In this document: piece by piece, positions 1 through 64,000 of the stretch
How positions within the stretch are numbered: position 1 is the stretch's first letter
Layout: each line of letters starts with the position of its first letter
Assembly: GCF_014334335.1 (NCBI RefSeq)
Contig: NZ_JACSEU010000001.1
Location: 1,550,001-1,614,000 of the forward strand
Length of the DNA stretch: 64,000 bases
Reading direction: 5' to 3'
DNA from: Treponema sp. Marseille-Q3903
GTDB taxonomy: Bacteria > Spirochaetota > Spirochaetia > Treponematales > Treponemataceae
Notes under the pieces: generated by a model
Databases searched by the model: none
What the model saw: the letters and a program-made list of their open reading frames with translations, nothing else
What the model was told of the DNA's origin: nothing
Position numbers and translations under genes: made by a program

Positions 1-572
1 TTGAAGCCGAGAAATGCCAAGCTCAAAAGCGAGGCTGCAATAAATAAGACAGGAGTTCCTTTAAAACTCTGTGGAATCTTTGCGATTTTAATGCGGCTGC
101 GGACACCGCTCATGATTACCATACTGATTAAAAATCCGAATGCTGAGCCAAATGCGTAAACAAGACTCTGCCCGTAATTGTAATTTTTATTTATACAATT
201 GATAGTCACTCCGAGCACAGCACAGTTAGTCGTAATCAAAGCGAGATAAACGCCCATCGCACTGTACAGTCCCGGAACCATTTTTTTAAGGAAAAATTCG
301 ACGAGCTGCACTAAAGACGCAATCACTAAAATAAATAATAAGGTTTGAAGAAATTGAAGCCCAAGCGGAACCATAACAAAATAATAGATAGGCCACGTAA
401 CGGCTGTTGCAAGAATGATTACGAATGTCGTCGCAAGCCCCATTCCTGTCGCTTTTTCCGAATCGTTTGTCATTCCAATAAACGGACAGATTGCCAAATA
501 CTGAATGAATACGACGTTATCTATGATAGCAGATTTTATGAAAATCTTGAGTGTCTCGATCAATATGTCCAT
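1..572 (-). CDS. rnfA: RnfA, electron-transport complex subunit (C-terminal end off window)
   Basis: Integral membrane subunit of the Rnf complex, which couples ferredoxin:NAD+ electron transfer to ion transport. 190 codons are visible from ATG at 572, preceded by a strong AAGGAGG. The protein is almost wholly hydrophobic with about six membrane segments and the typical end SLAFLGF just before the window edge, so only a few residues and the stop are missing. It follows rnfE by 12 nt in the order C-D-G-E-A, and rnfB would be expected next, outside the window. Identification rests on family resemblance and operon order. Confidence 0.93.
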   Translation of the reverse strand, partial: MDILIETLKIFIKSAIIDNVVFIQYLAICPFIGMTNDSEKATGMGLATTFVIILATAVTWPIYYFVMVPLGLQFLQTLLFILVIASLVQLVEFFLKKMVPGLYSAMGVYLALITTNCAVLGVTINCINKNYNYGQSLVYAFGSAFGFLISMVIMSGVRSRIKIAKIPQSFKGTPVLFIAASLLSLAFLGF

Positions 573-584
573 CAATCTGCCTCC

Positions 585-1205
585 TTATCTATTTTTTTTT
601 GTTTTACGCGCGTTGTAAAATTGAACAGCAGCGCCAATCACACCGAAAACCAAAAAGCCGCCCGGAGCGCTGTTGAATAATCCGATTCTGTAAGATTCAG
701 GGATAACTTCAATTTTAAGCGATGTGCCGGCGAGCAAAGTCCCCGCGCCCAAAAGTTCACGGAACAAAGAAATCGATACCATAACGATAGTGTAGCCTAT
801 TCCCATTCCAAGTGCATCTAAAATTGAATCTCCTATGCTGTTTTTAGACGCAAATGCTTCTACACGTCCCATGATGATACAGTTTACAACAATCAGCGGT
901 AAAAAAACGCCAAGCGCATTGTAAAGAGAAGCTACATATGCCTGCAAAACAAGCTGAACAATTGTAGTAAAAGCCGCAATTATGATGATAAAAACAGGAA
1001 GACGAATCGCGGATGGAATAAGTTTTTTAAAAATACTGATGACAATTTCACTCATCATCAAAACGAACGTCATGCTGACTCCCATTCCAAGTCCGTTAAA
1101 AATGCTTGTTGTGACACCTAAAGAAGAGCAAAGTCCGATATTCAGAACAAGAAGAGGATTCTCCACAAGGAAACCTTTTGTAAAGATTTTAAATTTGTTA
1201 CTCAT
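585..1205 (-). CDS. rnfE: RnfE, electron-transport complex subunit
   Basis: 206-aa polytopic membrane subunit of the Rnf complex, homologous to NqrD. It has about six hydrophobic segments, an N-terminus typical of the family (FTKGFLVENPLLVLNIGLC) and the motif VVNCIIMGRVEAFA, which in this family contributes membrane-embedded iron-sulfur ligands. The start overlaps the end of rnfG by 8 nt, so the genes are translationally coupled. Length and order match the standard rnfCDGEAB operon. Confidence 0.95.
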   Translation of the reverse strand: MSNKFKIFTKGFLVENPLLVLNIGLCSSLGVTTSIFNGLGMGVSMTFVLMMSEIVISIFKKLIPSAIRLPVFIIIIAAFTTIVQLVLQAYVASLYNALGVFLPLIVVNCIIMGRVEAFASKNSIGDSILDALGMGIGYTIVMVSISLFRELLGAGTLLAGTSLKIEVIPESYRIGLFNSAPGGFLVFGVIGAAVQFYNARKTKKNR

Positions 1206-1803
1206 AGTCGTGCTCCTTCATGTACTTTATCAAAGATTGAGTTCCTTCAGAAACCATATCTCCAAGCCCCTTGCTCGTGATTGTAGCGCCTGAAATTGCA
1301 TCAAAATTCGAGCCATCTTTAAATCCATTTATTGCAGATTTTCCTGTGAACTGACCGTAAAAAGTTTTACCGCTTGGAAGTTTGAATGTCGAATCATTTG
1401 CTTTTAGACCAAAACCCGGAGAATCTGAAAGTTCAAGAACTTGCATTCCCGTGATTGTTCCGTTTGTGTCGATGCCGACTATTATTTTTCCCTTATCATA
1501 AGTTGGACCTGAAACTTGGGCAACACCGCCGATCACTTTTCCGTCTTTTTTGGCAAGATAAAAATCGCTTATTGTAATCGCATTTGTAGAAGCAGGTTCA
1601 AAATCGGAGATTTGTGCAAAACTGTCCGCACTTTCAAAAACTTGACGCATAGCTTCATTTGCTTTATCAATCTGATTCTGAGCGATTTTTGGAGCGGTAA
1701 AATTATTCACAACAGCAAGGACTGCGCACGAAACGACAGCATAACAGACCAGAATAAGCCCAAGTCTGAGCATTTCTCCTATGCCTGAATTTTTAAGGCT
1801 CAT
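1198..1803 (-). CDS. rnfG: RnfG, covalent-FMN subunit
   Basis: 201-aa subunit anchored by one N-terminal membrane helix (about residues 13-33) with an extracytoplasmic FMN-binding domain. The flavinylation motif SGAT lies at residues 171-174 (in DAISGATITSKG); the threonine is the expected site of phosphoester-linked FMN, attached by ApbE, which is encoded divergently upstream at 4255. The start overlaps rnfD by 4 nt (ATGA). Full length, no defects. Confidence 0.95.
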   Translation of the reverse strand: MSLKNSGIGEMLRLGLILVCYAVVSCAVLAVVNNFTAPKIAQNQIDKANEAMRQVFESADSFAQISDFEPASTNAITISDFYLAKKDGKVIGGVAQVSGPTYDKGKIIVGIDTNGTITGMQVLELSDSPGFGLKANDSTFKLPSGKTFYGQFTGKSAINGFKDGSNFDAISGATITSKGLGDMVSEGTQSLIKYMKEHDYE

Positions 1804-2780
1804 CTTGTTCCTCCTTTTTTTACAACTTTACCGTAACCGTATTTGCGCACTGTAAGGTTATTTAAAAATGGGGCAATTGAATTCATAATCAGAATGCTGA
1901 ACATAACTCCTTCAGGATAGCCGCCGAATTTACGGATAAGAAAAGTTATTAAGCCGCATCCTGCTCCAAAGACAAGCCTGCCTGTTTTTGTAAGAGGCGT
2001 TGTTGCGTAGTCTGTCACCATAAAGCATGCCCCAAACGCAATTCCTCCTGTTAGAAGATTTTTTAATATTTCATCAAATGCAGAAATAATGCCGTTTGAA
2101 ATTCCTGCAAAAAAAGCGCACACGATGACAGTAAAAACCATTCCAAAAGGTGCACGCCAGTCAATTATCCTGCACACCAAGAGAAAACAAAACGAAATGC
2201 AGATAAGCAAAACAGATGTCTCTCCGATACAGCCGGCTTTGTTTCCAAGAAAATATTGTAAATAATCTATTGAATCGACTGCACCAGATTTTAAACCGCT
2301 CAAAACTGTTGCTGATGAAATTGCATCTACAGCGCTAGCTGTGTGAGGGGCAAGCCATTTTGCTCCCATTGCAGAAGGAAAACTTATAAACATAACAGCG
2401 CGCCCGGTGAGAGCCGGATTAAATACGTTAGAACCGATTCCCCCAAAAACACCTTTCGCAAAAATCATAGCTACAGCGGAGCCGATAATCACTGTCCAAA
2501 AAGGAACTGATGGTGGGCAGACCAAAGCAAGCATAATCCCTGTTACGCATGCAGAGAGATTTCTTATTAAAATTTTTTGATGTGTTGCTCTTTGAAAAAG
2601 ATATTCAAATAAAACACAGCTAACAACGCTGACAAAAATCGTAACCGCAGCACGCCAGCCAAAAAACACAATTCCTGCGACGCACTCTGGCAAAAGAGCA
2701 ATAATAACGGCTGCCATTATGTATTGAGTTTTTAATTTAAAAGAAAAATGAGGACTAGAGGAAAGATGTAAATCGCCCAT
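1800..2780 (-). CDS. rnfD: RnfD, membrane FMN subunit
   Basis: 326-aa membrane subunit homologous to NqrB. An open frame extends upstream to 2927, but the start at 2780 is preferred: it begins MGDLHLSSSPH, has AAGGAGG 7 nt upstream, and overlaps the last base of rnfC. Many membrane segments are evident. The motif DAISSAT corresponds to the S(G/S)AT flavinylation site of RnfD, so a second covalent FMN is expected. The rnfC stop and this start share one nucleotide. Confidence 0.94.
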   Translation of the reverse strand: MGDLHLSSSPHFSFKLKTQYIMAAVIIALLPECVAGIVFFGWRAAVTIFVSVVSCVLFEYLFQRATHQKILIRNLSACVTGIMLALVCPPSVPFWTVIIGSAVAMIFAKGVFGGIGSNVFNPALTGRAVMFISFPSAMGAKWLAPHTASAVDAISSATVLSGLKSGAVDSIDYLQYFLGNKAGCIGETSVLLICISFCFLLVCRIIDWRAPFGMVFTVIVCAFFAGISNGIISAFDEILKNLLTGGIAFGACFMVTDYATTPLTKTGRLVFGAGCGLITFLIRKFGGYPEGVMFSILIMNSIAPFLNNLTVRKYGYGKVVKKGGTR

Positions 2781-4159
2781 TATTTTGCCTCCTTCGATGA
2801 TTCTTTTGCAGCTTTTGCAGCTTTCAGCCGTTCTTCCGCCATCTGCTGACGCACAACACCCTTGGCAAGTCGAACACGCTGGACAATATTTATATGTGCA
2901 GGGCAGACAAATGCACAGCATCCACATTCGATGCAGTCCATAAGCCCAAATCTTTTTGCTTTTTCATAATTTCCCAATTTAAGTTCCCGAATGATAAGCG
3001 CCGGTGCAAATCGCATAGCACATGTTGAAATACAGCGCCCACACGAAATACACTGCTCTTCTTCACCGACATAAGTTTCTTTTTCAGTCAGGAATGTAAC
3101 ACCGCTAGTTCCTTTTACGATTGGAAACGACATTGTAGACATCGCAAATCCCATCATAGGACCGCCGGAAATTATCTTTGCAATTTCGCCCTCTTTTAAT
3201 GAGAAAAATTCAGGAGTAAGGTCGCTGACAAGAGTGCCGATCGGAACACGAAGGTTGCACGGCTTTACAACAGCATTTCCGGATATTGTAAGAGACCGGT
3301 CTATCAACGGCTTACCTTCCCTAAATGCTTCACTGATTGCGCAAACAGTCCCAACATTGCTGATTACACAACCGATATCGGCAGGGAGTTTTCCGCTTGG
3401 AATTTCACGATCAACAGCAGCTTTTACGATAAACTTTTCAGAACCTTGCGGATATTTTGTCTTTACAAGACAGACAGAAAGCCTATCCTGAAGTTTTCTA
3501 TCCGATATTTCTTTTTCGAGAATCTGTTTGATATAGAGTTTATTGTCTTCAAGCACAACGATTCCTTTTGCAGTTTCATCTACAATTTGAAGAATTATCG
3601 CAAGACCATCTATCAGCTTTGAATGATTTTCCTGCATTGTGCGTTCATCGCAAGTTAAATAAGGTTCACATTCGGCAGCATTTACAAGGACATATTCGAT
3701 TTTTTTATCATGTGGCGGATTCAGCTTTACATGAGCCGGAAAAGATGCGCCTCCCATGCCTACAATACCTGCATCGCGAATGCGCTTTATAGCCTCTTCT
3801 TTTGTACATTTAAAAGGGTCGAGGACAGGCATATATTCTGTTCTGCCATCATCATCTGATTCTATAATTATGCACAAAACCTCTGAGTTTCCCGTAACAA
3901 CGCAATTTTGAATTTTCTTTACTTTTCCAGAGACTGAAGAATGAACAGGACAATTCATCAACTTGTCGCCATCAGCGATAATCTGACCACGTGCAACAAG
4001 ATCCCCTATATTTACAAGCGGAGAATTTGGAGCGCCGCCCATAGTGACTGGGATCGTGACAGTTTTAGTCGACGGAAATGCGGAAACAATAGGACAAGAG
4101 TTGCTCATTTCTTTGTATTCTTTTGGATGAATGCCACCCTTAAAAGTACGAATTTTCAT
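2780..4159 (-). CDS. rnfC: RnfC, NADH/ferredoxin-side subunit
   Basis: About 459-aa cytoplasmic subunit with an N-terminal RnfC barrel (MKIRTFKGGIHP), a central NuoF-like flavin/NADH region (GMGGASFPAHVKL, AAECEPYLTCDER) and two C-terminal [4Fe-4S] motifs, CISCGRCISTC and CIECGCCAFVCP. The start is set at the second Met (4159) because the earlier ATG at 4168 overlaps the -10 box TATAAT. No Shine-Dalgarno is visible, so the mRNA may be leaderless. First gene of the rnf operon, divergent from apbE. Confidence 0.94.
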   Translation of the reverse strand: MKIRTFKGGIHPKEYKEMSNSCPIVSAFPSTKTVTIPVTMGGAPNSPLVNIGDLVARGQIIADGDKLMNCPVHSSVSGKVKKIQNCVVTGNSEVLCIIIESDDDGRTEYMPVLDPFKCTKEEAIKRIRDAGIVGMGGASFPAHVKLNPPHDKKIEYVLVNAAECEPYLTCDERTMQENHSKLIDGLAIILQIVDETAKGIVVLEDNKLYIKQILEKEISDRKLQDRLSVCLVKTKYPQGSEKFIVKAAVDREIPSGKLPADIGCVISNVGTVCAISEAFREGKPLIDRSLTISGNAVVKPCNLRVPIGTLVSDLTPEFFSLKEGEIAKIISGGPMMGFAMSTMSFPIVKGTSGVTFLTEKETYVGEEEQCISCGRCISTCAMRFAPALIIRELKLGNYEKAKRFGLMDCIECGCCAFVCPAHINIVQRVRLAKGVVRQQMAEERLKAAKAAKESSKEAK

Positions 4160-4166
4160 AAAAGGC

Positions 4167-4195
4167 ATTATACATTTTTATATTGACATTGTAAA
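4167..4195 (-). promoter_or_regulatory. rnf operon promoter
   Basis: -35 TTTACA (4190-4195), 17-bp spacer, perfect -10 TATAAT (4167-4172). Only 7 nt separate the -10 from the preferred rnfC ATG, so the transcript would begin at or next to the start codon. Confidence 0.7.
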
Positions 4196-4216
4196 TTAAA
4201 GATATGCAACGATATA

Positions 4217-4246
4217 TTGTTAATATAAAGTTGATTTTGATATAAT
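4217..4246 (+). promoter_or_regulatory. apbE promoter
   Basis: -35 TTGTTA (4217-4222), 18-bp spacer, perfect -10 TATAAT (4241-4246), then 8 nt to the ATG at 4255. No Shine-Dalgarno fits in the gap. Divergent from the rnf promoter in the same 95-bp region. Confidence 0.65.
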
Positions 4247-4254
4247 CGGTTTAT

Positions 4255-5265
4255 ATGAAAAAGACACTTTTTATAACTTTGAATATTTTGTTTTTTATGA
4301 TGACTTCGTGTACAAAAAAATCGGAAACGTATTTTGAATCTATGAACACTTTTATGAAAGTTCAGGCATACGGAGAGAAAGCAAAAGAGGCAAATGCCGC
4401 TGCACAAAAATATATCGGAGAGCTTGAAAAACTCATTTCCGTCACTAAACCGGAAAGCGAAATCTATAAATTAAATAATTCAAAAACTTTTCCGGTAAAA
4501 ATAAAAGTAGAAGCTCTCGATTTGATTAAAACGGCGCTTGATATGGCTGAAAAATCAGACGGAGCGTTCAACCCTTGCCTTTACCCAGTCTCTTCTGCAT
4601 GGGGTTTTACAAAAAAGCAATACAGAATTCCGCCTGCACAAGAGATAGCTGAAAAACTTTTATTGTGCGATTGGAAAAAAGTCAGGATAGAAGCCTCAGA
4701 TGTCTACATGGAACCCGGAATGGCTTTCGACCTCGGCGGAATTGGAAAAGGCTTTGCCGGTGATGAAGCCGCAAAAAAAATGCGGGAATTTGGAATAAAA
4801 TCAGCGCTGCTTGATCTTGGCGGCAACATTCAGCTGATTGGCAAAAAACCGGATGGCAGCGACTGGACTATTGGAATAAAAAATCCATTTGACAAAAATT
4901 CATCTGTTGGAACATTAAAAGCAAACGATGTCGCAATTATAACTAGTGCCGGATATGAAAGATACTTTGAAGGTCCTGACGGACACAAATACATACATAT
5001 TTTTGATGGGACAACAGGTTGTCCGGTTGAAAACGATTTAGTTTCAACGACAGCGATTGCAAAAAGCGGAACATACTGTGACGGGCTCTCAACTACACTT
5101 TATGTTTTGGGACTTGAAAAATCAATAGCATTCTGGAAAAGGAATCCTAATTTTGATTTTATAATTATAACAAAAGATAGACAGATTTATATAACGAAGA
5201 AAATTGCAAAAAAATTTACAATGAACGGAGATCTGAATGGTTTTGCAGTCTCGGTTGTGAAATAA
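4255..5265 (+). CDS. apbE: ApbE, FAD:protein FMN transferase (lipoprotein)
   Basis: 336-aa Mg-dependent flavin transferase that attaches FMN to the threonine of (S/T)GAT motifs. It has an N-terminal signal with a lipobox-like MMTSC (Cys at about residue 19), so it is probably a lipoprotein acting outside the membrane where the RnfG domain is exposed. ApbE landmarks are DLGGIGKGFAGD, LLDLGGNIQLIG and the C-terminal TTAIAKSGTYCDGLSTT. It sits divergently next to rnfCDGEA, whose RnfG and RnfD are the obvious substrates. The prophage attachment repeat begins 4 bp after its stop. Confidence 0.95.
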   Translation: MKKTLFITLNILFFMMTSCTKKSETYFESMNTFMKVQAYGEKAKEANAAAQKYIGELEKLISVTKPESEIYKLNNSKTFPVKIKVEALDLIKTALDMAEKSDGAFNPCLYPVSSAWGFTKKQYRIPPAQEIAEKLLLCDWKKVRIEASDVYMEPGMAFDLGGIGKGFAGDEAAKKMREFGIKSALLDLGGNIQLIGKKPDGSDWTIGIKNPFDKNSSVGTLKANDVAIITSAGYERYFEGPDGHKYIHIFDGTTGCPVENDLVSTTAIAKSGTYCDGLSTTLYVLGLEKSIAFWKRNPNFDFIIITKDRQIYITKKIAKKFTMNGDLNGFAVSVVK

Positions 5266-5269
5266 AACT

Positions 5270-5349
5270 GCATAAAAAAAAGCTCGTCTGAGTGACGAGC
5301 TTTATAACAGCGGATGAAGGGAGTCGAACCCTCGTCATCAGCTTGGAAG
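5270..5349. repeat. attL: 80-bp direct repeat of the tRNA-Gly 3' half and terminator
   Basis: Identical base for base to 43900-43979. It contains the 3' part of tRNA-Gly (5309-5349, minus strand, from the anticodon loop to the discriminator) plus its Rho-independent terminator hairpin (5281-5301, 8-bp stem, then a T-run on the minus strand). This is the chromosomal end displaced by integration; the intact tRNA lies at the other end of the element. The offset between the copies, 38,630 bp, is the element length. Confidence 0.95.
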
Positions 5350-5476
5350 TTTTAACGTATATTTTCAACGTCACTTAAAGACAATCAAAAATCTTGATAA
5401 GATATTTGTATTATATGATAAAATAAGGACTTATGCAACCGAATGTTTTTGAATATCGTTTAATATCGTATCGCTT

Positions 5477-5521
5477 TTATCAAATCAAATCCCAAATTCA
5501 AACATAATTTAAATCCCAAAT
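5477..5521. other. Left arm-type integrase sites (predicted)
   Basis: TTATCAAAT (5477) followed by AATCCCAAAT (5488), and a second AATCCCAAAT (5512). The 24 bp from 5477 match the 24 bp from 43770 at 22 positions. Direct repeats at comparable distances inside both ends of a tyrosine-recombinase element fit arm-type binding sites. The rest of 5350-5565 shows no gene. Confidence 0.55.
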
Positions 5522-5565
5522 CCTATCAGCCCTGAGGGCTGAGAAACAGAAAAAGGCATTATTTG

Positions 5566-5866
5566 CTAAAGAATTAGTTCTTCGTTACGTCTTGCTGGCT
5601 GAATTCGTCGAATTTCCATTACGTTATCAATCACAACATACCAGACAGTATAATTTCCAACATTTATTCTTCGGTATGGATGTTCACGTTTTTTGCCAGA
5701 TTGCAAAGGATTCCGGACCATCTTCAAGACGCTGCATAATTGCCTGTTCAATTTTATCCAAAGTATTTTCAGCTGCAATCGGGTTTTTATATTCATTCAA
5801 AATAAAATTAATTGCATCAGCTAAATCCTGCTTCGCGATAGGAAGGTAGCGTAAAGTATAGTCCAT
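5566..5866 (-). pseudogene. ParE/RelE-family toxin, frameshifted
   Basis: Two frames together give one ParE-like toxin of about 100 aa. The first runs from ATG at 5866 (MDYTLRYLPIAKQDLADAIN) to WQKT-stop; the second continues REHPYRRINVGNYTVWYVV and ends at 5566. The switch lies in a run of six A (plus-strand T 5689-5694); with five A the reading would be W-Q-K-R-E-H in one frame. Its ATG overlaps the antitoxin stop by 1 nt. The intact protein would be a ribosome-dependent RNase or gyrase poison. Most likely inactivated, although slippage or a sequencing error cannot be excluded. Confidence 0.8.
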
Positions 5867-6129
5867 TATCTTGCCCTTATCTGATTACGGATTGAAGAAA
5901 ATACTTCCTCGTGAGTATAACGAGTCGGATCTGTTTTAGCCTGCATATCAGCTTCATCGAGCTTTGATTCAATGTTATCAGTAAGACGGTCATACAAATC
6001 AAGACTCATAACAACCATTGAGCCATAACCGTTTTTTGTAAGAAATACCGGAGCCTGTCGTTCAGCAACTAGAGTTTCGATTTCAGAGAATTTATTTCTT
6101 AAGTCAGATACAGGTCTTATTTGTGTCAT
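5866..6129 (-). CDS. Phd/YefM-family antitoxin
   Basis: 87-aa antitoxin. The N-terminal half has the Phd/YefM DNA-binding fold signature (MTQIRPVSDLRNKFSEIE, then PVFLTKNGYGSMVVMSL); the acidic C-terminal half would bind the toxin. A good GAGGTG ribosome site precedes the ATG. It is first in the operon and overlaps the ParE gene by 1 nt. Probably represses its own promoter, where several ATAAT/ATTAT repeats surround the -10. Intact although its toxin partner is broken. Confidence 0.9.
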   Translation of the reverse strand: MTQIRPVSDLRNKFSEIETLVAERQAPVFLTKNGYGSMVVMSLDLYDRLTDNIESKLDEADMQAKTDPTRYTHEEVFSSIRNQIRAR

Positions 6130-6166
6130 AAAAGCACCTCACTTATCAGTTGGTTTTATTATCATA

Positions 6167-6196
6167 ATTATATCATTATTTTATCATATCAGACAA
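6167..6196 (-). promoter_or_regulatory. Toxin-antitoxin promoter
   Basis: -35 TTGTCT (6191-6196), 18-bp spacer, -10 TATAAT (6167-6172). AT-rich repeats of TGATAA around the -10 are plausible operator half-sites. Confidence 0.5.
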
Positions 6197-6352
6197 GAAC
6201 TAAATTTAATAAAAATTTAAAAGGCCTTCTTAAAAACCGTTCGCTCCAACCGTACTTCGTACCGTTTCCGCTCACTACATTTCTCCTAGTTCTACAAGTG
6301 CCATCTTCCAAAAAGGTAGCAAACAGACACTCCACGCATCTGCTTCACTTCG

Positions 6353-6550
6353 TTACGCAGTAGCGTTCCGCTTTGTGTCCTGCCTGTTTCCGCATGTGGG
6401 CCAATCATCGGGAAAGATACATTTCTCTTCATCCGCAAAAATTGAAGCTCCAGTAAACATTGGTCGTGGCGGATTGTATGGGTCATCCTTTTGCAAAAGC
6501 CGCCAAACGTATCCGAGTTCTACAAGTTGGTCCGTAACTGAAAAATGCAT
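6353..6550 (-). CDS. Possible small protein or gene fragment
   Basis: 65-codon frame whose translation reads like real protein (MHFSVTDQLVELGYVW, FTGASIFADEEKCIFPDDW) rather than noise, but it has no ribosome site and no recognised family. It lies in the repeat mosaic and could be a remnant. Function unknown. Confidence 0.3.
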   Translation of the reverse strand: MHFSVTDQLVELGYVWRLLQKDDPYNPPRPMFTGASIFADEEKCIFPDDWPTCGNRQDTKRNATA

Positions 6551-7062
6551 CGGGTGGGTGTCGCAACTTAAAACTGCGGTCAGTTCAGGCCCACGGCAGG
6601 GGGGAAGGGGGCAAACCTTTTGCTCAACATTGCAGTTGTCCCGCAGTTTTAAGATGCTCAGTCGGTTCTACAGTGGCGGCTTTTCGGGAACTTCTTTCGT
6701 ATGGGAGAATTGCTTCAGTCGCACAGGCACCGCTAGTGCCTGCGCTCCATCAGCAAGGCGGCAACGTCCGTGTTGCCGCCTCTTACAGTGATACATTTAT
6801 TCTCCACTCAGTAAACGTTTCTACAAGTGTTGCTCTGGTCGCGCGTCCGTGCGCTCCCACCGCTCAACGGGCCGATGAATCTTCCAGCTCCAGAAGCAGA
6901 CTTGCCAAAAGTTATGGACGCTTCGCGCCCTTGAGTTTGAAGCAAGACTGCTTCTTCCGAGTTTCATCTTCCAAAATAAAAATCTCTCTTCCAGGTCCGC
7001 CTGCGGCGGACAACGTGATGATCTTCCACCCAAAAGCTTCATCTTCCATCTCCGCTCAGACA

Positions 7063-7158
7063 TGCCTACAATCGAAGATCCGTTAAGAAAAATGCACCGC
7101 ATTTTTTAGGCTCATCGAAAGAACGGCTCGAAACGATTTATCGTTTCGCTCAAAAGTT
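7063..7158. repeat. Structured repeat, copy E
   Basis: 7063-7133 match 20938-21008 at 69 of 71 positions. An inner hairpin (AAATGC/GCATTT) sits inside a larger inverted repeat (CCGTT near 7080 with AACGG near 7122), followed by a second hairpin whose arms differ between copies but still pair: GAAACGAT/ATCGTTTC here. Confidence 0.75.
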
Positions 7159-7191
7159 TGCGCCTGCTTCGCATACGCTTGAGTTTGAAAA

Positions 7192-7259
7192 TGTGTAAGA
7201 CCTGTGTTCAATCGGGAAGCGTTAAAAAAATTGCGAAAACAATTTTTAGCTTATCCGAC
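7192..7259. repeat. Dispersed hairpin repeat, copy A
   Basis: Shares with 22677-22760, 36113-36189 and 41561-41635 the pattern GTGTAAG, then GGTGTTCAAT-like, then AAGCGTTAAA, then an AAAATTGC/GCAATTTT hairpin ending in AGCTT. It ends about 40 bp before the small gene at 7312. Confidence 0.7.
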
Positions 7260-7299
7260 TATCTTCGCTCCGTGTCTACCGATTTTCAGAAAACCGATG

Positions 7300-7305
7300 T
7301 ATAAT
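7300..7305 (+). promoter_or_regulatory. -10 box for the small gene at 7312
   Basis: TATAAT exactly 6 nt before the ATG, leaving no room for a ribosome-binding site. No good -35. Part of the leaderless pattern described under findings. Confidence 0.45.
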
Positions 7306-7311
7306 AAAACC

Positions 7312-7548
7312 ATGAGTGATGAATACGAAGAAGGTATCAACGAATACAAGAACGGCCACGATTTTTACAAGAACTCAAAAGACGAGAAAATCTGGAAGGT
7401 CGAAAATCCAGGACAGGAAGGTCCATATCTTTTCAGCTTCGACCAGGAAACAATCTTCAACTTCTGGACCGATTACCCTGATAAGCTGACTCCTGAACAA
7501 ATCGAAATTTTCAAAAAAGAAAATCCAACCATGGCCGCATTAAAATAA
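7312..7548 (+). CDS. Small acidic cytoplasmic protein (DUF7675-like)
   Basis: 78 aa, no signal peptide, rich in Asp/Glu/Lys/Tyr/Trp. The pattern FYKNSKDEKIWKVENPG, then FSFDQETIFNFWTDYP, then KLTPEQIEIFKKENP resembles short proteins of mobile regions that, from memory, are annotated DUF7675; this is uncertain. An open frame extends upstream, but the start at 7312 follows a TATAAT by 6 nt and removes low-complexity sequence derived from repeat A. Function unknown. A G-tract (ACTGCGGGGGGGG) follows the stop. Confidence 0.7.
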   Translation: MSDEYEEGINEYKNGHDFYKNSKDEKIWKVENPGQEGPYLFSFDQETIFNFWTDYPDKLTPEQIEIFKKENPTMAALK

Positions 7549-7982
7549 AAACTGCGGGGGGGGAGCGCGCACAGCGGTCTAAAATCTTTTCAAAAAAATT
7601 AATCTGCTGTCGTTTACTGTAAAGAGCACATATGCAGAGCATATGTGATTTTAAGATATATTACATATTACGTATAAAATTTATTTTAATTTCTTATGAA
7701 AACGCGCTCTAAGAGAACTTATATAAATATAAGCAATTCAACATAATTCAACGACATTGTACAAACACTAAAAGCACAAGAATCAAAGAGCGCATTGAAA
7801 TTCAATTCAATTAAAACACGCTCTTTAGAGCACATATTCTGCTTTCTATCAGAACTCCTGTTCCGGCACCGCTTTACTCTCAGTGCGGATAAAAGGCGCC
7901 AGCCGCTCTTGGGGGCACGGGGGAAAAGAATAATGAAACATTTATAAAGGTATGTTATAATAAGAATTAGTGGAGTTTTAAT
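7549..7982. other. Intergenic region with hairpins, no gene
   Basis: Contains a perfect 9-bp hairpin (CACATATGC 7627-7635 with GCATATGTG 7639-7647), repeated CGCTCT/AGAGCG half-palindromes (about 7705-7830), repeated ATTCAA motifs and two G-tracts. A -10-like TATAAT (7956-7961) and GGAG precede the next gene. No coding frame is supportable. Confidence 0.5.
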
Positions 7983-8387
7983 ATGAAAAAATTATTTAGT
8001 CTAATTATAGTTTTATTTTGTGTTCAGTTTTTAGTAACTGCACAGGAAGAACCAACATGTTTTAAAATAATAGAAAAAGAATCAAATACAATTTTTATTG
8101 GATTATCAAATAAGAAAGTCTGGACTGATCAAGAAGTCAGAAATATTTATGCTCAATATAAATTAGATAATATGGATGAAAAATCACGCATATGGGATAA
8201 CAGTTTTACAGCCGAAGAGCTTGAGAAAGTATCTCAGACATTCCGTGATTCTTACGACTATTCTATTGCTTATGGCAGCTATATAGAAGATTGGCATGAT
8301 TATGGTATTCTTGCTACCTTCTATCTTGGCAAAGATGAAAATGGAAAATATTTATTTAAGATTTTTGAAATAGGAACTGTTTTATAA
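7983..8387 (+). CDS. Secreted protein of unknown function
   Basis: 134 aa with a clear signal peptide (MKKLFSLIIVLFCVQFLVTAQ, cleavage near residue 21). The mature part is acidic, with no cysteine pairs or known motif that I recognise; the C-terminus GKYLFKIFEIGTVL suggests a small beta-rich domain. TGGAG 9 nt before ATG gives a good start. It is convergent with the secreted-protein cluster at 8.4-14.4 kb and may belong to the same cargo. Confidence 0.75.
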   Translation: MKKLFSLIIVLFCVQFLVTAQEEPTCFKIIEKESNTIFIGLSNKKVWTDQEVRNIYAQYKLDNMDEKSRIWDNSFTAEELEKVSQTFRDSYDYSIAYGSYIEDWHDYGILATFYLGKDENGKYLFKIFEIGTVL

Positions 8388-8391
8388 CTTC

Positions 8392-8424
8392 TTTTAGTCC
8401 TATAATGAAAATATAGGACTAAAA
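8392..8424. terminator. Hairpin between convergent genes
   Basis: Perfect inverted repeat TTTTAGTCCTATA / TATAGGACTAAAA with a 7-nt loop, between two convergent genes. The A/T ends would give a U-rich tail only in part, so a bidirectional terminator is plausible but not canonical. Confidence 0.5.
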
Positions 8425-8431
8425 AACATTT

Positions 8432-8962
8432 CTAGTTTTTATTTAAATAATTTTTAAGAACGTAATCTCTGCCTTTTGCATTGTATCGTTCTGCAATTTC
8501 AAAAAATAATTTCAAATCTGAACAATCGTATTCAAGTCTTATAAATTGACTGCCTTGTTTAGTTGTCGAAACAGAATAGTCTAAATTTTTACAACATGGC
8601 GCAATATCACAAATATCTTTTATGTCAGCCAGATAAATCAAATTCATACTATAAGTCAGGAACGATTTTGTTGAATCTACTGCATCTGAATATTCACTTG
8701 GACTTGAAAACCATTTTGACCAGATGTAATAAACAGTTGGTAATGTTGAATCAAATGTCTGAACTTGAGTATTTTTGTTTTTATTATCAGACATTGTTAT
8801 AAGCAATCTGCATCGGTTTCCATCACTATATTCTGTAATTTCAAATGTCTGTCCATAAACGCCACCATTGTAAATTTTCTTGGTAGTAGTAGTTTGTGCA
8901 TACAATCCATTAATTGTTATTAAGAATAAAATTGTCAACATAACAATAATTTTATTTTTCAT
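8432..8962 (-). CDS. Secreted protein of unknown function
   Basis: 176 aa. The start at 8962 (MKNKIIVMLTILFLITINGLYAQ, a signal peptide) is chosen over an upstream frame because GGAGGAAC lies 5-10 nt before it. The mature part begins with a Thr-rich stretch and ends in a region with paired cysteines (APCCKN) and FEIAERYNAKGRDYVLKNY. No family recognised. It lies just downstream of, and co-directional with, the CHAT gene, so it is probably part of the same secreted cluster. Confidence 0.75.
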   Translation of the reverse strand: MKNKIIVMLTILFLITINGLYAQTTTTKKIYNGGVYGQTFEITEYSDGNRCRLLITMSDNKNKNTQVQTFDSTLPTVYYIWSKWFSSPSEYSDAVDSTKSFLTYSMNLIYLADIKDICDIAPCCKNLDYSVSTTKQGSQFIRLEYDCSDLKLFFEIAERYNAKGRDYVLKNYLNKN

Positions 8963-8981
8963 AAAAGTTCCTCCAAATATT

Positions 8982-11900
8982 TTATTCATAAAGAACAAAT
9001 GCAGCCCAATAATATGGGTGGTTATAATCATCACTATTACGGAATTCATTTTTTACTTTACGATATGCCTCAGAGTACGACATTCCGCTTTTTACTTTTT
9101 TATACATTCTAGTCATGAATTCAGCTGTTGCTGCATCATCTACACTCCAAAGAGTTACTCCGACATTTTTAGAACCAGCTACCATAAATGCACGAGAAAG
9201 ACCAACCATTCCTTCTCCTTTTTTTACTTCACCAAGACCTGTTTGGCAAGCAGAAAGACAAACCATTTGTGCATTAAGATTTAATGAAGATGCTTCTCCG
9301 ATAGTTAAATAACCATCATCAGTCGAATCACTAATTTTTCCTGATACCTCAGAGAAAAGGACACTGGACATTTCACTTAAATCAGAATCATAATATCCAT
9401 GACAAGCGAAATGTAAAATCGAATAATTTGCGAGACTTCCATTTTTTGACATTGATTTAAGATTTGCTTCACTTGCTATTTTCTGTGTTTCAACTTTAGC
9501 TTTTGTAAATGTACTTTTTTGAAGGGTTTCAATCTCAACAATTGTTCCTGGTAAATCACGCCAGTTTAATTTTTTCTGTTCATAGTATTTTGCAGATCCT
9601 TCATTTTTTATGAGTTCCTGTAAAGCTTCCGCAGAAAGTTTTGTTTGACTTTCTACAGTCGCAAAACTTCTATCAAAACCACGCTTCCCAGTTCCTCGTA
9701 ATGTTTGGTTATGCTCCTCCTCTGATAATGATTTGTCATACCACGCTCCACCAAACAATAAAGTATCTTTATTAGATGTTTTTATTGAATCAGCAATCAT
9801 ACTGACAGAAATTGATGGAGATATCCCTATAGAGTATTTTTTTCCAAATTCTGGAGAGTCAGAATTTTCTCTAAGAATATCAAAAGGTAAAAATGATAAA
9901 TTTCCGTCTGTTACGATTAATATATCTTTACAGCCTTTTAAATGTGGTAAAACAGGATTTATAAGTTTTTCATATAATTCGTTTCTTTGTTTTTCAAAAG
10001 TTACTTCTGATTTTATTGGTCTGTGTGTAATTGCATCCCTTAAGATATTAATTGTAGTATTATAATCGTATTTCGGATCAAGACAAACTGTAGTAATATT
10101 TTTATTTGTAGCAATTATACAATATGCAAAACTTTCATTATTTTCTGTTTCTGGTTCATAAAGAACATATTCAATTATTGCCCTGTTTTTTCCACACCAT
10201 TTTTTTATCTCATTTGCTTTTGGAGGCTGTGGATTTCTTAATTGGGCATAAGCCGGTATTCTTTTACTAATTTTTTCATCAAGTTTAGAAAGTGATTTCT
10301 CTGATGTTGATAGATTTTTTTCCGCTTCAATTAATTTCTTAGAATCTCTTTCGTTTTTTGATATATTATTTTGTTTTTCAATCTCATTTCTTGAAATATC
10401 TATTTGTTGTATTAATTTTTTAATTTCATCACGTTCAGATTCTGAAACACCATCAAGATTAATAGCTCTCTCAAGACCAATTTGATCAAGGAAGCCTCTA
10501 CTTCTAAGCATTTCAGAATATTCTAATGCTTTTTCTGGATTATTATTTCTTGTTTCAAAATCAACACCAAAATAATAAATATATAATGAATCTTTTAGTA
10601 ATTGTGATTTTATAGAAGTCATATCTAATCTTGCACGTTCAATTGTATCAATTGCTAAAGCGATAGTTTCCCTAATGAAATCAATATTTGTATCAAATCC
10701 ATCTGTACGTGAATTTTTTAAAATCGTAGTAAGTACAGAAATAATTTGATTGTAATTTGTACTAACTTTATATCCTTCATAGCAATTTCTAAAATTTTCA
10801 ATTGCTTTTTTATAGTCATTAATAATGGCATAATGACATCCAAGCATATAATATTCTGTAGATGCTTTTGCGGATTTTTCTCCGCATTGGTTTATATAAA
10901 CATTTAGAGCTGCTTTATATAAAGCTTCAGCATCTTCGTACTCTTGATAAATTTCATATATACCTGCAATTCTATCATATGCATCTGCAACATCTGTAGT
11001 TTCAACTCCGTATATGTCAATTAAAGTATTCATGCATTTACGAAAATACTCTAGAGCTAATAAATAATCACCTTTATTCTCGCAAGCATCGCCCATTCCT
11101 AGGTAACATCTTGCAACATCAGAATGTTTTTCTCCATAAAACTTTGTAAATATATCAGCAGCCTGAGTATACATTTTAAAAGCTGAATCATAATCACCTT
11201 GTGAAATATAAAGTCTTCCCAAAGCTTTATTTGTGGTAGCAATTCTTGGATGTACATTACCAAAGAGTTTTATGAATATAGAATTTGCTGCTTCATAATT
11301 AGCAATTGCCCGAGAATAGTCACCCATTCCTTGATATACTTGTCCAATATTTGAATATGCTACACCGGTGTTTTCAGTATTACCATATAGTTTTAAATTA
11401 ATATCTAGAGCTTTTTTCCAATTATCAAGAGCTTTTGGATAATCTGATTTTGCATAATACAAGCAACCAAGTTGATTATATAAAATTGCATAATATGATG
11501 AATAAAAATTTGCATTAAGTTCAGTTAATATTTTATCAGCATATTCAAATAAATCTAATGCATCATCGAACATTTGGTAGTCTGAATAAATTGAAGCAAG
11601 ATTTATTATTGTATTTGCGACATCATAATCAAATTCACCAGATATTTTTTTTCTGATTTCTAATGATTTTGAATAATTATAAAAAGCATCTTCATATTTT
11701 CCTGCATAATAATTTTCTACACCGATATTAAAATAACATGCTGCTGTTTTTAAGTTATCCTCTGAATATGTTTTCTTATAAATATTCAAAGCTTTATTGT
11801 AATAATTTATTGCTGTTAAATGGTCTCCTTTTGCGCCATATACCATTCCTATATCGCTATAACAAGTTGCAACTTCTTTATAGTTTTCGCCAAAGAGTGA

Positions 11901-12326
11901 AATTATAATATCAAGAGATTTATTATAATAATTTAATGCATTTTCAAAATCAGAGTAATCATAATAAATATTTCCAATAAAAATTAAAGTATTTGCTTCG
12001 CTTTCTTTATCACCATTTGTAGAACTGTAAAATTTTAAAGCTTTATTAAGCCATGTTAAAGCTTGTTGATAATCAACTTTATTGTAATATGTTAATCCTG
12101 TAAAAAAATAAACATCGTTAGTATAAATATGGTTTTTACCATATACTTTTTCATAAATAGGAATTGCTTTAAGATAATAATTTAGAGCATTGTTATAATC
12201 CTGATTGTTAAAATATTCATTTCCTTTTGAATAAAGCGAATAAGCTTCATCAGATGTTTGTGTAAAAGTAGAAAAATTGAAAATTAAAAGAATTATAAGG
12301 CCAGTAAATAGTTTCTTTAATTTCAT
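8982..12326 (-). CDS. Secreted TPR-CHAT caspase-like protein
   Basis: 1,114 aa. Residues 1-23 form a signal peptide. They are followed by about a dozen tetratricopeptide units of roughly 42 residues of the kinesin-light-chain type (for example ALNYYNKSLDIIISLFGENY) up to about residue 520, a helical coiled region (about 570-680) and a C-terminal CHAT domain. The caspase-like dyad is visible: His near 976 in HFACHGYYD and Cys near 1027 in LSACQTGLGE. CHAT proteins are clan CD peptidases; known bacterial examples are mainly cytoplasmic effectors, so an exported one is notable. AAGGAA precedes the ATG. It lies in a minus-strand cluster with four other membrane or secreted proteins. Substrate and trigger are unknown. 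Confidence 0.88.
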   Translation of the reverse strand: MKLKKLFTGLIILLIFNFSTFTQTSDEAYSLYSKGNEYFNNQDYNNALNYYLKAIPIYEKVYGKNHIYTNDVYFFTGLTYYNKVDYQQALTWLNKALKFYSSTNGDKESEANTLIFIGNIYYDYSDFENALNYYNKSLDIIISLFGENYKEVATCYSDIGMVYGAKGDHLTAINYYNKALNIYKKTYSEDNLKTAACYFNIGVENYYAGKYEDAFYNYSKSLEIRKKISGEFDYDVANTIINLASIYSDYQMFDDALDLFEYADKILTELNANFYSSYYAILYNQLGCLYYAKSDYPKALDNWKKALDINLKLYGNTENTGVAYSNIGQVYQGMGDYSRAIANYEAANSIFIKLFGNVHPRIATTNKALGRLYISQGDYDSAFKMYTQAADIFTKFYGEKHSDVARCYLGMGDACENKGDYLLALEYFRKCMNTLIDIYGVETTDVADAYDRIAGIYEIYQEYEDAEALYKAALNVYINQCGEKSAKASTEYYMLGCHYAIINDYKKAIENFRNCYEGYKVSTNYNQIISVLTTILKNSRTDGFDTNIDFIRETIALAIDTIERARLDMTSIKSQLLKDSLYIYYFGVDFETRNNNPEKALEYSEMLRSRGFLDQIGLERAINLDGVSESERDEIKKLIQQIDISRNEIEKQNNISKNERDSKKLIEAEKNLSTSEKSLSKLDEKISKRIPAYAQLRNPQPPKANEIKKWCGKNRAIIEYVLYEPETENNESFAYCIIATNKNITTVCLDPKYDYNTTINILRDAITHRPIKSEVTFEKQRNELYEKLINPVLPHLKGCKDILIVTDGNLSFLPFDILRENSDSPEFGKKYSIGISPSISVSMIADSIKTSNKDTLLFGGAWYDKSLSEEEHNQTLRGTGKRGFDRSFATVESQTKLSAEALQELIKNEGSAKYYEQKKLNWRDLPGTIVEIETLQKSTFTKAKVETQKIASEANLKSMSKNGSLANYSILHFACHGYYDSDLSEMSSVLFSEVSGKISDSTDDGYLTIGEASSLNLNAQMVCLSACQTGLGEVKKGEGMVGLSRAFMVAGSKNVGVTLWSVDDAATAEFMTRMYKKVKSGMSYSEAYRKVKNEFRNSDDYNHPYYWAAFVLYE

Positions 12327-12342
12327 TTTTAATTCCTTAATT

Positions 12343-13044
12343 TTATAAAAGTTGAATCATATTTAATTCGTCATCTTCATTTTCAGATAATTCAATATCA
12401 GAATTTCCATTAGAAAAGAAAATTAGAAATAATGTGAATATACAAATAACAGCAATAGGTAATAAAACTAAAATAGGTTTTTCTTGTTTACCTAAAATAA
12501 GCCATAAAATAGTACCTACACACCCACCAAAAGAACAAATCAAAATGGTAAAACTTGCCCACATATTTATTTTCGTAACAGAAAAATCAAATTCTTTTGT
12601 CGGATTTAATCTACTTCCAGTTTTTTTGGGATTTAAATAGACATCGTATAATGGTCCTATTTCAGTTTTTTCAAGTAACGAAACATGTACTTCCCAATTC
12701 TTTTGCCAAAACTTTGAACCTTTATTAACCATATGCCATGCAACAGAAAAGAAAAAGCCTAATCCTGATAAAATTGAAATTACAGGAGCAAAAAAAGAAT
12801 AGTTATTATTTTCAACATATTTACATAAAATTGCAAATAAAGCAGTGTATATAATTGTTATGAATGCCCAAAAGAATCCTGTTCGTCTCCAATATAAATC
12901 AATTTCGAATTTTCTGATTTCTTGAGCTTCTTTTAATGCTGTAAAACGAGATCTTTCATTTTGATTGTTTAGATTTTCAGGAAACAATTCTAAATATTTT
13001 TCATTTTGTGTAATACTTTTAGCTTTTCTTTTTTGTTTACTCAT
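12343..13044 (-). CDS. Membrane protein with two helix pairs
   Basis: 233 aa. A basic, charged N-terminus is followed by two hydrophobic hairpins (about residues 57-100 and 160-205) and a cytoplasmic acidic tail. The stretch YWRRTGFFWAFITIIY and VAWHMVNKGSKFWQKNWEVH resembles membrane proteins found near defence genes that I only partly recall (RipA-like or SLATT-like), so no family is asserted. It sits 16 nt upstream of the CHAT gene and is probably co-transcribed, suggesting a membrane partner. Confidence 0.75.
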   Translation of the reverse strand: MSKQKRKAKSITQNEKYLELFPENLNNQNERSRFTALKEAQEIRKFEIDLYWRRTGFFWAFITIIYTALFAILCKYVENNNYSFFAPVISILSGLGFFFSVAWHMVNKGSKFWQKNWEVHVSLLEKTEIGPLYDVYLNPKKTGSRLNPTKEFDFSVTKINMWASFTILICSFGGCVGTILWLILGKQEKPILVLLPIAVICIFTLFLIFFSNGNSDIELSENEDDELNMIQLL

Positions 13045-13073
13045 AATTTGTAATTCCTAGTAAAAAATAATAA

Positions 13074-13098
13074 AGCCTTGTAATTAAATTACAAGGCT
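13074..13098 (-). terminator. Terminator after the PPC-domain gene
   Basis: Near-perfect 12-bp stem AGCCTTGTAATT / AATTACAAGGCT followed on the minus strand by a T-rich tail. It separates the 13121 gene from the 13044-CHAT pair, which may therefore use their own promoter or readthrough. Confidence 0.7.
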
Positions 13099-13120
13099 AA
13101 TTCGTCAGATTTTGATTTTA

Positions 13121-13819
13121 TTAGTTTGTATAAAGTTCAAAATAAGACATATATCTAGAGTTGTTTTTTACAACTATATGGAAGTTACCATCCCATCTAG
13201 GAACGAAACTACACCATGCACTTGTGCTATATGAAGTATCTTTATCTATAAGATTCCAATTTGAATCATAAATATACAAATCAAGGTCACAACCATCTAA
13301 AGAATAAACATCAACTTCTGCATATCGACCTGCAACAAAGCCTACGTTGTAATATGAAACTTTACTGTTTCCATATACATAAGAATAATCATATTTTGGT
13401 CCACCAAATGCACCGCGTGTAGCAGATGATTTTACAAGTTTTTCAACAGTTTTTGCATATGCAAGTAAAGTTTTATCTTTGCCGGCTAATTTTTTTCCAT
13501 CTTCTAAAAGTTGTTCTGCAGTATACTGTTTCTTTTCAGAAGCGCTTTCCTTATAACCAGATTCATCCTGAGAAGCTTTTGTTGTCATTTCTTGAGTTGG
13601 AATTTGCGCTAAGATTTCAGCTGCACAAAGTAATGATGAAGCTGATCCATTTTTGTAACCGTAATCTGCTAACTGGAAGGCTGTCTGTATAGAAGCCATT
13701 TCTTCTGATACAGGTGTTTTAAGTTCTTCTTTTGCTTCAATTTCTGGCTGATTTGCGGCCTGTGCAAATACAGATGTTGCAATTAAAGCACTTGCGAAAA
13801 TAACCATTAGTTTTTTCAT
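13121..13819 (-). CDS. Secreted protein with a C-terminal PPC-like domain
   Basis: 232 aa. Signal peptide MKKLMVIFASALIATSVFAQA. A helical middle (about 30-130) resembles tandem-helix periplasmic proteins. The C-terminal domain (about 150-232) reads like a bacterial pre-peptidase C-terminal (PPC) beta-sandwich: GRYAEVDVYSLDGCDLDLYI, then SAWCSFVPRWDGNFHIVV. PPC domains often accompany secreted peptidases, which fits the TPR-CHAT neighbour. AAGGAG lies upstream of the start. Confidence 0.75.
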   Translation of the reverse strand: MKKLMVIFASALIATSVFAQAANQPEIEAKEELKTPVSEEMASIQTAFQLADYGYKNGSASSLLCAAEILAQIPTQEMTTKASQDESGYKESASEKKQYTAEQLLEDGKKLAGKDKTLLAYAKTVEKLVKSSATRGAFGGPKYDYSYVYGNSKVSYYNVGFVAGRYAEVDVYSLDGCDLDLYIYDSNWNLIDKDTSYSTSAWCSFVPRWDGNFHIVVKNNSRYMSYFELYTN

Positions 13820-13876
13820 TTTTTCTTTTATTCTCCTTGGATTTATTTTATAAAAAGATTTATAAAAATCAATTTA

Positions 13877-14365
13877 TTACTTAATTAATGGAATAATGTT
13901 TGTCCAATAATTATCTTTGCTTTTATCATAATTATTTATAACAACATAAGGTGCTGCTGGGTTACGAGTGATTAAAGCAACGCTAACATCGCATCCACGC
14001 TGTTTCATTAATGCCTTTACAGATGAAGCTAAATCATTATTTGGGTTCACGGTTCTCATGTGATCAAAATCTATTACATAGCCCATTGATTCAATCCAGG
14101 TAGGTACATATTTATCAATTATTGAATTACCATAACCATCGTGGTATGTGTAAGTATCATAAAGCCAATAATGAATTTTACCATGTCCTTCAATATAAGC
14201 CCATCCATCCTGTTCTTTGTAAGATTCTGCTACATTATAAAACCATTTTCCATTAAGTGTTACACCAGAATCCCAATGCCATCCTCCACTTTCTATTGGA
14301 GGTTCTTCAGCAAAAAGAATAATTGAAATAAATATAAGAGGAAGAAAAAGTAATTTTTTTTTCAT
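13877..14365 (-). CDS. Secreted protein of unknown function
   Basis: 162 aa. Signal peptide MKKKLLFLPLIFISIILFAE with cleavage near residue 20. The mature part is aromatic-rich (GGWHWDSGVTLNGKWFYNV, KIHYWLYDTYTYHDGYG) and ends VVINNYDKSKDNYWTNIIPLIK. No family recognised. AGGAGTGAGG precedes the ATG. Probable first gene of the minus-strand secreted cluster that leads to the CHAT gene. Confidence 0.75.
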   Translation of the reverse strand: MKKKLLFLPLIFISIILFAEEPPIESGGWHWDSGVTLNGKWFYNVAESYKEQDGWAYIEGHGKIHYWLYDTYTYHDGYGNSIIDKYVPTWIESMGYVIDFDHMRTVNPNNDLASSVKALMKQRGCDVSVALITRNPAAPYVVINNYDKSKDNYWTNIIPLIK

Positions 14366-14501
14366 AACCTCACTCCTAGTTGTAAAATCATTTTTCAGTT
14401 TCTGTCTAATTTTTTTTAATATTTTGTTATTAACAATTATAAACCTTTTTAGCTTTAAAATACAGTAAATTACTAATTTTTTATATTGTGCTTTTCTTCT
14501 A

Positions 14502-14541
14502 TTGACAACAGCCTTTATTCAAGCTATCTTGAATTAAAGGC
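14502..14541 (+). promoter_or_regulatory. Promoter of the RNase III/NYN pair with palindromic operator
   Basis: -35 TTGACA (14502-14507), 17-bp spacer, -10 TATCTT (14525-14530). A near-perfect inverted repeat (14511-14523 with 14528-14541) is centred on the spacer and -10, as expected for a repressor operator. The leader of about 200 nt to the ATG at 14740 holds smaller hairpins (TTCCC/GGGAA 14586-14603; ACACTTCGAAGTGT-like near 14702-14714). Nothing else is seen in 14366-14739. Confidence 0.6.
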
Positions 14542-14739
14542 ACTTCATTTGACACAGTGATTTAGAATTAACCTAAATGAATTGCTTCCCTTTTCGAGGG
14601 GAATCAGTCCAACTTATTTTAGTTTTAATGAATCTGTATTGAAAGTTCGTGTTTGATTTACCTTAAATATTTTACATTATTTATTTAACATCAATTATGA
14701 ACACTCGAAGTGTCTTCAAAAATCTATTTGGAGGCATTC

Positions 14740-15882
14740 ATGAATTTTAGTGAACAACAATCAATTATCAATTCTCAAAGAGAAATCGAAGAAAAAATCG
14801 GTTACAGTTTCGGGACAAACCGTCGTTTATTAGTACAGGCCTTTACAAGAAAATCTTTTGCCGAAGAAAATGAAGGAATCGAGGATAACGAAGTTCTTGA
14901 ATTTTACGGAGATCAGCTTGTAAACACCATTATGACAAAATGGATGTTTGACTCATTCAGCCAATACTCTGGCAGTTTTCAAAATGATTATTATTATTCT
15001 AAAAAAAATGAAGCTGAACTTTCTGAAATACGTGCCAGTTATATTAATAAATCTGCGTTGGCGCATTGTATAAGAATTCTTCAGCTAGAGTATTTTCTTC
15101 TGCTTGGCAAAGGTGATATAAAAAAAGAAATCTGGAATAATGATAAAGTTCTTTGCGATTTATTCGAAGCAATCATTGGTGCTATTGCTGTGCATTCAGC
15201 CACCCGTACATCAAATGGCTATAAATGGAATTATGATATTATAGAAAAGTCCTGTAAGAAAATGTGGGATATGTTAGATATCAAAGAAGACTATGTTGAA
15301 GAACTTGAATGTTTATGTGAAGAAATGGATATAGACTATCCAAAATATATTCCTCAACCAGTTTATCTTACCCCATCAGGACAAGAGTATCGTTGTAAAA
15401 TTGAACTTTATAATGATGACGGAAATTGTTTTAAAAGTTTAGAAGCTTCCGGAAATTCAAAAGTAGTTGCACAATTAAATGCAGCACAAGCTGCAATAAA
15501 CTATCTTGTAGGAAGTCAAATTAAAACTGAGCTTCAAAATGCAACTCCCGAAAATGCACTTGAATTATTAAATGTTCTTTTTTTAAGAAAACAAATTGCG
15601 AAACCAGAATTTAATTTTCCTTCTTGTAAAAATGAAGATGGTAATCAGGTCTGGACTTGTGAATGTTATATTACAACATTTGAAAATCTTCCAGGCTATA
15701 AAGAACATGGTATCGATACTGGTTATACAAAACAGGAAGCAAAACAAAATGCCGCCTATGATTTAATTTGCTGGTACTTAGATAAACCAAATGAAAATCG
15801 TATATGGATTTGTCCGGTATGTGGTGCTGAAAATTCATATGATACAAGAATATGTACAACTTGTTACGAAGGCGAAAACTAA
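14740..15882 (+). CDS. RNase III with two dsRNA-binding domains and a zinc ribbon
   Basis: 380 aa. The RNase III domain (about 15-170) has both catalytic signatures: NEVLEFYGD (E51, D58) and the second metal pair D140/E143 in CDLFEAIIGAI. Two dsRNA-binding domains follow (about 187-247, ending AQLNAAQAAINYL, and about 262-337, ending KQEAKQNAAYDLICWYL), then a RanBP2-like zinc ribbon (C358-x2-C361, C372-x2-C375). Housekeeping Rnc is about 240 aa with a single dsRBD, so this is an extra, elaborated enzyme. The start at 14740 follows TTGGAGG; an upstream in-frame codon lacks a ribosome site. Followed after 21 nt by the NYN-LOTUS gene on the same strand. Confidence 0.9.
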   Translation: MNFSEQQSIINSQREIEEKIGYSFGTNRRLLVQAFTRKSFAEENEGIEDNEVLEFYGDQLVNTIMTKWMFDSFSQYSGSFQNDYYYSKKNEAELSEIRASYINKSALAHCIRILQLEYFLLLGKGDIKKEIWNNDKVLCDLFEAIIGAIAVHSATRTSNGYKWNYDIIEKSCKKMWDMLDIKEDYVEELECLCEEMDIDYPKYIPQPVYLTPSGQEYRCKIELYNDDGNCFKSLEASGNSKVVAQLNAAQAAINYLVGSQIKTELQNATPENALELLNVLFLRKQIAKPEFNFPSCKNEDGNQVWTCECYITTFENLPGYKEHGIDTGYTKQEAKQNAAYDLICWYLDKPNENRIWICPVCGAENSYDTRICTTCYEGEN

Positions 15883-15903
15883 AAAAAATATAAGGATAAA
15901 AAT

Positions 15904-16641
15904 ATGGAAAATGAATTAGGAAAAATTGCATTATTAATTGATGCAGATAATTTTAAACAAATAAATAAAATAAAACCTGCCATTCTTGAAATTTCTAAGT
16001 ATGGCAAAATTTCATTAAAACGTGCTTATGCTAATTGGACAAAAGATCAGTTCAGTAATTGGGGCGAGGTACTTCGTAATTTTGCAATTAAGCCTATTCA
16101 TCAAATTGATTATGTATCTGGAAAAAATGCAACAGATATGGCACTTACAATAGACGCAATGGATTTTCTATATAACTCAGATTACGATGTTTTTGTAATT
16201 GTTTCAGGTGACAGTGATTTTACTCCACTTGCAATTAAATTAAAGGAATCCGGTAAAACCGTAATTGGAATTAGTGCAAAAGGTAATACTTCAGAAGCGT
16301 TTGTCTCATCTTGTGATAATTTTATTTATACAGAAAATCTTGAAAATGAAACACAAGAAACTTCAACCCCAGAAGATGATAAAGAAGTCACGAAGAAAGA
16401 TAAAAATCTTGAATTACAGGATTTAATCAAAAAAGCTTATGACAGTAAGAATGATGAAGAATATGTAAATGTTTCTATTGCCGGTTCTTATATAAAACGT
16501 GTAAAACCAGATTTTGATATTAGGAATTATGGTGTAAAAAAACTTACTGACTATTTGAAAAAATATCCTAAGCTTTATGATGTCAAAAATAGAAAATCTG
16601 GTAATAAATTAATATTTACTTATAAAATTAAAGAATCCTAA
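15904..16641 (+). CDS. NYN-domain nuclease with C-terminal LOTUS (OST-HTH) domain
   Basis: 245 aa. The NYN/LabA-like PIN-fold domain (about 7-145) has the acidic residues expected for metal-dependent RNA cleavage: D13 and D15 (ALLIDADNF), D78 (GKNATDMAL), D103 and D105 (VSGDSDFTPL). After a charged linker, residues about 168-245 fit a LOTUS/OST-HTH RNA-binding domain (VSIAGSYIKRVKPDFDIRNYG, then KKYPKLYDV). It starts 21 nt after the RNase III gene. The pairing suggests two nucleases acting on structured or double-stranded RNA. Confidence 0.88.
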   Translation: MENELGKIALLIDADNFKQINKIKPAILEISKYGKISLKRAYANWTKDQFSNWGEVLRNFAIKPIHQIDYVSGKNATDMALTIDAMDFLYNSDYDVFVIVSGDSDFTPLAIKLKESGKTVIGISAKGNTSEAFVSSCDNFIYTENLENETQETSTPEDDKEVTKKDKNLELQDLIKKAYDSKNDEEYVNVSIAGSYIKRVKPDFDIRNYGVKKLTDYLKKYPKLYDVKNRKSGNKLIFTYKIKES

Positions 16642-16680
16642 TTTAGCAAGTAAAAAAAGCTTCCAAACTCTCTCCGATTT
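16642..16680. repeat. 39-bp direct repeat, copy 1 (with hairpin)
   Basis: Identical to 36198-36236. Here its CTCTCCGAT end pairs imperfectly with ATCGGGGAGAG at about 16702-16712, giving a possible terminator between the convergent genes ending at 16641 and 16724. Confidence 0.8.
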
Positions 16681-16723
16681 GCCAGGGGGTAAGATCTTCG
16701 CTATCGGGGAGAGCCTTTTGCAG

Positions 16724-17014
16724 TTACTTATATTTTTTTGTCACACGTTTAATATAAGGCTTATCGCTCAAGTTAGGTTTTGGCTTAGATAAATAATTTT
16801 GCCGATTTCTTTCTCGAATCGGTAAATTATGTTCTCTTTCTTTTTTGCTTTCATATATCCTTCTAATAAATCTCCCACAGTTAGGACATTTATAAAAGCC
16901 GTCCTTTTTATCTTTCAAGAAGTTTTGAAATATATCCTGCTTCTTACAAAATCCACAATGTAATAAACAATCTTTTAATTCACCTGGTAATAAAGAATAA
17001 TTTCTACCTTTCAT
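16724..17014 (-). CDS. Small zinc-ribbon protein
   Basis: 96 aa from ATG at 17014, which overlaps the helicase stop by 4 nt (ATGA). Two cysteine pairs (HCGFCKKQ and YKCPNCGRFI) make a zinc ribbon, followed by a very basic tail (KPYIKRVTKKYK), so nucleic-acid binding is likely. Last gene of the prophage minus-strand series. No family recognised; possibly a late or replication regulator. Confidence 0.65.
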   Translation of the reverse strand: MKGRNYSLLPGELKDCLLHCGFCKKQDIFQNFLKDKKDGFYKCPNCGRFIRRIYESKKEREHNLPIRERNRQNYLSKPKPNLSDKPYIKRVTKKYK

Positions 17015-18447
17015 TTTACAATACCTCGCCATTCCACTTTCACACTCAGCCCCAGCCAAAACCGCTGTCCGTTAGTGCTCAACCTCTTAAAGCCTTTCTC
17101 GCTCATCCGTAAGCCCAGCCACTTTTGCGACATAACCCGCTCATTGTTTTTATTGCACCACTTGATATAAGTCTCATACAAAATCTTAGTATGAAGCCGC
17201 CAGCTCAAAGATCCGTCAATTTCAAGACAGTCATTTACAAAAGTTCCTACCGCATCCATATCCATTCTATATTCCTCATTAGCCTTGCTAACCGCATCCG
17301 CATCTCCAAGACCTTCTTTTTTCCACATCGCATATCCCTGGATAAGCCAGTTCAAAATTCCGGCATTTTCTGCAATCAGCTTTTCAGTAAGATTTTTATC
17401 CCTCTGTTCCGGCGGAATCGTTACATCAAAAGGAATCATTTTAATACGTCGCCAGATACCGTTATCAGCTCCGCGGATTTTCGGCTTATGGTTAGTCGCC
17501 ATAAAAATCTTAAAGGTCGGCTTAAAAGAAAAATACTCTCCGTACAAAAAGCGCGCCGTCAAAGAATCTTCTCCCGTAACACTTTTAATCAGGCTTTCAC
17601 TCATCGGGATTCCCTGTTCAATCTCGCTGGTAGTAACAAGCCTTGAACCCTTAAGACGTGCCAGGTCGTTACTCTGTTCCTTATTCTTTTTGATAAAGGT
17701 TTCAATACCAGTGCTGCAGCCGTAGTCACCAAAAAGCTCAAGCAGCACATTTAAAAAGGTTGATTTACCATTAGCACCAGTTCCAAACAAAATAAAAAGA
17801 CACTGTTCGCTGACATCACCGCTCAAAGCATAGCCGCAGGCTTTTTGAATAAAACGAATCAGTTGCATATCCTTAGCAAAAATCTGCATCAAAAAAGTTT
17901 TCCAAGTCGGACAGTCCGCCGCCTTGTCATAAATAAAATTGCTCTTCTTTGTAATAAGATGCTTGATGTTCGGCTCTTTAGCTTTTCCGGTTTTAAGATT
18001 CAGCGTCAGCCCCTCAACATTAAAAAGATAGTTATCCGTATCAAACTCTTTTTCAATTGTCTTGATTTCCGGCCGCATTTTCAAAAGCCCCACAATTGCC
18101 TGTATCTTTCTGAAGCTTTCACTTTTAATAAGATGCTTTTCAAAATCTTGCTTCAAAATCGGGTCTGGAATATAACGCTGAATTCTGTACATCTGGTGAA
18201 TGAAGATCGGAATACGTTCCTGCACAAAGCCTCGGTAATCAATCTCCCAGTTGGTCCCATTCCACACAAGAAACTTATCCCAGGTAATACAGTAGCGGAT
18301 TTTATCCTGATAAGCCCGAAGAAAATAAAGCGTATTCGTCAAATCCGTAAACTGCATTTCACCGCTTACGTATTTGTTAGCCTTCATCTCAAGTCCAATC
18401 TGTTCGAGGACAGCTCTTTCATTTTTAGAAAATTCAGTTTCATTCAT
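17011..18447 (-). CDS. Phage/plasmid primase-helicase, P4/D5 family
   Basis: 478 aa. The N-terminal half has the D5-type region; the C-terminal half is an SF3 helicase with Walker A LFGTGANGKSTF, Walker B and sensor region (GSRLVTTSEIEQGIPMSE, FKIFMATNHKPKIRGADNGIWRR) and a winged-helix end. It is shorter than typical 600-900 aa P4 primases, so it may be helicase only. It would unwind element DNA at replication. It lies downstream of the tail-fibre-like genes, an unusual position for a replication gene. Confidence 0.88.
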   Translation of the reverse strand: MNETEFSKNERAVLEQIGLEMKANKYVSGEMQFTDLTNTLYFLRAYQDKIRYCITWDKFLVWNGTNWEIDYRGFVQERIPIFIHQMYRIQRYIPDPILKQDFEKHLIKSESFRKIQAIVGLLKMRPEIKTIEKEFDTDNYLFNVEGLTLNLKTGKAKEPNIKHLITKKSNFIYDKAADCPTWKTFLMQIFAKDMQLIRFIQKACGYALSGDVSEQCLFILFGTGANGKSTFLNVLLELFGDYGCSTGIETFIKKNKEQSNDLARLKGSRLVTTSEIEQGIPMSESLIKSVTGEDSLTARFLYGEYFSFKPTFKIFMATNHKPKIRGADNGIWRRIKMIPFDVTIPPEQRDKNLTEKLIAENAGILNWLIQGYAMWKKEGLGDADAVSKANEEYRMDMDAVGTFVNDCLEIDGSLSWRLHTKILYETYIKWCNKNNERVMSQKWLGLRMSEKGFKRLSTNGQRFWLGLSVKVEWRGIVK

Positions 18448-18781
18448 TGATATATCCGTTCGCTTTCAAAAGCCTGTAAAACAAAATCAGCTTATACTGC
18501 AGCTGCTCATATCCATCTATCAAATTATTTGAAGTAATAGTCTTAAGAATTTCTGTAAGCTTTTCTTGAATCAAAATCAGTGCCCTGGGATTATCCGCAA
18601 AACGCTCAAAGTCCCACCAGGCCACAAACTTATCAGCTTCCTCATTCTGCTTCACATCAGGAAAACACTTAAACTTTTTATAAATCGTAACATCATCCCG
18701 AATCGAAACAAAAAAATCTTTTGCATCTGCCCTTATATCAAAAGGAACATAATTTTGAGGAACCTGAAAACGCCGCTTCAT
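18440..18781 (-). CDS. Prophage protein of unknown function
   Basis: 113 aa, no membrane segments. The start overlaps the end of the preceding gene by 4 nt (ATGA) and its end overlaps the helicase start by 8 nt, so it is a genuine operon member. Sequence such as FDIRADAKDFFVSIRDDVTIYKKFKCFPD is not recognised. It could be a tail-fibre chaperone or a replication accessory; the context does not decide. Confidence 0.6.
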   Translation of the reverse strand: MKRRFQVPQNYVPFDIRADAKDFFVSIRDDVTIYKKFKCFPDVKQNEEADKFVAWWDFERFADNPRALILIQEKLTEILKTITSNNLIDGYEQLQYKLILFYRLLKANGYINE

Positions 18782-19074
18782 TTTGCCCCCGGTTCGTGTA
18801 CAAATATTTCTCGAGATCTTCCGCAGGCTGTCCTGTCATCATCAAAAACAACCTCTGGCCAGAAGGTTCACCAGCCACTTTTATCAATATCATTTTCATC
18901 CACCACGTCATAAAAGATGATTCCTTTTTCCTCATCCTTCACAACTGCGGGAAAGCTCACTACATTTCCATCAGGCTTTCGCGCCCAGATCAAAACAGTT
19001 TCATAACCAGAAAGGTCGCATTTAGTATCAATAAGAATTCTTAATTTTGATTTCGCTCTGAAAATCCATTTCAT
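18778..19074 (-). pseudogene. Small tail/baseplate-type protein with in-frame TGA
   Basis: 98 codons from ATG at 19074 (4-nt ATGA overlap with the upstream gene). The first 68 residues (MKWIFRAKSKLRILIDTKCD to DENDIDKSGW) are followed by TGA at 18868-18870 and then an in-frame continuation TFWPEVVFDDDRTACGRSRE ending EPGAK, whose own stop overlaps the next gene's ATG by 4 nt. In proteins of this type (immunoglobulin-like baseplate domain) a Trp is usual at that place (GxWTxWPxVxFxDGR), so the TGA most simply replaces TGG. Probably a nonsense mutation. Confidence 0.75.
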
Positions 19075-20369
19075 ATACGACACTCCAATTCAATTTCATA
19101 TGCAATCGGACAGAACAAAGTCACCACATTATTTGCTTCTCTGATTTTTCCTCTGAGCCAATCCCATAAGCTCATAACAGTTTCAACCGCTCTAAAAAAT
19201 AATCGTGAAGCAAAAGGTAAAGCCGCCAGCTGTACTTCATCAATATTATTTCGGAAGACAACTTGTTTTCTTATAACCTCAGTCTCTATTTCAGGTTCAA
19301 GCTCCAAAAGTCTTTTCCAGGTCAAAGTTTTACCAATCGAATCTGCAGAAACTAAAACATCATTACTATTTCTAAAAAGCAGTCTCTGATAATCTTTCAA
19401 AGCTATAGGCTCAAAGGCATCATTAAACTGACGTGTCATAGAATGATTTCTACTAAAAAGAGTAGTCATACTTTTTCTTTCAGACAAAAGCCTAGTAAAA
19501 TACATCCGCTTTGCAAAACTGTCAGAAATTCCAATTCCATGGTTTCCGGCATTTCTTATATGCAGCTGATGTTTTTCTGCAGTTCCAGTTATAGCTTTAA
19601 TTTCACTAAGAAGCTTTTTCAAAACTGATTTTCTGTTTACTGCAGAACTCACATTTATGACAGCCTGTTCGTTTATAGCGTAATTAAAATTATCTGGCGT
19701 AACATCATGAAAAGTTATATAGAAGCTCGGGTAATCGTTTATCTGTCGCCTGCTTACATAACAGTCTTCAAGATATCCTCCGGTTAAAACATCATAAACA
19801 TCATCATCTTCAAACTCTGAATAATCCCACAGAATGTCGTAAGGTGTTACTGGTATTCCGCTACTAACTGAATTATCCCAGACAAAAACAGGAATTGGAG
19901 AATAAATACCAAAGTAAAGTGGATTTTCATATGTTTGCCAATTTTCTGTATATCTTCCCCAGATATATTCATCAAAATGAAGCGTTACATGAATCCATCC
20001 CGAATCGCGGCCAACCAGAGAAATCTTGTTGTAATCATAATTAATCATTCCCCACCATTTACCAACTGGTCCATAGCGTGGATCATCGTTGCTGGATGCA
20101 ATAAAAGGCAAGATGTAAAAATATTCAGGGTCATAACAATAATTCCAGAAATCCGAAGTAGTCGGTTTTCGATAGTAATAATAAAACTCTATCGCAAGTT
20201 CTCCGTCATCCCTCTGGTCATAGGGTGGAAAAAACTCATAAACAAAAATGTAGTCTTCTTCATAAAACTCTACATCCGCAGTTTTTCCGCCAAGACCTTG
20301 TTTCCAGATATAATTGCTTTTAAGATAATTAGTTCCTATATGCTGATTACCCGCTATGGTGGTTCCCAT
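19071..20369 (-). CDS. Tail-fibre or receptor-binding-like structural protein
   Basis: 432 aa, extremely rich in Tyr, Asp and Trp in the first 220 residues (EFYYYYRKPTTSDFWNY, FGIYSPIPVFVWDN), then a basic repeat-like C-terminal half with recurring R-x-LF(F/R)R motifs (KRMYFTRLLSERKS, DYQRLLFRNSNDV). No family recognised. It starts one codon after the 20371 gene and overlaps the next gene by 4 nt. Position between a tail protein and the baseplate-type gene suggests an adsorption structure. Confidence 0.65.
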   Translation of the reverse strand: MGTTIAGNQHIGTNYLKSNYIWKQGLGGKTADVEFYEEDYIFVYEFFPPYDQRDDGELAIEFYYYYRKPTTSDFWNYCYDPEYFYILPFIASSNDDPRYGPVGKWWGMINYDYNKISLVGRDSGWIHVTLHFDEYIWGRYTENWQTYENPLYFGIYSPIPVFVWDNSVSSGIPVTPYDILWDYSEFEDDDVYDVLTGGYLEDCYVSRRQINDYPSFYITFHDVTPDNFNYAINEQAVINVSSAVNRKSVLKKLLSEIKAITGTAEKHQLHIRNAGNHGIGISDSFAKRMYFTRLLSERKSMTTLFSRNHSMTRQFNDAFEPIALKDYQRLLFRNSNDVLVSADSIGKTLTWKRLLELEPEIETEVIRKQVVFRNNIDEVQLAALPFASRLFFRAVETVMSLWDWLRGKIREANNVVTLFCPIAYEIELECRI

Positions 20370-20370
20370 A

Positions 20371-20925
20371 TTAAGCTCCGCTTACAGTAATCTGCCAGTC
20401 AATCTGAAGGCTGTCTGCAGAAGGCACGTTTACACTTGGAGTAATTTGAGCATAAGCCAGGCACTTTGCTGCAGAAGTATTTCCGTTCATCAAAGCAACT
20501 TCGTTAATTCCGTTTGCGTTCAAGTCCCCTGCAGCAAAGCTTGTACAGTAAAGAACAACATTCTGTCCGGAAGAACCAAAAGCAGCTTGAGTTTTTGGAT
20601 AAGTAGAATCAAGTTTTTTGAAAGAGCCTGTCGGAGTGTTTACACCGGTATTGTTCTTTGGTGTACTTCCGGTCCAGCCGGTTCCAACACGCATATAACC
20701 GTTTGTAGCATCCACTTTATCCTGAGTCGGATTACTAATCAAAAGATCCGCAATCATTCCGTCACCCTGATTAGTGATAGTGTTGTGATGACGGAAAATC
20801 ATCGGTCGTTCTTTAAGCTTAAAAAGATTACGCCAAAATCCATTCTTAAAATACTTTACATGACCGTTACAGTCTCTAACCATAACAGTAACCAAGCCTC
20901 TAACTTTTCCTTTACTTGAAATCAT
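20371..20925 (-). CDS. Phage tail-associated protein
   Basis: 184 aa. The N-terminus (VTVMVRDCNGHVKYFKNGFWRN) and the central NQGDGMIADLLISNPTQ resemble phage minor tail or fibre-tip proteins that begin with a virion-attachment segment. Beta-rich C-terminus. First gene of the run 20925 to 16724. Repeat F lies immediately upstream, between it and the lysis genes. Confidence 0.6.
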   Translation of the reverse strand: MISSKGKVRGLVTVMVRDCNGHVKYFKNGFWRNLFKLKERPMIFRHHNTITNQGDGMIADLLISNPTQDKVDATNGYMRVGTGWTGSTPKNNTGVNTPTGSFKKLDSTYPKTQAAFGSSGQNVVLYCTSFAAGDLNANGINEVALMNGNTSAAKCLAYAQITPSVNVPSADSLQIDWQITVSGA

Positions 20926-20937
20926 TTACATACTCCC

Positions 20938-21019
20938 TGCCTACAATCGAAGAGCCGTTAAAAAAAATGCACCGCATTTTTTAGGCTCATCGAAAGAACG
21001 GCTCGAAATAACTGTGTTA
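20938..21019. repeat. Structured repeat, copy F
   Basis: 71 bp (20938-21008) match copy E at 7063 with two differences. Nested inverted repeats: GAGCCGTT (20951) with AACGGCTC (20998) enclosing an AAATGC/GCATTT hairpin, then GAAATAAC/GTTATTTC, which pairs as the corresponding arms of copy E do despite different sequence. Confidence 0.75.
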
Positions 21020-21445
21020 TTTCGTAATCAAACCGAACACCAGAGACGTAACAATCACGCCGCCAGTACCACCAATCAAAGCTCCATAAAAAAACTGATT
21101 CTGTTTTTTCTGAACTTCCGCCTTCAATTTTTTATTTTCAATCTCAAGATTTATCTTCGCCGCTTCCAGCTGGTCAGCCCTCTCTTTTTCAAAAGCCAGC
21201 TCACCACCAACTTCCAGTAAAGCAGCCTTAACTGACTCCTGAGCCGTTCTTTCAATTTCCTCTTCTGCAATTTCCATAACTTCCTCAATCGTCAGTTCTG
21301 CAGCAACGTCTTCTGAATCTTTCTTTTCCGTCGCTGATTGTGTCGCAGACTGAGCCATAAGATTCTGCAAGAGTCCGAGCATCAGCACGCTCAATACGAG
21401 CAACCGCTTCCTCCCGTTTTGTTGCAGCACGTTTATTAATCTCAT
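21017..21445 (-). CDS. Rz1-like lysis partner or coiled-coil membrane protein
   Basis: 142 aa from ATG at 21445, with GGAAGGAAG 6 nt upstream. N-terminal signal/anchor (RKRLLVLSVLMLGLLQNLMA), acidic coiled coil (about 45-110) and a C-terminal membrane segment (YGALIGGTGGVIVTSLVFGL). Its first 160 nt are read in a different frame from the end of the 21285 gene, the arrangement seen in phage Rz/Rz1 spanin pairs. It lacks a clear lipobox, so the spanin assignment is inferred from context. Confidence 0.6.
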   Translation of the reverse strand: MRLINVLQQNGRKRLLVLSVLMLGLLQNLMAQSATQSATEKKDSEDVAAELTIEEVMEIAEEEIERTAQESVKAALLEVGGELAFEKERADQLEAAKINLEIENKKLKAEVQKKQNQFFYGALIGGTGGVIVTSLVFGLITK

Positions 21446-21593
21446 CAATATCTTCCTTCCCGGTGGTTGAGTAGTCCGAAGGACGTATCGAAACCACCTG
21501 TTTTTCTCTCACAAAGAGAACTGCAAATATCGCCGCAAACACAGCCCCTAGCCAAATGAATATCTTTTTAATCACTTCCAAGGCTTTCTTCAC
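21285..21593 (-). CDS. Rz-like inner-membrane lysis protein
   Basis: 102 aa. One N-terminal membrane helix (IFIWLGAVFAAIFAVLFV) then a charged helical periplasmic segment (DEINKRAATKREEAVARIER). Located downstream of holin and endolysin genes and overlapping the 21445 gene in another frame, it fits an i-spanin-like protein. Its C-terminal end (RFRRRCCRTDD) is encoded in the overlap and is unusually basic. Confidence 0.6.
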   Translation of the reverse strand: MKKALEVIKKIFIWLGAVFAAIFAVLFVREKQVVSIRPSDYSTTGKEDIDEINKRAATKREEAVARIERADARTLAESYGSVCDTISDGKERFRRRCCRTDD

Positions 21594-21783
21594 TCGTTAC
21601 CTTCCTTTGACACTTAAACTTCTGAATCTCTCTTCCCGCAATTACAGTAAGAGCCACCGTCAGCCATTCAGCGCCCCCAAGTACACCACAGCGAAGAAGC
21701 ACAGTCGCAACAATAAAAATCACAAACTTCACGCTAAGAAGCTTTTCAACAAGTCTAGTAAATCTAAATCCAATCATCCGCAT
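21568..21783 (-). CDS. Holin-like small membrane protein
   Basis: 71 aa with two hydrophobic segments (FVIFIVATVLLRCGVL and GGAEWLTVALTVIAG) separated by a short turn and ending in a charged tail. It lies between the NlpC/P60 endolysin (10-nt overlap) and the spanin-like pair, typical of holin position. Would permeabilise the inner membrane at lysis. Confidence 0.65.
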   Translation of the reverse strand: MRMIGFRFTRLVEKLLSVKFVIFIVATVLLRCGVLGGAEWLTVALTVIAGREIQKFKCQRKVTSEESLGSD

Positions 21784-22352
21784 GCTCCGTCAATTGCATT
21801 ACGAATCTGCTCAAACTGGTAATCAGCTCCAAACAAATCCACATTGTCATCACTTGCTTTCTGCAAAGCTTCCCGGTCCAGCCCGCGCACAATGATTCTG
21901 TAATCATTGGCGTTGTACCAGGGCTTCATATCGCTCAAGCTTCTAAGCTCTGAATAAGGCTCCACACAGTTAAGCACAACATCCCGGCCACAAAGACCGG
22001 CTACATGGCAAATCTCATTTTCCTTGTACAGTCTTGATCCAAGCTTTCTGTCATAAAGCGTCATAAAGAAAGCCGCCTGAATATCATCCTTGTCCGGATT
22101 CTTCTTCGTAAAATATTTCTTAAACAAAGCATCCGCCGTAACACGAATAGCGCAGCCGGTTGCAAGCAGCAAAGCAAGACAAACCGAGCCCGAACAGTCT
22201 GAGCTGATCAGATTTTCCTTTCCGCTTTCATAACGCAAAAATTGCATCCGTCCAAGAAAATATCTGTAGCGTTCAGCTTCTGTCAGTCCTTCAACAATTT
22301 CCTTTTCAGCTTCAAGCATCAGTCTCATTCTTAAATTTTGATTATCCATCAC
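21774..22352 (-). CDS. NlpC/P60-type endolysin
   Basis: 192 aa. The catalytic cysteine is in SSDCSGSVCLALL and the probable histidine in EICHVAGLCGRDVV, the NlpC/P60 papain-like arrangement for cleaving peptide cross-links in the cell wall. No signal peptide, so export would depend on the holin. It overlaps the XhlA-like gene by 4 nt and the holin gene by 10 nt. The low similarity to textbook members keeps the exact bond specificity open. Confidence 0.75.
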   Translation of the reverse strand: MMDNQNLRMRLMLEAEKEIVEGLTEAERYRYFLGRMQFLRYESGKENLISSDCSGSVCLALLLATGCAIRVTADALFKKYFTKKNPDKDDIQAAFFMTLYDRKLGSRLYKENEICHVAGLCGRDVVLNCVEPYSELRSLSDMKPWYNANDYRIIVRGLDREALQKASDDNVDLFGADYQFEQIRNAIDGACG

Positions 22353-22666
22353 ATCCCCCGAACAACCAGCGTTATTACTGTAACCGCCACATTAAAGCAG
22401 CTTATAACACAGGCAATAATCGCCGTAGTTCTTCCAGCTTTACCGCTGTCATTTTTAATATGTTCTTCAAGTCGTCTTGCCGTCGCACAAACATTCGGAT
22501 TAAACTGGCAGTCCGTAGACCTAGAATCCAGAGAATCAATCTTTATTTCCACAGTTCTTTTGGACTCTTTCATTTCAGATCTGAATCCGCTCAACTCAAC
22601 CTTTAGCCCGTTGATAGAATCAATCAGACTTTTTGTTTCACTTTCATTTAATTCTTCTTTTCCCAC
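22349..22666 (-). CDS. XhlA-like cell-lysis accessory protein
   Basis: 105 aa starting at GTG 22666, chosen because AGGAGG lies 4 nt upstream; the longer frame runs into repeat B. A coiled-coil N-terminal part (SLIDSINGLKVELSGFRSEM) is followed by a single C-terminal membrane helix (AIIACVISCFNVAVTVITLVV). Such coiled-coil/anchor proteins accompany phage endolysin and holin genes (haemolysin XhlA family). First gene of the lysis cassette. Confidence 0.65.
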   Translation of the reverse strand: MGKEELNESETKSLIDSINGLKVELSGFRSEMKESKRTVEIKIDSLDSRSTDCQFNPNVCATARRLEEHIKNDSGKAGRTTAIIACVISCFNVAVTVITLVVRGM

Positions 22667-22676
22667 ATGTCCTCCT

Positions 22677-22760
22677 GTGTAAGGCCGCCGGTCAGAGCGG
22701 TCGGTGTTCAATAGCAAAGCGTTAAAAAAAATTGCGAGCCAGCAATTTTTTAGCTTTATC
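22677..22760. repeat. Dispersed hairpin repeat, copy B
   Basis: Same family as 7192, 36113 and 41561. On the minus strand the AAAATTGC hairpin is followed by nine T, directly after the 22763 gene, so this copy could act as that gene's terminator. It also carries a GGCCGCCGG...CGGTCGG palindrome. Confidence 0.7.
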
Positions 22761-22762
22761 AC

Positions 22763-24265
22763 TTACACTCGTGTCACCCATATCTCAGAAGAGAAAGCCT
22801 CTTCCTTCTTGTATCTAAAAGTCAGCTCTTCAATTCTCACTTTTCTAAAGCCGTTCTGCGCATTAAGCCTTATATCCATAAAAGCCCCAACGCGGGCATG
22901 GATAAGCGGAACAAAGGTTGTAAGGTAATAAGCCCCTTTACAGTTCACACATTCAGACAAGAAATCTTTTGCACGTCTCTGGCAGAAAGGCTCTCCCTCA
23001 AATAAATCATCAGACAAAAACTTTGAAGTAATGTTTTTTACAATCTGCCCGTGACTGGCAATCTCGTTATCATCCTTAACAAATACGCTGTAGTTAGTTT
23101 CAGAAATAATTGCACGTCCAGTAATCGAAGCCTTACGAAGTCCAATAAGTTTTCCGTCACGGCCCAGCTGCACAATCGCTCTGTCTTTATAAGTCGTAGT
23201 GTCGTACTGAATCACAACAGGCTTGTCCTCACCGGTAACTTCCATTGCCTCTAAGAAGTCCTGCTCACTGTCTATCGAATCCGCATAAACAACGTTGCGA
23301 GTTTTTCCTTCATCATTCTTTGCAGTGTAAATAGCCTGGTAATCGTTATCAGAAATAATCTTCCGGCTGCCATCCGTAAAAGGATAATAAGGTTTCATAT
23401 CCTCGTCATACCAAACAGGCGCATCAGAATAAGTCCAGAGCTCCTGGCGTTCCATCTGAACATAGCGTGTATACTTTAAGCGAACATTATTTGCATATTT
23501 ATCTCTGTTATTAAAAAAGCGGTAATGAGTAATCTCACATTCATTAAGACTAAAGCAGCTTTCATCGCTGTACTCATTCTGTAAGTCATAAGGGCTTTCA
23601 ATAAAGCTCAAGGTCAAATCCTTACCACATTCCACAACAGCGTTATAAGCCTTAGCCAGGGAACAAAGCTCCTTCCAGGCAGAACCTGCAACAACAACAT
23701 AAGGAATATCAAAGCCAAGAGTTCCGCAGTTAATTTCATTAGCACCAATTCCACCGTGGGCCGCAATAATATGAACCAAAGAATTTTCCGGATGCAGTCT
23801 GTCACAAACTACCGAGTGCACAACCACCTGGGCATCGGTCCAGTTTCTCTGAAGCTTTGTATCATCAAGCTTTTTAGAAAGGTCAATAAGCTTTACTCTG
23901 CAGGTTTTATTTGAATAGCCGGTCTCCTGAATCTGAAAGCCGTCATCATCCACAAACATATGAAAGCGAAAGAAGGTATTAGTCCGCTCGCCAAAGCAAT
24001 ACCAGATCTGAACACCAAGCCCTGGTGTAAGCTCTTCATTATTTTCTAAATTAAAAGAATTATGAGAGTTATCAAGTAAAAGCTCACCAAGATTTACAAT
24101 TCCGCCGTCCTCGCTTTTGTAAGAAGTCATCACACATTCAAGAATGTCAGAATCCCGGATGTAAACATCACCGCCGGCAAACTCAAAAACTATGCGGACA
24201 AAGGGACGTTCTTGTGTATTTCTGATTGCGTTCTCAACCTCAGGCGGAACTGCATAAAACTTCAT
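22763..24265 (-). CDS. Phage tail hub/baseplate protein
   Basis: 500 aa. N-terminus MKFYAVPPEVENAIRN and the early FEFAGGDVYIRDSDILECVM resemble the N-terminal domain of tail hub or tip proteins; the body contains a domain typical of baseplate hub folds (YVVVAGSAWKELCSLAKAYN, a gp44/gpD-like LysM-adjacent segment). It has its own promoter (TACACT 6 nt before ATG) with the prophage inverted-repeat operator upstream. Full length with no lesion. Function inferred from position and style. Confidence 0.7.
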   Translation of the reverse strand: MKFYAVPPEVENAIRNTQERPFVRIVFEFAGGDVYIRDSDILECVMTSYKSEDGGIVNLGELLLDNSHNSFNLENNEELTPGLGVQIWYCFGERTNTFFRFHMFVDDDGFQIQETGYSNKTCRVKLIDLSKKLDDTKLQRNWTDAQVVVHSVVCDRLHPENSLVHIIAAHGGIGANEINCGTLGFDIPYVVVAGSAWKELCSLAKAYNAVVECGKDLTLSFIESPYDLQNEYSDESCFSLNECEITHYRFFNNRDKYANNVRLKYTRYVQMERQELWTYSDAPVWYDEDMKPYYPFTDGSRKIISDNDYQAIYTAKNDEGKTRNVVYADSIDSEQDFLEAMEVTGEDKPVVIQYDTTTYKDRAIVQLGRDGKLIGLRKASITGRAIISETNYSVFVKDDNEIASHGQIVKNITSKFLSDDLFEGEPFCQRRAKDFLSECVNCKGAYYLTTFVPLIHARVGAFMDIRLNAQNGFRKVRIEELTFRYKKEEAFSSEIWVTRV

Positions 24266-24271
24266 ACACAG

Positions 24272-24323
24272 AGTGTAACCCCAAAGTGCGTTTGCAAAGT
24301 GCCAATTAGTGATTGCATTTTGA
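24272..24323 (-). promoter_or_regulatory. Prophage promoter with inverted-repeat operator (copy 2)
   Basis: -10 TACACT (24272-24277), 17-bp spacer, -35 ACTTTG (24295-24300) lying inside the inverted repeat CAAAATGC ... GGCACTTTG (about 24295-24322). ATG follows the -10 by 6 nt. Same architecture at 25115 and 42089. Confidence 0.65.
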
Positions 24324-24331
24324 CAACGCTC

Positions 24332-25108
24332 TTAAAGCACAATCTGCAGCATTTCTTTTTCGTTTCTTACATTAAAAACAAGAGGCCCGGTAATTCTAAA
24401 GCTTTGGTTACAAAGCACAGTATCAGCGCAGTTGATATCAACCATTTCACCCTCAGGTTCAAGGTCATATAAATCAAGACTCACGCCATCTCTCAGGTCC
24501 AGCACCAGACTAAGCTTTTCTATTTTTGATTTGTAAGGATAATGCTCATCACTAAGCGGAAAGTAAAGCTTAATTTTATAAGAAGAAGTTTCAGCGTATT
24601 CGCCGGTAAGCTCAAAGCGGTACACCAGAGGAAGAGTTTTTAAGTCAGCAGTAACCGTGTGCCCGTCAAAAAAATATGTCCGCCGTCTTTCCCACAAAAT
24701 AGAAGGAGTTACCACCGGCCAGCTTTCAGTCCAGGCATCGTCTCCGCTCAAATCAAAACGCAGCTTAAAAGCCTCGCCGTTATCTCCGCGAAGCTCAAAG
24801 CCTTTAATCAAAACGTTTTTGTAGATGACTTTTTTAAAGCCCCGGTCAGCATATAAATCAAAGGAGCTTTCATTATAAAAAAGCAGAAGGAACAAAGCCT
24901 TTGTGCACAGGTATTCAAGCCGTGTAACAAAACACCCCTGAATCAACTTTCCTGTCTCAATGCGCTTAAGCCTGTTCCTTCTTCCTATGCAAGATGGCAG
25001 CGTATAGCCTTTAGACGTTAATCTTACAGTTTCCTCGCTGTATGGTAATGGAATAAATTCATTGTCTTTTAATACCGTCAGTGTGCACTTTCTGCCTTGT
25101 ATCTTCAT
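24332..25108 (-). CDS. Phage tail protein
   Basis: 258 aa from ATG 25108 (MKIQGRKCTLTVLKDNEFIP), 6 nt after a TACACT box. The frame continues without stop far upstream into a nuclease remnant, but that part belongs to the inserted defence block. Beta-rich sequence (FELRGDNGEAFKLRFDLSGD, SILWERRRTYFFDGHTVTAD) without recognised family. It precedes the tail hub gene, so a distal tail or tail-tip component is likely. It is the last structural gene before the defence block. Confidence 0.65.
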   Translation of the reverse strand: MKIQGRKCTLTVLKDNEFIPLPYSEETVRLTSKGYTLPSCIGRRNRLKRIETGKLIQGCFVTRLEYLCTKALFLLLFYNESSFDLYADRGFKKVIYKNVLIKGFELRGDNGEAFKLRFDLSGDDAWTESWPVVTPSILWERRRTYFFDGHTVTADLKTLPLVYRFELTGEYAETSSYKIKLYFPLSDEHYPYKSKIEKLSLVLDLRDGVSLDLYDLEPEGEMVDINCADTVLCNQSFRITGPLVFNVRNEKEMLQIVL

Positions 25109-25114
25109 ACAAAA

Positions 25115-25171
25115 AGTGTAGCACCAGACTACAATTGCAAAGTGCCAATTTATGATGGCATTTTGCAAACG
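25115..25171 (-). promoter_or_regulatory. Prophage promoter with inverted-repeat operator (copy 3)
   Basis: -10 TACACT (25115-25120), 17-bp spacer, -35 ACTTTG (25138-25143). The operator is the perfect pair CAAAATGCC / GGCACTTTG-type repeat with a 10-nt centre. Prophage backbone sequence resumes here, marking the left edge of the defence block. Confidence 0.65.
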
Positions 25172-25174
25172 GTT

Positions 25175-26092
25175 ATGATAGTGATGATTTATTTTCAATT
25201 TTAATCTTTTTTTTCTTTCTTCTTTTTCTTTTTCAGTTTCTGCTTTCATATTTTGTGATCCAACTAAAAAGAAAGGTTTCCAATTATCAGGATGTTTTCT
25301 TTCCTTCCATAATTCATTTAATTCATCACGGGTTGCAAAAAGTTCAGTTAGATAAAATACGGCATAATAATTGTTGTAATTAGGATTATTTGTATATCCT
25401 TTTTCATCTGTATCGATTTGTTCCATACATTCCACTAATTTTTCTTTGCTATCAGCAAATTTTAATTCAATTAAGGAATTACATTGTGGTACAAATATAT
25501 CAGGTATATATGACTTAAATTTTTTTATATATTGCCCTTTTGGATTTTTTTGAATTGTAGGAAAAGTAATTCTAATTATTTTAACTAATGGATCGTAAAA
25601 ATTTTTTTCTTTTTAAATTATTTCATCTTTTAAGGCAAATTCAGCATTTCTTAAAATACGCTCTAAAATCTCTATTTCTTTATTTTTAGAATTTTCATTC
25701 TTCGGAATATAAAAATCATACATAGAGTAAAAAAAAGTTCTTATATCACTAATAAGAGCAGGGACATCAATATCATACTCGTCTATATATTCAGTATCTC
25801 TTATTTTATCATGAGAAAACATTTTCTCTTTGAAATCATTATTGAATGTGTTTAATAAACCTTCTAATTTTTCCGAATCTAAAAAATATAAAATTTTATA
25901 AAATAAATTCTTAAATCTCCAATCAAGATTAAAATCAATATCCTGAAAATAAAGATTTTTACTTATTACATCATCATAGTCTTCTGGGTTTCCATATATT
26001 TCATAATATTTTTCATCATTCATTAATTGGTCATTTTGAATTTTTTCAATTTCTTTAAGGATTAGCTCATAGTTTGTTTGTTTGTCATTCAT
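25175..26092 (-). pseudogene. PD-(D/E)XK nuclease interrupted by in-frame TAA
   Basis: The frame starting at 26092 (MNDKQTNYELILKEIEKIQ) stops at TAA 25613-25615 after ILERILRNAEFALKDEII, but the same frame continues NFYDPLVKIIRITFPTIQ and then FKSYIPDIFVPQCNSLIELK, a clear PD-(D/E)XK motif, and GYTNNPNYNNYYAVFYLTEL. The continuation runs without a stop into the tail gene, so the original 3' end was lost where defence DNA joins phage DNA. It would have been a restriction-type endonuclease. Its start follows the helicase gene by 3 nt, so the two were a helicase-nuclease pair. Confidence 0.75.
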
Positions 26093-26095
26093 TTT

Positions 26096-28573
26096 TTATT
26101 CCTTATATCCCATTATTTTATAATAATCTGTTTTCCATATTTTCTTATTACAACCTTTGTTGTCACTTGTATAATTTGTACAAGCCAAGAAATAGTTATT
26201 TGATTTACCAGATTTTGCAATTAAATATCCGTCACAATCAGGACACTTCATAATTGCCAATTTTCCAGCATCAAGTTTATTTGTCATAAAATCACAGATT
26301 TCCGGTTCATTAGTACAAATCCAAAGATGAAGTCCATAAGCCTCTTTATACTTATGTTGTAGTGGATATCCACAAATCGGACATGATTTCTTGAATTTAT
26401 TCTGATCAGAAACTTCTTCGTTCCATTCACCTTTTAGGACAACATTCTTATAATCATTTTTAATTTCAAGTAAAAATTCAGAAGGGTTCTGTTCCGGAGC
26501 AATAAAATAAACTCTGTTTTTTGTTCTTGTCATTGCAACATAAAACAGACGTCTTTCTTCCGCAGCATCAATTGTATTATCACGCTTAATTACATAATTC
26601 AAAACTGGATCATCTTCGATTTTTGAAGGGAAACCGTAAGTTTCATTTTTACCATTTATAACGATAACATTATCATATCCAAGACCTTTAGATGCATGAG
26701 CTGTCATAAAGATAATATTCAACTTTGGGTATTTTAGGCATTTTACTTTACTACTATCTTTGTATTCAAAAAGTCCTGAACGTTCCAGATTCTTACCATC
26801 AAAGCCGAATCGGCCTAGTAACAAAATAGAAGAAGATTTCTTTTCAGCTTGTTTGTCATATTCTAGTATTTGTTCAATAGCTATTTCAACTGCTTTCGCC
26901 TGATTGTATATTGCTCCACTTCTTGCAGAAGAACCCTTTTCTTTTAGTTTAGAATCATAAGTATAAATAATAACAGGATCAGTTATTGTTTTTGGGGATT
27001 TCAAAGACTTTCGAATCTGAGATGAATTCTTCTGAATAAAGTTACCGGCAATATCAATTACTTCCTGTGAGTTACGATAAGTTTTTGTAATCGAAAGTAA
27101 TTCTGCATATCCCATTATTTCAGAGAACTTTGTAAATAATGTTATATCAGAACCACTAAAAGCATAAATAGATTGCCAATCATCACCTACAGCAATAATT
27201 TTTGCATTTGAATTAGTATGTAATGCTTCAACCAAATTGAATCGCTGTCTAGAAATATCCTGATATTCATCAACAATAATATATTTAAATTTAATCTGAC
27301 TTCTTACAGCTTCTGATTCTTTTAATAAAATTGCAGATTTATTAATCATGTCAGAAAAATCAATAGCATTGTGTTTATTCAAATAACGTTCATATTCAAG
27401 ATAACATTCTTTACATATACGAAGAAATAGTTTAGTTCTTACGTTGTTTGCAGATAACTGCCATTCATCAAATTGTTGAACTGTATATCCATTAGTCTTA
27501 AAATTCCCAATGAATCTATCAACAAGATTTATAAGCTTTCTGACATATCGGCTACCATCCTGGTCAGAAATCTTTTTCATAACTTCTTTATTATCTTTTG
27601 GAGTTAATATAAAGCCATCATCTTCAAGCTTTTCTCTTAAATGTTCTGTTAGTTCTCGTCCATCATTATATTTTGAACAAGTACAAATTAAGGTGGTCCC
27701 ATGCTGCTTATGAAGAGCAACTTTATCTTTCATAGCTTTCTGATATTTCTCTAATTCTTCTTTTGAATATCTGTTACTATAGCCATCTTGAGTTACACCA
27801 AAGTGTTCAATATATGCTTCTTTATCACCCTGCTTAATAATAAAATCAGGTGTGTAAGGCTTTATAGAACCTTCAATACTAAATTTATATTTTGGTTCAT
27901 ATTCATATTCAATATTATTCAGATACAAAAAGTTTGCAATTTGAACTTCTTCATTTGAACGTAATTGTTCATTTTGAATTGTTACATATTTTTTATCACC
28001 AGATGGAATAATTTTCTTTTCATATTCCCCAAGTTCACTTCGTAAAGTTGTAAATGAAGATGATGCTATCTTATTAAACAAGATGGCTTTATCAACTATT
28101 TCGTCAGCAGGTGCATCACAATAAGAAGCAAAAAAAGTTACAAGATCATCTACAAGCTTTTCATTTGTAAGTACAGATTCATTAAAGTAATCTTCAAGAA
28201 TAAAATATAATTTTTCATTCTGAACTATATTTAGTTTTTCATCATTCTGTTTATGAAGAATTGCATTTCCAGATGCATGAAATGTTGTTATAGGACAATC
28301 AATATGAAGTTGATTTTTGATCTTGTCACGTAATTCTTCTACAGCTTTATTTGTAAATGAAACTACTAAAATCTCTTCTGGCTTTATATTCAGCTTTTCA
28401 ACAAGACACTTTACTTTAGCAGCAACTGTTGTTGTCTTTCCTGCACCTGCACCAGCAATTACAAGACAGTAATCTTCATCAGTAAGAACTACTTTTCTCT
28501 GGTCATCATCAAGTTTAATAACTGGATCAATTTCTTTAAGAATATTATCAAGATATTCTTTTTCAGAAACCAT
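26096..28573 (-). CDS. UvrD/Rep-family helicase with embedded nuclease-like segment and zinc fingers
   Basis: 825 aa. Walker A GAGAGKTTT (41-48), motif II VDEYQDISRQRF, motif VI VAMTRTKNRVYF. Between helicase subdomains, about residues 205-310, is a PD-(D/E)XK-like insertion (YTPDFIIKQGDKEAYIEHFG). The C-terminus has topoisomerase-type zinc fingers (CPICGYPL, CPDCDGYL). Superfamily 1 3'-5' helicase, probably anti-phage. The ATG at 28573 lacks a ribosome site and the same frame reads as protein upstream, so the true N-terminus is probably missing. Confidence 0.8.
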   Translation of the reverse strand: MVSEKEYLDNILKEIDPVIKLDDDQRKVVLTDEDYCLVIAGAGAGKTTTVAAKVKCLVEKLNIKPEEILVVSFTNKAVEELRDKIKNQLHIDCPITTFHASGNAILHKQNDEKLNIVQNEKLYFILEDYFNESVLTNEKLVDDLVTFFASYCDAPADEIVDKAILFNKIASSSFTTLRSELGEYEKKIIPSGDKKYVTIQNEQLRSNEEVQIANFLYLNNIEYEYEPKYKFSIEGSIKPYTPDFIIKQGDKEAYIEHFGVTQDGYSNRYSKEELEKYQKAMKDKVALHKQHGTTLICTCSKYNDGRELTEHLREKLEDDGFILTPKDNKEVMKKISDQDGSRYVRKLINLVDRFIGNFKTNGYTVQQFDEWQLSANNVRTKLFLRICKECYLEYERYLNKHNAIDFSDMINKSAILLKESEAVRSQIKFKYIIVDEYQDISRQRFNLVEALHTNSNAKIIAVGDDWQSIYAFSGSDITLFTKFSEIMGYAELLSITKTYRNSQEVIDIAGNFIQKNSSQIRKSLKSPKTITDPVIIYTYDSKLKEKGSSARSGAIYNQAKAVEIAIEQILEYDKQAEKKSSSILLLGRFGFDGKNLERSGLFEYKDSSKVKCLKYPKLNIIFMTAHASKGLGYDNVIVINGKNETYGFPSKIEDDPVLNYVIKRDNTIDAAEERRLFYVAMTRTKNRVYFIAPEQNPSEFLLEIKNDYKNVVLKGEWNEEVSDQNKFKKSCPICGYPLQHKYKEAYGLHLWICTNEPEICDFMTNKLDAGKLAIMKCPDCDGYLIAKSGKSNNYFLACTNYTSDNKGCNKKIWKTDYYKIMGYKE

Positions 28574-28910
28574 TTTATTATTAATGAAATCTTGATTATG
28601 TTGATTTACTAAATCACTGATTGCAGAGACATCATTAATGGTTTTCTGAACCTTTGCCGGATTTAATTTATTTTGTTTACAATAGTTATCTAAGAGTCTG
28701 TCTGTTGAAAGTTGTTTTAAATAATCAATATCTTTTGAATATTGTGCTAAATTATAGAACTTCTTGGAATATATGAATCTGAATCTAATAAGTCTTTTAT
28801 GAAAGATTCCAATTTGATAGCAAAACTTGTATTTTCAAGTCCATTTGTTTGAGTCTCATCATTTGCTACCAAATAAATTCCTGAAGAAAGCCATTGTCTA
28901 TTACTCAATT
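28574..28910 (-). pseudogene. Broken 5' end of the helicase gene
   Basis: No intact gene, but protein-like sequence in two frames. In frame with the helicase, 28574-28834 read KRLIRFRFIYSKKFYNLAQ, then LKQLSTDRLLDNYCKQNK, then ISDLVNQHNQDFINNK, without any ATG, GTG or TTG. In another frame 28750-28910 read SGIYLVANDETQTNGLEN. Together these look like the original N-terminal region, frameshifted and truncated. Confidence 0.55.
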
Positions 28911-28920
28911 ATATCATTTT

Positions 28921-29794
28921 CTATTGATTTTTTGTAGATTTACATTTTAATTTTTTCTGTACTATCGAAGGTCTTAGCTTTTCAATTAATTCTTTTTTGA
29001 CATGCTCAGCTTTTTTATAAATAATATCTTCAATAAGATCTTCTTTACTACCATTAAAATTACGAGGAACATGGAAATATGTCTTTATATCTTCCATTGA
29101 AATATCAGAAAAATCTGTTTGATTGTCCTGAATGTAGGTTCTAATACGTTTTCTGACTTTTAAACTCTGTTTTGCCGAAGTTAAAATTTTTTTTGTGGGA
29201 AATGTTAATAATGAAACAACAAGAGTTGTATATAAAGCTGTTACAGCATTTTCAACTAACCACTCAATTAAATTAAAATCTCCTCCTTTTCCACCTGTAT
29301 ATGGTAATTCTTCTTGGAGTTTTTCCATTTTTAATATTAATCTTTTTTCTTTTTTATATTTAAACGGTAAATGGTTAATTAAATATTCTCTATCAAAAGA
29401 ATATGTTTGATAGACCTCATCCATACTTATTCCAAGGTTCTTTATAGACAGAGAGTTCAGAATAGTTTTTATTTGCTTTGATATGTATATGTAAAAACCG
29501 TTACTAATATCTTCACAACAATATACCTCGTTGTATGAAAAATAAAATGGACATTTTGTTGGTTCTGTATATTCTATATTTAAAATCAAAATTCTGAAAT
29601 TTATAATTATTTCGTTTTAAAAGCCTATTAAGTAAGAGTCCATAAAAATTAGACAAATCATCGCGTTTCCATTCATCTTCGTTATTAAAATCCCAAGACA
29701 ATCCAATACCATCAAAAATTATATTTTGTATTGGTATTTCAATAGAGAAGTTTTTCTTACAATTCTTACATGTTATCAGGTTGTTCTGTATCAT
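28921..29794 (-). pseudogene. Membrane-anchored zinc-ribbon protein, frameshifted
   Basis: The frame from ATG 29794 gives a CKNCKKN zinc-binding N-terminus and runs to LLNRLLKRN; near 29600 coding shifts to the frame that continues INFRILILNIEYTEPTKCPF and ends at 28921. The downstream part has one hydrophobic stretch (NAVTALYTTLVVSLLTF) and a basic helical tail. Together about 285 aa. Family not recognised; defence-block context. One indel in an AT-rich stretch splits it. Confidence 0.55.
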
Positions 29795-29819
29795 ACCATT
29801 TGTTCCTTCGCTTCAGGTT

Positions 29820-29935
29820 TTATTCATTTTTTATTTCAAAGTAAGTAATTGTTTTATCAAATAAAGCATCATCAAAACTCGTTAAACTAAAACACTAATT
29901 TGATCTTTCTCATAAAAATTATAATCAATATCCAT
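29820..29935 (-). pseudogene. Possible small frameshifted gene
   Basis: MDIDYNFYEKDQISVLV-stop in one frame, then LTSFDDALFDKTITYFEIKN in the next frame with a stop at 29820. It reads like one 37-aa protein or fragment split by a single deletion. No family and no clear ribosome site. Confidence 0.3.
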
Positions 29936-29950
29936 TTTGTTTATATCTTT

Positions 29951-30778
29951 TTACTTTTCTTCGAGAGTTTTTGCCACACCATTTACAATAGTCTCATGAA
30001 CAAAAACAATTTGCCCTTTTTTATTCTTATAAAAATCACTGCTTAATCGTTTGAAATATCCACGACGGAAGTGTGGAATAACAACACCGGCTGCAGCTTT
30101 TTCAGTAACATCAACAACTTTTTCTGATGTATTTAAATAATGATTGTTTTCAGTTTTTACATCATGAGGAGCACCATCTACAAGACAATCAGGAAAACAG
30201 TAAATGTATGAAAGCAGATTAATAGCAAGCTTTGTAATCTCATTCATTTCTTGGTCTGTATAGACGATAGATTTTTTATCTTCAATTTCATTACTTGAAA
30301 TATGGTATTGCTCCATTCCATGATTTACGAAAATACGTAGTTCGTTTGAAATGTCATAAAGAGAATAAGCAAAAACATAGCCCTGTGACTTTTTAGGAAT
30401 GTGAAGACAGATTCCAAAGTTTATTCCAGTTGTGAGATTTTCAAGTTTGTCATCATTGTTAAGAACTACACTACAGCCATTGTCTTTAATGTAAGTTTTT
30501 ATTCCTTCCAGGTCTCTTATTTCTGCAGCCTTAAAGAAGTCCATAAGGTTTTCATCTTTTAAGTAAATATGAGTGAGCTCATGATTCAGATCCCGTAAGA
30601 AAAGCTGGCAGCAGGTAGCGTCATCCATTGAAGATACAAAATTTGAAATAAACCACTGTCGGAACATTTCAGGTGTTTCAGAATTAGGCTTTCCGTCCGG
30701 AGAATTTTCTCTACAGAACTTTCTGTAAGCATCATAAAAGAGACCAAATGTTTTGTCGTACTGTATATGTTTACTCAT
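29951..30778 (-). CDS. Defence-block protein with a PHFRRG motif
   Basis: 275 aa, cytoplasmic. The C-terminal segment VVIPHFRRGYFKRLSSDFY then GQIVFVHETIVNG resembles the PHxRxGHxRR signature shared by several plasmid and phage proteins, a likely nucleic-acid-binding tail; the rest is not recognised. It overlaps the upstream membrane gene by 8 nt. No lesion. A role in defence or element maintenance is inferred only from context. Confidence 0.6.
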   Translation of the reverse strand: MSKHIQYDKTFGLFYDAYRKFCRENSPDGKPNSETPEMFRQWFISNFVSSMDDATCCQLFLRDLNHELTHIYLKDENLMDFFKAAEIRDLEGIKTYIKDNGCSVVLNNDDKLENLTTGINFGICLHIPKKSQGYVFAYSLYDISNELRIFVNHGMEQYHISSNEIEDKKSIVYTDQEMNEITKLAINLLSYIYCFPDCLVDGAPHDVKTENNHYLNTSEKVVDVTEKAAAGVVIPHFRRGYFKRLSSDFYKNKKGQIVFVHETIVNGVAKTLEEK

Positions 30779-31241
30779 TTTTCTTAATTATTTCTTTTTC
30801 AATTAATTCGATAAGAGAGTTAAGGCAATTTGCATAATCTTGCAGATATGAACTATCAGCTTTTTCATCAAGATTCGGAATGATTATATTTATATAAGCT
30901 AATTTTGCTATATCATATAATTCATGCATTTTTGAAATAATTTTTTTAGGACAATATAAAGCTGCTCTTGTCTCAAAACATAACAATAATGATTTTTTTT
31001 CTAACCATTTATTTGAAAGCTCTATATAAAAATCTTGTTCAGATTTTCCCTTGATTGAAGTTGTAGTATCAATAGAAATCTTAGATAATAATTCATCATA
31101 AAATTCATTTTTACGAATTTCAAAATCTTTTTTTTCTTGCTTAAAATTCATTAATTGAACAACGATAGTAGTTATTACAGAAATAAAACTACCAATCATT
31201 ATACCTATAATATTTTCAAAAAAAGAAGAATTAAAATCCAT
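30771..31241 (-). CDS. Small membrane-anchored protein
   Basis: 156 aa. One N-terminal hydrophobic helix (IIGIMIGSFISVITTIVVQL) followed by a helical cytoplasmic domain with EKKDFEIRKNEFYDELLSKI. Such single-helix proteins are common partners in defence operons, but no family is recognised. It lies 12 nt after the second methyltransferase and overlaps the next gene by 8 nt. Confidence 0.6.
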   Translation of the reverse strand: MDFNSSFFENIIGIMIGSFISVITTIVVQLMNFKQEKKDFEIRKNEFYDELLSKISIDTTTSIKGKSEQDFYIELSNKWLEKKSLLLCFETRAALYCPKKIISKMHELYDIAKLAYINIIIPNLDEKADSSYLQDYANCLNSLIELIEKEIIKKNE

Positions 31242-31253
31242 AATCTATTCCGT

Positions 31254-32219
31254 TCATACTGTTAAAAAATTCTTTACAGTATTAGCAACATACCAAATCA
31301 TTACTGGAGGTATGGCATTCCCCAAAGCTCTATATTGTGCTGATTCACTACCAACTAATTCAAATTTCTCAGGAAAAGATTGTATTCTTGCAACCTCTCT
31401 AGGAGTGAATCTTCTGTATCTATTTTCAAACATTAAAACAGGATCTGTGCTATTAAGAGAAACTTTTGCCAGATGTGCACCTACAGTATTGCATGGTTTT
31501 TCAATATCCTGTGCACGGCCTTTATTCATTTTTTCTCTTTTTTTCATCATACCTTCTACAGCTCTATCGGAAAAATAATATTTTTCATCAACAGTATTTT
31601 CGATTACTTTCTTTAGAGGTTCAAACAAATCCTCATCAGTAATTACCTGATTTGGAAATATAAAATCAATTTTTAAATCTTTTCTAAAGCCAACAATAAT
31701 TACACGTTCTCTTTTCTGCGGTACTCCATAATTGGCTGAATTTAAAACCACATGTTTTACATCATAACCACTATTTTTGAACTCTTCCATAATAAGAGGA
31801 AATGCGCTTTTCTGATTGGCTGTTAGAAGACCTTTTACATTCTCTGCAATAAAACATTTTGGTTGTTTATCTTTTAGTATTCTACACATTTCAAAGAAAA
31901 GCTTACCACGGTCATCTTTTACACCAAGCCTTTTCGGATTTTGTGCAATAATTGAAAATGACTGACATGGAAAACCACCAGTCAAAATATCAAAATCAGG
32001 AAGTTCATTGGAGTTAATTTGTCTTATATCACGGTTATCCGGTTTAATACCAAAGTTCTCTTCAAAGATTCTGCAAGCATTATCATCAATATCATTTGCA
32101 TAAACAATTTCCATGTTATTAGATGCATAATGCTTTCCGAGAAAATCAAAATTTCCGAGTAGTCCAACATCTGTACCACCGCAACCACAAAAAAGTGAAG
32201 CAACTTTTAATTTTTCCAT
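31254..32219 (-). CDS. DNA cytosine-5 methyltransferase (second)
   Basis: 321 aa with the standard C5-MTase motif order: I FCGCGGTDVG, IV TGGFPCQSFS (catalytic Cys), VI ENVKGL, VIII KRERVIIVGF, IX RRFTPREVARIQSFP, X AQYRALGNAIPP. Its start overlaps the restriction gene by 13 nt. With the 33621 enzyme it would protect both strands of an asymmetric site from the adjacent endonuclease. Intact. Confidence 0.93.
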   Translation of the reverse strand: MEKLKVASLFCGCGGTDVGLLGNFDFLGKHYASNNMEIVYANDIDDNACRIFEENFGIKPDNRDIRQINSNELPDFDILTGGFPCQSFSIIAQNPKRLGVKDDRGKLFFEMCRILKDKQPKCFIAENVKGLLTANQKSAFPLIMEEFKNSGYDVKHVVLNSANYGVPQKRERVIIVGFRKDLKIDFIFPNQVITDEDLFEPLKKVIENTVDEKYYFSDRAVEGMMKKREKMNKGRAQDIEKPCNTVGAHLAKVSLNSTDPVLMFENRYRRFTPREVARIQSFPEKFELVGSESAQYRALGNAIPPVMIWYVANTVKNFLTV

Positions 32220-33613
32220 ATCATTAACTCCGTTTTTTCAGCAACTTCTTCTTTGAAACTAATCTCAGCTCCATCTGTAATTCTCATTTCAAGTTTATCC
32301 TGTTTATATAACTGAACTGGATTTTGTAGTATATAAATTACTTTTTGACTTCGGTTAATCATCAGACGATATACGAAATATCTGTCATTTAATGTTTGAG
32401 CGGAATCCCATTCATTTCTAGTAAGATGGAATCCGAAGAATTTCAAAGGCTTGTTACTAATGGTAGTCTTAACTTCAATGTAACGTTTTCGCTGATCTTC
32501 TTCTACACTTTGAATGTCATAACCAACTGCGAGTGCAGTAGGTATTTTCTTGATAAGATGAATCAAATCTTCTCTGCCAAGGTTTACAAGTCTTACTTTT
32601 TCATGACCGATTACAAGGTTCTCACCAAGGTCGCCAATATCTTTTGTTGAACCAACACCTTCAAGAATTTCTTTAATCTTATCATCAACTGCAGTCTTAT
32701 AAAGATCTTCTTCCTCATCAGATTCTTCAGTAAAGTATGAAGTAAGATCCGTCTTAAAGAGTTCTGCATGAAGTTCTTTATTTACGTATGTAAACCAGTC
32801 AGTTTCAATTTCAGCTAAATCTGGTATATTAACTGGCTTTCCATAAAATCTATCATAACCATCAAAATAATTGATATCGTTGATGAAAACCATAATAGAT
32901 TCCAGTTCTGTATGGTTCAAATAGAAATATCCATGACGTTCATCCAAAAGATTTGCATGTACCATGTAATCAAGAATATCTCCGGCGTATCTTGTAATAT
33001 CTCCGCCATGTTCATATTCAACTTTATTCTTTCTGTTTGTAAGTATTAAATCAGCAACTTCGTTTACATCGCGATAATCGCGAGTAACTCTTAAATCATT
33101 AAAAATACAATGTGTAGCTTCTTCCTTTGTAATTCCGAGAGGCTTTCCATTTTTCAGTTCTGCTTCATAAAGCATTTTAAGAATATAATGAGCTGGCTTA
33201 AATTTTATTCCTGCATCGATAAATTCTTTGATTCTGTCAGATTTAAGATGTCCACCTGGATATTGAAACTTAAACAGATAAAACTTAAAGAACTGTACTA
33301 AATCTTGTTCCTTATCAAGGAAATAGGCTATTTCTCCAGTTTCAGTTTTTTGAGTATTTCTATCTTCAATGTAGAATCCAAATAATGCTGCAATTTCTGT
33401 ACGCCAGTTATTAATTGTTTTTTCAGTTTTACCTGCATTTTCAGGATAGAGCTGAATCATAGTATTTAATTTATCTTTGTATTCATTAAGCGGTAATACT
33501 TTGAGTGTTGAACAACAATGAGCCATATAGAAAAGTACATTTTCGACATCATCTTTAAAACGAGGTCTTACGTGATGAATCCTAAAATAATATTCTACTG
33601 GTACTTTATACAT
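32207..33613 (-). CDS. Restriction endonuclease with DUF3883-type C-terminal domain
   Basis: 468 aa. The C-terminal region LAVGYDIQSVEEDQRKRYIE followed by VKTTISN is a PD-(D/E)XK nuclease core of the DUF3883 kind (D in GYDI, ExK in YIEVK), then FHLTRNEWDSAQTLNDRY. The N-terminal two thirds (winged-helix-like, AALFGFYIEDRN, GDITRYAGDILDYM) probably provide site recognition. It sits between two cytosine-5 methyltransferase genes with an 8-nt gap and a 13-nt overlap, so this is a type II restriction-modification operon. Site unknown. Confidence 0.8.
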   Translation of the reverse strand: MYKVPVEYYFRIHHVRPRFKDDVENVLFYMAHCCSTLKVLPLNEYKDKLNTMIQLYPENAGKTEKTINNWRTEIAALFGFYIEDRNTQKTETGEIAYFLDKEQDLVQFFKFYLFKFQYPGGHLKSDRIKEFIDAGIKFKPAHYILKMLYEAELKNGKPLGITKEEATHCIFNDLRVTRDYRDVNEVADLILTNRKNKVEYEHGGDITRYAGDILDYMVHANLLDERHGYFYLNHTELESIMVFINDINYFDGYDRFYGKPVNIPDLAEIETDWFTYVNKELHAELFKTDLTSYFTEESDEEEDLYKTAVDDKIKEILEGVGSTKDIGDLGENLVIGHEKVRLVNLGREDLIHLIKKIPTALAVGYDIQSVEEDQRKRYIEVKTTISNKPLKFFGFHLTRNEWDSAQTLNDRYFVYRLMINRSQKVIYILQNPVQLYKQDKLEMRITDGAEISFKEEVAEKTELMIWKN

Positions 33614-33620
33614 TAAGACT

Positions 33621-34649
33621 CTACTTAATTGTTTTTGCTATTGCTTCAGCCATTAAAGGAGGTACTGCATTTCCAACCTGCTTATACTGGCTTGTTTTTG
33701 TTCCAAGAAAAATAAAATCATCTGGGAATGATTGTATTCTAGCACTTTCTCTAACAGTAGGAATACGGTTCCATTTATAATGGAAATGGTGTCTATGCCC
33801 TGTATCTATTGTAAAGCTTGGCTTTTGACTATTCAAACGTGTCCAAGCAATATGAACTTTTCTTGTCTGCTGTAATTCTTGTGGCAAGTTTTTATAATTT
33901 CCACCATCTGGAACTAAAGCGATAATTTCTTTAGTTCTTTCACTATGTTCTGTAATCTGATGATTATAAACTTTATTGGAATTACAACGCATTAATTTTT
34001 GATAATCACAATTTGGAGCTACAGGATAAGATGTTCCATCTTCTAATGAGTTTTCTGGCAAATCAGAAAGAGCTTCTGAAGATGTAATCAATTTTTCGAC
34101 TGTCCTTTCAGGGAATTTAAATTCATACCCATTCTTAAAACCTACGAATACAGCACGTTTTCTATTTTGTGGTGTTCCATAATTGCTTGCAGTCAAAACT
34201 TGATAAACAACTTTATAACCTAAATCAGAGAAATCCTTAACAATTGAATCTCTAACAATTCCGCCACCAATAGAAAGTATGTTAGGAACATTTTCCATCA
34301 TAAATGCTTTTGGTTTGTAGTATTCAACAAAACGAACAAAGTTTTTATAAAGCTTATTTCGAACATCATCTACAATGCGTTTTCCAGCAACAGAGAAGCC
34401 CTGACAAGGTGGACCACCTATAATTAAATCAACAGATTTTCCATTTAATTCTTTTTCAATCTCGCTTGGTTCAAGAGTAGATAAGTCGGCACAAATACCT
34501 TTTGAATTTTTATGATTATAGTTAAATGTTGTAATTGCATCTTGCCAAGCATCAATTCCAACGAGTACATTAATACCAGCTTTTTCAAAACCTAGAGATA
34601 ATCCGCCACATCCGCAGAATAGGTCTATGCAATTAAGCACATTTTCCAC
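33621..34649 (-). CDS. DNA cytosine-5 methyltransferase (first)
   Basis: 342 aa with all C5-MTase motifs: I FCGCGGLSLGFEKAG, IV GGPPCQGFSVAG (catalytic Cys), VI MENVPNI, VIII RKRAVFVGF, X QYKQVGNAVPPL. First gene of the restriction operon, ahead of the nuclease, so methylation can precede cutting. A TATAAT box and a 7-bp inverted repeat lie about 20-45 bp upstream of the start. Confidence 0.94.
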   Translation of the reverse strand: MENVLNCIDLFCGCGGLSLGFEKAGINVLVGIDAWQDAITTFNYNHKNSKGICADLSTLEPSEIEKELNGKSVDLIIGGPPCQGFSVAGKRIVDDVRNKLYKNFVRFVEYYKPKAFMMENVPNILSIGGGIVRDSIVKDFSDLGYKVVYQVLTASNYGTPQNRKRAVFVGFKNGYEFKFPERTVEKLITSSEALSDLPENSLEDGTSYPVAPNCDYQKLMRCNSNKVYNHQITEHSERTKEIIALVPDGGNYKNLPQELQQTRKVHIAWTRLNSQKPSFTIDTGHRHHFHYKWNRIPTVRESARIQSFPDDFIFLGTKTSQYKQVGNAVPPLMAEAIAKTIK

Positions 34650-34670
34650 TTTATTTTCCCCACCACTTGA

Positions 34671-34695
34671 GTGATATTTTTAAGATATTATATCA
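34671..34695 (-). promoter_or_regulatory. Restriction-operon promoter with inverted repeat
   Basis: -10 TATAAT (34686-34691) overlapped by the inverted repeat GTGATAT (34671-34677) / ATATCAC (34689-34695), a plausible operator. No convincing -35 identified. The rest of 34650-35147 holds only the nuclease remnant below and a short tandem AAAGGGACATTT/AAAAGGACATTT. Confidence 0.45.
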
Positions 34696-34848
34696 CTGCT
34701 ACAGTGCCAAATAACGACACTATATTTTTCATTTTTTGAATTCTTTAATAACTTATCAATTATACATCAAAAAAGTGAAAAAATCATCATTTTTTTTCAT
34801 TATGTAGAAAATTAAAAATCTCCAGTCCAAATGTAAGTATCATAATTA

Positions 34849-35060
34849 TTAAGCCAGAACAGTAACTCTTTCTTTAATTGCTTTCATCTGTTTTTCGGTA
34901 AGATTAAACAATTCTTTTACACGTGACTCTGCCATTTCTCCGCTTTCAAGAATCTTTGCAGCCATTTCAAGTCTTTTTTCGAGTCTTTCTTCTTTAGCCA
35001 TTTGTTCCATAATTCTGCACATATGCTTAACCCCCTTTTCGTTTTCTGTCCATTCTTACC
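34849..35060 (-). pseudogene. 3' remnant of an Rpn-family nuclease/transposase
   Basis: The last 70 codons read EWTENEKGVKHMCRIMEQMA then KEERLEKRLEMAAKIL, typical of the C-terminal end of recombination-promoting nuclease (Rpn, PD-(D/E)XK transposase-like) proteins, stop at 34849. Upstream the frame is closed by TAA and neighbouring frames give only fragments. A 57-aa frame could still start at ATG 35022 behind AGGGGG. It marks the right edge of the defence block. Confidence 0.6.
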
Positions 35061-35147
35061 ATAACCTATAATAGCTTTAATTATCCCATCTCGCAAGTTA
35101 TCTACATTGTGAGCCCCTGATTTTAAAGGGACATTTAAAAGGACATT

Positions 35148-35561
35148 TTACCATTCCACATGCACCAGCAGTTCAAACTTCCTCTGCGTCAGCTTTGGCA
35201 CTTCAAAGTTCAGCCAGTATTCAAAGTCATCTTCATGCAGCATCTGGCAGATTATCTGCTGGTAACAGATAGTCTTTTCATATGCTGGAATATCATCCTT
35301 TTCATAGAAAAACTCAAAGTTGAACTTATAGTTTATGGTATCTATGATTCTGTGTTTTTTACCTTGTTCTTTTTCAATAAAGGTTAAGGCGAAATAAGGA
35401 AACTTTTCTATACCAGGATTCATACACTGGTTAGTAAACTGTTTTAATTCAAACTTAAATAAGTCTGAGTTTTCCTTATTCCACTGAGTAATATATTCCG
35501 GAAGCTTATTTAAAAGCAGCTCTTCAAGTCTTTCATACATTGTCAAAAAGTCTCTCATCAC
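35148..35561 (-). CDS. Phage head-tail joining or tail-terminator-type protein
   Basis: 137 aa, no membrane segment, acidic. It overlaps the preceding connector gene by 4 nt. By position after the connector it would be the neck or tail-completion protein of a siphovirus-like head module. The sequence (MMRDFLTMYERLEELLLNKL, KLTQRKFELLVHVEW) is not matched to a family. Last head-module gene before the defence block. Confidence 0.6.
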   Translation of the reverse strand: MMRDFLTMYERLEELLLNKLPEYITQWNKENSDLFKFELKQFTNQCMNPGIEKFPYFALTFIEKEQGKKHRIIDTINYKFNFEFFYEKDDIPAYEKTICYQQIICQMLHEDDFEYWLNFEVPKLTQRKFELLVHVEW

Positions 35562-36079
35562 CAGGTCTTCCTTCTGTAAATATCAAGTGTATTTTGTATG
35601 TCTTTTGGGATTTCAAAAGAACAGTCGTCTTCCTGATTCTGCTGCTTTATAAACTCTTTCTTCTTAAGCAAAAAGAGCTTTATTATTGCTTCCTTCAAAT
35701 CTGCCGGCATTGTAGCTTGTAAAAAGCCTGCATTGTAATTTAAGAATAAGACGTGGCCTTCAAGCTTTGTGTCCAGCAAAAATATTGTCCTGCCGTCTAT
35801 TACACAATGGGGCACTCTCAGCTTGGTGTTCATATCAATTATGTTCACCATTTCTGTTATGTTGTCTTGATTTGTATACACCTTGCAGTCTCTCACGGTC
35901 TGAAGCTCATTATAATTATGATCTTCCAGCGGATAGCCAAGTATTTTTTCTATGTAGAAAATAGTAGACGTATATAAGAGCTCATCTATTTCAAGCTCTG
36001 TATCTTTTAATTCAAGGATTTTCTGGAGTTCTTCAAAAGGGAAAGGATTCATATCTACTCCTGGAAAAGCGAGGCTCAC
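35558..36079 (-). CDS. Phage head-tail connector
   Basis: 173 aa, largely helical at the N-terminus (FPFEELQKILELKDTELEID, then YIEKILGYPL), a pattern of gp6/HK97-type DNA-packaging connectors, with a beta-rich middle and helical end. It follows the capsid gene after 196 bp filled by repeat C and the second 39-bp repeat. Assignment is by position and general pattern. Confidence 0.65.
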   Translation of the reverse strand: MSLAFPGVDMNPFPFEELQKILELKDTELEIDELLYTSTIFYIEKILGYPLEDHNYNELQTVRDCKVYTNQDNITEMVNIIDMNTKLRVPHCVIDGRTIFLLDTKLEGHVLFLNYNAGFLQATMPADLKEAIIKLFLLKKKEFIKQQNQEDDCSFEIPKDIQNTLDIYRRKTW

Positions 36080-36112
36080 GAAAGTATAACCTTCGTTCAG
36101 TCAAATACAATG

Positions 36113-36189
36113 TGTGTAAGGCCGCTGGTGGCCGGTGTTAAATCGGAAAGCGTAAAAAAATTGCGAAAGCAATTTTTAGCTTGTCCGCC
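36113..36189. repeat. Dispersed hairpin repeat, copy C
   Basis: Same family as 7192, 22677 and 41561, here with a perfect AAAAATTGC-GAAA-GCAATTTTT hairpin. Located between the capsid and connector genes. Confidence 0.7.
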
Positions 36190-36197
36190 TTGATTAC

Positions 36198-36236
36198 TTT
36201 AGCAAGTAAAAAAAGCTTCCAAACTCTCTCCGATTT
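36198..36236. repeat. 39-bp direct repeat, copy 2
   Basis: Identical to 16642-16680. The two copies bracket 19.5 kb containing the connectors, defence block, tail, lysis and helicase genes. Confidence 0.8.
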
Positions 36237-36275
36237 TACCAAGTCTTTTGCCTGAACCTCGCTTTTTGTTATAAC

Positions 36276-37303
36276 TTATTCTTCTGTAGTTTTAAGAAGA
36301 ACCATATTCTTCTTAGGTCTAGTAACAAGGAAGCCGTCACGCTTACGGAAGCGCATAAAGAGCTCGCCGTATTCCAGGCCTTCGGTTGTTTCATCAAAGC
36401 GCTTGATTTCGATTCCCTTGCGGTTACCGTGGATGATTCTTTTTGGATTCATAAAGATGGCAATTACCTTGTCGGCTTCTAGGTCGGCAAGCTGCGGCAT
36501 CAGTCTTGATTCCACAATGTCATAACCATCAATGCGTGTACGAGTAGGCATGTTTGATTTTTTGTAGCATCGATTTTCTGGCCGTATGAAGTAAGCCACT
36601 TCAATTCAATTCCGCCACGGTCACGCTCTGGGATAAAGATTGAAGGTCCGTTCATTGGGCGATGGGTTACGAGATTCATCATTACAGACTGCTTTGCAGC
36701 TTCCTGCATGATTGTCTCTTCGTAAATCGGATTGATAAGATACTGGTCATTATTTGCCAGGTTTCCGATTGGCTCCCCGAGAACGGCTTTCTGTGGTACA
36801 AAGCCCTTTCCGGTTTCCCAGGTAAAGTCTTTTGGATTGTTCCACTTCTCTGCCCTGATGTTTGGACGGAATTTCAACTGGCCCAAAGTTTCGTGGTCTT
36901 TGTTCCATGCGGCAACAAGACCTTTACCAACGTTGTAGCAAACGTCGCGGTAAGTCAAAGGCTTCATTTCTGAATCAGTCTTTTTAAGAAGGTTACGAAG
37001 CTCCTTAACTGATTCTCTGATTCCTTCAAGCTCTGTTGTAGAGGCAGTCTGCTGACTGTCTGCCATTTTCAAAATTCCGTCAATGAGATCTTCTGTCTCA
37101 TTAAAGTATTTTGAAATCTGTTCCGGTGTTGCAGCTTCAGTTGGCACCAAGCTTTTCATATTGCTAAGTTTCTGCTGCAAAGATACAATTACTTCGTTCA
37201 AGGTATCCTCCAAGTTGGTCTTGAATACAGGGCTGCTTCCATGTTCCAATTGCAAGCAGTCCTGCTTTATTTCATTTATGCACGAGCTTTCAAGCCCGAA
37301 CAA
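36276..37303 (-). pseudogene. HK97-type major capsid protein, frameshifted
   Basis: The first frame runs from a TTG at 37303 (MFGLESSCINEIKQ) through a coiled-coil scaffold-like delta region, YNVGKGLVAAWNKDHETL and FIPERDRGGIELKWLTSYG to KIDATK, then closes. The next frame continues SNMPTRTRIDGYDIVESRLM and ends LLKTTEE at 36276. The switch is in a run of six A (plus-strand T 36558-36563); seven A would restore T-K-K-S. The joined protein of about 342 aa has normal capsid length. Protease and portal upstream are also broken. Confidence 0.8.
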
Positions 37304-37907
37304 ACCTTTTCAAAAAACGAAAGCTCTTCCTCCTGAATTACTTCCGTAATCTCAAGTCTCTTCTGCGGTACGTGAAGGGCAAAGGGATTTGCCGGCACAC
37401 TGCAGATAGAAAATTCCAAAAGCTCCTGCTTTCTGTAAATCAAATCACAGTCGCGGTCCTTGGCTTCCAGAAACTCAAGCTCATCAACTCTAAAGCCCAC
37501 CGAGCCGCAGCGTAACACTCCGGCCTTTACACGCTCTCCAATGCTCCAGCCAAATTCATCAAAATCCTTTGCATTAAAAAGAATGTCGCCTTCAAGCGTT
37601 TTGTAAGCTGTCACATTCTGGACAATTCCAATAGGCGGAATCGAATAGTCGTGACTCCAGAGCACCACAGGATTAGAAAGATAGTTTTTTAATCCCAGCC
37701 GCATGGATCAACTTTCTCAAAGTCGCGGTCCGTATCAAAGGTACTCATTACCCAGTGAAAAGAATCCTTCTGCACATCCACAGCCTTGAATACTTCTACC
37801 TGGGCACTAACTTTTCCAGAGCTCGTATTCTCTTTAAGGAACTTCAAGAAAAAATTTCTGTCTTTTCCAAAGTCCTTATTTTCAACGCCGTCAATCTTGA
37901 CTACCAT
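37276..37907 (-). pseudogene. Prohead protease (S78 family), frameshifted
   Basis: Start ATG 37907 with GGAGG 5 nt upstream. The first part ends STFDTDRDFEKVDPCGWD then TAA; one frame away it continues LKNYLSNPVVLWSHDYSIPP and EFSICSVPANPFA. The last two segments carry the protease His and Ser. Restoring one T at 37685-37692 gives W-D-L-K-N-Y in a single frame of about 210 aa. Its start overlaps the LuxR-like gene by 17 nt and its end overlaps the capsid by 28 nt. Confidence 0.82.
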
Positions 37908-38544
37908 TCCAGCCTCCCATATTTCTATCAAGCATCTGTCTGTAAACCTCTGCATAATCTGCAGGATTTTGATAACCAATCTTTAATCTCAGGTAGTGGA
38001 TGTAAGAGCAGACCGAGCTGTCAGTAACGTTCATCTCGTAGGCAATTTCTTTAACAGTCTTTCCCTTGGCAAGAGCAACCGCAACATCAAACTCAGTGTC
38101 AGTTAGCTCGCCGACAGCCCGGGTTAGATGCAGACCGTTTTTAATGTCATCAAGAACAGTCTGAGGGTAAGCAGAGTTTCCGCTGAAGATTTTCTGCAGA
38201 GCAGGCAGCAGAGTATCGCTTGTTTCTGCATTACAGATAAAGCCCGAAGCTCCAAGCTTATGAACTCTAAGCCCAAAGAAATCCGAGCAGCTTTCTCCAG
38301 TCTCAAAAAAGACAAAACGCAGCTTGTCATTTATTCCCTTAAGACTGGTCATCTTTTCCTGAATACAAAGGTCTAAGAAAAACTTTTCAACCAGAATCAC
38401 ACAGTCACTGTCAGAGCCAAGATGATACTTAAAGTCATCATCCTTCAAGACATCAAAGGTCTGCACCTGCGGAAGCTTCTGCTTTAAGAATTCTTTTACA
38501 GTTCCCTTAACCACATAATTAGAAGTAGCAAAAAACAATTTCAT
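37891..38544 (-). CDS. LuxR-type DNA-binding protein with pseudo-receiver domain
   Basis: 217 aa from ATG 38544 (2 nt after the portal stop). The N-terminal receiver-like domain (1-130) has Glu where the phospho-acceptor Asp of strand 3 would be (SDCVILVEKFFLDL). The C-terminal LuxR/GerE helix-turn-helix is clear: ELTDTEFDVAVALAKGKTVK then EIAYEMNVTDSSVCSYI. It sits between portal and prohead protease, where phages normally have only structural genes. Probably a transcription regulator that does not need phosphorylation. Confidence 0.82.
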   Translation of the reverse strand: MKLFFATSNYVVKGTVKEFLKQKLPQVQTFDVLKDDDFKYHLGSDSDCVILVEKFFLDLCIQEKMTSLKGINDKLRFVFFETGESCSDFFGLRVHKLGASGFICNAETSDTLLPALQKIFSGNSAYPQTVLDDIKNGLHLTRAVGELTDTEFDVAVALAKGKTVKEIAYEMNVTDSSVCSYIHYLRLKIGYQNPADYAEVYRQMLDRNMGGWNGSQD

Positions 38545-38545
38545 A

Positions 38546-39764
38546 TTAGTTTTTGTCCCCACAATTTTTATTGTCATCAGAATCAAAAGCCGAAATTGTA
38601 TTGGGCTTCCACCAGCTGTCGCCCCAGGGCTTTTCCTTTTGTCCCCGTGCTCTCAAAACATCATTAATTGTTTTAAGTCCGGCATTGATTTCTGCAATAT
38701 CCCGGTTGCTCTGGGCATCCTCAGATTCCTGCAGTTCCGGGATATTGTTAAGGTTGAATTCCCCGGTCTGTAAAAGATTGAACCGGCGAAAGAACTGAAC
38801 TTCCAGAATCTGCTCAAAGTTCTTGAGCAGTGGAATAAGCGTAAAGTTCCAGAACGCCCGATGCTGGGAATCTGTATCGGTGCCGCTCAATGAACTTTTG
38901 GAATCCTGAATATTGGCAACTCTAGGCGGGATGCCGAATTTCGCAAGAAGTGTATACAGGTTCCACTTCTTCATATCGTAAAGCTTCAGAACGTCGGGGC
39001 TGAACGTAAGAGGCTGGTATTCTGTACCTTTACCCAGTACAGCCACACGATTTTTCATGCCGTGGCCGTATTTTGAGTCCCATGTACGAGCAAGTAATTC
39101 TGCTTCTGTCTCTATGAGAATCTGGTCTGTTTTTAAAAGCCCCTTAGGAACCCCACCTTCTTTTAAAAGTCCTGAATTCTGCTTGGCGGCGAGCAAATCT
39201 TGTTCGACTTCAAGACCCAAGCTTACCAGCGGACTTACTCCGCGGTATTCATTCCACGGATTCCAGTCCTTAAAGTGAATTATTTCATCAGGAAGAATTA
39301 TGAGAGGCTTGCCTGTAGCTCCATCTGTATAAACCCACTTGGTAATCTTTCCGCCTTCAACAACGTGCTGCATATTCCGCGGATTTAAGATGTAAATCTC
39401 CGAAGGAATGCCGCAGCAGTAGTCCTCGCCGAACCACCAGAAAGCCTCTCCGTTGAGGCTCCACCAGGCGCAGGTTTGCTTCCAAATATCAAACCTGCAT
39501 ATGCTTTTATTCGGGTACATAAAGAGCTTAGCCAGTTTTGAATCACTTTCTGTCTTGCCGTTTTTCTTAATTTCAAATTCAGCACGCGCTACGTTACGAG
39601 TCAAAATATCAATACATGCCGATACCCAGGCGTGCTGTAAATAAGGATCCGTGCAGGTCTTTTTATCTCTCACCGAAAAGTCATCTGCCACAGTTTCATT
39701 ATTTATCTCAGAAAAGCTTCGTAACTTTTTTTTCTTGCTGGTTCCTCTTTTTAAAAAGTCCCAT
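38546..39764 (-). pseudogene. Phage portal protein, frameshifted near its start
   Basis: HK97-type portal. The main frame (from GTG 39691) covers about 381 aa with DPYLQHAWVSACIDILTRNV, WYTDG-type beta elements and the end ARGQKEKPWGDSWW. A better start, ATG 39764 (MGLFKKRNQQEKK), lies in another frame and joins LRSFSEINNETVADDF across a run of eight A (plus-strand T 39726-39733); seven A would make one frame. The shortened GTG-started protein may still be made. Portals form the DNA entry ring and bind terminase. Confidence 0.75.
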
Positions 39765-39783
39765 ATAAATTATCGGTATTACC

Positions 39784-40995
39784 TCAACCTAAAACGACCC
39801 CGGATGTCGCTGCGCTGAAAATCGCATAATGCATAGCGTCCATGTAGTGGTCATTAACTTTTACAATCTGATTATTCTCATCACGCGAATAATCCCATAT
39901 TTCACCAAGAACACCGGTGCAGTCTTTACAAACAAAAAACTGTCCGCGTTCAATCTTTGCAATTATGTAATCAATCCCTGCATCCACAGAGTTATTAGCT
40001 TTCACACCTCCAGGCACTTCCTGAATTCTTTCACCCCCGGCCGGGTCACAGTAGGTAACAAAGCAGTCATCATACCAGTTCTTAGCCTGCTGCTGCTCAA
40101 CAGAAGTTTTAGTCGTAATATTAAAGCCGCCAAAATCAGCGACAACATAAACAGTCTCTCCAACCCAGCCAACCTTAACCGCCGCAATATGAAGCACAAA
40201 ATCCTGACCGCCTATAAAGCGGTCAAACTCTTCCGGCAGCTGGTCCCGAGTCAGGATCATTGACTCTTCAAACTTTTCATAAACAGAGCCCTCAGGCTTT
40301 ACCCAAAGACCATCACGGAATCGGGCCCGCTGTTTTTCCGGCATGTTATCCAGAATGTCGCTGATGTAATCTTCATCAAGGTTTTCAGCGTTATCCATCG
40401 GGTTTAAAACTTCCGAAGCATAAAGCTCCGGCTTGTTTAATTTCTCATCAGTCCTCGGTTCAATCTTTCGAATGAACACCTTGTAAGCCCAGTGCATAGG
40501 GCTGCACGGGTTACAGTCATAAAAAAACTTATTCTTACAGCCTTCAACCTTCATCGCCAGTCGCGAATAGGCAGTAGTAATTGCAGAATAAGAAATCTGG
40601 CTCACTTCGTTAAAGTAAATAGTCACATACTCGTGTCCAAGAATGCGGTCTACCTGTTCCTTATCCCCAAGTCCGCCAATCCAAATCTCAGAGCCGTTCC
40701 AAAGCGTTATAAGTCCGTCGTGTACATTAGCCTTGTAGTTGGAAGCTCCAATTGTCTTATTAAGCCAGGGAAGAAAAGTCTCATGCAAAACAGAGCTTCT
40801 TGCATCCTTTGCACGAAAGCGGCAGATTAAATGTCTGCTTCCCGGGTAACGGCAGGCACGAAAAATAATGGCCATAACAAGCACCGTAGTTTTTCCCGAA
40901 CGCGAACCGCCAAAAAGCAGAACATGCTTCGCAGAAGAACTAAGCAGCTTCAAGGCCTTTTTCTGAACAGCCGTCGGCTTAAACAGCTCTCTCAT
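39784..40995 (-). CDS. Terminase large subunit
   Basis: 403 aa. The packaging ATPase has Walker A LLFGGSRSGKTT and Walker B YVTIYFNEVSQIS; the C-terminal RNase H-like nuclease has Asp-containing strands VVADFGGFN, TYCDPAGGE and YMDAMHYAIF. It drives DNA into the prohead through the portal. It overlaps the small subunit by 1 nt. Intact, unlike portal, protease and capsid downstream. Confidence 0.93.
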   Translation of the reverse strand: MRELFKPTAVQKKALKLLSSSAKHVLLFGGSRSGKTTVLVMAIIFRACRYPGSRHLICRFRAKDARSSVLHETFLPWLNKTIGASNYKANVHDGLITLWNGSEIWIGGLGDKEQVDRILGHEYVTIYFNEVSQISYSAITTAYSRLAMKVEGCKNKFFYDCNPCSPMHWAYKVFIRKIEPRTDEKLNKPELYASEVLNPMDNAENLDEDYISDILDNMPEKQRARFRDGLWVKPEGSVYEKFEESMILTRDQLPEEFDRFIGGQDFVLHIAAVKVGWVGETVYVVADFGGFNITTKTSVEQQQAKNWYDDCFVTYCDPAGGERIQEVPGGVKANNSVDAGIDYIIAKIERGQFFVCKDCTGVLGEIWDYSRDENNQIVKVNDHYMDAMHYAIFSAATSGVVLG

Positions 40996-41534
40996 TACAA
41001 ATCCTTAAAAGAATCTGCAAAAGTAATAGCCAGTTCCCCCTGAACAGGCTTTGAGCTTTCCTTGTCCGCTCCGGTAATGAACGAATCAAGCTTTGCAGAA
41101 CGTTCAAGCAAATCCATAGCACCGTCTGCATCAAGCTTTTCCGGGTCCAGAGTCTTAAGTCTTTTTCCAACAAGCTCGTCAAACCCGTTCAGCATTTCCA
41201 TCTGGCGTCTTTTGCGTTCAACACGTTCCGCCAGTAATTCTCTTTCAGTCTCCTTTTCAATATAGGCATCATATTCTGCAGCACGCTCATTCCAGTGATA
41301 GAGCCTTGCATAACGAGCCCAGGAGCCGTACTTCTTCGGCTCAATTCCGTGCATCTCCATACAGGCCTTAATGCTACGCTTATAGCCCATGGCACGAAAA
41401 AGACAGAAAGCCTTAAAAGCCTTGGGAGACTCATCGATTAATTTTTTCTCCCAGGACTTTTCTGGCTCTGCCACTTTTGAATTAAGTTCACTGTTTAAGT
41501 TTGCGGATGTCGAAACAGTGTCCTTATCTCCCAC
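40995..41534 (-). CDS. Terminase small subunit
   Basis: 179 aa. The N-terminal helix-turn-helix-like part (KAFCLFRAMGYKRSIKACME) and the WARYARLYHWNERAAEYDAY segment are typical of small terminase or phage DNA-binding packaging proteins; the C-terminal half is helical. Directly upstream of the large terminase. It would recognise the packaging site. Confidence 0.8.
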   Translation of the reverse strand: MGDKDTVSTSANLNSELNSKVAEPEKSWEKKLIDESPKAFKAFCLFRAMGYKRSIKACMEMHGIEPKKYGSWARYARLYHWNERAAEYDAYIEKETERELLAERVERKRRQMEMLNGFDELVGKRLKTLDPEKLDADGAMDLLERSAKLDSFITGADKESSKPVQGELAITFADSFKDL

Positions 41535-41560
41535 CTGAACACCTCCTTTTGCCTGAATGG

Positions 41561-41635
41561 TGGTAAAGCTAAAAATTGCTGTCGCAATTTTCTTAACGCT
41601 TTGCTATTTATCACCGCCCGCCAGCGGGCTTACTC
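41561..41635. repeat. Dispersed hairpin repeat, copy D (inverted)
   Basis: Same family as 7192, 22677 and 36113 but in the opposite orientation. Includes a GC-rich hairpin GCCCGC/GCGGGC next to the AAAATTGC hairpin. Lies between the small terminase and the 62-aa gene. Confidence 0.7.
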
Positions 41636-41636
41636 A

Positions 41637-41825
41637 TTATTTCCTAACGACGTAGCGGTTCACGCTTCGTCTTGTAATATGCTCGCAAAAGCTTTTTTCA
41701 AGCTTCACAGGGCATCCGTCATTCAACGTTATCCTGACGATAATCTCGCCATACTTTTCTTCCGCGGCAATACGCCTGCAGTAGTCATTCGATTCTTCAA
41801 GAATCTTAGAAAGAGGTACATTCAT
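41637..41825 (-). CDS. Small prophage protein
   Basis: 62 aa, overlapping the stop of the AlpA-like gene by 4 nt (ATGA). Contains EESNDYCRRIAAEEKYGEII and a basic end. No family recognised. The tight coupling supports a real gene, perhaps an early regulator or small packaging accessory. Confidence 0.55.
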   Translation of the reverse strand: MNVPLSKILEESNDYCRRIAAEEKYGEIIVRITLNDGCPVKLEKSFCEHITRRSVNRYVVRK

Positions 41826-42016
41826 GCTTCCACCTCACAAACCTGATTTCCAAGCCAGGAAAATAAATCCGACTTTCTGAAAATCAAACGACGCCCAAGC
41901 TTCACATGCGGAATCTTTTTCTCCCTGCAGAGCTTGTACATAAAAGTCCGGCTAAAGCCCAGATACTCACAAGCCTGCTTAAACGAAAGTAAATCCAAGT
42001 TTTTTTCTTCTGCCAT
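41822..42016 (-). CDS. AlpA/excisionase-type DNA-binding protein
   Basis: 64 aa from ATG 42016 with AGGAG 8 nt upstream. MerR-like winged helix of the AlpA/Xis kind: LSFKQACEYLGFSRTFMYKL then IPHVKLGRRLIFRKSDLFSW. Such proteins direct the integrase to excise or activate transcription. It lies next to the integrase gene behind a terminator hairpin and the prophage-specific operator. Confidence 0.85.
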   Translation of the reverse strand: MAEEKNLDLLSFKQACEYLGFSRTFMYKLCREKKIPHVKLGRRLIFRKSDLFSWLGNQVCEVEA

Positions 42017-42050
42017 TTCTTTCACTCCTTTTTTTGAGATGAATAAAAAC

Positions 42051-42086
42051 AAAAAAAGCCACAGCAGAACTTAATCTGCTATGGCT
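42051..42086 (-). terminator. Terminator between integrase and AlpA gene
   Basis: On the minus strand, AGCCATAGCAGA pairs with TCTGCTGTGGCT (one G-T), followed by seven T. It ends integrase transcription, but it also lies immediately after a predicted promoter (-10 at 42089), so it could work as an attenuator for the alpA-terminase genes. Confidence 0.75.
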
Positions 42087-42088
42087 CT

Positions 42089-42142
42089 ATCTTAAATCTA
42101 AACCCCGTTTGCAAAGTGCCAATTAGTGCTTACATTTTGCCC
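42089..42142 (-). promoter_or_regulatory. Prophage promoter with inverted-repeat operator (copy 1)
   Basis: -10 TAAGAT (42089-42094), 17-bp spacer, -35 ACTTTG (42112-42117) inside the repeat CAAAATG ... GGCACTTTG, as at 24272 and 25115. Upstream of the AlpA-terminase genes. Confidence 0.6.
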
Positions 42143-42178
42143 ACGCTATAAAACAATCCGTTTGCATTTTGAAAACAA

Positions 42179-43690
42179 CTAGGCCGTAAGATACTTTTCC
42201 CAGGCACTCGAAATAACTGTACGCATATTTTCAAACTTCTCCTGAGTCTCATGATCAGAGTAGTGGTCCGTCATAGTAAAGGATTTATGGCCCATAATCT
42301 GCATTACAAGCTCTTTATCAGCCTTCTGCTTCAACATCGTACAGCAGAAGTGACGCAGACTGTGTAATACAATGTTTCTCTCCTTACGAACCAACTCGCT
42401 GACTCCAATCTCTTCCAGGGCTTTATAAAAACAGTCGCCGTAATAGCCCGGAGTAATCGGCATTTTATGATTCTTTACAGACCAGAAGACATAACTCAAA
42501 TCGCCATACTCAGGATTCCGTCTAGCCTGGTTCATAAGCTGTAAGGCAATAGAATGCTCAATCGGTAAATCCCGAACCTCTTTGTTTTTCGTAGTCTTCA
42601 AGCCGTCCATCTCGCTAAAGCTGTGGCGAACATGAAGCATATCTCCAACAACATCAATATCGCAGACACGAATCCCGCTGATTTCACCGGCACGTAAGCC
42701 GTAGAATGCCGCAACCTTAAAGGCAAGCTTTGCAGTATTGTTTTCCAAGTTCAGAGCAAGCAGCCTTCGAATCTCAGTCTCAGTCGGAATATCGCGCTCA
42801 TCCGCATCCACCTTAAAGCGCTCAACACTTGCAACCGGATTCACAGTAATTTTCTGCTGCTTAGCAAGCCAGTTCAAACAGCGGTTTACACAGTTTATAT
42901 TTTTATTAATCGTCTCACTTGCAAGCTCTTTTACGTCATGAAGATAAAACAAAAAGTCATCCAGCTCCGGAACCGTCAAATCCTCGATGCACATATCATC
43001 GCCAAAATAAGGCCTCCAGTAATTACGTACAAAAGCCTTCATGCAAAAGGCATACTTTTTCGAAAGCGAATGTCCGCGGTCCAGCTGCCTTTTAATAAAC
43101 ACAGAAGTATCATAATCCCAAAAGCTCTCAAGGTTAGCACAGAGAAGATGCTTGCCGTCAGGAGTCAAACCAATGCTTGACACAAAACTTGCGCAATCTT
43201 TAAGAGCCGGTTTTTCGTTCTTCACAAGCTTCATTTTTCCGTCAGCGGACTTTTTAATCACAATAACTTTTTTTGGCTTAGGACTTTCAGAAGGAGTAGG
43301 AGCCGAAGCCTGCACAGGAGAAGAAACAGGAGCAAGAGCCTCAACCACAGGTTTTCCAAGCTCCAAAGTCTTTTGAGAAAGGACAGGAGAATCAAAACCA
43401 AACTTCTCAGAAAGCATAGCAACAACAGTCTTTGCGTCACTTTCAGAAAGCCGGTCTACAAAGCTTTTCAAGGAAGTCGGAACAAGAATAGAATCGTCGG
43501 ATTTTAATTTACGGGAATTAGCGTGGGCAGCAGGCTTACCGTTCTTAAGCCATTCGTTTGCAATAACCGCAGCTTCAAGCTTGTCTTTCGTGCCCGTACT
43601 CTTTCCGTAATCGCGGATACCAGTTACAGGGTCAATAAAATAGGCCTTGTAATAACCAGAGCTAGTCTTACCAAGATAAAACTGACGCAC
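42179..43690 (-). CDS. Tyrosine recombinase (prophage integrase)
   Basis: 503 aa from GTG 43690, chosen because AGGAGG lies 5 nt upstream; the frame extends 13 codons further without a ribosome site. The N-terminal arm-binding domain (FYLGKTSSGYYKAYFIDPVT) is followed by a Pro/Ser-rich linker (about 110-150), a SAM-like core-binding domain and the catalytic domain with Arg in FYGLRAGEISGI, HSLRH, MGHKS and the nucleophile Tyr in TDHYSDHE. It catalyses integration into the tRNA-Gly gene 250 bp away. Intact. Confidence 0.95.
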   Translation of the reverse strand: MRQFYLGKTSSGYYKAYFIDPVTGIRDYGKSTGTKDKLEAAVIANEWLKNGKPAAHANSRKLKSDDSILVPTSLKSFVDRLSESDAKTVVAMLSEKFGFDSPVLSQKTLELGKPVVEALAPVSSPVQASAPTPSESPKPKKVIVIKKSADGKMKLVKNEKPALKDCASFVSSIGLTPDGKHLLCANLESFWDYDTSVFIKRQLDRGHSLSKKYAFCMKAFVRNYWRPYFGDDMCIEDLTVPELDDFLFYLHDVKELASETINKNINCVNRCLNWLAKQQKITVNPVASVERFKVDADERDIPTETEIRRLLALNLENNTAKLAFKVAAFYGLRAGEISGIRVCDIDVVGDMLHVRHSFSEMDGLKTTKNKEVRDLPIEHSIALQLMNQARRNPEYGDLSYVFWSVKNHKMPITPGYYGDCFYKALEEIGVSELVRKERNIVLHSLRHFCCTMLKQKADKELVMQIMGHKSFTMTDHYSDHETQEKFENMRTVISSAWEKYLTA

Positions 43691-43745
43691 AAAAACCTCC
43701 TGTGGCCTCGAATATCCACAAGCCGGCATTTTTTCTCAAATTGGT

Positions 43746-43793
43746 TTATCAAATCCGTTATCAATTTTTTTATCAAATTCAATCCCAAATTCA
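43746..43793. other. Right arm-type integrase sites (predicted)
   Basis: TTATCAAAT at 43746 and 43770 with a variant at 43758, then AATCCCAAAT at 43781. The 24 bp from 43770 match those from 5477 at 22 positions. They lie between the integrase start and attR. The remainder of 43691-43899 shows no gene. Confidence 0.55.
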
Positions 43794-43899
43794 CCAAAAA
43801 TGCCGTTACGTTCATGCGCCTAGCCCAGCAAGGTAGGACACATTCAAATACAAATTATGTTTTCCTTACGCGCTAAATCCTTATAACATAAGCATTTAG

Positions 43900-43979
43900 G
43901 CATAAAAAAAAGCTCGTCTGAGTGACGAGCTTTATAACAGCGGATGAAGGGAGTCGAACCCTCGTCATCAGCTTGGAAG
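43900..43979. repeat. attR: 80-bp direct repeat
   Basis: Identical to 5270-5349. Runs from the tRNA-Gly anticodon loop through the terminator hairpin (43911-43931). Strand exchange probably takes place within the anticodon-stem end of this identity block, restoring a functional tRNA on integration. Confidence 0.95.
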
Positions 43980-44011
43980 GCTGAGATAATAAGCCGTTAT
44001 ATGACATCCGC
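43939..44011 (-). tRNA. tRNA-Gly (anticodon TCC)
   Basis: 73 nt. Acceptor arm GCGGATG pairs with CATCCGC, discriminator T as usual for tRNA-Gly. The anticodon loop CTTCCAA gives TCC, reading GGA/GGG. T-loop GGTTCGACTCC. CCA is not encoded. It carries its own terminator just downstream and a good promoter upstream, and serves as the integration target of the prophage. Confidence 0.95.
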
Positions 44012-44023
44012 AAGTTATAAATA

Positions 44024-44052
44024 AATATATATTTTTTGATAAAAACAGTCAA
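44024..44052 (-). promoter_or_regulatory. tRNA-Gly promoter
   Basis: -35 TTGACT (44047-44052), 17-bp spacer, -10 TATATT (44024-44029), about 12 bp before the tRNA 5' end. Confidence 0.7.
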
Positions 44053-44135
44053 TATTTTTTGAAATTTTTATCGCGCTGAATACGGTTTTATCGGATTTCT
44101 TTATCAGATATTGCGTAATCGATGTTTTAATTTTT

Positions 44136-45581
44136 TTATTCTTTTACGTATTTATCTAGCTGCATATTTGCGATATTTATTTTAGATATTACGCAAGGCC
44201 CTGCGATACACCCACCGCAGCAAGACATGACTTCAACAAGGTTTCCGTCGTTTTCGCCGGCTTTGACTCTGCCAGCCTCTATGTCGCCGTAATGCCTAAG
44301 CTTGTTCATTCCAGCAATATCAAGTCCGTTGATTACATCTTGTTTTATAATAGAATCGTCTGCCAAGCGCAGGCGAACTGCATCTGCAACGCCGCCTGTT
44401 CTCGCAAAATTGCGGGCGCTCGATGTCGGTTTTTCAGTTTTTTCAACTGATGTGAGTTTTGTCAAATCTATATCTTTTGCAGAAAAAAATGCTGTAAGTT
44501 CTTCAGCCGTTATGACATAGTCAACATTTTCATCGTCAAAACCTTCCCGCCTTTTTGCAAGGCATGGTCCGATGAAGACAGTTATACAGTCGGGATATTT
44601 TTTCTTTGCCAATTCTGCAGCGTAATGCATAGGGCTTCTTGTCTCTGAAACGCAGGGATCCAAATCTGGTACATGGATGTGGACGGCACGAACATACGCT
44701 GAGCAACAAGACGTTGTCATGAGTTTTTCTCCGCGTTTCATTCGTTCCGCAAATTCCTTGGCTTCTTTGTCTGCTGTGATATCGGCGCCCACGGCAACTT
44801 CCATTATATTTGAAAAACCAGCCATCAAAAATCCTGCCTCAAGAAGTCCGGAGCTTACACGGAATTGCGACGCTATAGAAGGTGCATACAAAGCGACAAC
44901 ATTCTCTCCGTTCATGATGTGTTTGATAACATCTACAAGCTGGCTTTTATCCATCATAGCTCCGAACGGGCATTCTTGCATGCACTTTCCGCAGTAGATG
45001 CATTTATGAAAATCTATAACTTCATGACCGTCTTCACCTTTTGAAATTGCACCGACAGGGCACGCCGCCTCGCAAGGAACTGTAATCCTTATGATTGCGT
45101 GATAAGGGCAGTTTTGTTCACACAAACCGCAATGAGTGCATTTATCTGCATCTATATGGGCGTGATGAACAATGTGAATTGCCTTTTTAGGACAGTTGAC
45201 CATACAAGGGCGTGCAAAACATCCTTGGCATGCATTTGTCACCATAAAGTTTTGTTTAACACAACCGTTGCACGCTTCATGCAAAACTGTGATCATTGGC
45301 CATGTAGGTTTTTCGCGTTTTAAGGCTTCTGATGCATATTCGTCAAGGTCGTTCAAATCGTTGTAATTTTCAACAGAAATACCCATTTTAGCAAGAATCC
45401 TCATCCGCAAAAGTTCACGGTCATGAGGGATACAACAACCGATTGGAGTCGATCTTGCAGGTCTCATCAAAGTCGGAATCTTATTGATTTCACGGCTGTC
45501 GAGTTTTCCTTCAAGCTGTAATTTTGCAAGCCTTACTAATAATTCACGTTTTACATTGTTTGCGTTGTTATTGATATTCAT
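44136..45581 (-). CDS. Monomeric [FeFe] hydrogenase
   Basis: 481 aa. The N-terminal ferredoxin-like part has cysteine motifs CTHCGLCEQNCPYHAI and CIYCGKCMQECPFGAM plus an extra Cys-rich stretch (CNGCVKQN, CQGCFARPC). The H-cluster ligands are present: L1 TSCCSAYV, L2 IGPCLAKRREG, L3 EVMSCCGGCIAGP. It reduces protons or oxidises H2 with ferredoxin in fermentation. L1 has Ser-Ala where many group A enzymes have Pro-x, nearer the group B style. No ribosome site; TATATT lies 6 nt before ATG. Confidence 0.88.
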   Translation of the reverse strand: MNINNNANNVKRELLVRLAKLQLEGKLDSREINKIPTLMRPARSTPIGCCIPHDRELLRMRILAKMGISVENYNDLNDLDEYASEALKREKPTWPMITVLHEACNGCVKQNFMVTNACQGCFARPCMVNCPKKAIHIVHHAHIDADKCTHCGLCEQNCPYHAIIRITVPCEAACPVGAISKGEDGHEVIDFHKCIYCGKCMQECPFGAMMDKSQLVDVIKHIMNGENVVALYAPSIASQFRVSSGLLEAGFLMAGFSNIMEVAVGADITADKEAKEFAERMKRGEKLMTTSCCSAYVRAVHIHVPDLDPCVSETRSPMHYAAELAKKKYPDCITVFIGPCLAKRREGFDDENVDYVITAEELTAFFSAKDIDLTKLTSVEKTEKPTSSARNFARTGGVADAVRLRLADDSIIKQDVINGLDIAGMNKLRHYGDIEAGRVKAGENDGNLVEVMSCCGGCIAGPCVISKINIANMQLDKYVKE

Positions 45582-45587
45582 AATTTA

Positions 45588-45593
45588 AATATA
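45588..45593 (-). promoter_or_regulatory. -10 box of the hydrogenase gene
   Basis: TATATT exactly 6 nt before the ATG with TTAAAT 17 bp further upstream; a leaderless transcript would result. Confidence 0.45.
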
Positions 45594-45663
45594 TCAGATA
45601 TCATTTAAATATTTAACTATCAGTTTATAAGAAAATTTTTATTAAATCATAATAAATTCATGA

Positions 45664-45669
45664 TATAAT
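45664..45669 (+). promoter_or_regulatory. -10 box of the moxR operon
   Basis: TATAAT 9 nt before the ATG at 45679, with a weak -35 (TTAAAT 16 bp upstream). No Shine-Dalgarno in the gap. Confidence 0.45.
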
Positions 45670-45678
45670 CATGGTGTT

Positions 45679-46632
45679 ATGACTAAAATTCAAGAGACTT
45701 CAAAAAAAATTAGAGATGAAGTGTGCAAAGTTTTTAAAGGTGATGATGACACCGTACATAAAATCCTTGCATGTTTTTTTTCCGGCGGTCACGTACTTCT
45801 TGAGGATGTTCCTGGAACAGGAAAGACTGTCCTTGCAAAAGCGATTGCAAAAGCTTCAGGGCTTTCGTTTTCTCGCATTCAGTGCACGCCTGATTTAATG
45901 CCTTCTGATATAACAGGGAGTTCCGTATGGATTCCTTCTGAAAATAAATTTGAATTTCGGGCAGGTCCAGTTCAGTCATCTGTTCTTCTCGTAGATGAAT
46001 TAAACCGCGCAACTCCGCGAACACAATCAGCCCTGCTCGAATGCATGGCCGAAGGTCAGATAAGCGTTGACGGAGAAAAACACGTTCTGCCTAAACCGTT
46101 TTTTGTAATCTGCACAGAAAATCCTGTTGAATCCGAAGGGACTTTTCCACTTCCTGAAGCTCAAAAAGATCGCTTTATGATGTGCGTTTCTATGGGATAT
46201 CCGACAGAAGCAGACGAAGCAGAGATAATCACAGCACAAAAATGTCTTACTCATCCTGTTGAAAATATCAACGCAGTCGTATCAAAAGACGACATTATTT
46301 CATGCATGGAAGAAGCTGTAGATATCCACGTAGATGAAGCAGTTCTAAAATATTTAATCGATTTAACTCGTGAAACACGGAAAGATTCAAGGATTGCAGC
46401 AGGTGTTAGCCCGCGAGGTTCTGTAGCTCTTTACAAAGCGTGTCAGGCATACGCCGCAATCAAAGGCAGAGGATTTGTCACTCCTGAAGACATAAAGCAC
46501 CTTGCAAAATATGTGTTCCGCAAGCGCCTTATTTTGACAACTGATTCGATTTTAAAGAGTTTCAGCGTAGACAATATGATATCTGAATTGATTGAACGCG
46601 TGCCGCTGCCTGATTTCAAAGCACATATATAA
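45679..46632 (+). CDS. MoxR-family AAA+ ATPase
   Basis: 317 aa. Walker A EDVPGTGKTVLAKAIA, Walker B SVLLVDELNRATPRTQSALL, sensor ICTENPVESEGTFPLPEAQ with arginine finger in DRFMM. MoxR ATPases act as chaperones for assembly of membrane or von Willebrand-type complexes, here together with the DUF58 and DUF4129-like proteins encoded next. First gene of a four-gene plus-strand operon. Confidence 0.92.
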   Translation: MTKIQETSKKIRDEVCKVFKGDDDTVHKILACFFSGGHVLLEDVPGTGKTVLAKAIAKASGLSFSRIQCTPDLMPSDITGSSVWIPSENKFEFRAGPVQSSVLLVDELNRATPRTQSALLECMAEGQISVDGEKHVLPKPFFVICTENPVESEGTFPLPEAQKDRFMMCVSMGYPTEADEAEIITAQKCLTHPVENINAVVSKDDIISCMEEAVDIHVDEAVLKYLIDLTRETRKDSRIAAGVSPRGSVALYKACQAYAAIKGRGFVTPEDIKHLAKYVFRKRLILTTDSILKSFSVDNMISELIERVPLPDFKAHI

Positions 46633-46646
46633 AACTTCAATTGAGA

Positions 46647-47744
46647 ATGAGATTGATGAAAAACAGTTTGAAAACTTCATCGATAGTTTACATCACCGCA
46701 GCCTTATGTTTCCTAGCATTCCTTTTTTGTCCATTCAGAATTTTACAATTTATTCTGCTTTCAATTTTAGGAATATTGCTGCTATCTTTTTTTTACGCGC
46801 TGATGTTGTATAAAAAAATTAAAATCGAAAGAAACGTCTCGGAAGTAAAACTTTCATGCGGTGAAACTGCCGAAATCACTTTTACGATTAAAAATTTTTC
46901 AAGGTTGACGGCGCATCTGTGTTATTTTTTTGATGAAATACCATACGTTTATGTTTTTGAAGATGCCAATCAAATAATTACAAGTTTGAAAGGCAGAGAA
47001 TTAAAATACGTAACTTATAAGATAAAAGCACGAGAAAGAGGCATATATCACGCAGGGCCTGTGAAAGTCAAAACTGGAGATCCTCTAGGATTGTTTCAAA
47101 TCGATATGGAAGTTCCTGCCGACTTAAAAATTGTTGTACGTCCGGCGCGCATTAAACTTACAACAGAGACTCAGCCTGGTTTTCCGCAGGGAAATCTAAA
47201 AATCAACAATCCCGTTTACGAAGATGTCACAATGCGCCGCTCGATTCGCGAATACAAAAACGGCGATGAACAAAAACGAATCAATTGGCGTGCAAGCGCA
47301 AAGTTTGGCACACTTTTTACAAATCAGTTTGAAAACTCCTACAACTCACCTTTTTTTATCTTTCTAAATATTGCAAAAGAAGATTACGAACTTCATTCTA
47401 GAAATTACAACATCGAAAAAGCTATTGAAATTGCAGCGAGCATAGCGGAAAAAGCAATTTTCTACAGACAAAGATGTGGGTTTTCCGCATTTGCAGAAGG
47501 TTATCCGTTTTTGCGACCGACTCCCAACAGTGCACTGACAATTCTTGACATTTTGTCTGTGATAAAACCAATAGACGGAAAATGCGGATACGATCCATAC
47601 ATGAAATTTAAAAATCAGCTTCCGGCAGGAACACTTTTTTTTGAAATCGGACCAAAAGAAGTTGAAGAATATTTTCTAAAGCTTGCAGCAGACAAACATA
47701 TAAATACAAAAAATATCGGGGCATTGAAGAAAAATGGAAAATAG
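46647..47744 (+). CDS. DUF58 domain membrane protein
   Basis: About 365 aa. Two N-terminal membrane helices (SSIVYITAALCFLAFLF and FILLSILGILLLSFFYALML-type) and a cytoplasmic DUF58 domain with the hallmark GDEQKRINWRASAKFG. The exact start is uncertain: TTG 46641, ATG 46647 or ATG 46656, none with a strong ribosome site. Partner of MoxR ATPases; the domain is related to von Willebrand A folds. Overlaps the next gene by 11 nt. Confidence 0.88.
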   Translation: MRLMKNSLKTSSIVYITAALCFLAFLFCPFRILQFILLSILGILLLSFFYALMLYKKIKIERNVSEVKLSCGETAEITFTIKNFSRLTAHLCYFFDEIPYVYVFEDANQIITSLKGRELKYVTYKIKARERGIYHAGPVKVKTGDPLGLFQIDMEVPADLKIVVRPARIKLTTETQPGFPQGNLKINNPVYEDVTMRRSIREYKNGDEQKRINWRASAKFGTLFTNQFENSYNSPFFIFLNIAKEDYELHSRNYNIEKAIEIAASIAEKAIFYRQRCGFSAFAEGYPFLRPTPNSALTILDILSVIKPIDGKCGYDPYMKFKNQLPAGTLFFEIGPKEVEEYFLKLAADKHINTKNIGALKKNGK

Positions 47745-49182
47745 ATTTACACATTTTGTTGAAAGTTTTTTGAATTTTTCTATTGCGACTTCTTTTATTA
47801 TGTCAATTTTAATTGCGATTTTAATGCAGACGCAAAATGACAATGAATGCTCCAAAATATTGATTGACTGGTTCACTTTTTTGATAACTTTTGTTTCTGG
47901 TTTGCTTTATACCGTTGTCCTAGCGATTTTTTCAGATGAAAAAACTAAAATCGGATCTCACATACGCTTCATGTTTATTTACCTTATTTTCATCTGCCTT
48001 TTATGCTTTTTGATTGGAAAGCACAATCTTTTGTATATTTTAATTCCGACCGCAATCGCCCACTACATCTTGGAAGCAGTGATGAATGAAGTGTATGTAT
48101 ATCACAGAGAGTTTACAGATTCATTTGATGGGAAAACCGGAAAAGACTTAAAAACTCATCTTTATCACAACAATATCCCTGCAATCGATTTTGCTGCAAA
48201 ACTGAAATCGATTCAGCTGTTTGAATCTGTAATCGCTGTTTTGATGTTGATATTGATTATTGCATTAAAAAATATCAACAACAGTTTACTGCCCTCTTTT
48301 GCTTTTTGTGCATTGTTTTTTTATTTTTGCATTTTCTGTACATTTTATCTTTTCGGATATTACAAAAATCAGTCATATTACGCTTTTCTTGGATTTGATA
48401 AAATAATTGAAGATAAGAAAAAAAATTTTAAAGCAATCATGTTGATTTTTTTTATTTCTGTCGGATTCGGTTTTGTTGCTTCTTCAAATAAAGCTTTAAT
48501 AAAAGTCGAATTTCATGAACCAGTTTTTGAATTAAGGCAAGAGCAGCATGTTGAGATGAAAAAACCGAATTTTATTCAATTTGATTTTGAATCGCTTCCG
48601 ATTCCTGATACGACAAAAAATCACAAAGATTATTCGTGGCTTTTTTCAATAATTTTTCAAATTATAAAATGGACTGTAATCGGAGTTTTAGTTATTCTTT
48701 TAATCGTATTTATGTTTAAGCCGTTTTTCAGCGATGAATGGAAAAAATATTGGGCGGAAAACAAATTGTTTGATTTTATAAAAAAAACAGTTTTAAAAAT
48801 AAAAGATTTTTTTCATTATCTGTTCAAAAAAAACTCTGATAAAAAACAGTGCATAAAAGTAGATGAAAAAAGATTTCAGAAAGAAATCAAAGATTTTATA
48901 AAAAAGACAGCCCGCTCAAAGGAAAAAACAACAGAGCTCGACAGGCTGACAAAATTGTTTATAAAACTTATCGAATACGGAGCTTCAAACGGAATTGAAT
49001 ACAAAAAAAATCTTGCTCCGGCAGAATATACAGCACTTTTTAACAATTGCGATGCTGATATTGCCGGAAGCGTTTTTGAAAAAGCATTGTATGACAAAAA
49101 TCTTTTAACAAACGATGAAGAAAAATTATTCCGTCAGTGTGTCAAAAAAACGATTGCAACAAAAATACAGGAAACTAAATGA
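47734..49182 (+). CDS. Polytopic membrane protein with DUF4129-like C-terminus
   Basis: 482 aa with about eight membrane segments in the first 340 residues and a cytoplasmic C-terminal helical domain (RLTKLFIKLIEYGASNGIEY, LAPAEYTALFNN) like the DUF4129 domain found in MoxR-DUF58-transglutaminase operons. It overlaps both neighbours (11 and 4 nt). The usual transglutaminase gene of such operons is missing here; whether this protein replaces it is unknown. Confidence 0.7.
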   Translation: MENRFTHFVESFLNFSIATSFIMSILIAILMQTQNDNECSKILIDWFTFLITFVSGLLYTVVLAIFSDEKTKIGSHIRFMFIYLIFICLLCFLIGKHNLLYILIPTAIAHYILEAVMNEVYVYHREFTDSFDGKTGKDLKTHLYHNNIPAIDFAAKLKSIQLFESVIAVLMLILIIALKNINNSLLPSFAFCALFFYFCIFCTFYLFGYYKNQSYYAFLGFDKIIEDKKKNFKAIMLIFFISVGFGFVASSNKALIKVEFHEPVFELRQEQHVEMKKPNFIQFDFESLPIPDTTKNHKDYSWLFSIIFQIIKWTVIGVLVILLIVFMFKPFFSDEWKKYWAENKLFDFIKKTVLKIKDFFHYLFKKNSDKKQCIKVDEKRFQKEIKDFIKKTARSKEKTTELDRLTKLFIKLIEYGASNGIEYKKNLAPAEYTALFNNCDADIAGSVFEKALYDKNLLTNDEEKLFRQCVKKTIATKIQETK

Positions 49183-50495
49183 AAATCATTTTTTACAGCA
49201 CAAATTCAAACCAGTCAGATTCCTCTCTTTTTAAAATTGACGTTTTACAAAAAAATGATGATTTTTTTTTGCAATTCAAACAAAAGTATCATAAGCATGA
49301 TTTTATATGCGTTACCCAAGAACCAAAAATGTTTATGCCTGAAACATTGTCTGTCATTGTCCCCAAATCTTGCGATTATAAAGAGTTTGCAAAGCGCATA
49401 ATCGACTTAAAACCTGATATCGCAATCGCAATGACTTTTTGGGTAAATCCTTATGACTGGCTCACGATAAATGATGCCCTTGTCGGAGAATTGTTGGCTT
49501 CTGCAGAAATTAAAACTTTTTGTCACTGCGTTGAAACAGGCTTGATTTGTTTTGACAAATACAGAACGCGCCATGCTCTTGAAAAAGTTGCAATCGATAT
49601 TCCTCGCGGCATTTTTGTAGATCACGATATGTATTTTTGCGCCGGAAGCCACAAGGAAGTTGTTCACAATGTTTATAGGGAAAGCGTATTTTCGCAGATG
49701 AAAAAATTGCGCCTTCCAATCGTCATAAAAGATACATCAGGGCTCAGCTCATACGGGATGACAGTCGTAAACACTTACGGTGAATTTGCAAATTATCTTA
49801 ATTCAAAGCGGAACAATTCAAACAGAATTGCAGAAGAATTTATCAAGGGACAGCAATTCGGCGTTGAAATTTACGGAATTCCAGGAAATTATACTGTTAT
49901 GCCGATGTTTTTATTCAGTGTAAATCAATATGGAATAACGAGTCCAAAGCAAAGCGTAAAATTCGGTCCATTTTGCGTGCCGAAAAAGCTCAAAGAAATG
50001 CTTCTAAAAATCGCCACCACTCTTGACTTTTCAGGCTGCGCCCAGATTGACCTTGTTTTCGGCGAAGATGGAAAATGGTATGTGATAGAGATAAATCCAC
50101 GTCTGAGCGGGATGAGTTACACATATTCGGTTTTGCTCAATAAATCAATTTTTGAAATGCTTTATCTAAGCTGCGTAGAAAATGAAAAAATCGATTTTAC
50201 AAAATCAAAATGGTTTTCAGAAGATGGAAAACTGCCAAAAATCATCAATTTAAAACTTCCCTTAATCGAAACAAACGCAATGCAAAAAATCATAAAAATT
50301 AAAGGTATAAAATTTTTGAATCAGACGAACGATTTAGCTGCGAAACAAGAGAGGGAAAAAGGTTTTTGTGAATGCATTATATCCGGCAAAGATAACGAAG
50401 AATTGCTGGAAACAGTACAAAAACTCCGCATTATTTTTCCGGAAGATTCTATAGTACAACTTGCTGAATCAATGCTGAAACACGCTCGTCATTGA
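49179..50495 (+). CDS. ATP-grasp domain protein
   Basis: 438 aa. ATP-grasp landmarks: nucleotide-binding VIKDTSGLSSYGMTVV, EEFIKGQQFGVEIYG, and the metal-binding ending CAQIDLVFGEDGKWYVIEIN followed by PRLSG. It would form an amide or ester bond through an acyl-phosphate; substrate unknown. The N-terminal 110 residues are family-specific. It starts with a 4-nt overlap to the previous gene; its last 47 nt overlap the convergent gene on the other strand. Confidence 0.8.
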   Translation: MKIIFYSTNSNQSDSSLFKIDVLQKNDDFFLQFKQKYHKHDFICVTQEPKMFMPETLSVIVPKSCDYKEFAKRIIDLKPDIAIAMTFWVNPYDWLTINDALVGELLASAEIKTFCHCVETGLICFDKYRTRHALEKVAIDIPRGIFVDHDMYFCAGSHKEVVHNVYRESVFSQMKKLRLPIVIKDTSGLSSYGMTVVNTYGEFANYLNSKRNNSNRIAEEFIKGQQFGVEIYGIPGNYTVMPMFLFSVNQYGITSPKQSVKFGPFCVPKKLKEMLLKIATTLDFSGCAQIDLVFGEDGKWYVIEINPRLSGMSYTYSVLLNKSIFEMLYLSCVENEKIDFTKSKWFSEDGKLPKIINLKLPLIETNAMQKIIKIKGIKFLNQTNDLAAKQEREKGFCECIISGKDNEELLETVQKLRIIFPEDSIVQLAESMLKHARH

Positions 50496-51288
50496 TTTTT
50501 CCCGATTTTACGAGAGAAATTATCCGCTCTTGTGTATATTCATCTTCGGGATACAAGATAATTGCCGCAACATCCCCGTTTTGAAGAAAGTTATTTTTTC
50601 CCCACTGCGTATAGCGAGTTGCCCCGATTGAAACCATAATTTTTTTTGGATGTTCGCAATCTAAAAGATATTTATGAATTTCTTCCGCAGGACCTTCGTC
50701 TTTCTGATTGTTGAATTTATCAAGCATCCATTCAGTGAGCTTATCGTATATATAGCTATAGTCGCGGACTGCACTGTCTTCACCGTAAATATGGACATCG
50801 TTGTTTCGTATTAAAAAACTTGAGATTCTATATTTGTTCAAAACTCCTTGAGAAGTAAAATTGTCGAGAGGAATCAATCTTTCTGCGAACCCTTTTGAAG
50901 CTTCACCCCAATTTTTTTTTACACTGATTTTAGGAGCATTTTCCCTGCGGATTGAACAGTCATTTGAAGCTCCGAACAGAGTCGGCGTGAGCTCGATAAG
51001 TTTGTTATTTTCCCATCTCGCATCGAAAATCAGAGCACATTCCGGCTCTATCTGGACTTTTTTCTCTCCTTTAGGAAAAATTATCTTTGTAGTATGAAAT
51101 GGAAAAATGCTCAAAAAAGACGGTGCAGTTTTTGAGTTTGGAATGTAAGTCGGAAAAATCGCTTTCGGTGCATTTTGCTCTGATTTTATATTTACAAAGT
51201 CGGAAGCCTCTCCCGCCTGTTCAAGATGTCCTGTAAAATTTCCCGCAATGCCGAAAGATGGAATTGTTTTTGTGTAAAGTATATTCAT
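50449..51288 (-). CDS. DUF5718-like protein
   Basis: 279 aa, cytoplasmic. The N-terminal GIAGNFTGHLEQAGEASDFV followed by APKAIFPTYIP and VQIEPECALIFD resemble proteins I recall as DUF5718, widespread but uncharacterised. GAGGA precedes the ATG. The 3' end overlaps the convergent ATP-grasp gene by 47 bp. No catalytic motif can be assigned. Confidence 0.65.
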   Translation of the reverse strand: MNILYTKTIPSFGIAGNFTGHLEQAGEASDFVNIKSEQNAPKAIFPTYIPNSKTAPSFLSIFPFHTTKIIFPKGEKKVQIEPECALIFDARWENNKLIELTPTLFGASNDCSIRRENAPKISVKKNWGEASKGFAERLIPLDNFTSQGVLNKYRISSFLIRNNDVHIYGEDSAVRDYSYIYDKLTEWMLDKFNNQKDEGPAEEIHKYLLDCEHPKKIMVSIGATRYTQWGKNNFLQNGDVAAIILYPEDEYTQERIISLVKSGKINDERVSALIQQVVL

Positions 51289-51306
51289 TTTTCCTCACAG
51301 ATTGTG

Positions 51307-52599
51307 CTATCTGCCTTTCAATTTTTTTATAATTTTTTTAAACCAGAACGCACGCAGATTTTCCATCAAACTGTAAAAAATGTAATAAATTTTTAAAGAA
51401 ACGTCCCAACTTCCTGTGCGGTGAATATTTTTCCCACCAAAATTTGCTTTGAACATATAAAGCCCATGCATCGGATGATTTTCATCTTTTCCTTCCGGCG
51501 GGATTCCGTACATGTCGTAGTATTTTGAACCGTATGCTTTTGCATCTTTTATAGCTGTCCACTGCAAAAAGTGGTTTGGCATCAAGTTTCGTTTTGAGTT
51601 GCTGCTTGCTCCATAAAGGTAAACAGCTTCATCGTGGCTGAACAAAGTCATAATGCCGGCAATTGCATCGCCGTCGTGCTCTGCGATATATAAGCTGATT
51701 AAAGGGACGTCTTTTCCGCTGTTAATCCGTTCCGCAGAAAATTTAATCAAATCAAGATAATAAGATTTTGCATGGCAGGAATTTCCATCTCGTGCGTTTG
51801 TTTCCTTAGTCAACTGATAAAATTTATCAATTTTCTGAGTGATTTCAGGATCATCGCCGAAATAACGCTTAATCAAAACTCCTTTTTTTTCACTCAGACG
51901 AATGTTGTAACGCCATTTTGAGTGCATTCGAGAGAAAATTTCTTCTTCAGTGCAACACAAATCTACAAGAGTTGAATCGGGCGGCTGAATATCGACTTTG
52001 CTTTTTTTTAGGTGCAGTCTGTCTGCAAAGGCGACCATTTTTATTCCATAATTAAAAAAATCACGGTCGTCAGGCTCTCTAAAAGATACATCAGGGTCAA
52101 AACGAATCACAATTGTGTTTTTTGGAAGAAGAGGTTTTAGAGAATATGCAATCTCTGTCAAAAAATGCGCAAACTCAATAGACTGAGTTTCGGGTGTCAC
52201 GATATTTTCGCTGATTACAGAAATGTCTTCCGTTTCAGAATCTTTTTCTTCAAATGTTTTGTCTATTATTTCTTCCGGGGTGCATTCGTACAAAAGCTTT
52301 GGAAAAAGCGGAATATACGCTATCGAAAACATTCCTCGTGCAAAATTTCTATTTAATACGGCGACTTCATATCTTTTTTTGGTGCAAAGTTTGCCCGAAT
52401 TTGCCGATTTTTTTTCGTTGCACTCGCAGTTTTGATTTTCGTCTTCTGCAAAAATATCAGGCAAATATGCAGATATTTCAAAACGTCTGTATGACCAACC
52501 GTGACGTGATTTAAAATCACACCAGAAAGGTGTCTGCAAAAACGAGCCGTCGTTCTGATGTTTTGTATCGTCAATCAGTTTTGCTTCAATGTTAAACAT
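51307..52599 (-). CDS. FemAB-family aminoacyltransferase
   Basis: 430 aa. Twin GNAT-like folds of the FemABX family, which transfer amino acids from aminoacyl-tRNA to the peptidoglycan stem peptide. Landmarks: SKWRYNIRLSEKKGVLIKR, AIAGIMTLFSHDEAVYLYGA, YDMYGIPPEGKDENHPMHGL and a basic C-terminal end. Treponema peptidoglycan is known to carry glycine on ornithine, a plausible role. ATG 52599 lies 6 nt after TAATAT; a GTG at 52605 is an alternative start. Confidence 0.85.
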   Translation of the reverse strand: MFNIEAKLIDDTKHQNDGSFLQTPFWCDFKSRHGWSYRRFEISAYLPDIFAEDENQNCECNEKKSANSGKLCTKKRYEVAVLNRNFARGMFSIAYIPLFPKLLYECTPEEIIDKTFEEKDSETEDISVISENIVTPETQSIEFAHFLTEIAYSLKPLLPKNTIVIRFDPDVSFREPDDRDFFNYGIKMVAFADRLHLKKSKVDIQPPDSTLVDLCCTEEEIFSRMHSKWRYNIRLSEKKGVLIKRYFGDDPEITQKIDKFYQLTKETNARDGNSCHAKSYYLDLIKFSAERINSGKDVPLISLYIAEHDGDAIAGIMTLFSHDEAVYLYGASSNSKRNLMPNHFLQWTAIKDAKAYGSKYYDMYGIPPEGKDENHPMHGLYMFKANFGGKNIHRTGSWDVSLKIYYIFYSLMENLRAFWFKKIIKKLKGR

Positions 52600-52665
52600 T
52601 TGCACATATTAGCATATATATTTTTTTTAGTCTTTACCTATGACAGCTGATGACAGCTGCAAAAA

Positions 52666-54981
52666 TTATCCTATTTCAGAGTTTAACGCTTTTGATGTTG
52701 TGATTGCTTTTCCATCTGCGACAAGTTTCTTACCTGCAATCTCTACAAAACCGTTGACTGCATTGATTGAGACAGCAAAAAACTGCTCTGCATTGATTTC
52801 CGCCTTTTTTGTTTCTTGGTTTGTCCCTTCAATTACAACTTTTGTTCCCGGTTTTGCCCAACTTGCGTCAAGAACTTCAACACAATCTTTTCCTTCGGAA
52901 TCTTTATAGTCACCAGCGAGAAGCATTCCTCGACTTTCAACTCCACGCATAGTTCTAGGAGCGAGATTTGAAACGATTATGACATGCTTTCCGAGAAGTT
53001 CAGATTCTTTGAGATACATTCGAAGACCAGACTGAATTGTACGTGGAATTCCACTGCCGTCGTCGAGAGTTTCTATGTAGAGTTTTTCAGCTTCAGGATT
53101 CGGTTTTACATCCACGATTTTTGCGACTGTCAGCTCTATCGCAGAATTGAAAAACGCTTCCTGCTGTTCGACAGGCAATACTACTGGTTTGCTTTTATCA
53201 GTTTTTTTCTCTTTCTTTTCGGTTTTAGAGTTATCGTTTCCGCGTTCATTTTGCTTACCGCTAAACTTTTCGCGGAATGAAAGCATAGTTTTTTGATCCA
53301 TCGGCTTAAAGTAGATTTCAGTTGCGCCGACTTTTTCAAGCCCTTCCATCACGCCGATGTCTGCCCAATTGTAGCCAGGTTTTGAATCAGTTCCAACTTT
53401 AGTTTCTGCAATTGTTTTTCCAAAATACGACATTATTTTTTGCGTATATTGCGGCATGTAAGGGTTCATCATGATCATCAAATCTTTTATAACATAACAC
53501 AAATTGTAGATAAGAGATTCTGCGAGCTCAGGATTTTCTGTGCGCGCTTTCCAAGGCTCTGTAGCTTGAAATTTTTTGTTGCATATATCGGCAATCTCAA
53601 ACATCGTGTGGAATGCATCTTTCAAATCTGCCCATTCAAGATAATCAGTCGCTTTTTTTTCAAGCTCCAAAATTTTTGACCAAAGTTTTTTATCAACAGG
53701 AGCATTAGGAATAATTCCGTCGTAATATTTGTTTACAAAAAGAAGAGTTCGGTTTACAAGGTTTCCAAGATTGCCTATCAATTCCGAATTGAGTTTTTCC
53801 ATAAAGTCTTTCCATGTAAACTGAAAATCTTGTTTTTCCGGTCTGTTATAGAAAATATAAAAACGCCATGCATCGGAAGGGATGCCGGTTTCAATGGCGT
53901 CTGTTCCGAAAACTCCTATTCCACGACTTTTAGAAAATTTTCCGCTTTCATAATTTAAATATTCTGTTGAAGACATGTGGTGAAGTTTTGTCCAGTTGTG
54001 AGGAGAGCCGAGCAGCGTTGACGGGAAAATCACTGTATGAAATGGAATATTGTCTTTTCCGATAAATTGAAAAAGCTCAACTTTTCCTTTTTGTTTTGCC
54101 TGCTCTGATTCTGAAGGCAGCCACCACGATTTCCAATCGTAAGACTGTTTCCCTTCTTTTGAAAGTTCATCAGCAAGCTGCTTTGTAATAGAGATGTACC
54201 CGATTGGGGCATTAAACCAAACATAAAAAACTTTATCTTCATAGCCAGATTTTGGAACAGGAATACCCCATTTTAAGTCTCGTGTAATTGCGCGTTCGTT
54301 TAGACCGTCTCGAATCCAAGCTTTTGTTATGTTGATAGCGTTGTCAGACCAGCGCCCCTCTTTTGAAGCATCGACCATCCACGAGTCAAGTTTTTTACTC
54401 AATGATGGAAGGTCTATATATAGATGTTTTGTCTCTTTTACGATTGGGGTTGAACCACACGTATGGCATTTTGGATCTTTTAATTCGATTGGGTCAAGCA
54501 ACGAACCGCAGTTATCGCACTGGTCTCCGCGAGCCCCTGAACTTCCGCATTTCGGGCAAATTCCATCGACATAGCGGTCTGCAAGAAACATGTTGCAGTG
54601 TGGGCAAAAAAGCTGCTTGTTGACGTGCTCTTTTATCAATCCTGCATCATCTAGATCTTTAAACAAAGACTGAGTGATTTCAGTACACTGTTTGTTAGAA
54701 GTTCGACCGAATTTATCAAAATTGATGTGAAACCAGTCATAGATTTTGATGTGCTCTGCATAATAATAATCGCATAGTTCTCTGGGAGTTTTGTTTTCTT
54801 CAATCGCTTTAGTTTCTGTAGCAGTTCCGTATTCATCTGTTCCGCAGATATAAAGAGTGTCGTAGCCTCGGTTTCGGCAAAAACGCGCAAAAACATCACC
54901 TGAAAGCATCTGGATCAAATTTCCCAGATGCGGAATATTATTTACATAAGGTAATGCGGAGGTAATCAGTCGTCTGTTCAT
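52666..54981 (-). CDS. metG: Methionyl-tRNA synthetase
   Basis: 771 aa. Class I catalytic core with HIGH-equivalent PHLGN (residues about 17-21) and KMSKS-equivalent KFSKS. A double zinc knuckle CPHC, CPKC, CDNC, CHTC is in the connective peptide. An anticodon-binding helical domain follows, then a Lys-rich linker (about 600-630) and a C-terminal tRNA-binding OB-fold (IELTVAKIVDVKPNPEAEKL, ...NLAPRTMRGVESRGM). Attaches methionine to tRNA-Met. GGGGA precedes the start. Confidence 0.96.
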   Translation of the reverse strand: MNRRLITSALPYVNNIPHLGNLIQMLSGDVFARFCRNRGYDTLYICGTDEYGTATETKAIEENKTPRELCDYYYAEHIKIYDWFHINFDKFGRTSNKQCTEITQSLFKDLDDAGLIKEHVNKQLFCPHCNMFLADRYVDGICPKCGSSGARGDQCDNCGSLLDPIELKDPKCHTCGSTPIVKETKHLYIDLPSLSKKLDSWMVDASKEGRWSDNAINITKAWIRDGLNERAITRDLKWGIPVPKSGYEDKVFYVWFNAPIGYISITKQLADELSKEGKQSYDWKSWWLPSESEQAKQKGKVELFQFIGKDNIPFHTVIFPSTLLGSPHNWTKLHHMSSTEYLNYESGKFSKSRGIGVFGTDAIETGIPSDAWRFYIFYNRPEKQDFQFTWKDFMEKLNSELIGNLGNLVNRTLLFVNKYYDGIIPNAPVDKKLWSKILELEKKATDYLEWADLKDAFHTMFEIADICNKKFQATEPWKARTENPELAESLIYNLCYVIKDLMIMMNPYMPQYTQKIMSYFGKTIAETKVGTDSKPGYNWADIGVMEGLEKVGATEIYFKPMDQKTMLSFREKFSGKQNERGNDNSKTEKKEKKTDKSKPVVLPVEQQEAFFNSAIELTVAKIVDVKPNPEAEKLYIETLDDGSGIPRTIQSGLRMYLKESELLGKHVIIVSNLAPRTMRGVESRGMLLAGDYKDSEGKDCVEVLDASWAKPGTKVVIEGTNQETKKAEINAEQFFAVSINAVNGFVEIAGKKLVADGKAITTSKALNSEIG

Positions 54982-55063
54982 TTATTTTCCCCAAAAAATA
55001 TTTTGTATGATAATCGAGATATTTTAACGTTTTTTTTGGGGTTATACAATGTTGCGCAAAAAA

Positions 55064-55858
55064 TCAGACATGCTTTCTAACGCCATCAAACTTAACTTTA
55101 TATAAAAACAAACCTGTTGGAGGCGCTGTGACTCCTGCCTTTGTACGATCTTTTGCAGCAAGGAGTTTTTCCATCGTATCATCTTTTGCACAAGTTTTAT
55201 CAAGTGTTATCAATGTTCCTGTCAGCGTCCTTACCATTTTCCACAAAAATGCATTTGCTTCAATCTGAAAAACTAGAATATCATTTCCCCATATATCTTT
55301 TTGAATAAAAAAAGCCGCATCGTCTATGTAGCGAAAAGTTGAAACAGAATCATCTCCTTTTGCCGCAAACGATGAGCAGTCTAATTCTCCCCTCAAGCAT
55401 TTGCAGTATCTGTTTAATCTTTCCACATTCGGCTCGTAATTTTTTACAAACCAGCTATATCTTAAATTATTTGCAGAAACAGAGCATCCGAACGATATAA
55501 AATATCTGTAAACACGGCTTGTAGCAGATTTCCTTGCGCTAAAATCTTGCGGAACTTCTTTTGAATCGATAATCCTTACGTCTTTTGGTAAAAATCCGTT
55601 TATTGCGCGCAGATAATTTTCTGCGGGGATTGTATCAATCGGAGTATAAAAATTTGCTGCCTGACCTAGTGCATGAACCCCGCTGTCTGTGCGTCCTGAA
55701 CCGTAAAGCTGAATCTTTTGTTTGTGGATTTTTTCCAATGCAGTTTCGACTTCGCTCTGAACAGTCCGTTCTGCCTGCCCACCTAAAACATCATCTTGAC
55801 GCTGCCAGCCGCAAAAATCAGTTCCATCATAAGAGATTGTCAATAAAATATTACGCAT
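55064..55858 (-). CDS. truA: tRNA pseudouridine(38-40) synthase TruA
   Basis: 264 aa. The catalytic Asp lies in GSGRTDSGVHALGQAANF; N-terminal SYDGTDFCGWQRQ and C-terminal FLWKMVRTLTGTL match the family. Modifies the anticodon stem-loop of tRNAs. The ATG overlaps the DUF2225 stop by 1 nt (TGATG). Confidence 0.95.
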   Translation of the reverse strand: MRNILLTISYDGTDFCGWQRQDDVLGGQAERTVQSEVETALEKIHKQKIQLYGSGRTDSGVHALGQAANFYTPIDTIPAENYLRAINGFLPKDVRIIDSKEVPQDFSARKSATSRVYRYFISFGCSVSANNLRYSWFVKNYEPNVERLNRYCKCLRGELDCSSFAAKGDDSVSTFRYIDDAAFFIQKDIWGNDILVFQIEANAFLWKMVRTLTGTLITLDKTCAKDDTMEKLLAAKDRTKAGVTAPPTGLFLYKVKFDGVRKHV

Positions 55859-56736
55859 CAGAAGTTATCATCATTTACAAGCTTAGACAGATTATCGTAC
55901 AAATCGCGTGCGTGTTCCAAAAGCGGTCCCGGTTTATTTTTTGATGATTTACCAAGTCCAAAAATGCGGGCGATTGCAGTTTTTGACTCTGAAAGCTTTT
56001 TTAACCTAAGCTGAATATCGTTTGTCTGCCCATACTTGTATTCAAGAAGCCCACACAAATATATAACGCCGTCCCAACCGTAATTTTTATCTATATCCGG
56101 TCCCATATTTGGAAGAGTTGAGCTTTTTTCCAGACGTTTTTCTTCATTTATGACTGCCTGTTGATAAAAAAACAGCGCTTTGCTGTAAAACATCTTCGAA
56201 ACTATATCGTAGTTGTGCCCAGAGCATCGTTCATTTATGTCTTGTGTAAGCCATGCAAGCCTAAGTGAGAGGATTGCTTTTTTCATCGTCGGAAGAGCAT
56301 AAGCACCCATATCATCATACGTCATCAATGCCAAATAATACATCGCCGTACCATCGTATAATGTCCTTTCGTGTTTAAGATTGAAATAAGGAAAAATCTC
56401 TTCACATGCACATTTTCGTTTATCAGAATGTTCGTATAGTTTATCGCCATCTTCAGGAGCTATTTTTTCTGTAAAATCGTTCCAAAAAAATGCGGAATAG
56501 CAATTAGGGCAAACGCCAATTTCATAAATAAGAGGATAGACGCGGCCATATTTTGCTGACGGTTCAAAAATACGATGAAGCTCTTCTGTAAGACCACCGG
56601 CAATCATGCGTCCGTTACCGCTTCGCATTATCTCACGTTCAAAATGTTTTTGGCAGATTGGACAACTGCATTTTTCTTTTGACCAGTAAGATATTGGAAG
56701 TTTTTTCTTTTCGACATTTTTAGATTGTCCCATCAT
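55858..56736 (-). CDS. DUF2225 family protein
   Basis: 292 aa. The zinc-ribbon-like N-terminus CSCPICQKHFER and the later VCPNCYSAFFWNDF, then helical repeats, match DUF2225, a conserved uncharacterised family common in spirochaetes and Firmicutes. It overlaps acpS by 4 nt and truA by 1 nt. Function unknown. Confidence 0.85.
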   Translation of the reverse strand: MMGQSKNVEKKKLPISYWSKEKCSCPICQKHFEREIMRSGNGRMIAGGLTEELHRIFEPSAKYGRVYPLIYEIGVCPNCYSAFFWNDFTEKIAPEDGDKLYEHSDKRKCACEEIFPYFNLKHERTLYDGTAMYYLALMTYDDMGAYALPTMKKAILSLRLAWLTQDINERCSGHNYDIVSKMFYSKALFFYQQAVINEEKRLEKSSTLPNMGPDIDKNYGWDGVIYLCGLLEYKYGQTNDIQLRLKKLSESKTAIARIFGLGKSSKNKPGPLLEHARDLYDNLSKLVNDDNF

Positions 56737-57110
56737 TCCCCCTTTTCTATTACAACAAATGCAAGTGCATATTCTTTTTCGTGACTGAGAGAAACGTGAA
56801 CTCTACATTCCCCGCACCTTTCTTTCAACAGATTTATAGCAGATTTTTGAAAATTCAAAAAAGGCTTTCCGTTTTCGTCTTTCGTTATGTATACATCCTT
56901 TAGCTCAAAACCTGAAAGTCCCGTTCCAAGAGCTTTTGAAAAAGCTTCTTTAGCTGCAAACCTCACAGCGAGATGTTGACACATTGCAAAAATATTTTTC
57001 CCTTTTGAAACTTCCCTTTCATTAAAGAATCTGTCAATCATCTGCGGATTTTTTACCCATTTTTCAAAACGCTTGACTTCTGCAATATCACTTCCAATTC
57101 CGTAAATCAT
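56733..57110 (-). CDS. acpS: Holo-[acyl-carrier-protein] synthase
   Basis: 125 aa, usual length. Conserved GIGSDIAEVKRFEKW (metal-binding Asp), FAAKEAFSKALGTGL (Glu) and VSLSHEKEYALAFVV. Transfers phosphopantetheine from CoA to acyl carrier protein for fatty acid synthesis. It lies 6 nt after the ybbR gene. Confidence 0.95.
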   Translation of the reverse strand: MIYGIGSDIAEVKRFEKWVKNPQMIDRFFNEREVSKGKNIFAMCQHLAVRFAAKEAFSKALGTGLSGFELKDVYITKDENGKPFLNFQKSAINLLKERCGECRVHVSLSHEKEYALAFVVIEKGE

Positions 57111-57116
57111 CAGATG

Positions 57117-58121
57117 CTAACTCTCCTGCTGTTCTTTAGTACTGAGTTCCGATGTATCAGACTGGCGCTCATTTTCAGCTTTTTTGACAACTTTTACGCT
57201 TATATAGTCATGCGACTTGTTTTTGATTTCAATATCAGATGGAATATTATATTTTAAATGAATCTCGTAAGTTCCCGGCTCTTTTATATCTGAAAAATTT
57301 GCTTGAACCGAATTTTTCAGAAGAATAAACTTTTCAAGCTCAATCATTTTTCCAAAAAGCGTAAAACTGACTTTTGGAACTTGACCGTCAACCATTAAGC
57401 CATCAGGGATATTGAGCAACTCAACTGAAACGTCTTCAAACGTATGCTCGTCCTGTACTTGGCTGATTGAAACTTCAGCTTTATAAGGACCGGAATCTCC
57501 AATTGAAACAAACTTTGAAGGATTTTGAAATCCTACTTCGGTAGAAAAATTTGTTTCTGCATTTGAGACATTTATCCGTTGCGTATAAATTTCGTTCAAA
57601 GAATTGACAATTGATTCCGGACCTGTGATGAGAGCAGTTGAAGGCGTCATCAAAACACTGTCTACCTGATAGCCGTGTGCGGCAGCCCCTACGATTGACG
57701 GTGCAATGTTTACATACTTCGATTCAACTTTTTCAACATCGAGTTCTATATTTTCCTGACGAAGTTTTATTTCTAGGATATCGAACTGCAATAATTTTTC
57801 CGAAATCTCAATTTTTACAGGAACGGTATATGTTCCTTTTTTCACTATATTGTTTAAATTTATAGTTGCGGTGATATCGTTTTTCTGAATGCTCATTATT
57901 TCATTTTCACCGGCTTTTACAACTACAGATACAGATGATGGAACATCGCCGACAGGCATCACAATTCCTTCATTTTGGATTTTTAGAGGAACTACAAAAA
58001 TCTTTTTTTCTACAAGAGATGCCTGATGGAAAATGTAAATAAAAATCGCTATCACTAGGCAGATGACTTTTGCTGGCCATTCATTGCGGAGTTTGTCAAT
58101 TATTCGTGTTTTCATGCTCAT
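57117..58121 (-). CDS. YbbR-domain protein (CdaR-like)
   Basis: 334 aa. One N-terminal membrane anchor (WPAKVICLVIAIFIYIF) followed by repeated beta-rich YbbR domains outside the membrane. In Firmicutes the homologue CdaR regulates the diadenylate cyclase encoded next to it; here the start overlaps the end of cdaA by 26 nt, supporting the same partnership. Confidence 0.85.
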   Translation of the reverse strand: MSMKTRIIDKLRNEWPAKVICLVIAIFIYIFHQASLVEKKIFVVPLKIQNEGIVMPVGDVPSSVSVVVKAGENEIMSIQKNDITATINLNNIVKKGTYTVPVKIEISEKLLQFDILEIKLRQENIELDVEKVESKYVNIAPSIVGAAAHGYQVDSVLMTPSTALITGPESIVNSLNEIYTQRINVSNAETNFSTEVGFQNPSKFVSIGDSGPYKAEVSISQVQDEHTFEDVSVELLNIPDGLMVDGQVPKVSFTLFGKMIELEKFILLKNSVQANFSDIKEPGTYEIHLKYNIPSDIEIKNKSHDYISVKVVKKAENERQSDTSELSTKEQQES

Positions 58122-58914
58122 CGACAGTATCCTCCAGAGTTTTTTCTGCTGATGTTATTTCAAGCAAATTTTCTAAAACTTTACGAACTTCAGAAACGGA
58201 AAGGTCATAGTTCAGTTTTGAGTCATACGCAAGGCTGAGCGCCCCTGTCTCTTCTGATACAACTAAAACGACTGCATCGGAAACTTCTGAAAGACCAAGC
58301 GCCGCCCGGTGACGTGTACCAAAAGTCTTTTTAATGGAATAGTTATCGCTTGTCGGTAAAAAACATCCGGCAGCGATCAACTTTCCTCCCTGAATAAAGC
58401 ATGCCCCGTCGTGTAGCGATGTGTCTTTACCAAAAATCGTCATCAAAAGGCTTGAAGACAAATCTGCATTTAATATTGTTCCTGTCTGGATGATGTTTTC
58501 AAGCTGGGTGTGGCGCGTAAAAACAGCAAGCATGCCTCGTCGTTGTTTAGAAAGCATTTCGGCAGCTATCAAAACGGCATCTACATAAGTATGCTTTGAA
58601 CGGCTTCCAAAAGCAAACCATCCATTCTGCCCTATCCTGATGAATAATTTACGAATTTCCGGCTGAAAAATAAGGGCAAACGCAATCACAAGACCAGGAG
58701 CGATGATATTCAAGAGCCAAAGCAACGTCCTTAAATCAAGAATAACTGCAATTCCATAAGCAACACCAACGATGACAAACGCTTTAAGCATCTGGACACC
58801 GTTTGTCTTTGAAATAAAATCGTATGCCTTAAACAAAATAAAAGTCAAAACTGCAATATCAAGGACAGGTCTGACAAAGTCATATAGATAAAGAATCCTA
58901 TCGAAACCTAACAT
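58096..58914 (-). CDS. cdaA: Diadenylate cyclase CdaA
   Basis: 272 aa. Three N-terminal membrane helices, then a DAC domain with the DGA motif (LHDGACFIQGG) and RHR motif (GTRHRAALGLSE). Makes cyclic di-AMP from two ATP. Forms a unit with the YbbR protein downstream; folP and dxs lie upstream on the same strand. A TATAAT lies 12 nt before the ATG, giving a very short leader. Confidence 0.95.
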   Translation of the reverse strand: MLGFDRILYLYDFVRPVLDIAVLTFILFKAYDFISKTNGVQMLKAFVIVGVAYGIAVILDLRTLLWLLNIIAPGLVIAFALIFQPEIRKLFIRIGQNGWFAFGSRSKHTYVDAVLIAAEMLSKQRRGMLAVFTRHTQLENIIQTGTILNADLSSSLLMTIFGKDTSLHDGACFIQGGKLIAAGCFLPTSDNYSIKKTFGTRHRAALGLSEVSDAVVLVVSEETGALSLAYDSKLNYDLSVSEVRKVLENLLEITSAEKTLEDTVDEHENTNN

Positions 58915-58935
58915 ACCAACTATTGTATTATAAAA

Positions 58936-59739
58936 TTAAAGATATTTCATCACTTTTAACGTATCAATTGCTTCAGAAACATCGTGAACGCGGATTATTT
59001 TTGCACCTTTTTGGACCGAAATCATATCTGCAGCCAACGTTCCTGCAAGCCTTTTATCGGCTGTCTTTCCTGTCATCTCTCCGATGCAGCGTTTTCTGGA
59101 AAGCGCCATTAAAATCGTATATCGTCCATCACAGATTTTGTCTGTATTTTTTATGAGAGCTATAGATTCTTGGTTTGTTTTATAAAAACCGATTCCCGGA
59201 TCTACTATGATTTTTTCTTTTGAAATTCCGTGAGATATACAATATTCGGCACGTTGATTTAAAAAGTTATTTACAGTTTTCACCCCACCGGGACCGTTGT
59301 GCATTAAAACAACAGTGACACCGCTTTTTGCAACAAACTCTACACATTCGTCATTTACTGAGCAGTCTTGCCCACATGTTTTCCCTGACAATGACATAAC
59401 ATCATTCCAGATATCTGCTCCTTCTGAAAAAGCAGCAGCAAAAACTTCCAGTTTTGTAGTATCGACTGATATTGGGATATCTGACTGTTTCCTTATCTCA
59501 CGAATAATCGGGATTATCCTTTTTATCTCTTCATCGGCAGAGATAGGAGTAAACCCTGGTCTCGTTGATTCGCCGCCAATATCTATGATATCAGCTTCTT
59601 GGTTAATAAGGTCAAATGCACGTTCTACGCCGCCGCGGCTTTGTTCAAAAAAAGAATCCGGCGTTGCGTTCACAATTCCCATAACAAGGGCAGCTCTGTC
59701 TGTCTTTACTGTTTTTTTTCCTAACTCAATCTGGAACAT
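58936..59739 (-). CDS. folP: Dihydropteroate synthase
   Basis: 267 aa. TIM-barrel motifs MGIVNATPDSFFEQSRGG and DIGGESTRPGFTPIS (pterin and pABA site) and the C-terminal AKIIRVHDVSEAIDTLKV. Condenses pABA with the pterin diphosphate in folate synthesis; the sulfonamide target. The start overlaps the dxs end by 19 nt. Confidence 0.95.
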   Translation of the reverse strand: MFQIELGKKTVKTDRAALVMGIVNATPDSFFEQSRGGVERAFDLINQEADIIDIGGESTRPGFTPISADEEIKRIIPIIREIRKQSDIPISVDTTKLEVFAAAFSEGADIWNDVMSLSGKTCGQDCSVNDECVEFVAKSGVTVVLMHNGPGGVKTVNNFLNQRAEYCISHGISKEKIIVDPGIGFYKTNQESIALIKNTDKICDGRYTILMALSRKRCIGEMTGKTADKRLAGTLAADMISVQKGAKIIRVHDVSEAIDTLKVMKYL

Positions 59740-61631
59740 TCTTTAATCGCCTTTTGTATATATTCATGAGAAAGCCCCGTCATTTCAAGAACTTCTTCAC
59801 GACTTCCATGATTAAAAAATTTGTCATCAAAACCAAGAACTTTCGTGTTTGTCATTCCGTTTTTAGCGAGCAATCCTTTTAAATGCTCTCCTATGCCACC
59901 GATTTTTACTCCATCTTCAACAAAAACAACACCATCATATTTTTTTGCAATTTCAATAAAATATGTTTCGTCAAAAGGCTTTATAAATCGGAGCATGTAT
60001 ATATCAGCATAACCACCATCGAGCATCACAGCGCGCACAGCTTTTTGAACTTCTGAATACATGCCGCCTGTTGCGACAACAAGTATTTTTGATTTCCGAC
60101 CTTCAAGTTCGGCATCACTTATATTTTCGATTACAAATTCGCTGCAAGGAATGAAAATCCCTCGTCCAAGTTCAATAGGCTGACTAAACTGAGGGATTTC
60201 TGTAGGGCATGAAAGTTTTGGATAGCGGATGATAACGGAAGAACCGTCATTTATTGCCCAATCAAGGCACAGCTTCATATCTTCGGCGCTGCTGACAGTC
60301 AGAAACTGAATTTCAGGTACAGGTCTAAAAAGCGCAATATCGTAAATACCTTGATGTGTAACGCCATCTCCCGGAACTGCACCTGCACGGTCAAGCATAA
60401 AAACTGCATGGAGCTTTTGAAGAGCGATATCGTGGATAATTTGGTCAACCGCACGCTGCATAAAAGTAGAATAAATGCAAACAACAGGGATTTTTCCGCC
60501 TTTAGAAAGCCCTGCAGCAAAGGTGACTGCATGCTCTTCTGCAATTCCAACATCAAAAAATCTATCCGGAAATTTGTGTGAAAATTGATAAAGCCCCGTC
60601 CCTTTTGCCATCGCAGCTGTGACTGTCACAATCTCTTTGTTCATTAAACCTTGCTGACAAATCAGATTGCTGAAATTTTCTGTAAAACTTGTAGTGTCAA
60701 ATTTTTCTACAGCTCCGTCGCTTATCTGAAAAGGCCCGATTCCGTGAAATAATTCGGGATTGTTTTCTGCGGGACTATATCCTTTTCCTTTTTTTGTGAC
60801 TATATGGACGACGACAGGTCTGTGAAGTTTTACAACTTGTCTAAAAACCTTTTCGAGTTCTGCCGCATTATGACCATCGAGAGGTCCAACGTATTCAAAT
60901 CCCAAATCTACAAAAACATTATTTGTCAGAAAAAGACCTTTGATTGCTCTCTTAAACCGAAATATGATTTTTTCAAACGCACGTCCGATATATGGAATTT
61001 TATCTATCAGCTTGTCAGCTTTATATCTGAAAGTCTGATATCCTGCTGTCATTGTAAGGCGGCTTAAATAACGAGAAACAGAGCCGGTATTGTGGTCTAT
61101 AGACATTTGATTATCGTTCAAAACTATTATCAAATTTTTAGAAAGTTGACCTGCATGTTCAAGACCTTCGAAAGCCATTCCGCCTGTCAAAGCACCGTCT
61201 CCGATAACCGCAATCACTTTGCCCTTATCTCCGTTTAATTCACGTGCTGTCAAAAGCCCGAGAGCTGATGAAATTGATGTCGATGAATGCCCGTTTATAA
61301 AAAAATCGTGGACACTTTCATCTTTATTTGTAAAACCAGAAAGTCCGTTTTTTTGACGAAGTGTAAAAAAGTCTGAATAACGCCCCGTAAGAAGTTTATG
61401 AGTATAGCATTGATGACTGACATCCCAGATAATCGCATCTTTAGGACTGTTGAAAACTCTGTGAAGAGCGATTGTCAGTTCAACAACACCAAGATTGCTC
61501 GCAAGGTGACCACCGTTTTTTCCGACTACCTCTATGATAGTTTTTCGGATTTCGGCAGCAAGTTGTTTTATATCTTTATGAGAAAGTTTTTTTAGATCAT
61601 CCGGGGAATGAATTTTGCTAAGTAAAATAAT
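59721..61631 (-). CDS. dxs: 1-deoxy-D-xylulose-5-phosphate synthase, ATT start
   Basis: 636 aa, normal length, if translation starts at ATT 61631 (or 61628) behind AGGAG (61636-61640). The first conventional start in the frame is TTG at 61253, which would remove conserved DXS sequence: SKIHSPDDLKKLSHKD, GGHLASNLGVVELTIALH, IWDVSHQCYTHKLLTGR, FINGHSSTSISSALG. Downstream: thiamine-diphosphate motif VIGDGALTGGMAFEGLEHAG and transketolase-type C-terminal domains. An in-frame TAA lies just upstream, so the start must be within the region. Makes the first committed MEP-pathway intermediate. Confidence 0.93.
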   Translation of the reverse strand: MILLSKIHSPDDLKKLSHKDIKQLAAEIRKTIIEVVGKNGGHLASNLGVVELTIALHRVFNSPKDAIIWDVSHQCYTHKLLTGRYSDFFTLRQKNGLSGFTNKDESVHDFFINGHSSTSISSALGLLTARELNGDKGKVIAVIGDGALTGGMAFEGLEHAGQLSKNLIIVLNDNQMSIDHNTGSVSRYLSRLTMTAGYQTFRYKADKLIDKIPYIGRAFEKIIFRFKRAIKGLFLTNNVFVDLGFEYVGPLDGHNAAELEKVFRQVVKLHRPVVVHIVTKKGKGYSPAENNPELFHGIGPFQISDGAVEKFDTTSFTENFSNLICQQGLMNKEIVTVTAAMAKGTGLYQFSHKFPDRFFDVGIAEEHAVTFAAGLSKGGKIPVVCIYSTFMQRAVDQIIHDIALQKLHAVFMLDRAGAVPGDGVTHQGIYDIALFRPVPEIQFLTVSSAEDMKLCLDWAINDGSSVIIRYPKLSCPTEIPQFSQPIELGRGIFIPCSEFVIENISDAELEGRKSKILVVATGGMYSEVQKAVRAVMLDGGYADIYMLRFIKPFDETYFIEIAKKYDGVVFVEDGVKIGGIGEHLKGLLAKNGMTNTKVLGFDDKFFNHGSREEVLEMTGLSHEYIQKAIKECSRLS

Positions 61632-61700
61632 TTTTCTCCTAGCACTGTCGGTTATATTTTATTTAAAATTCAGACAAAGCCGACAATGATATTTCAGTTT

Positions 61701-61738
61701 AAAAAAAAGACCGCACAAAACTTTTGTTTGCACGGTCT
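61701..61738 (-). terminator. Rho-independent terminator after the 29-aa gene
   Basis: On the minus strand a stem of about 12 bp starting AGACCG (with two G-T pairs) and ending CGGTCT, followed by eight T. It separates the small basic-protein gene from dxs, which therefore needs its own promoter or readthrough. Confidence 0.75.
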
Positions 61739-61764
61739 GTTGACACATAGTTTTGGCATAAAAA

Positions 61765-61854
61765 CTATTTGTTCTTATGTCGATTACGTCTAAGAATCTT
61801 CTTTCGCTTATGTGTCGCCATCTTCTGGCGCTTTCTTTTCTTTCCACAAGGCAT
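61765..61854 (-). CDS. 29-aa basic AURKAIP1/COX24-like protein
   Basis: 29 aa, starting MPCGKKRKRQKMATHKRKK and ending RRNRHKNK, almost all Lys/Arg. The start has AGGAG 9 nt upstream. It matches the short spirochaete proteins related to the COX24/mS38 domain, small-subunit ribosomal components of mitochondria, so a ribosome-associated role is probable. It lies between miaA and dxs with its own terminator. Confidence 0.8.
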   Translation of the reverse strand: MPCGKKRKRQKMATHKRKKILRRNRHKNK

Positions 61855-61871
61855 GAGGTGGCACTCCTACT

Positions 61872-62891
61872 TTATAAAGTCTTTGTATTATCGCAAAATT
61901 TATTTTTAAAGTCAATAGTCAGCATATTGATTTTGTCATAGTCAATTTCCGCTTCTCCGGAACTAGAATTTCTAAATTCTACGGAAATGCTGCCGGGAAT
62001 ATGGCGGATGTAAGTATATTGTTTTTTTGCGTACTTGCAGCTGTGATGCTTTATGCTCTCTTTTATTTTTTCAATTGATTCAAAATCACATGCGGCAGGG
62101 ATATCTCCATTTTCAAACCATTCGCTGTAACCAATTGCTTTCATTCCAGGAGAGTCTTTTTTATATCCTTTTGCAACAAGTGAACGAACTTCTTTTTCAA
62201 GCCCCTGTTCAAACATAACATCTACTCGTTTTTTGATTCTTTGGTACAAAACATCACGGTTTGGCTCAATCACTAAAAATAAAAAATTGTATTTATCGCG
62301 AAGTTTTTGTTCGCGTTTGTAACTTGTCCTGTTCTTTCCTGAAAGATAATATACTTCGAGCGCTCGACAAATTCTGTAAGCGTCTTTTACGTGAATCTGA
62401 GCAGCACTTTCAGGGTCAATAGTTTTTAATTCGTCATAAAGCTTTTGATTTCCTTCTTTTTCAATTCTGTCTTTGAGCTTTTTACGAAGGATTTCATCGC
62501 TTACTGGGGTTTGTGCAACGCCGTACAAAAAGTTACGAATATAAAATCCAGTTCCGCCGCAAACTACAGGAATTTTCCCACGTCTGTAGATATCTACGCA
62601 AAGTTTATCCGCATCATCTACAAAAAGAGAAACATTGTATTGCATGTCTGGAGATAAAATATCTATAAGATGATGAGGAATTTCACGGCAAAAATCGGCA
62701 TCAGGTTTTGCGGTTCCGATATTCATGTCTTTGTAAACAGCCTGAGAATCAGCACTGATGATTTCTGCATTTAAAATAAAATGACTGCCTGATTTAGAAA
62801 ACAATTCTTTAGTCAAGGCAGTCTTTCCGGACGCAGTCGGCGCAAAAATCACAATAACCGGAATTTTCACATCGTTAGTCTTTTTGTTCAA
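61872..62891 (-). CDS. miaA: tRNA dimethylallyltransferase
   Basis: 339 aa. P-loop FAPTASGKTALT, catalytic Asp motif SADSQAVYKDMNIGTAKPD, DHHLI-equivalent IPHHLIDIL, GGTGFYIRNFLYG and the C-terminal KQYTYIRHIPG. Adds the prenyl group to A37 of tRNAs, using substrate from the MEP pathway whose first enzyme (dxs) is encoded next door. Start overlaps the rpoZ end by 17 nt. Confidence 0.95.
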   Translation of the reverse strand: MNKKTNDVKIPVIVIFAPTASGKTALTKELFSKSGSHFILNAEIISADSQAVYKDMNIGTAKPDADFCREIPHHLIDILSPDMQYNVSLFVDDADKLCVDIYRRGKIPVVCGGTGFYIRNFLYGVAQTPVSDEILRKKLKDRIEKEGNQKLYDELKTIDPESAAQIHVKDAYRICRALEVYYLSGKNRTSYKREQKLRDKYNFLFLVIEPNRDVLYQRIKKRVDVMFEQGLEKEVRSLVAKGYKKDSPGMKAIGYSEWFENGDIPAACDFESIEKIKESIKHHSCKYAKKQYTYIRHIPGSISVEFRNSSSGEAEIDYDKINMLTIDFKNKFCDNTKTL

Positions 62892-63072
62892 TGCGATAAG
62901 TTACTTTTTTTGTAAAAAGTTGTCTTGCAGCGATACAGACAACTTTATCGTGGTTTGCAGCAATTTCAGGATCTTGAACTTTAGCCATCTGATATGCGCG
63001 AATGCTTGCCGCAACTGTAATTTCATAAATATTATCGTTGAATTCAACTAATTGTTCCAAAGGAAATACCAT
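62875..63072 (-). CDS. rpoZ: RNA polymerase omega subunit (spirochaete type)
   Basis: 65 aa. FPLEQLVEFNDNIYEITVAA then SIRAYQMAK and KVVCIAARQLFTKKVTYRIE have the omega pattern (helix binding beta-prime, later A-x-x-Q). Short like other spirochaete omegas. Preceded by AGAGG and a consensus promoter. Confidence 0.85.
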   Translation of the reverse strand: MVFPLEQLVEFNDNIYEITVAASIRAYQMAKVQDPEIAANHDKVVCIAARQLFTKKVTYRIEQKD

Positions 63073-63099
63073 ATAATATACCTCTACCTTAATTGCTTC

Positions 63100-63128
63100 A
63101 TCTTAACGACAAGGATAAATAGTGTCAA
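63100..63128 (-). promoter_or_regulatory. rpoZ-miaA promoter
   Basis: -35 TTGACA (63123-63128), 17-bp spacer, -10 TAAGAT (63100-63105), leader about 25 nt with a ribosome site. Confidence 0.75.
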
Positions 63129-63196
63129 TTATCATGTTCTGTCCGGTACATTCTGCCATTCCACACTCAATCTGCAATCGTCGACTCGGCTTACAA

Positions 63197-64000
63197 TCAG
63201 AGTGAAGTGTAAACTATATCTTTTACCTTGCGTGCAGTTGCAGTAAGTCCGCTATCAGGTCTCTGCATTGTCAAAACAAGGCAAAGTTTATTTTTAAGGT
63301 CGATTGATACAAAAGCGCCAAGCCATCCGTCCCAACCGAATTCGCCGAATTCTGTGATTGTCTTACATTTTCCGGGTTCAAAGGCGATGCGCATAAAATT
63401 GCAGTAAGTGTATCCGCTCAAATGTTCCATCTTTTGATTAAATTTTTGCTGGATGTCATCTCTAAGCCTTGCAGACGCAATATACTCAACAGTCTGTTTT
63501 TTAAGAATCCTGCGTCCGTTAAATTCGCCGCCATCAGCGAGCATGCAGGCAAACTTCATATAGTCGTCGATTGTGGAACAGAGTCCGGCACCGCCGCTTT
63601 CAAATGAAGGTTTATGATCCATCCTATATTGAATGCCCAAATTGCATGAAGAAAAATGTTCAAGCGTCTTTGCCCAATATGCTTTTGCGAGACGATGTTG
63701 TTTTTCATTAGGAACGTAAAACGATGTATCATTCATTCCAAGCGGTTCAAAAATTCGCTTTTGCAGAAATTTGCTCAACTTCATTCCGCTGATTTTTTCT
63801 ATCACAGCTCCCATGATATCTGCAGAAAATCCATAATTAAAATTTGTACCTGGCTCAAAACTGACTGGAATCTTTGAGAGGCGACTGGCAACTTGCTGAG
63901 TTGTTATTTTGAATAAGCCTTCGCTATCTTTGTTTAATTCTGCAATCAAATCCGATGTGAGGTGTTCCCCGAGCGTGCAATCTTTATTCCAAGCCCCATA
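63197..64000 (-). CDS. Beta-lactamase-family serine hydrolase (N-terminus off window)
   Basis: The frame stays open to the window edge; at least 267 residues of the C-terminal part are seen. Family landmarks: SKIPVSFEPGTNFNYGFSAD (Tyr of the second motif), KISGMKLSKFLQKRIFEPLG then MNDTSFYVP, and FGWDGWLGAFVSIDLKNKLC near the end. The SxxK serine would be outside the window. Could be a penicillin-binding-protein-like esterase or peptidase; substrate unknown. Confidence 0.85.
   Translation of the reverse strand, partial: YGAWNKDCTLGEHLTSDLIAELNKDSEGLFKITTQQVASRLSKIPVSFEPGTNFNYGFSADIMGAVIEKISGMKLSKFLQKRIFEPLGMNDTSFYVPNEKQHRLAKAYWAKTLEHFSSCNLGIQYRMDHKPSFESGGAGLCSTIDDYMKFACMLADGGEFNGRRILKKQTVEYIASARLRDDIQQKFNQKMEHLSGYTYCNFMRIAFEPGKCKTITEFGEFGWDGWLGAFVSIDLKNKLCLVLTMQRPDSGLTATARKVKDIVYTSL

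What the first reader, a model, noticed from the sequence alone, without database searches (positions are those of the whole stretch)
14740..16641. RNase III with two dsRBDs and a zinc ribbon paired with a NYN-LOTUS nuclease
Two adjacent co-directional genes on mobile DNA encode a catalytically intact RNase III (E51/D58/D140/E143) carrying two dsRNA-binding domains plus a zinc ribbon, and a NYN nuclease with intact acidic residues fused to an OST-HTH/LOTUS RNA-binding domain. Each part is a known family; the pairing recalls eukaryotic dsRNA-processing architecture and I know of no described bacterial system built from both. It could sense phage dsRNA, or process element RNA. Domain calls are seen in sequence; the system claim is inference.
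Basis: partly seen in the sequence, partly recalled or inferred. Interest (0 to 1): 0.85.

Follow-up and report, generated by a model that had tools for sequence, protein, structure and literature searches.

The report
Mobile double-dsRBD RNase III with leader RNA
A prophage-borne bacterial RNA-cutting enzyme, built like a minimal Dicer, belongs to a widespread mobile family whose genes carry a structured RNA just upstream and different neighbouring genes, often other nucleases, just downstream.

Summary
Window 14740-15882 encodes an intact RNase III with two dsRNA-binding domains and a Cys4 tail; 15904-16641 encodes a NYN-LOTUS protein; both lie in a prophage, and the genome has a separate ordinary rnc. 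A dedicated RNase III/NYN-LOTUS system is not supported: homologues are adjacent only in this phage and one near-identical metagenome phage.

Following the RNase III led further. It belongs to a mobile family (140 relatives found, 80 examined) in treponemes, Clostridia and Mycoplasmatota. The conserved unit is a leader RNA of about 200 nt plus the RNase III. The main leader type covaries strongly (score 0.59; shuffles 0.22), has an AUGCAAGU loop and tends to mask the ribosome-binding site. In 192 whole genomes its model hits 25 places: 24 directly upstream of these genes, one at a contig end. The window's clade has a diverged leader, likewise specific (6 of 6). The next gene is exchanged behind closely related RNase III genes: CoiA-like, HNH, PIN/NYN and others.

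Most likely reading: a self-regulated dsRNA-cleaving cargo enzyme with interchangeable partners, probably aimed at phage or element RNA. Leader, unit and exchange are computed; function is inferred. No experiment was done.

The parts
14502..14530 (+). sigma70-like promoter, TTGACA-17-TATCTT
   Evidence: Consensus scan, 10 of 12; both hexamers are kept in L005 while the spacer differs (sequences printed). The number of promoter-like sites in the region is not above shuffles (15 against 12.7), so this is supportive only.
14536..14651 (+). structured leader RNA core (model R2, window-clade type)
   Evidence: Conserved in related loci (7 sequences); 5 of 44 predicted pairs of the whole leader have changes on both sides; MFE z=-3.7; R2 hits 6 places in 192 genomes, all directly upstream of this RNase III family (compared).
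14709..14738 (+). hairpin that pairs the Shine-Dalgarno GGAGG (14730-14734); also terminator-like
   Evidence: Terminator-like scan; consensus fold; SD pairing probability near 1.0 for the window; family median 0.98 (n=52) against 0.45 for other genes (n=343).
14740..15882 (+). RNase III: nuclease domain (aa 28-154), dsRBD1 (185-265), dsRBD2 (273-346), Cys4 tail (about 358-375)
15904..16641 (+). NYN nuclease domain plus OST-HTH/LOTUS, presumed co-transcribed partner
   Evidence: acidic positions D13, D15, D78, D84, D87, D95, D103 and D105 are invariant in 8 aligned sequences
14497..16718 (.). cassette shared with metagenome phage L005 at 97.8%, against 91-92% for three neighbouring phage segments and 78% for another; left edge sharp
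   Evidence: blastn
26096..28573 (-). UvrD helicase with C-terminal zinc ribbon; homologue of the +4 gene behind the RNase III in L044 (possible further module part)
   Evidence: 39% identity over 815 alignment columns to L044:12426-15404
29951..30778 (-). unknown protein of about 275 aa; homologue of the +1 gene behind the RNase III in L044 (possible further module part)
   Evidence: 33% identity over 285 alignment columns
36500..43729 (-). prophage head and packaging genes and integrase that place the pair on mobile DNA
   Evidence: PHROG matches to portal, terminase large and small, head protease, major head protein (weak, E=4e-5) and integrase

Best explanation
The RNase III is the constant part of a mobile cargo unit: a structured 5' leader RNA plus a Dicer-like RNase III (one catalytic domain, two dsRBDs), often followed by an exchangeable partner gene, frequently a second nuclease. 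In this prophage the partner is NYN-LOTUS. Likely working: the unit is transcribed in the lysogen; the leader hides the ribosome-binding site and is itself a substrate or binding site of the enzyme, so the enzyme limits its own synthesis. Foreign double-stranded RNA (phage or element transcripts) competes for the enzyme, is cut, and relieves the self-limitation; the partner nuclease then acts on the cut RNA or on another nucleic acid of the invader. Shown by computation: the fold and intact residues, the mobile setting, the covarying leader and its position, the masked SD, and the exchange of the partner behind the RNase III. Inferred: transcription in the lysogen, self-cleavage, competition by foreign dsRNA, the anti-invader role, and any cooperation between RNase III and NYN-LOTUS.
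For: Leader type R1: covariation score 0.590 against 0.221+-0.014 in 500 shuffles (none as high) and at most 0.177 when slid. R1 found at E<1e-3 in 70 of 89 RNase III loci, most of its 58 training sequences being among them, and at 25 places in 23 of 192 genomes: 24 directly upstream on the same strand of the family genes, one reading off a contig end. Window-clade leader R2: 6 of 6 hits upstream; it also hits the R1-type leader of L112 at the same place (27.8 bits, E=0.001). The leader is about as conserved as the coding sequence (mean 65-67% against 56-67%), DNA beyond it 30-35%. SD masked. Partner exchange: L120 (HNH) and L249 (CoiA-like) are 90% identical from the leader to the RNase III stop codon with no match behind it; tree. 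Twenty of 35 genomes with a CoiA-like match have it directly behind this RNase III. Mobility.
Against: No experiment. In S. aureus RNase III controls itself through its coding sequence, not a leader (PMC3386247, passages). PADLOC finds no known defence family for the RNase III (best match REase_II at E=0.003). The window's leader is not an R1 member (11.7 bits) and lacks the AUGCAAGU loop; the link R2-R1 rests on one modest hit, and wrong-strand self-matches of R2 reach 32 bits. For the window alone the leader is no better conserved than the coding sequence (54-63% against 58-63%). The count of pairs changed on both sides (17 of 18) is little above shuffles (mean 15.2; 15 of 500 reach it), and three outer pairs of the arm are mostly unpaired in the alignment. 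A long-range closing helix was only weakly supported (27 of 45 against 18.2 expected). In the window's own clade the RNase III is usually solitary, so NYN-LOTUS may be a chance neighbour.
Confidence: 0.42

Rival explanations
1. RNA-antidote module (works like type III toxin-antitoxin): the leader is a separate RNA that the RNase III processes and that holds the enzyme inactive; phage takeover of transcription frees a toxic RNase.
For: Same order as ToxIN: promoter, structured RNA, terminator-like hairpin, endoribonuclease. A conserved apical loop and a strictly cis location in the genomes searched. Mobile distribution.
Against: No tandem repeats of the RNA as in ToxI; the hairpin masks the SD, which suits cis control; whether the RNase III is toxic without its leader is unknown.
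Confidence: 0.18
2. Element's own RNA maturation enzyme: the phage or integrative element uses the RNase III to process its own transcripts or sense-antisense pairs, with no defence role.
For: Two tandem genes of one cluster lie upstream of the RNase III in all nine newly found viral contigs (L168-L176; only parts of both in some) and in one genome locus (L163); in L168 both are large serine recombinases. Twelve phage records hold RNase III-like matches at 26-33% identity covering at most 61% of the query.
Against: No phage structural family stood out among the recurrent neighbours of the treponeme loci (not scanned systematically); the partner changes while the RNase III stays; the host already has an rnc.
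Confidence: 0.2
3. One reading: a dedicated two-component system of RNase III plus NYN-LOTUS that senses or processes phage dsRNA.
For: Adjacent, co-directional, 21 bp apart, kept together in two phages at 98%; one analogous PIN7/NYN partner in L129.
Against: No other adjacency in 89 further RNase III loci or in 46 NYN loci beyond copies of the two phages; the closest relatives lack the partner.
Confidence: 0.1
4. Unlinked passengers: a spare RNase III and a NYN-LOTUS gene picked up separately; the leader is ordinary autoregulation without wider meaning.
For: NYN-LOTUS is an independent, patchy gene in this genus; in G008 it sits beside genes that read by eye as TIR, HNH and ATPase, in G042 beside metabolic genes.
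Against: Non-random partner classes: 17 CoiA_N and 7 HNH_3 among 53 partners, near-copies included; start-stop overlaps with the RNase III in many loci.
Confidence: 0.1

Closest known systems
Bacterial RNase III (rnc, TIGR02191)
   Same: Nuclease domain, active-site residues, first dsRBD
   Different: TIGR02191 score 116.7 against a cut-off of 166.25; second dsRBD; mobile second copy; separate from five ordinary rnc genes of the genus on the tree (SH-aLRT 100)
Budding-yeast minimal Dicer Dcr1
   Same: One RNase III domain plus two dsRBDs (abstract of PMC4521922); K. polysporus Dcr1 3rv0 found by profile (E=5e-9)
   Different: Sequence and fold closer to bacterial RNase III; no Piwi match in the own genome; no evidence of size-defined products
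E. coli rncO autoregulatory leader
   Same: 5' stem-loop in the RNase III mRNA (stated in PMC3386247; passages seen)
   Different: Different gene family; covarying RNA with an AUGCAAGU loop and masked SD; no Rfam match in the leaders tested
Type III toxin-antitoxin ToxIN
   Same: Structured RNA directly upstream of an endoribonuclease gene
   Different: ToxN is not RNase III (recalled); the antitoxin consists of multiple RNA repeats (abstract of PMC8860590, start seen); here a single RNA and a masked SD
NYN-LOTUS proteins (human MARF1 and kin)
   Same: NYN nuclease plus LOTUS domain; [quoted passage not shown]
   Different: One LOTUS domain, no RRM found; a bacterial family present in 24 of 25 related genera

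Membership tests
RNase III superfamily | RNase III fold with the acidic active site and a dsRBD | tested here: met
Housekeeping rnc (TIGR02191 equivalog) | Score above the curated cut-off | tested here: not met
   116.7 against 166.25 bits; the genome has another rnc
Minimal Dicer (Dcr1 type) | One RNase III domain plus two dsRBDs | tested here: met
   architecture only, not descent
Minimal Dicer (Dcr1 type) | Works with an Argonaute; products of fixed length | tested here: inconclusive
   No Piwi match in the own genome; product length cannot be tested here
NYN-LOTUS | NYN domain and OST-HTH/LOTUS domain | tested here: met
   PF01936 133.6 bits (cut-off 24.2); PF12872 46 bits (cut-off 23.8)
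Leader RNA R1 (defined here) | Significant R1 score and AUGCAAGU loop | tested here: not met
   Window leader: 0 matches at E<=1 in the window, best 11.7 bits with filters off, no loop motif. It is filed under R2, which cross-hits one R1 leader
Type III toxin-antitoxin | ToxN-like toxin and tandem-repeat RNA | tested here: not met
   The protein is RNase III, with no ToxN family among its Pfam, NCBIfam or PADLOC matches; the repeat finder on 13800-17100 gave scattered diverged copies, no tandem array
Known anti-phage defence systems (PADLOC 2023) | Convincing match to a system profile | tested here: not met
   RNase III: REase_II at E=0.0026 only; NYN protein: NYN at 5e-6 and HEC-09 at 4e-4, both partial
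E. coli rncO-like autoregulation | The enzyme cleaves its own leader and lowers its own expression | not testable with these tools
   Needs an in vitro cleavage assay and a reporter

The most novel reading that the evidence does not exclude
A new class of mobile RNA-protein system: a Dicer-like bacterial RNase III governed by a cognate structured RNA with a near-invariant AUGCAAGU loop, which senses foreign dsRNA and licenses one of several interchangeable nucleases (CoiA-like, HNH, PIN/NYN) encoded behind it.
Probability: 0.17. Interest if true: 0.92.

Novelty: new variant of a known kind. Interest (0 to 1): 0.74.

Why it matters
RNase III is usually treated in bacteria as one housekeeping enzyme, and dsRNA as an infection signal as a eukaryotic theme (general knowledge). 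A mobile RNase III family of minimal-Dicer architecture, mostly led by its own covarying RNA and often followed by an exchangeable nuclease, would make bacterial dsRNA-triggered immunity directly testable. The RNA is a new candidate family (no Rfam match in the loci tested) with a fixed genomic partner, so its function can be assayed at once.

Tried and rejected
RNase III plus NYN-LOTUS as a recurrent pair: rejected by the surveys.

NYN-LOTUS of G042 beside a phage primase: suspected because its neighbour also has 478 aa; that neighbour had no match to the window's proteins and reads as a uronate isomerase (by eye), so rejected.

Attachment site: no exact direct repeat of 14 nt or more between the left edge and the tRNA-Gly region; best ungapped match 11 nt. 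The left prophage end is not proven. L005's left flank holds genes that read by eye as WYL-like and HNH-like, so 14497 is a cassette edge, not shown to be attL.

Long-range closing helix GGCAC/GTGCC: weak by my test (45 of 58 leaders have a GGC; 27 of these find a complement, 18.2 expected). The shuffles there were mononucleotide.

Bacterial Argonaute link: no Piwi match in the own genome; other genomes not searched.

Literature: searches listed no paper that, by title and start of abstract, describes this RNase III family, its leader or the pair. Seen beyond listings: passages of PMC3386247 and outline with abstract of PMC4521922. A motif paper sought by DOI was not held, and PMC8040213 (thousands of candidate RNAs) was not opened, so the RNA may be listed somewhere unnamed.

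Structure of the CoiA-like partner and Foldseek against viral models: never accepted, queue full (122, 131).

Caveats: R1 was built from 58 leaders chosen because they hold ATG[CAT]AAGT, so the loop is conserved by selection; the stems are not. The SD test used 52 of 82 genes; 30 were dropped because no SD-plus-start pattern in frame was found. The gene caller is a simple longest-ORF script and misplaces some starts. The genome scan kept 80 of 140 relatives. Many relatives are fragmented metagenome assemblies. The counts 24 of 25, 6 of 6, 20 of 35 and 50 of 196 are my readings of printed coordinates.

Full report
1. The observation. The RNase III has the nuclease domain, two dsRBDs and a Cys4 tail. 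E54, D58, D140 and E143 are invariant and E51 nearly invariant in an alignment with 31 relatives. The AlphaFold2 model (pLDDT 89.7, pTM 0.73) shows both dsRBDs; Foldseek's best PDB matches are bacterial RNase III, followed by Dicer and Drosha chains and tandem dsRBDs of MLE, TRBP and Loqs. It is not the housekeeping enzyme: TIGR02191 scores below cut-off and a separate rnc lies at C1:1441830. On a tree it stands, with 81 family members, apart from five ordinary rnc genes of the genus (SH-aLRT 100; quick tree with long-branch warnings). PHROGs holds both proteins only as phage families of unknown function.

2. Setting. The pair is at the left part of a prophage with head protein, protease, portal, terminases and integrase at 36.5-43.7 kb and a tRNA-Gly beyond the integrase. 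No att repeat was found. A metagenome phage contig (L005) carries the pair in a 2.2-kb cassette 97.8% identical to the window, while three neighbouring phage segments are 91-92% identical and one 78%. The cassette begins sharply at 14497, next to a TTGACA-17-TATCTT promoter-like site.

3. The pairing. NYN-LOTUS is a common gene: 64 of 97 genomes, 24 of 25 genera. The RNase III is accessory: 50 of 196 genus genomes at 108 bits or more, my reading. The two scans with alignment A2 gave 80 genome loci (of 140 relatives) and 11 viral loci, two of them the window's phage and L005. In none of the other 89 (L088-L176) does NYN-LOTUS lie beside the RNase III; L103 has a distant NYN about 5 kb away. Among 46 NYN loci only copies of the same two phages have the RNase III. 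The five nearest RNase III relatives have an opposite-strand, spurious or missing next gene. So the pair is a local combination, not a conserved system.

4. What the RNase III does keep. Downstream: of 90 loci (window included) 83 have a next gene, and in 58 it is co-directional and within 200 bp, often overlapping by 1-4 bp. Of 53 such partners scanned by Pfam (five near-copies, fragments or spurious ORFs left out), 17 match CoiA_N, 7 HNH_3, 4 HTH_3, 2 NYN (the window's, and a PIN7/NYN protein in L129), and one each DUF4379, Thg1 and DUF2971 among others. Four partners form one cluster; the one scanned (L168) resembles PADLOC's HEC-07 (E=6e-8). After removal of near-copies (95%), 82 RNase III genes remain: 17 with a CoiA-like next gene, 5 HNH, 2 of the HEC-07-like cluster, 1 c17, 1 NYN-LOTUS, 28 other, 25 without a close co-directional gene, 3 at contig ends. 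Twenty of the 35 genus genomes with a CoiA-like match have it directly behind this RNase III. The partner is swapped: L120 (HNH) and L249 (CoiA-like) share the upstream flank and are 90% identical from the leader through the RNase III stop codon, with no match after it; in L112/L132 and L256/L196 (about 80% and 78%) the match ends some 30 and 90 nt before the stop codon. On the tree the CoiA label needs 8 changes (shuffles 15.8) and the five HNH rows need 5.

5. The leader RNA. Looking upstream gave the strongest result. The 200 nt before the start codon are on average about as conserved as the coding sequence (65-67% against 56-67%), while DNA further up is at 30-35% (two clades). Fifty-one of 80 upstream regions of 350 nt hold the exact 8-mer ATGCAAGT (about 0.4 expected by simple arithmetic). 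In 58 aligned leaders, chosen by this motif with one variable base, 82% of cells of the three-stem structure pair (shuffles 60%), and the covariation score is 0.590 (shuffles 0.221+-0.014, 0 of 500; slid versions at most 0.177). 17 of 18 pairs have changes on both sides, but shuffles reach 15.2 on average, and three outer pairs are mostly unpaired, so that one measure is weak. The covariance model R1 finds 70 of 89 loci at E<1e-3 on the plus strand, each just upstream of the RNase III, most training sequences being among them; seven weak minus-strand matches lie on the same spots. In whole genomes it finds 25 places in 23 of 192. Compared with the coordinates, 24 lie directly upstream of the family's genes and one reads off a contig end; nothing else was listed at E<=0.01 with the stricter filters. 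Rfam 15 has no match in the leaders tested (window at E<=1; seven loci at gathering score).

6. The window's own leader. It is not an R1 member: no hit, 11.7 bits with filters off, no AUGCAAGU. But it is conserved in its clade (L088-L092), folds better than all 200 shuffles (z=-3.7), shows 5 pairs with two-sided changes among 44 in 7 sequences, and its model R2 hits 6 of 192 genomes, each time directly upstream of this RNase III family. R2 also hits the R1 leader of L112 at the right place (27.8 bits, E=0.001), and weakly that of L094 (E=0.71); wrong-strand self-matches of R2 reach 32 bits, so this is modest evidence. I read R2 as a diverged member of the same leader family; this is likely, not shown.

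7. Masked ribosome-binding site. In 52 of 82 genes with a recognisable SD, its pairing probability has a median of 0.98, against 0.45 for 343 other genes of the same loci (p=9e-18, relatedness not corrected). The window's GGAGG sits in a hairpin at 14709-14738, which also looks like a terminator. Together with points 4-6 this makes leader plus RNase III one unit with probable cis control.

8. How it may work. E. [quoted passage not shown] aureus RNase III its coding sequence (PMC3386247, passages). The simplest reading is that this enzyme binds or cuts its leader and so limits itself, and that foreign dsRNA competes. The partner would act second; for a CoiA-like or HNH partner the target is probably DNA, for PIN/NYN RNA (family knowledge, not tested). 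A type III toxin-antitoxin-like reading (RNA as antidote) fits the gene order but lacks repeats, and the masked SD argues for cis control. A role in the element's own RNA maturation remains open, notably because in the nine newly found viral contigs and in L163 the gene follows recombinase-cluster genes (family named from L168).

9. A wider cargo link. The same prophage holds, 10-15 kb away, a UvrD helicase with a zinc ribbon and a 274-aa unknown protein. Their homologues stand behind the RNase III in L044/L045, the unknown one at +1 and the helicase at +4. The prophage may thus carry parts of one module in two places; this is suggestive only.

10. Closest known, and novelty. By architecture the protein matches the minimal budding-yeast Dicer (abstract of PMC4521922; K. 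polysporus Dcr1 found by profile), by sequence bacterial RNase III. No Piwi match was found in the own genome. I call it a new variant of a known kind: an RNase III with an autoregulatory-type leader, but as a mobile family with a new candidate RNA and exchangeable partners.

Noticed in passing
window 31254-34649: Restriction cargo: an endonuclease with a BpuJI N-terminal domain (E=5e-102) and NOV_C, flanked by two ORFs that read by eye as C5 DNA methyltransferases.
   Followed up: partly
window 26096-28573 and 29951-30778: UvrD plus zinc-ribbon helicase and an unknown 274-aa protein, homologous to genes behind an accessory RNase III in L044.
   Followed up: partly
window 8982-13044: A 1114-aa TPR-CHAT protein next to an 8xMP membrane protein, left of the pair.
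   Followed up: no
window 36276-37303: The major head protein region appears split over two overlapping reading frames (by eye), so the prophage may be defective.
   Followed up: no
window 36195-36236; L005 5588-5629: The 42 bp behind L005's NYN-LOTUS gene also match window 36195-36236 at 95%; an 18-mer from the window's own stretch at 16670 found no second copy with up to 3 mismatches. Possible repeated terminator or cassette edge.
   Followed up: partly
L108:10990-11655: A Thg1-like (tRNA-His guanylyltransferase) gene 11 bp behind an accessory RNase III.
   Followed up: no
L238 (G008:C7): The second-closest NYN-LOTUS relative lies among genes that read by eye as TIR, HNH and ATPase-plus-HNH (Septu-like) defence genes.
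   Followed up: no
L102, L112, L131, L144 at +2 behind RNase III: A protein of about 520-550 aa (DUF2963 in the one scanned, L102) follows both CoiA-type and HNH-type units, as if a third, constant member.
   Followed up: partly
L147:3201-3278 (-): A skipping-rope RNA (RF02924) lies near an accessory RNase III in a Tyzzerella metagenome-assembled genome.
   Followed up: no
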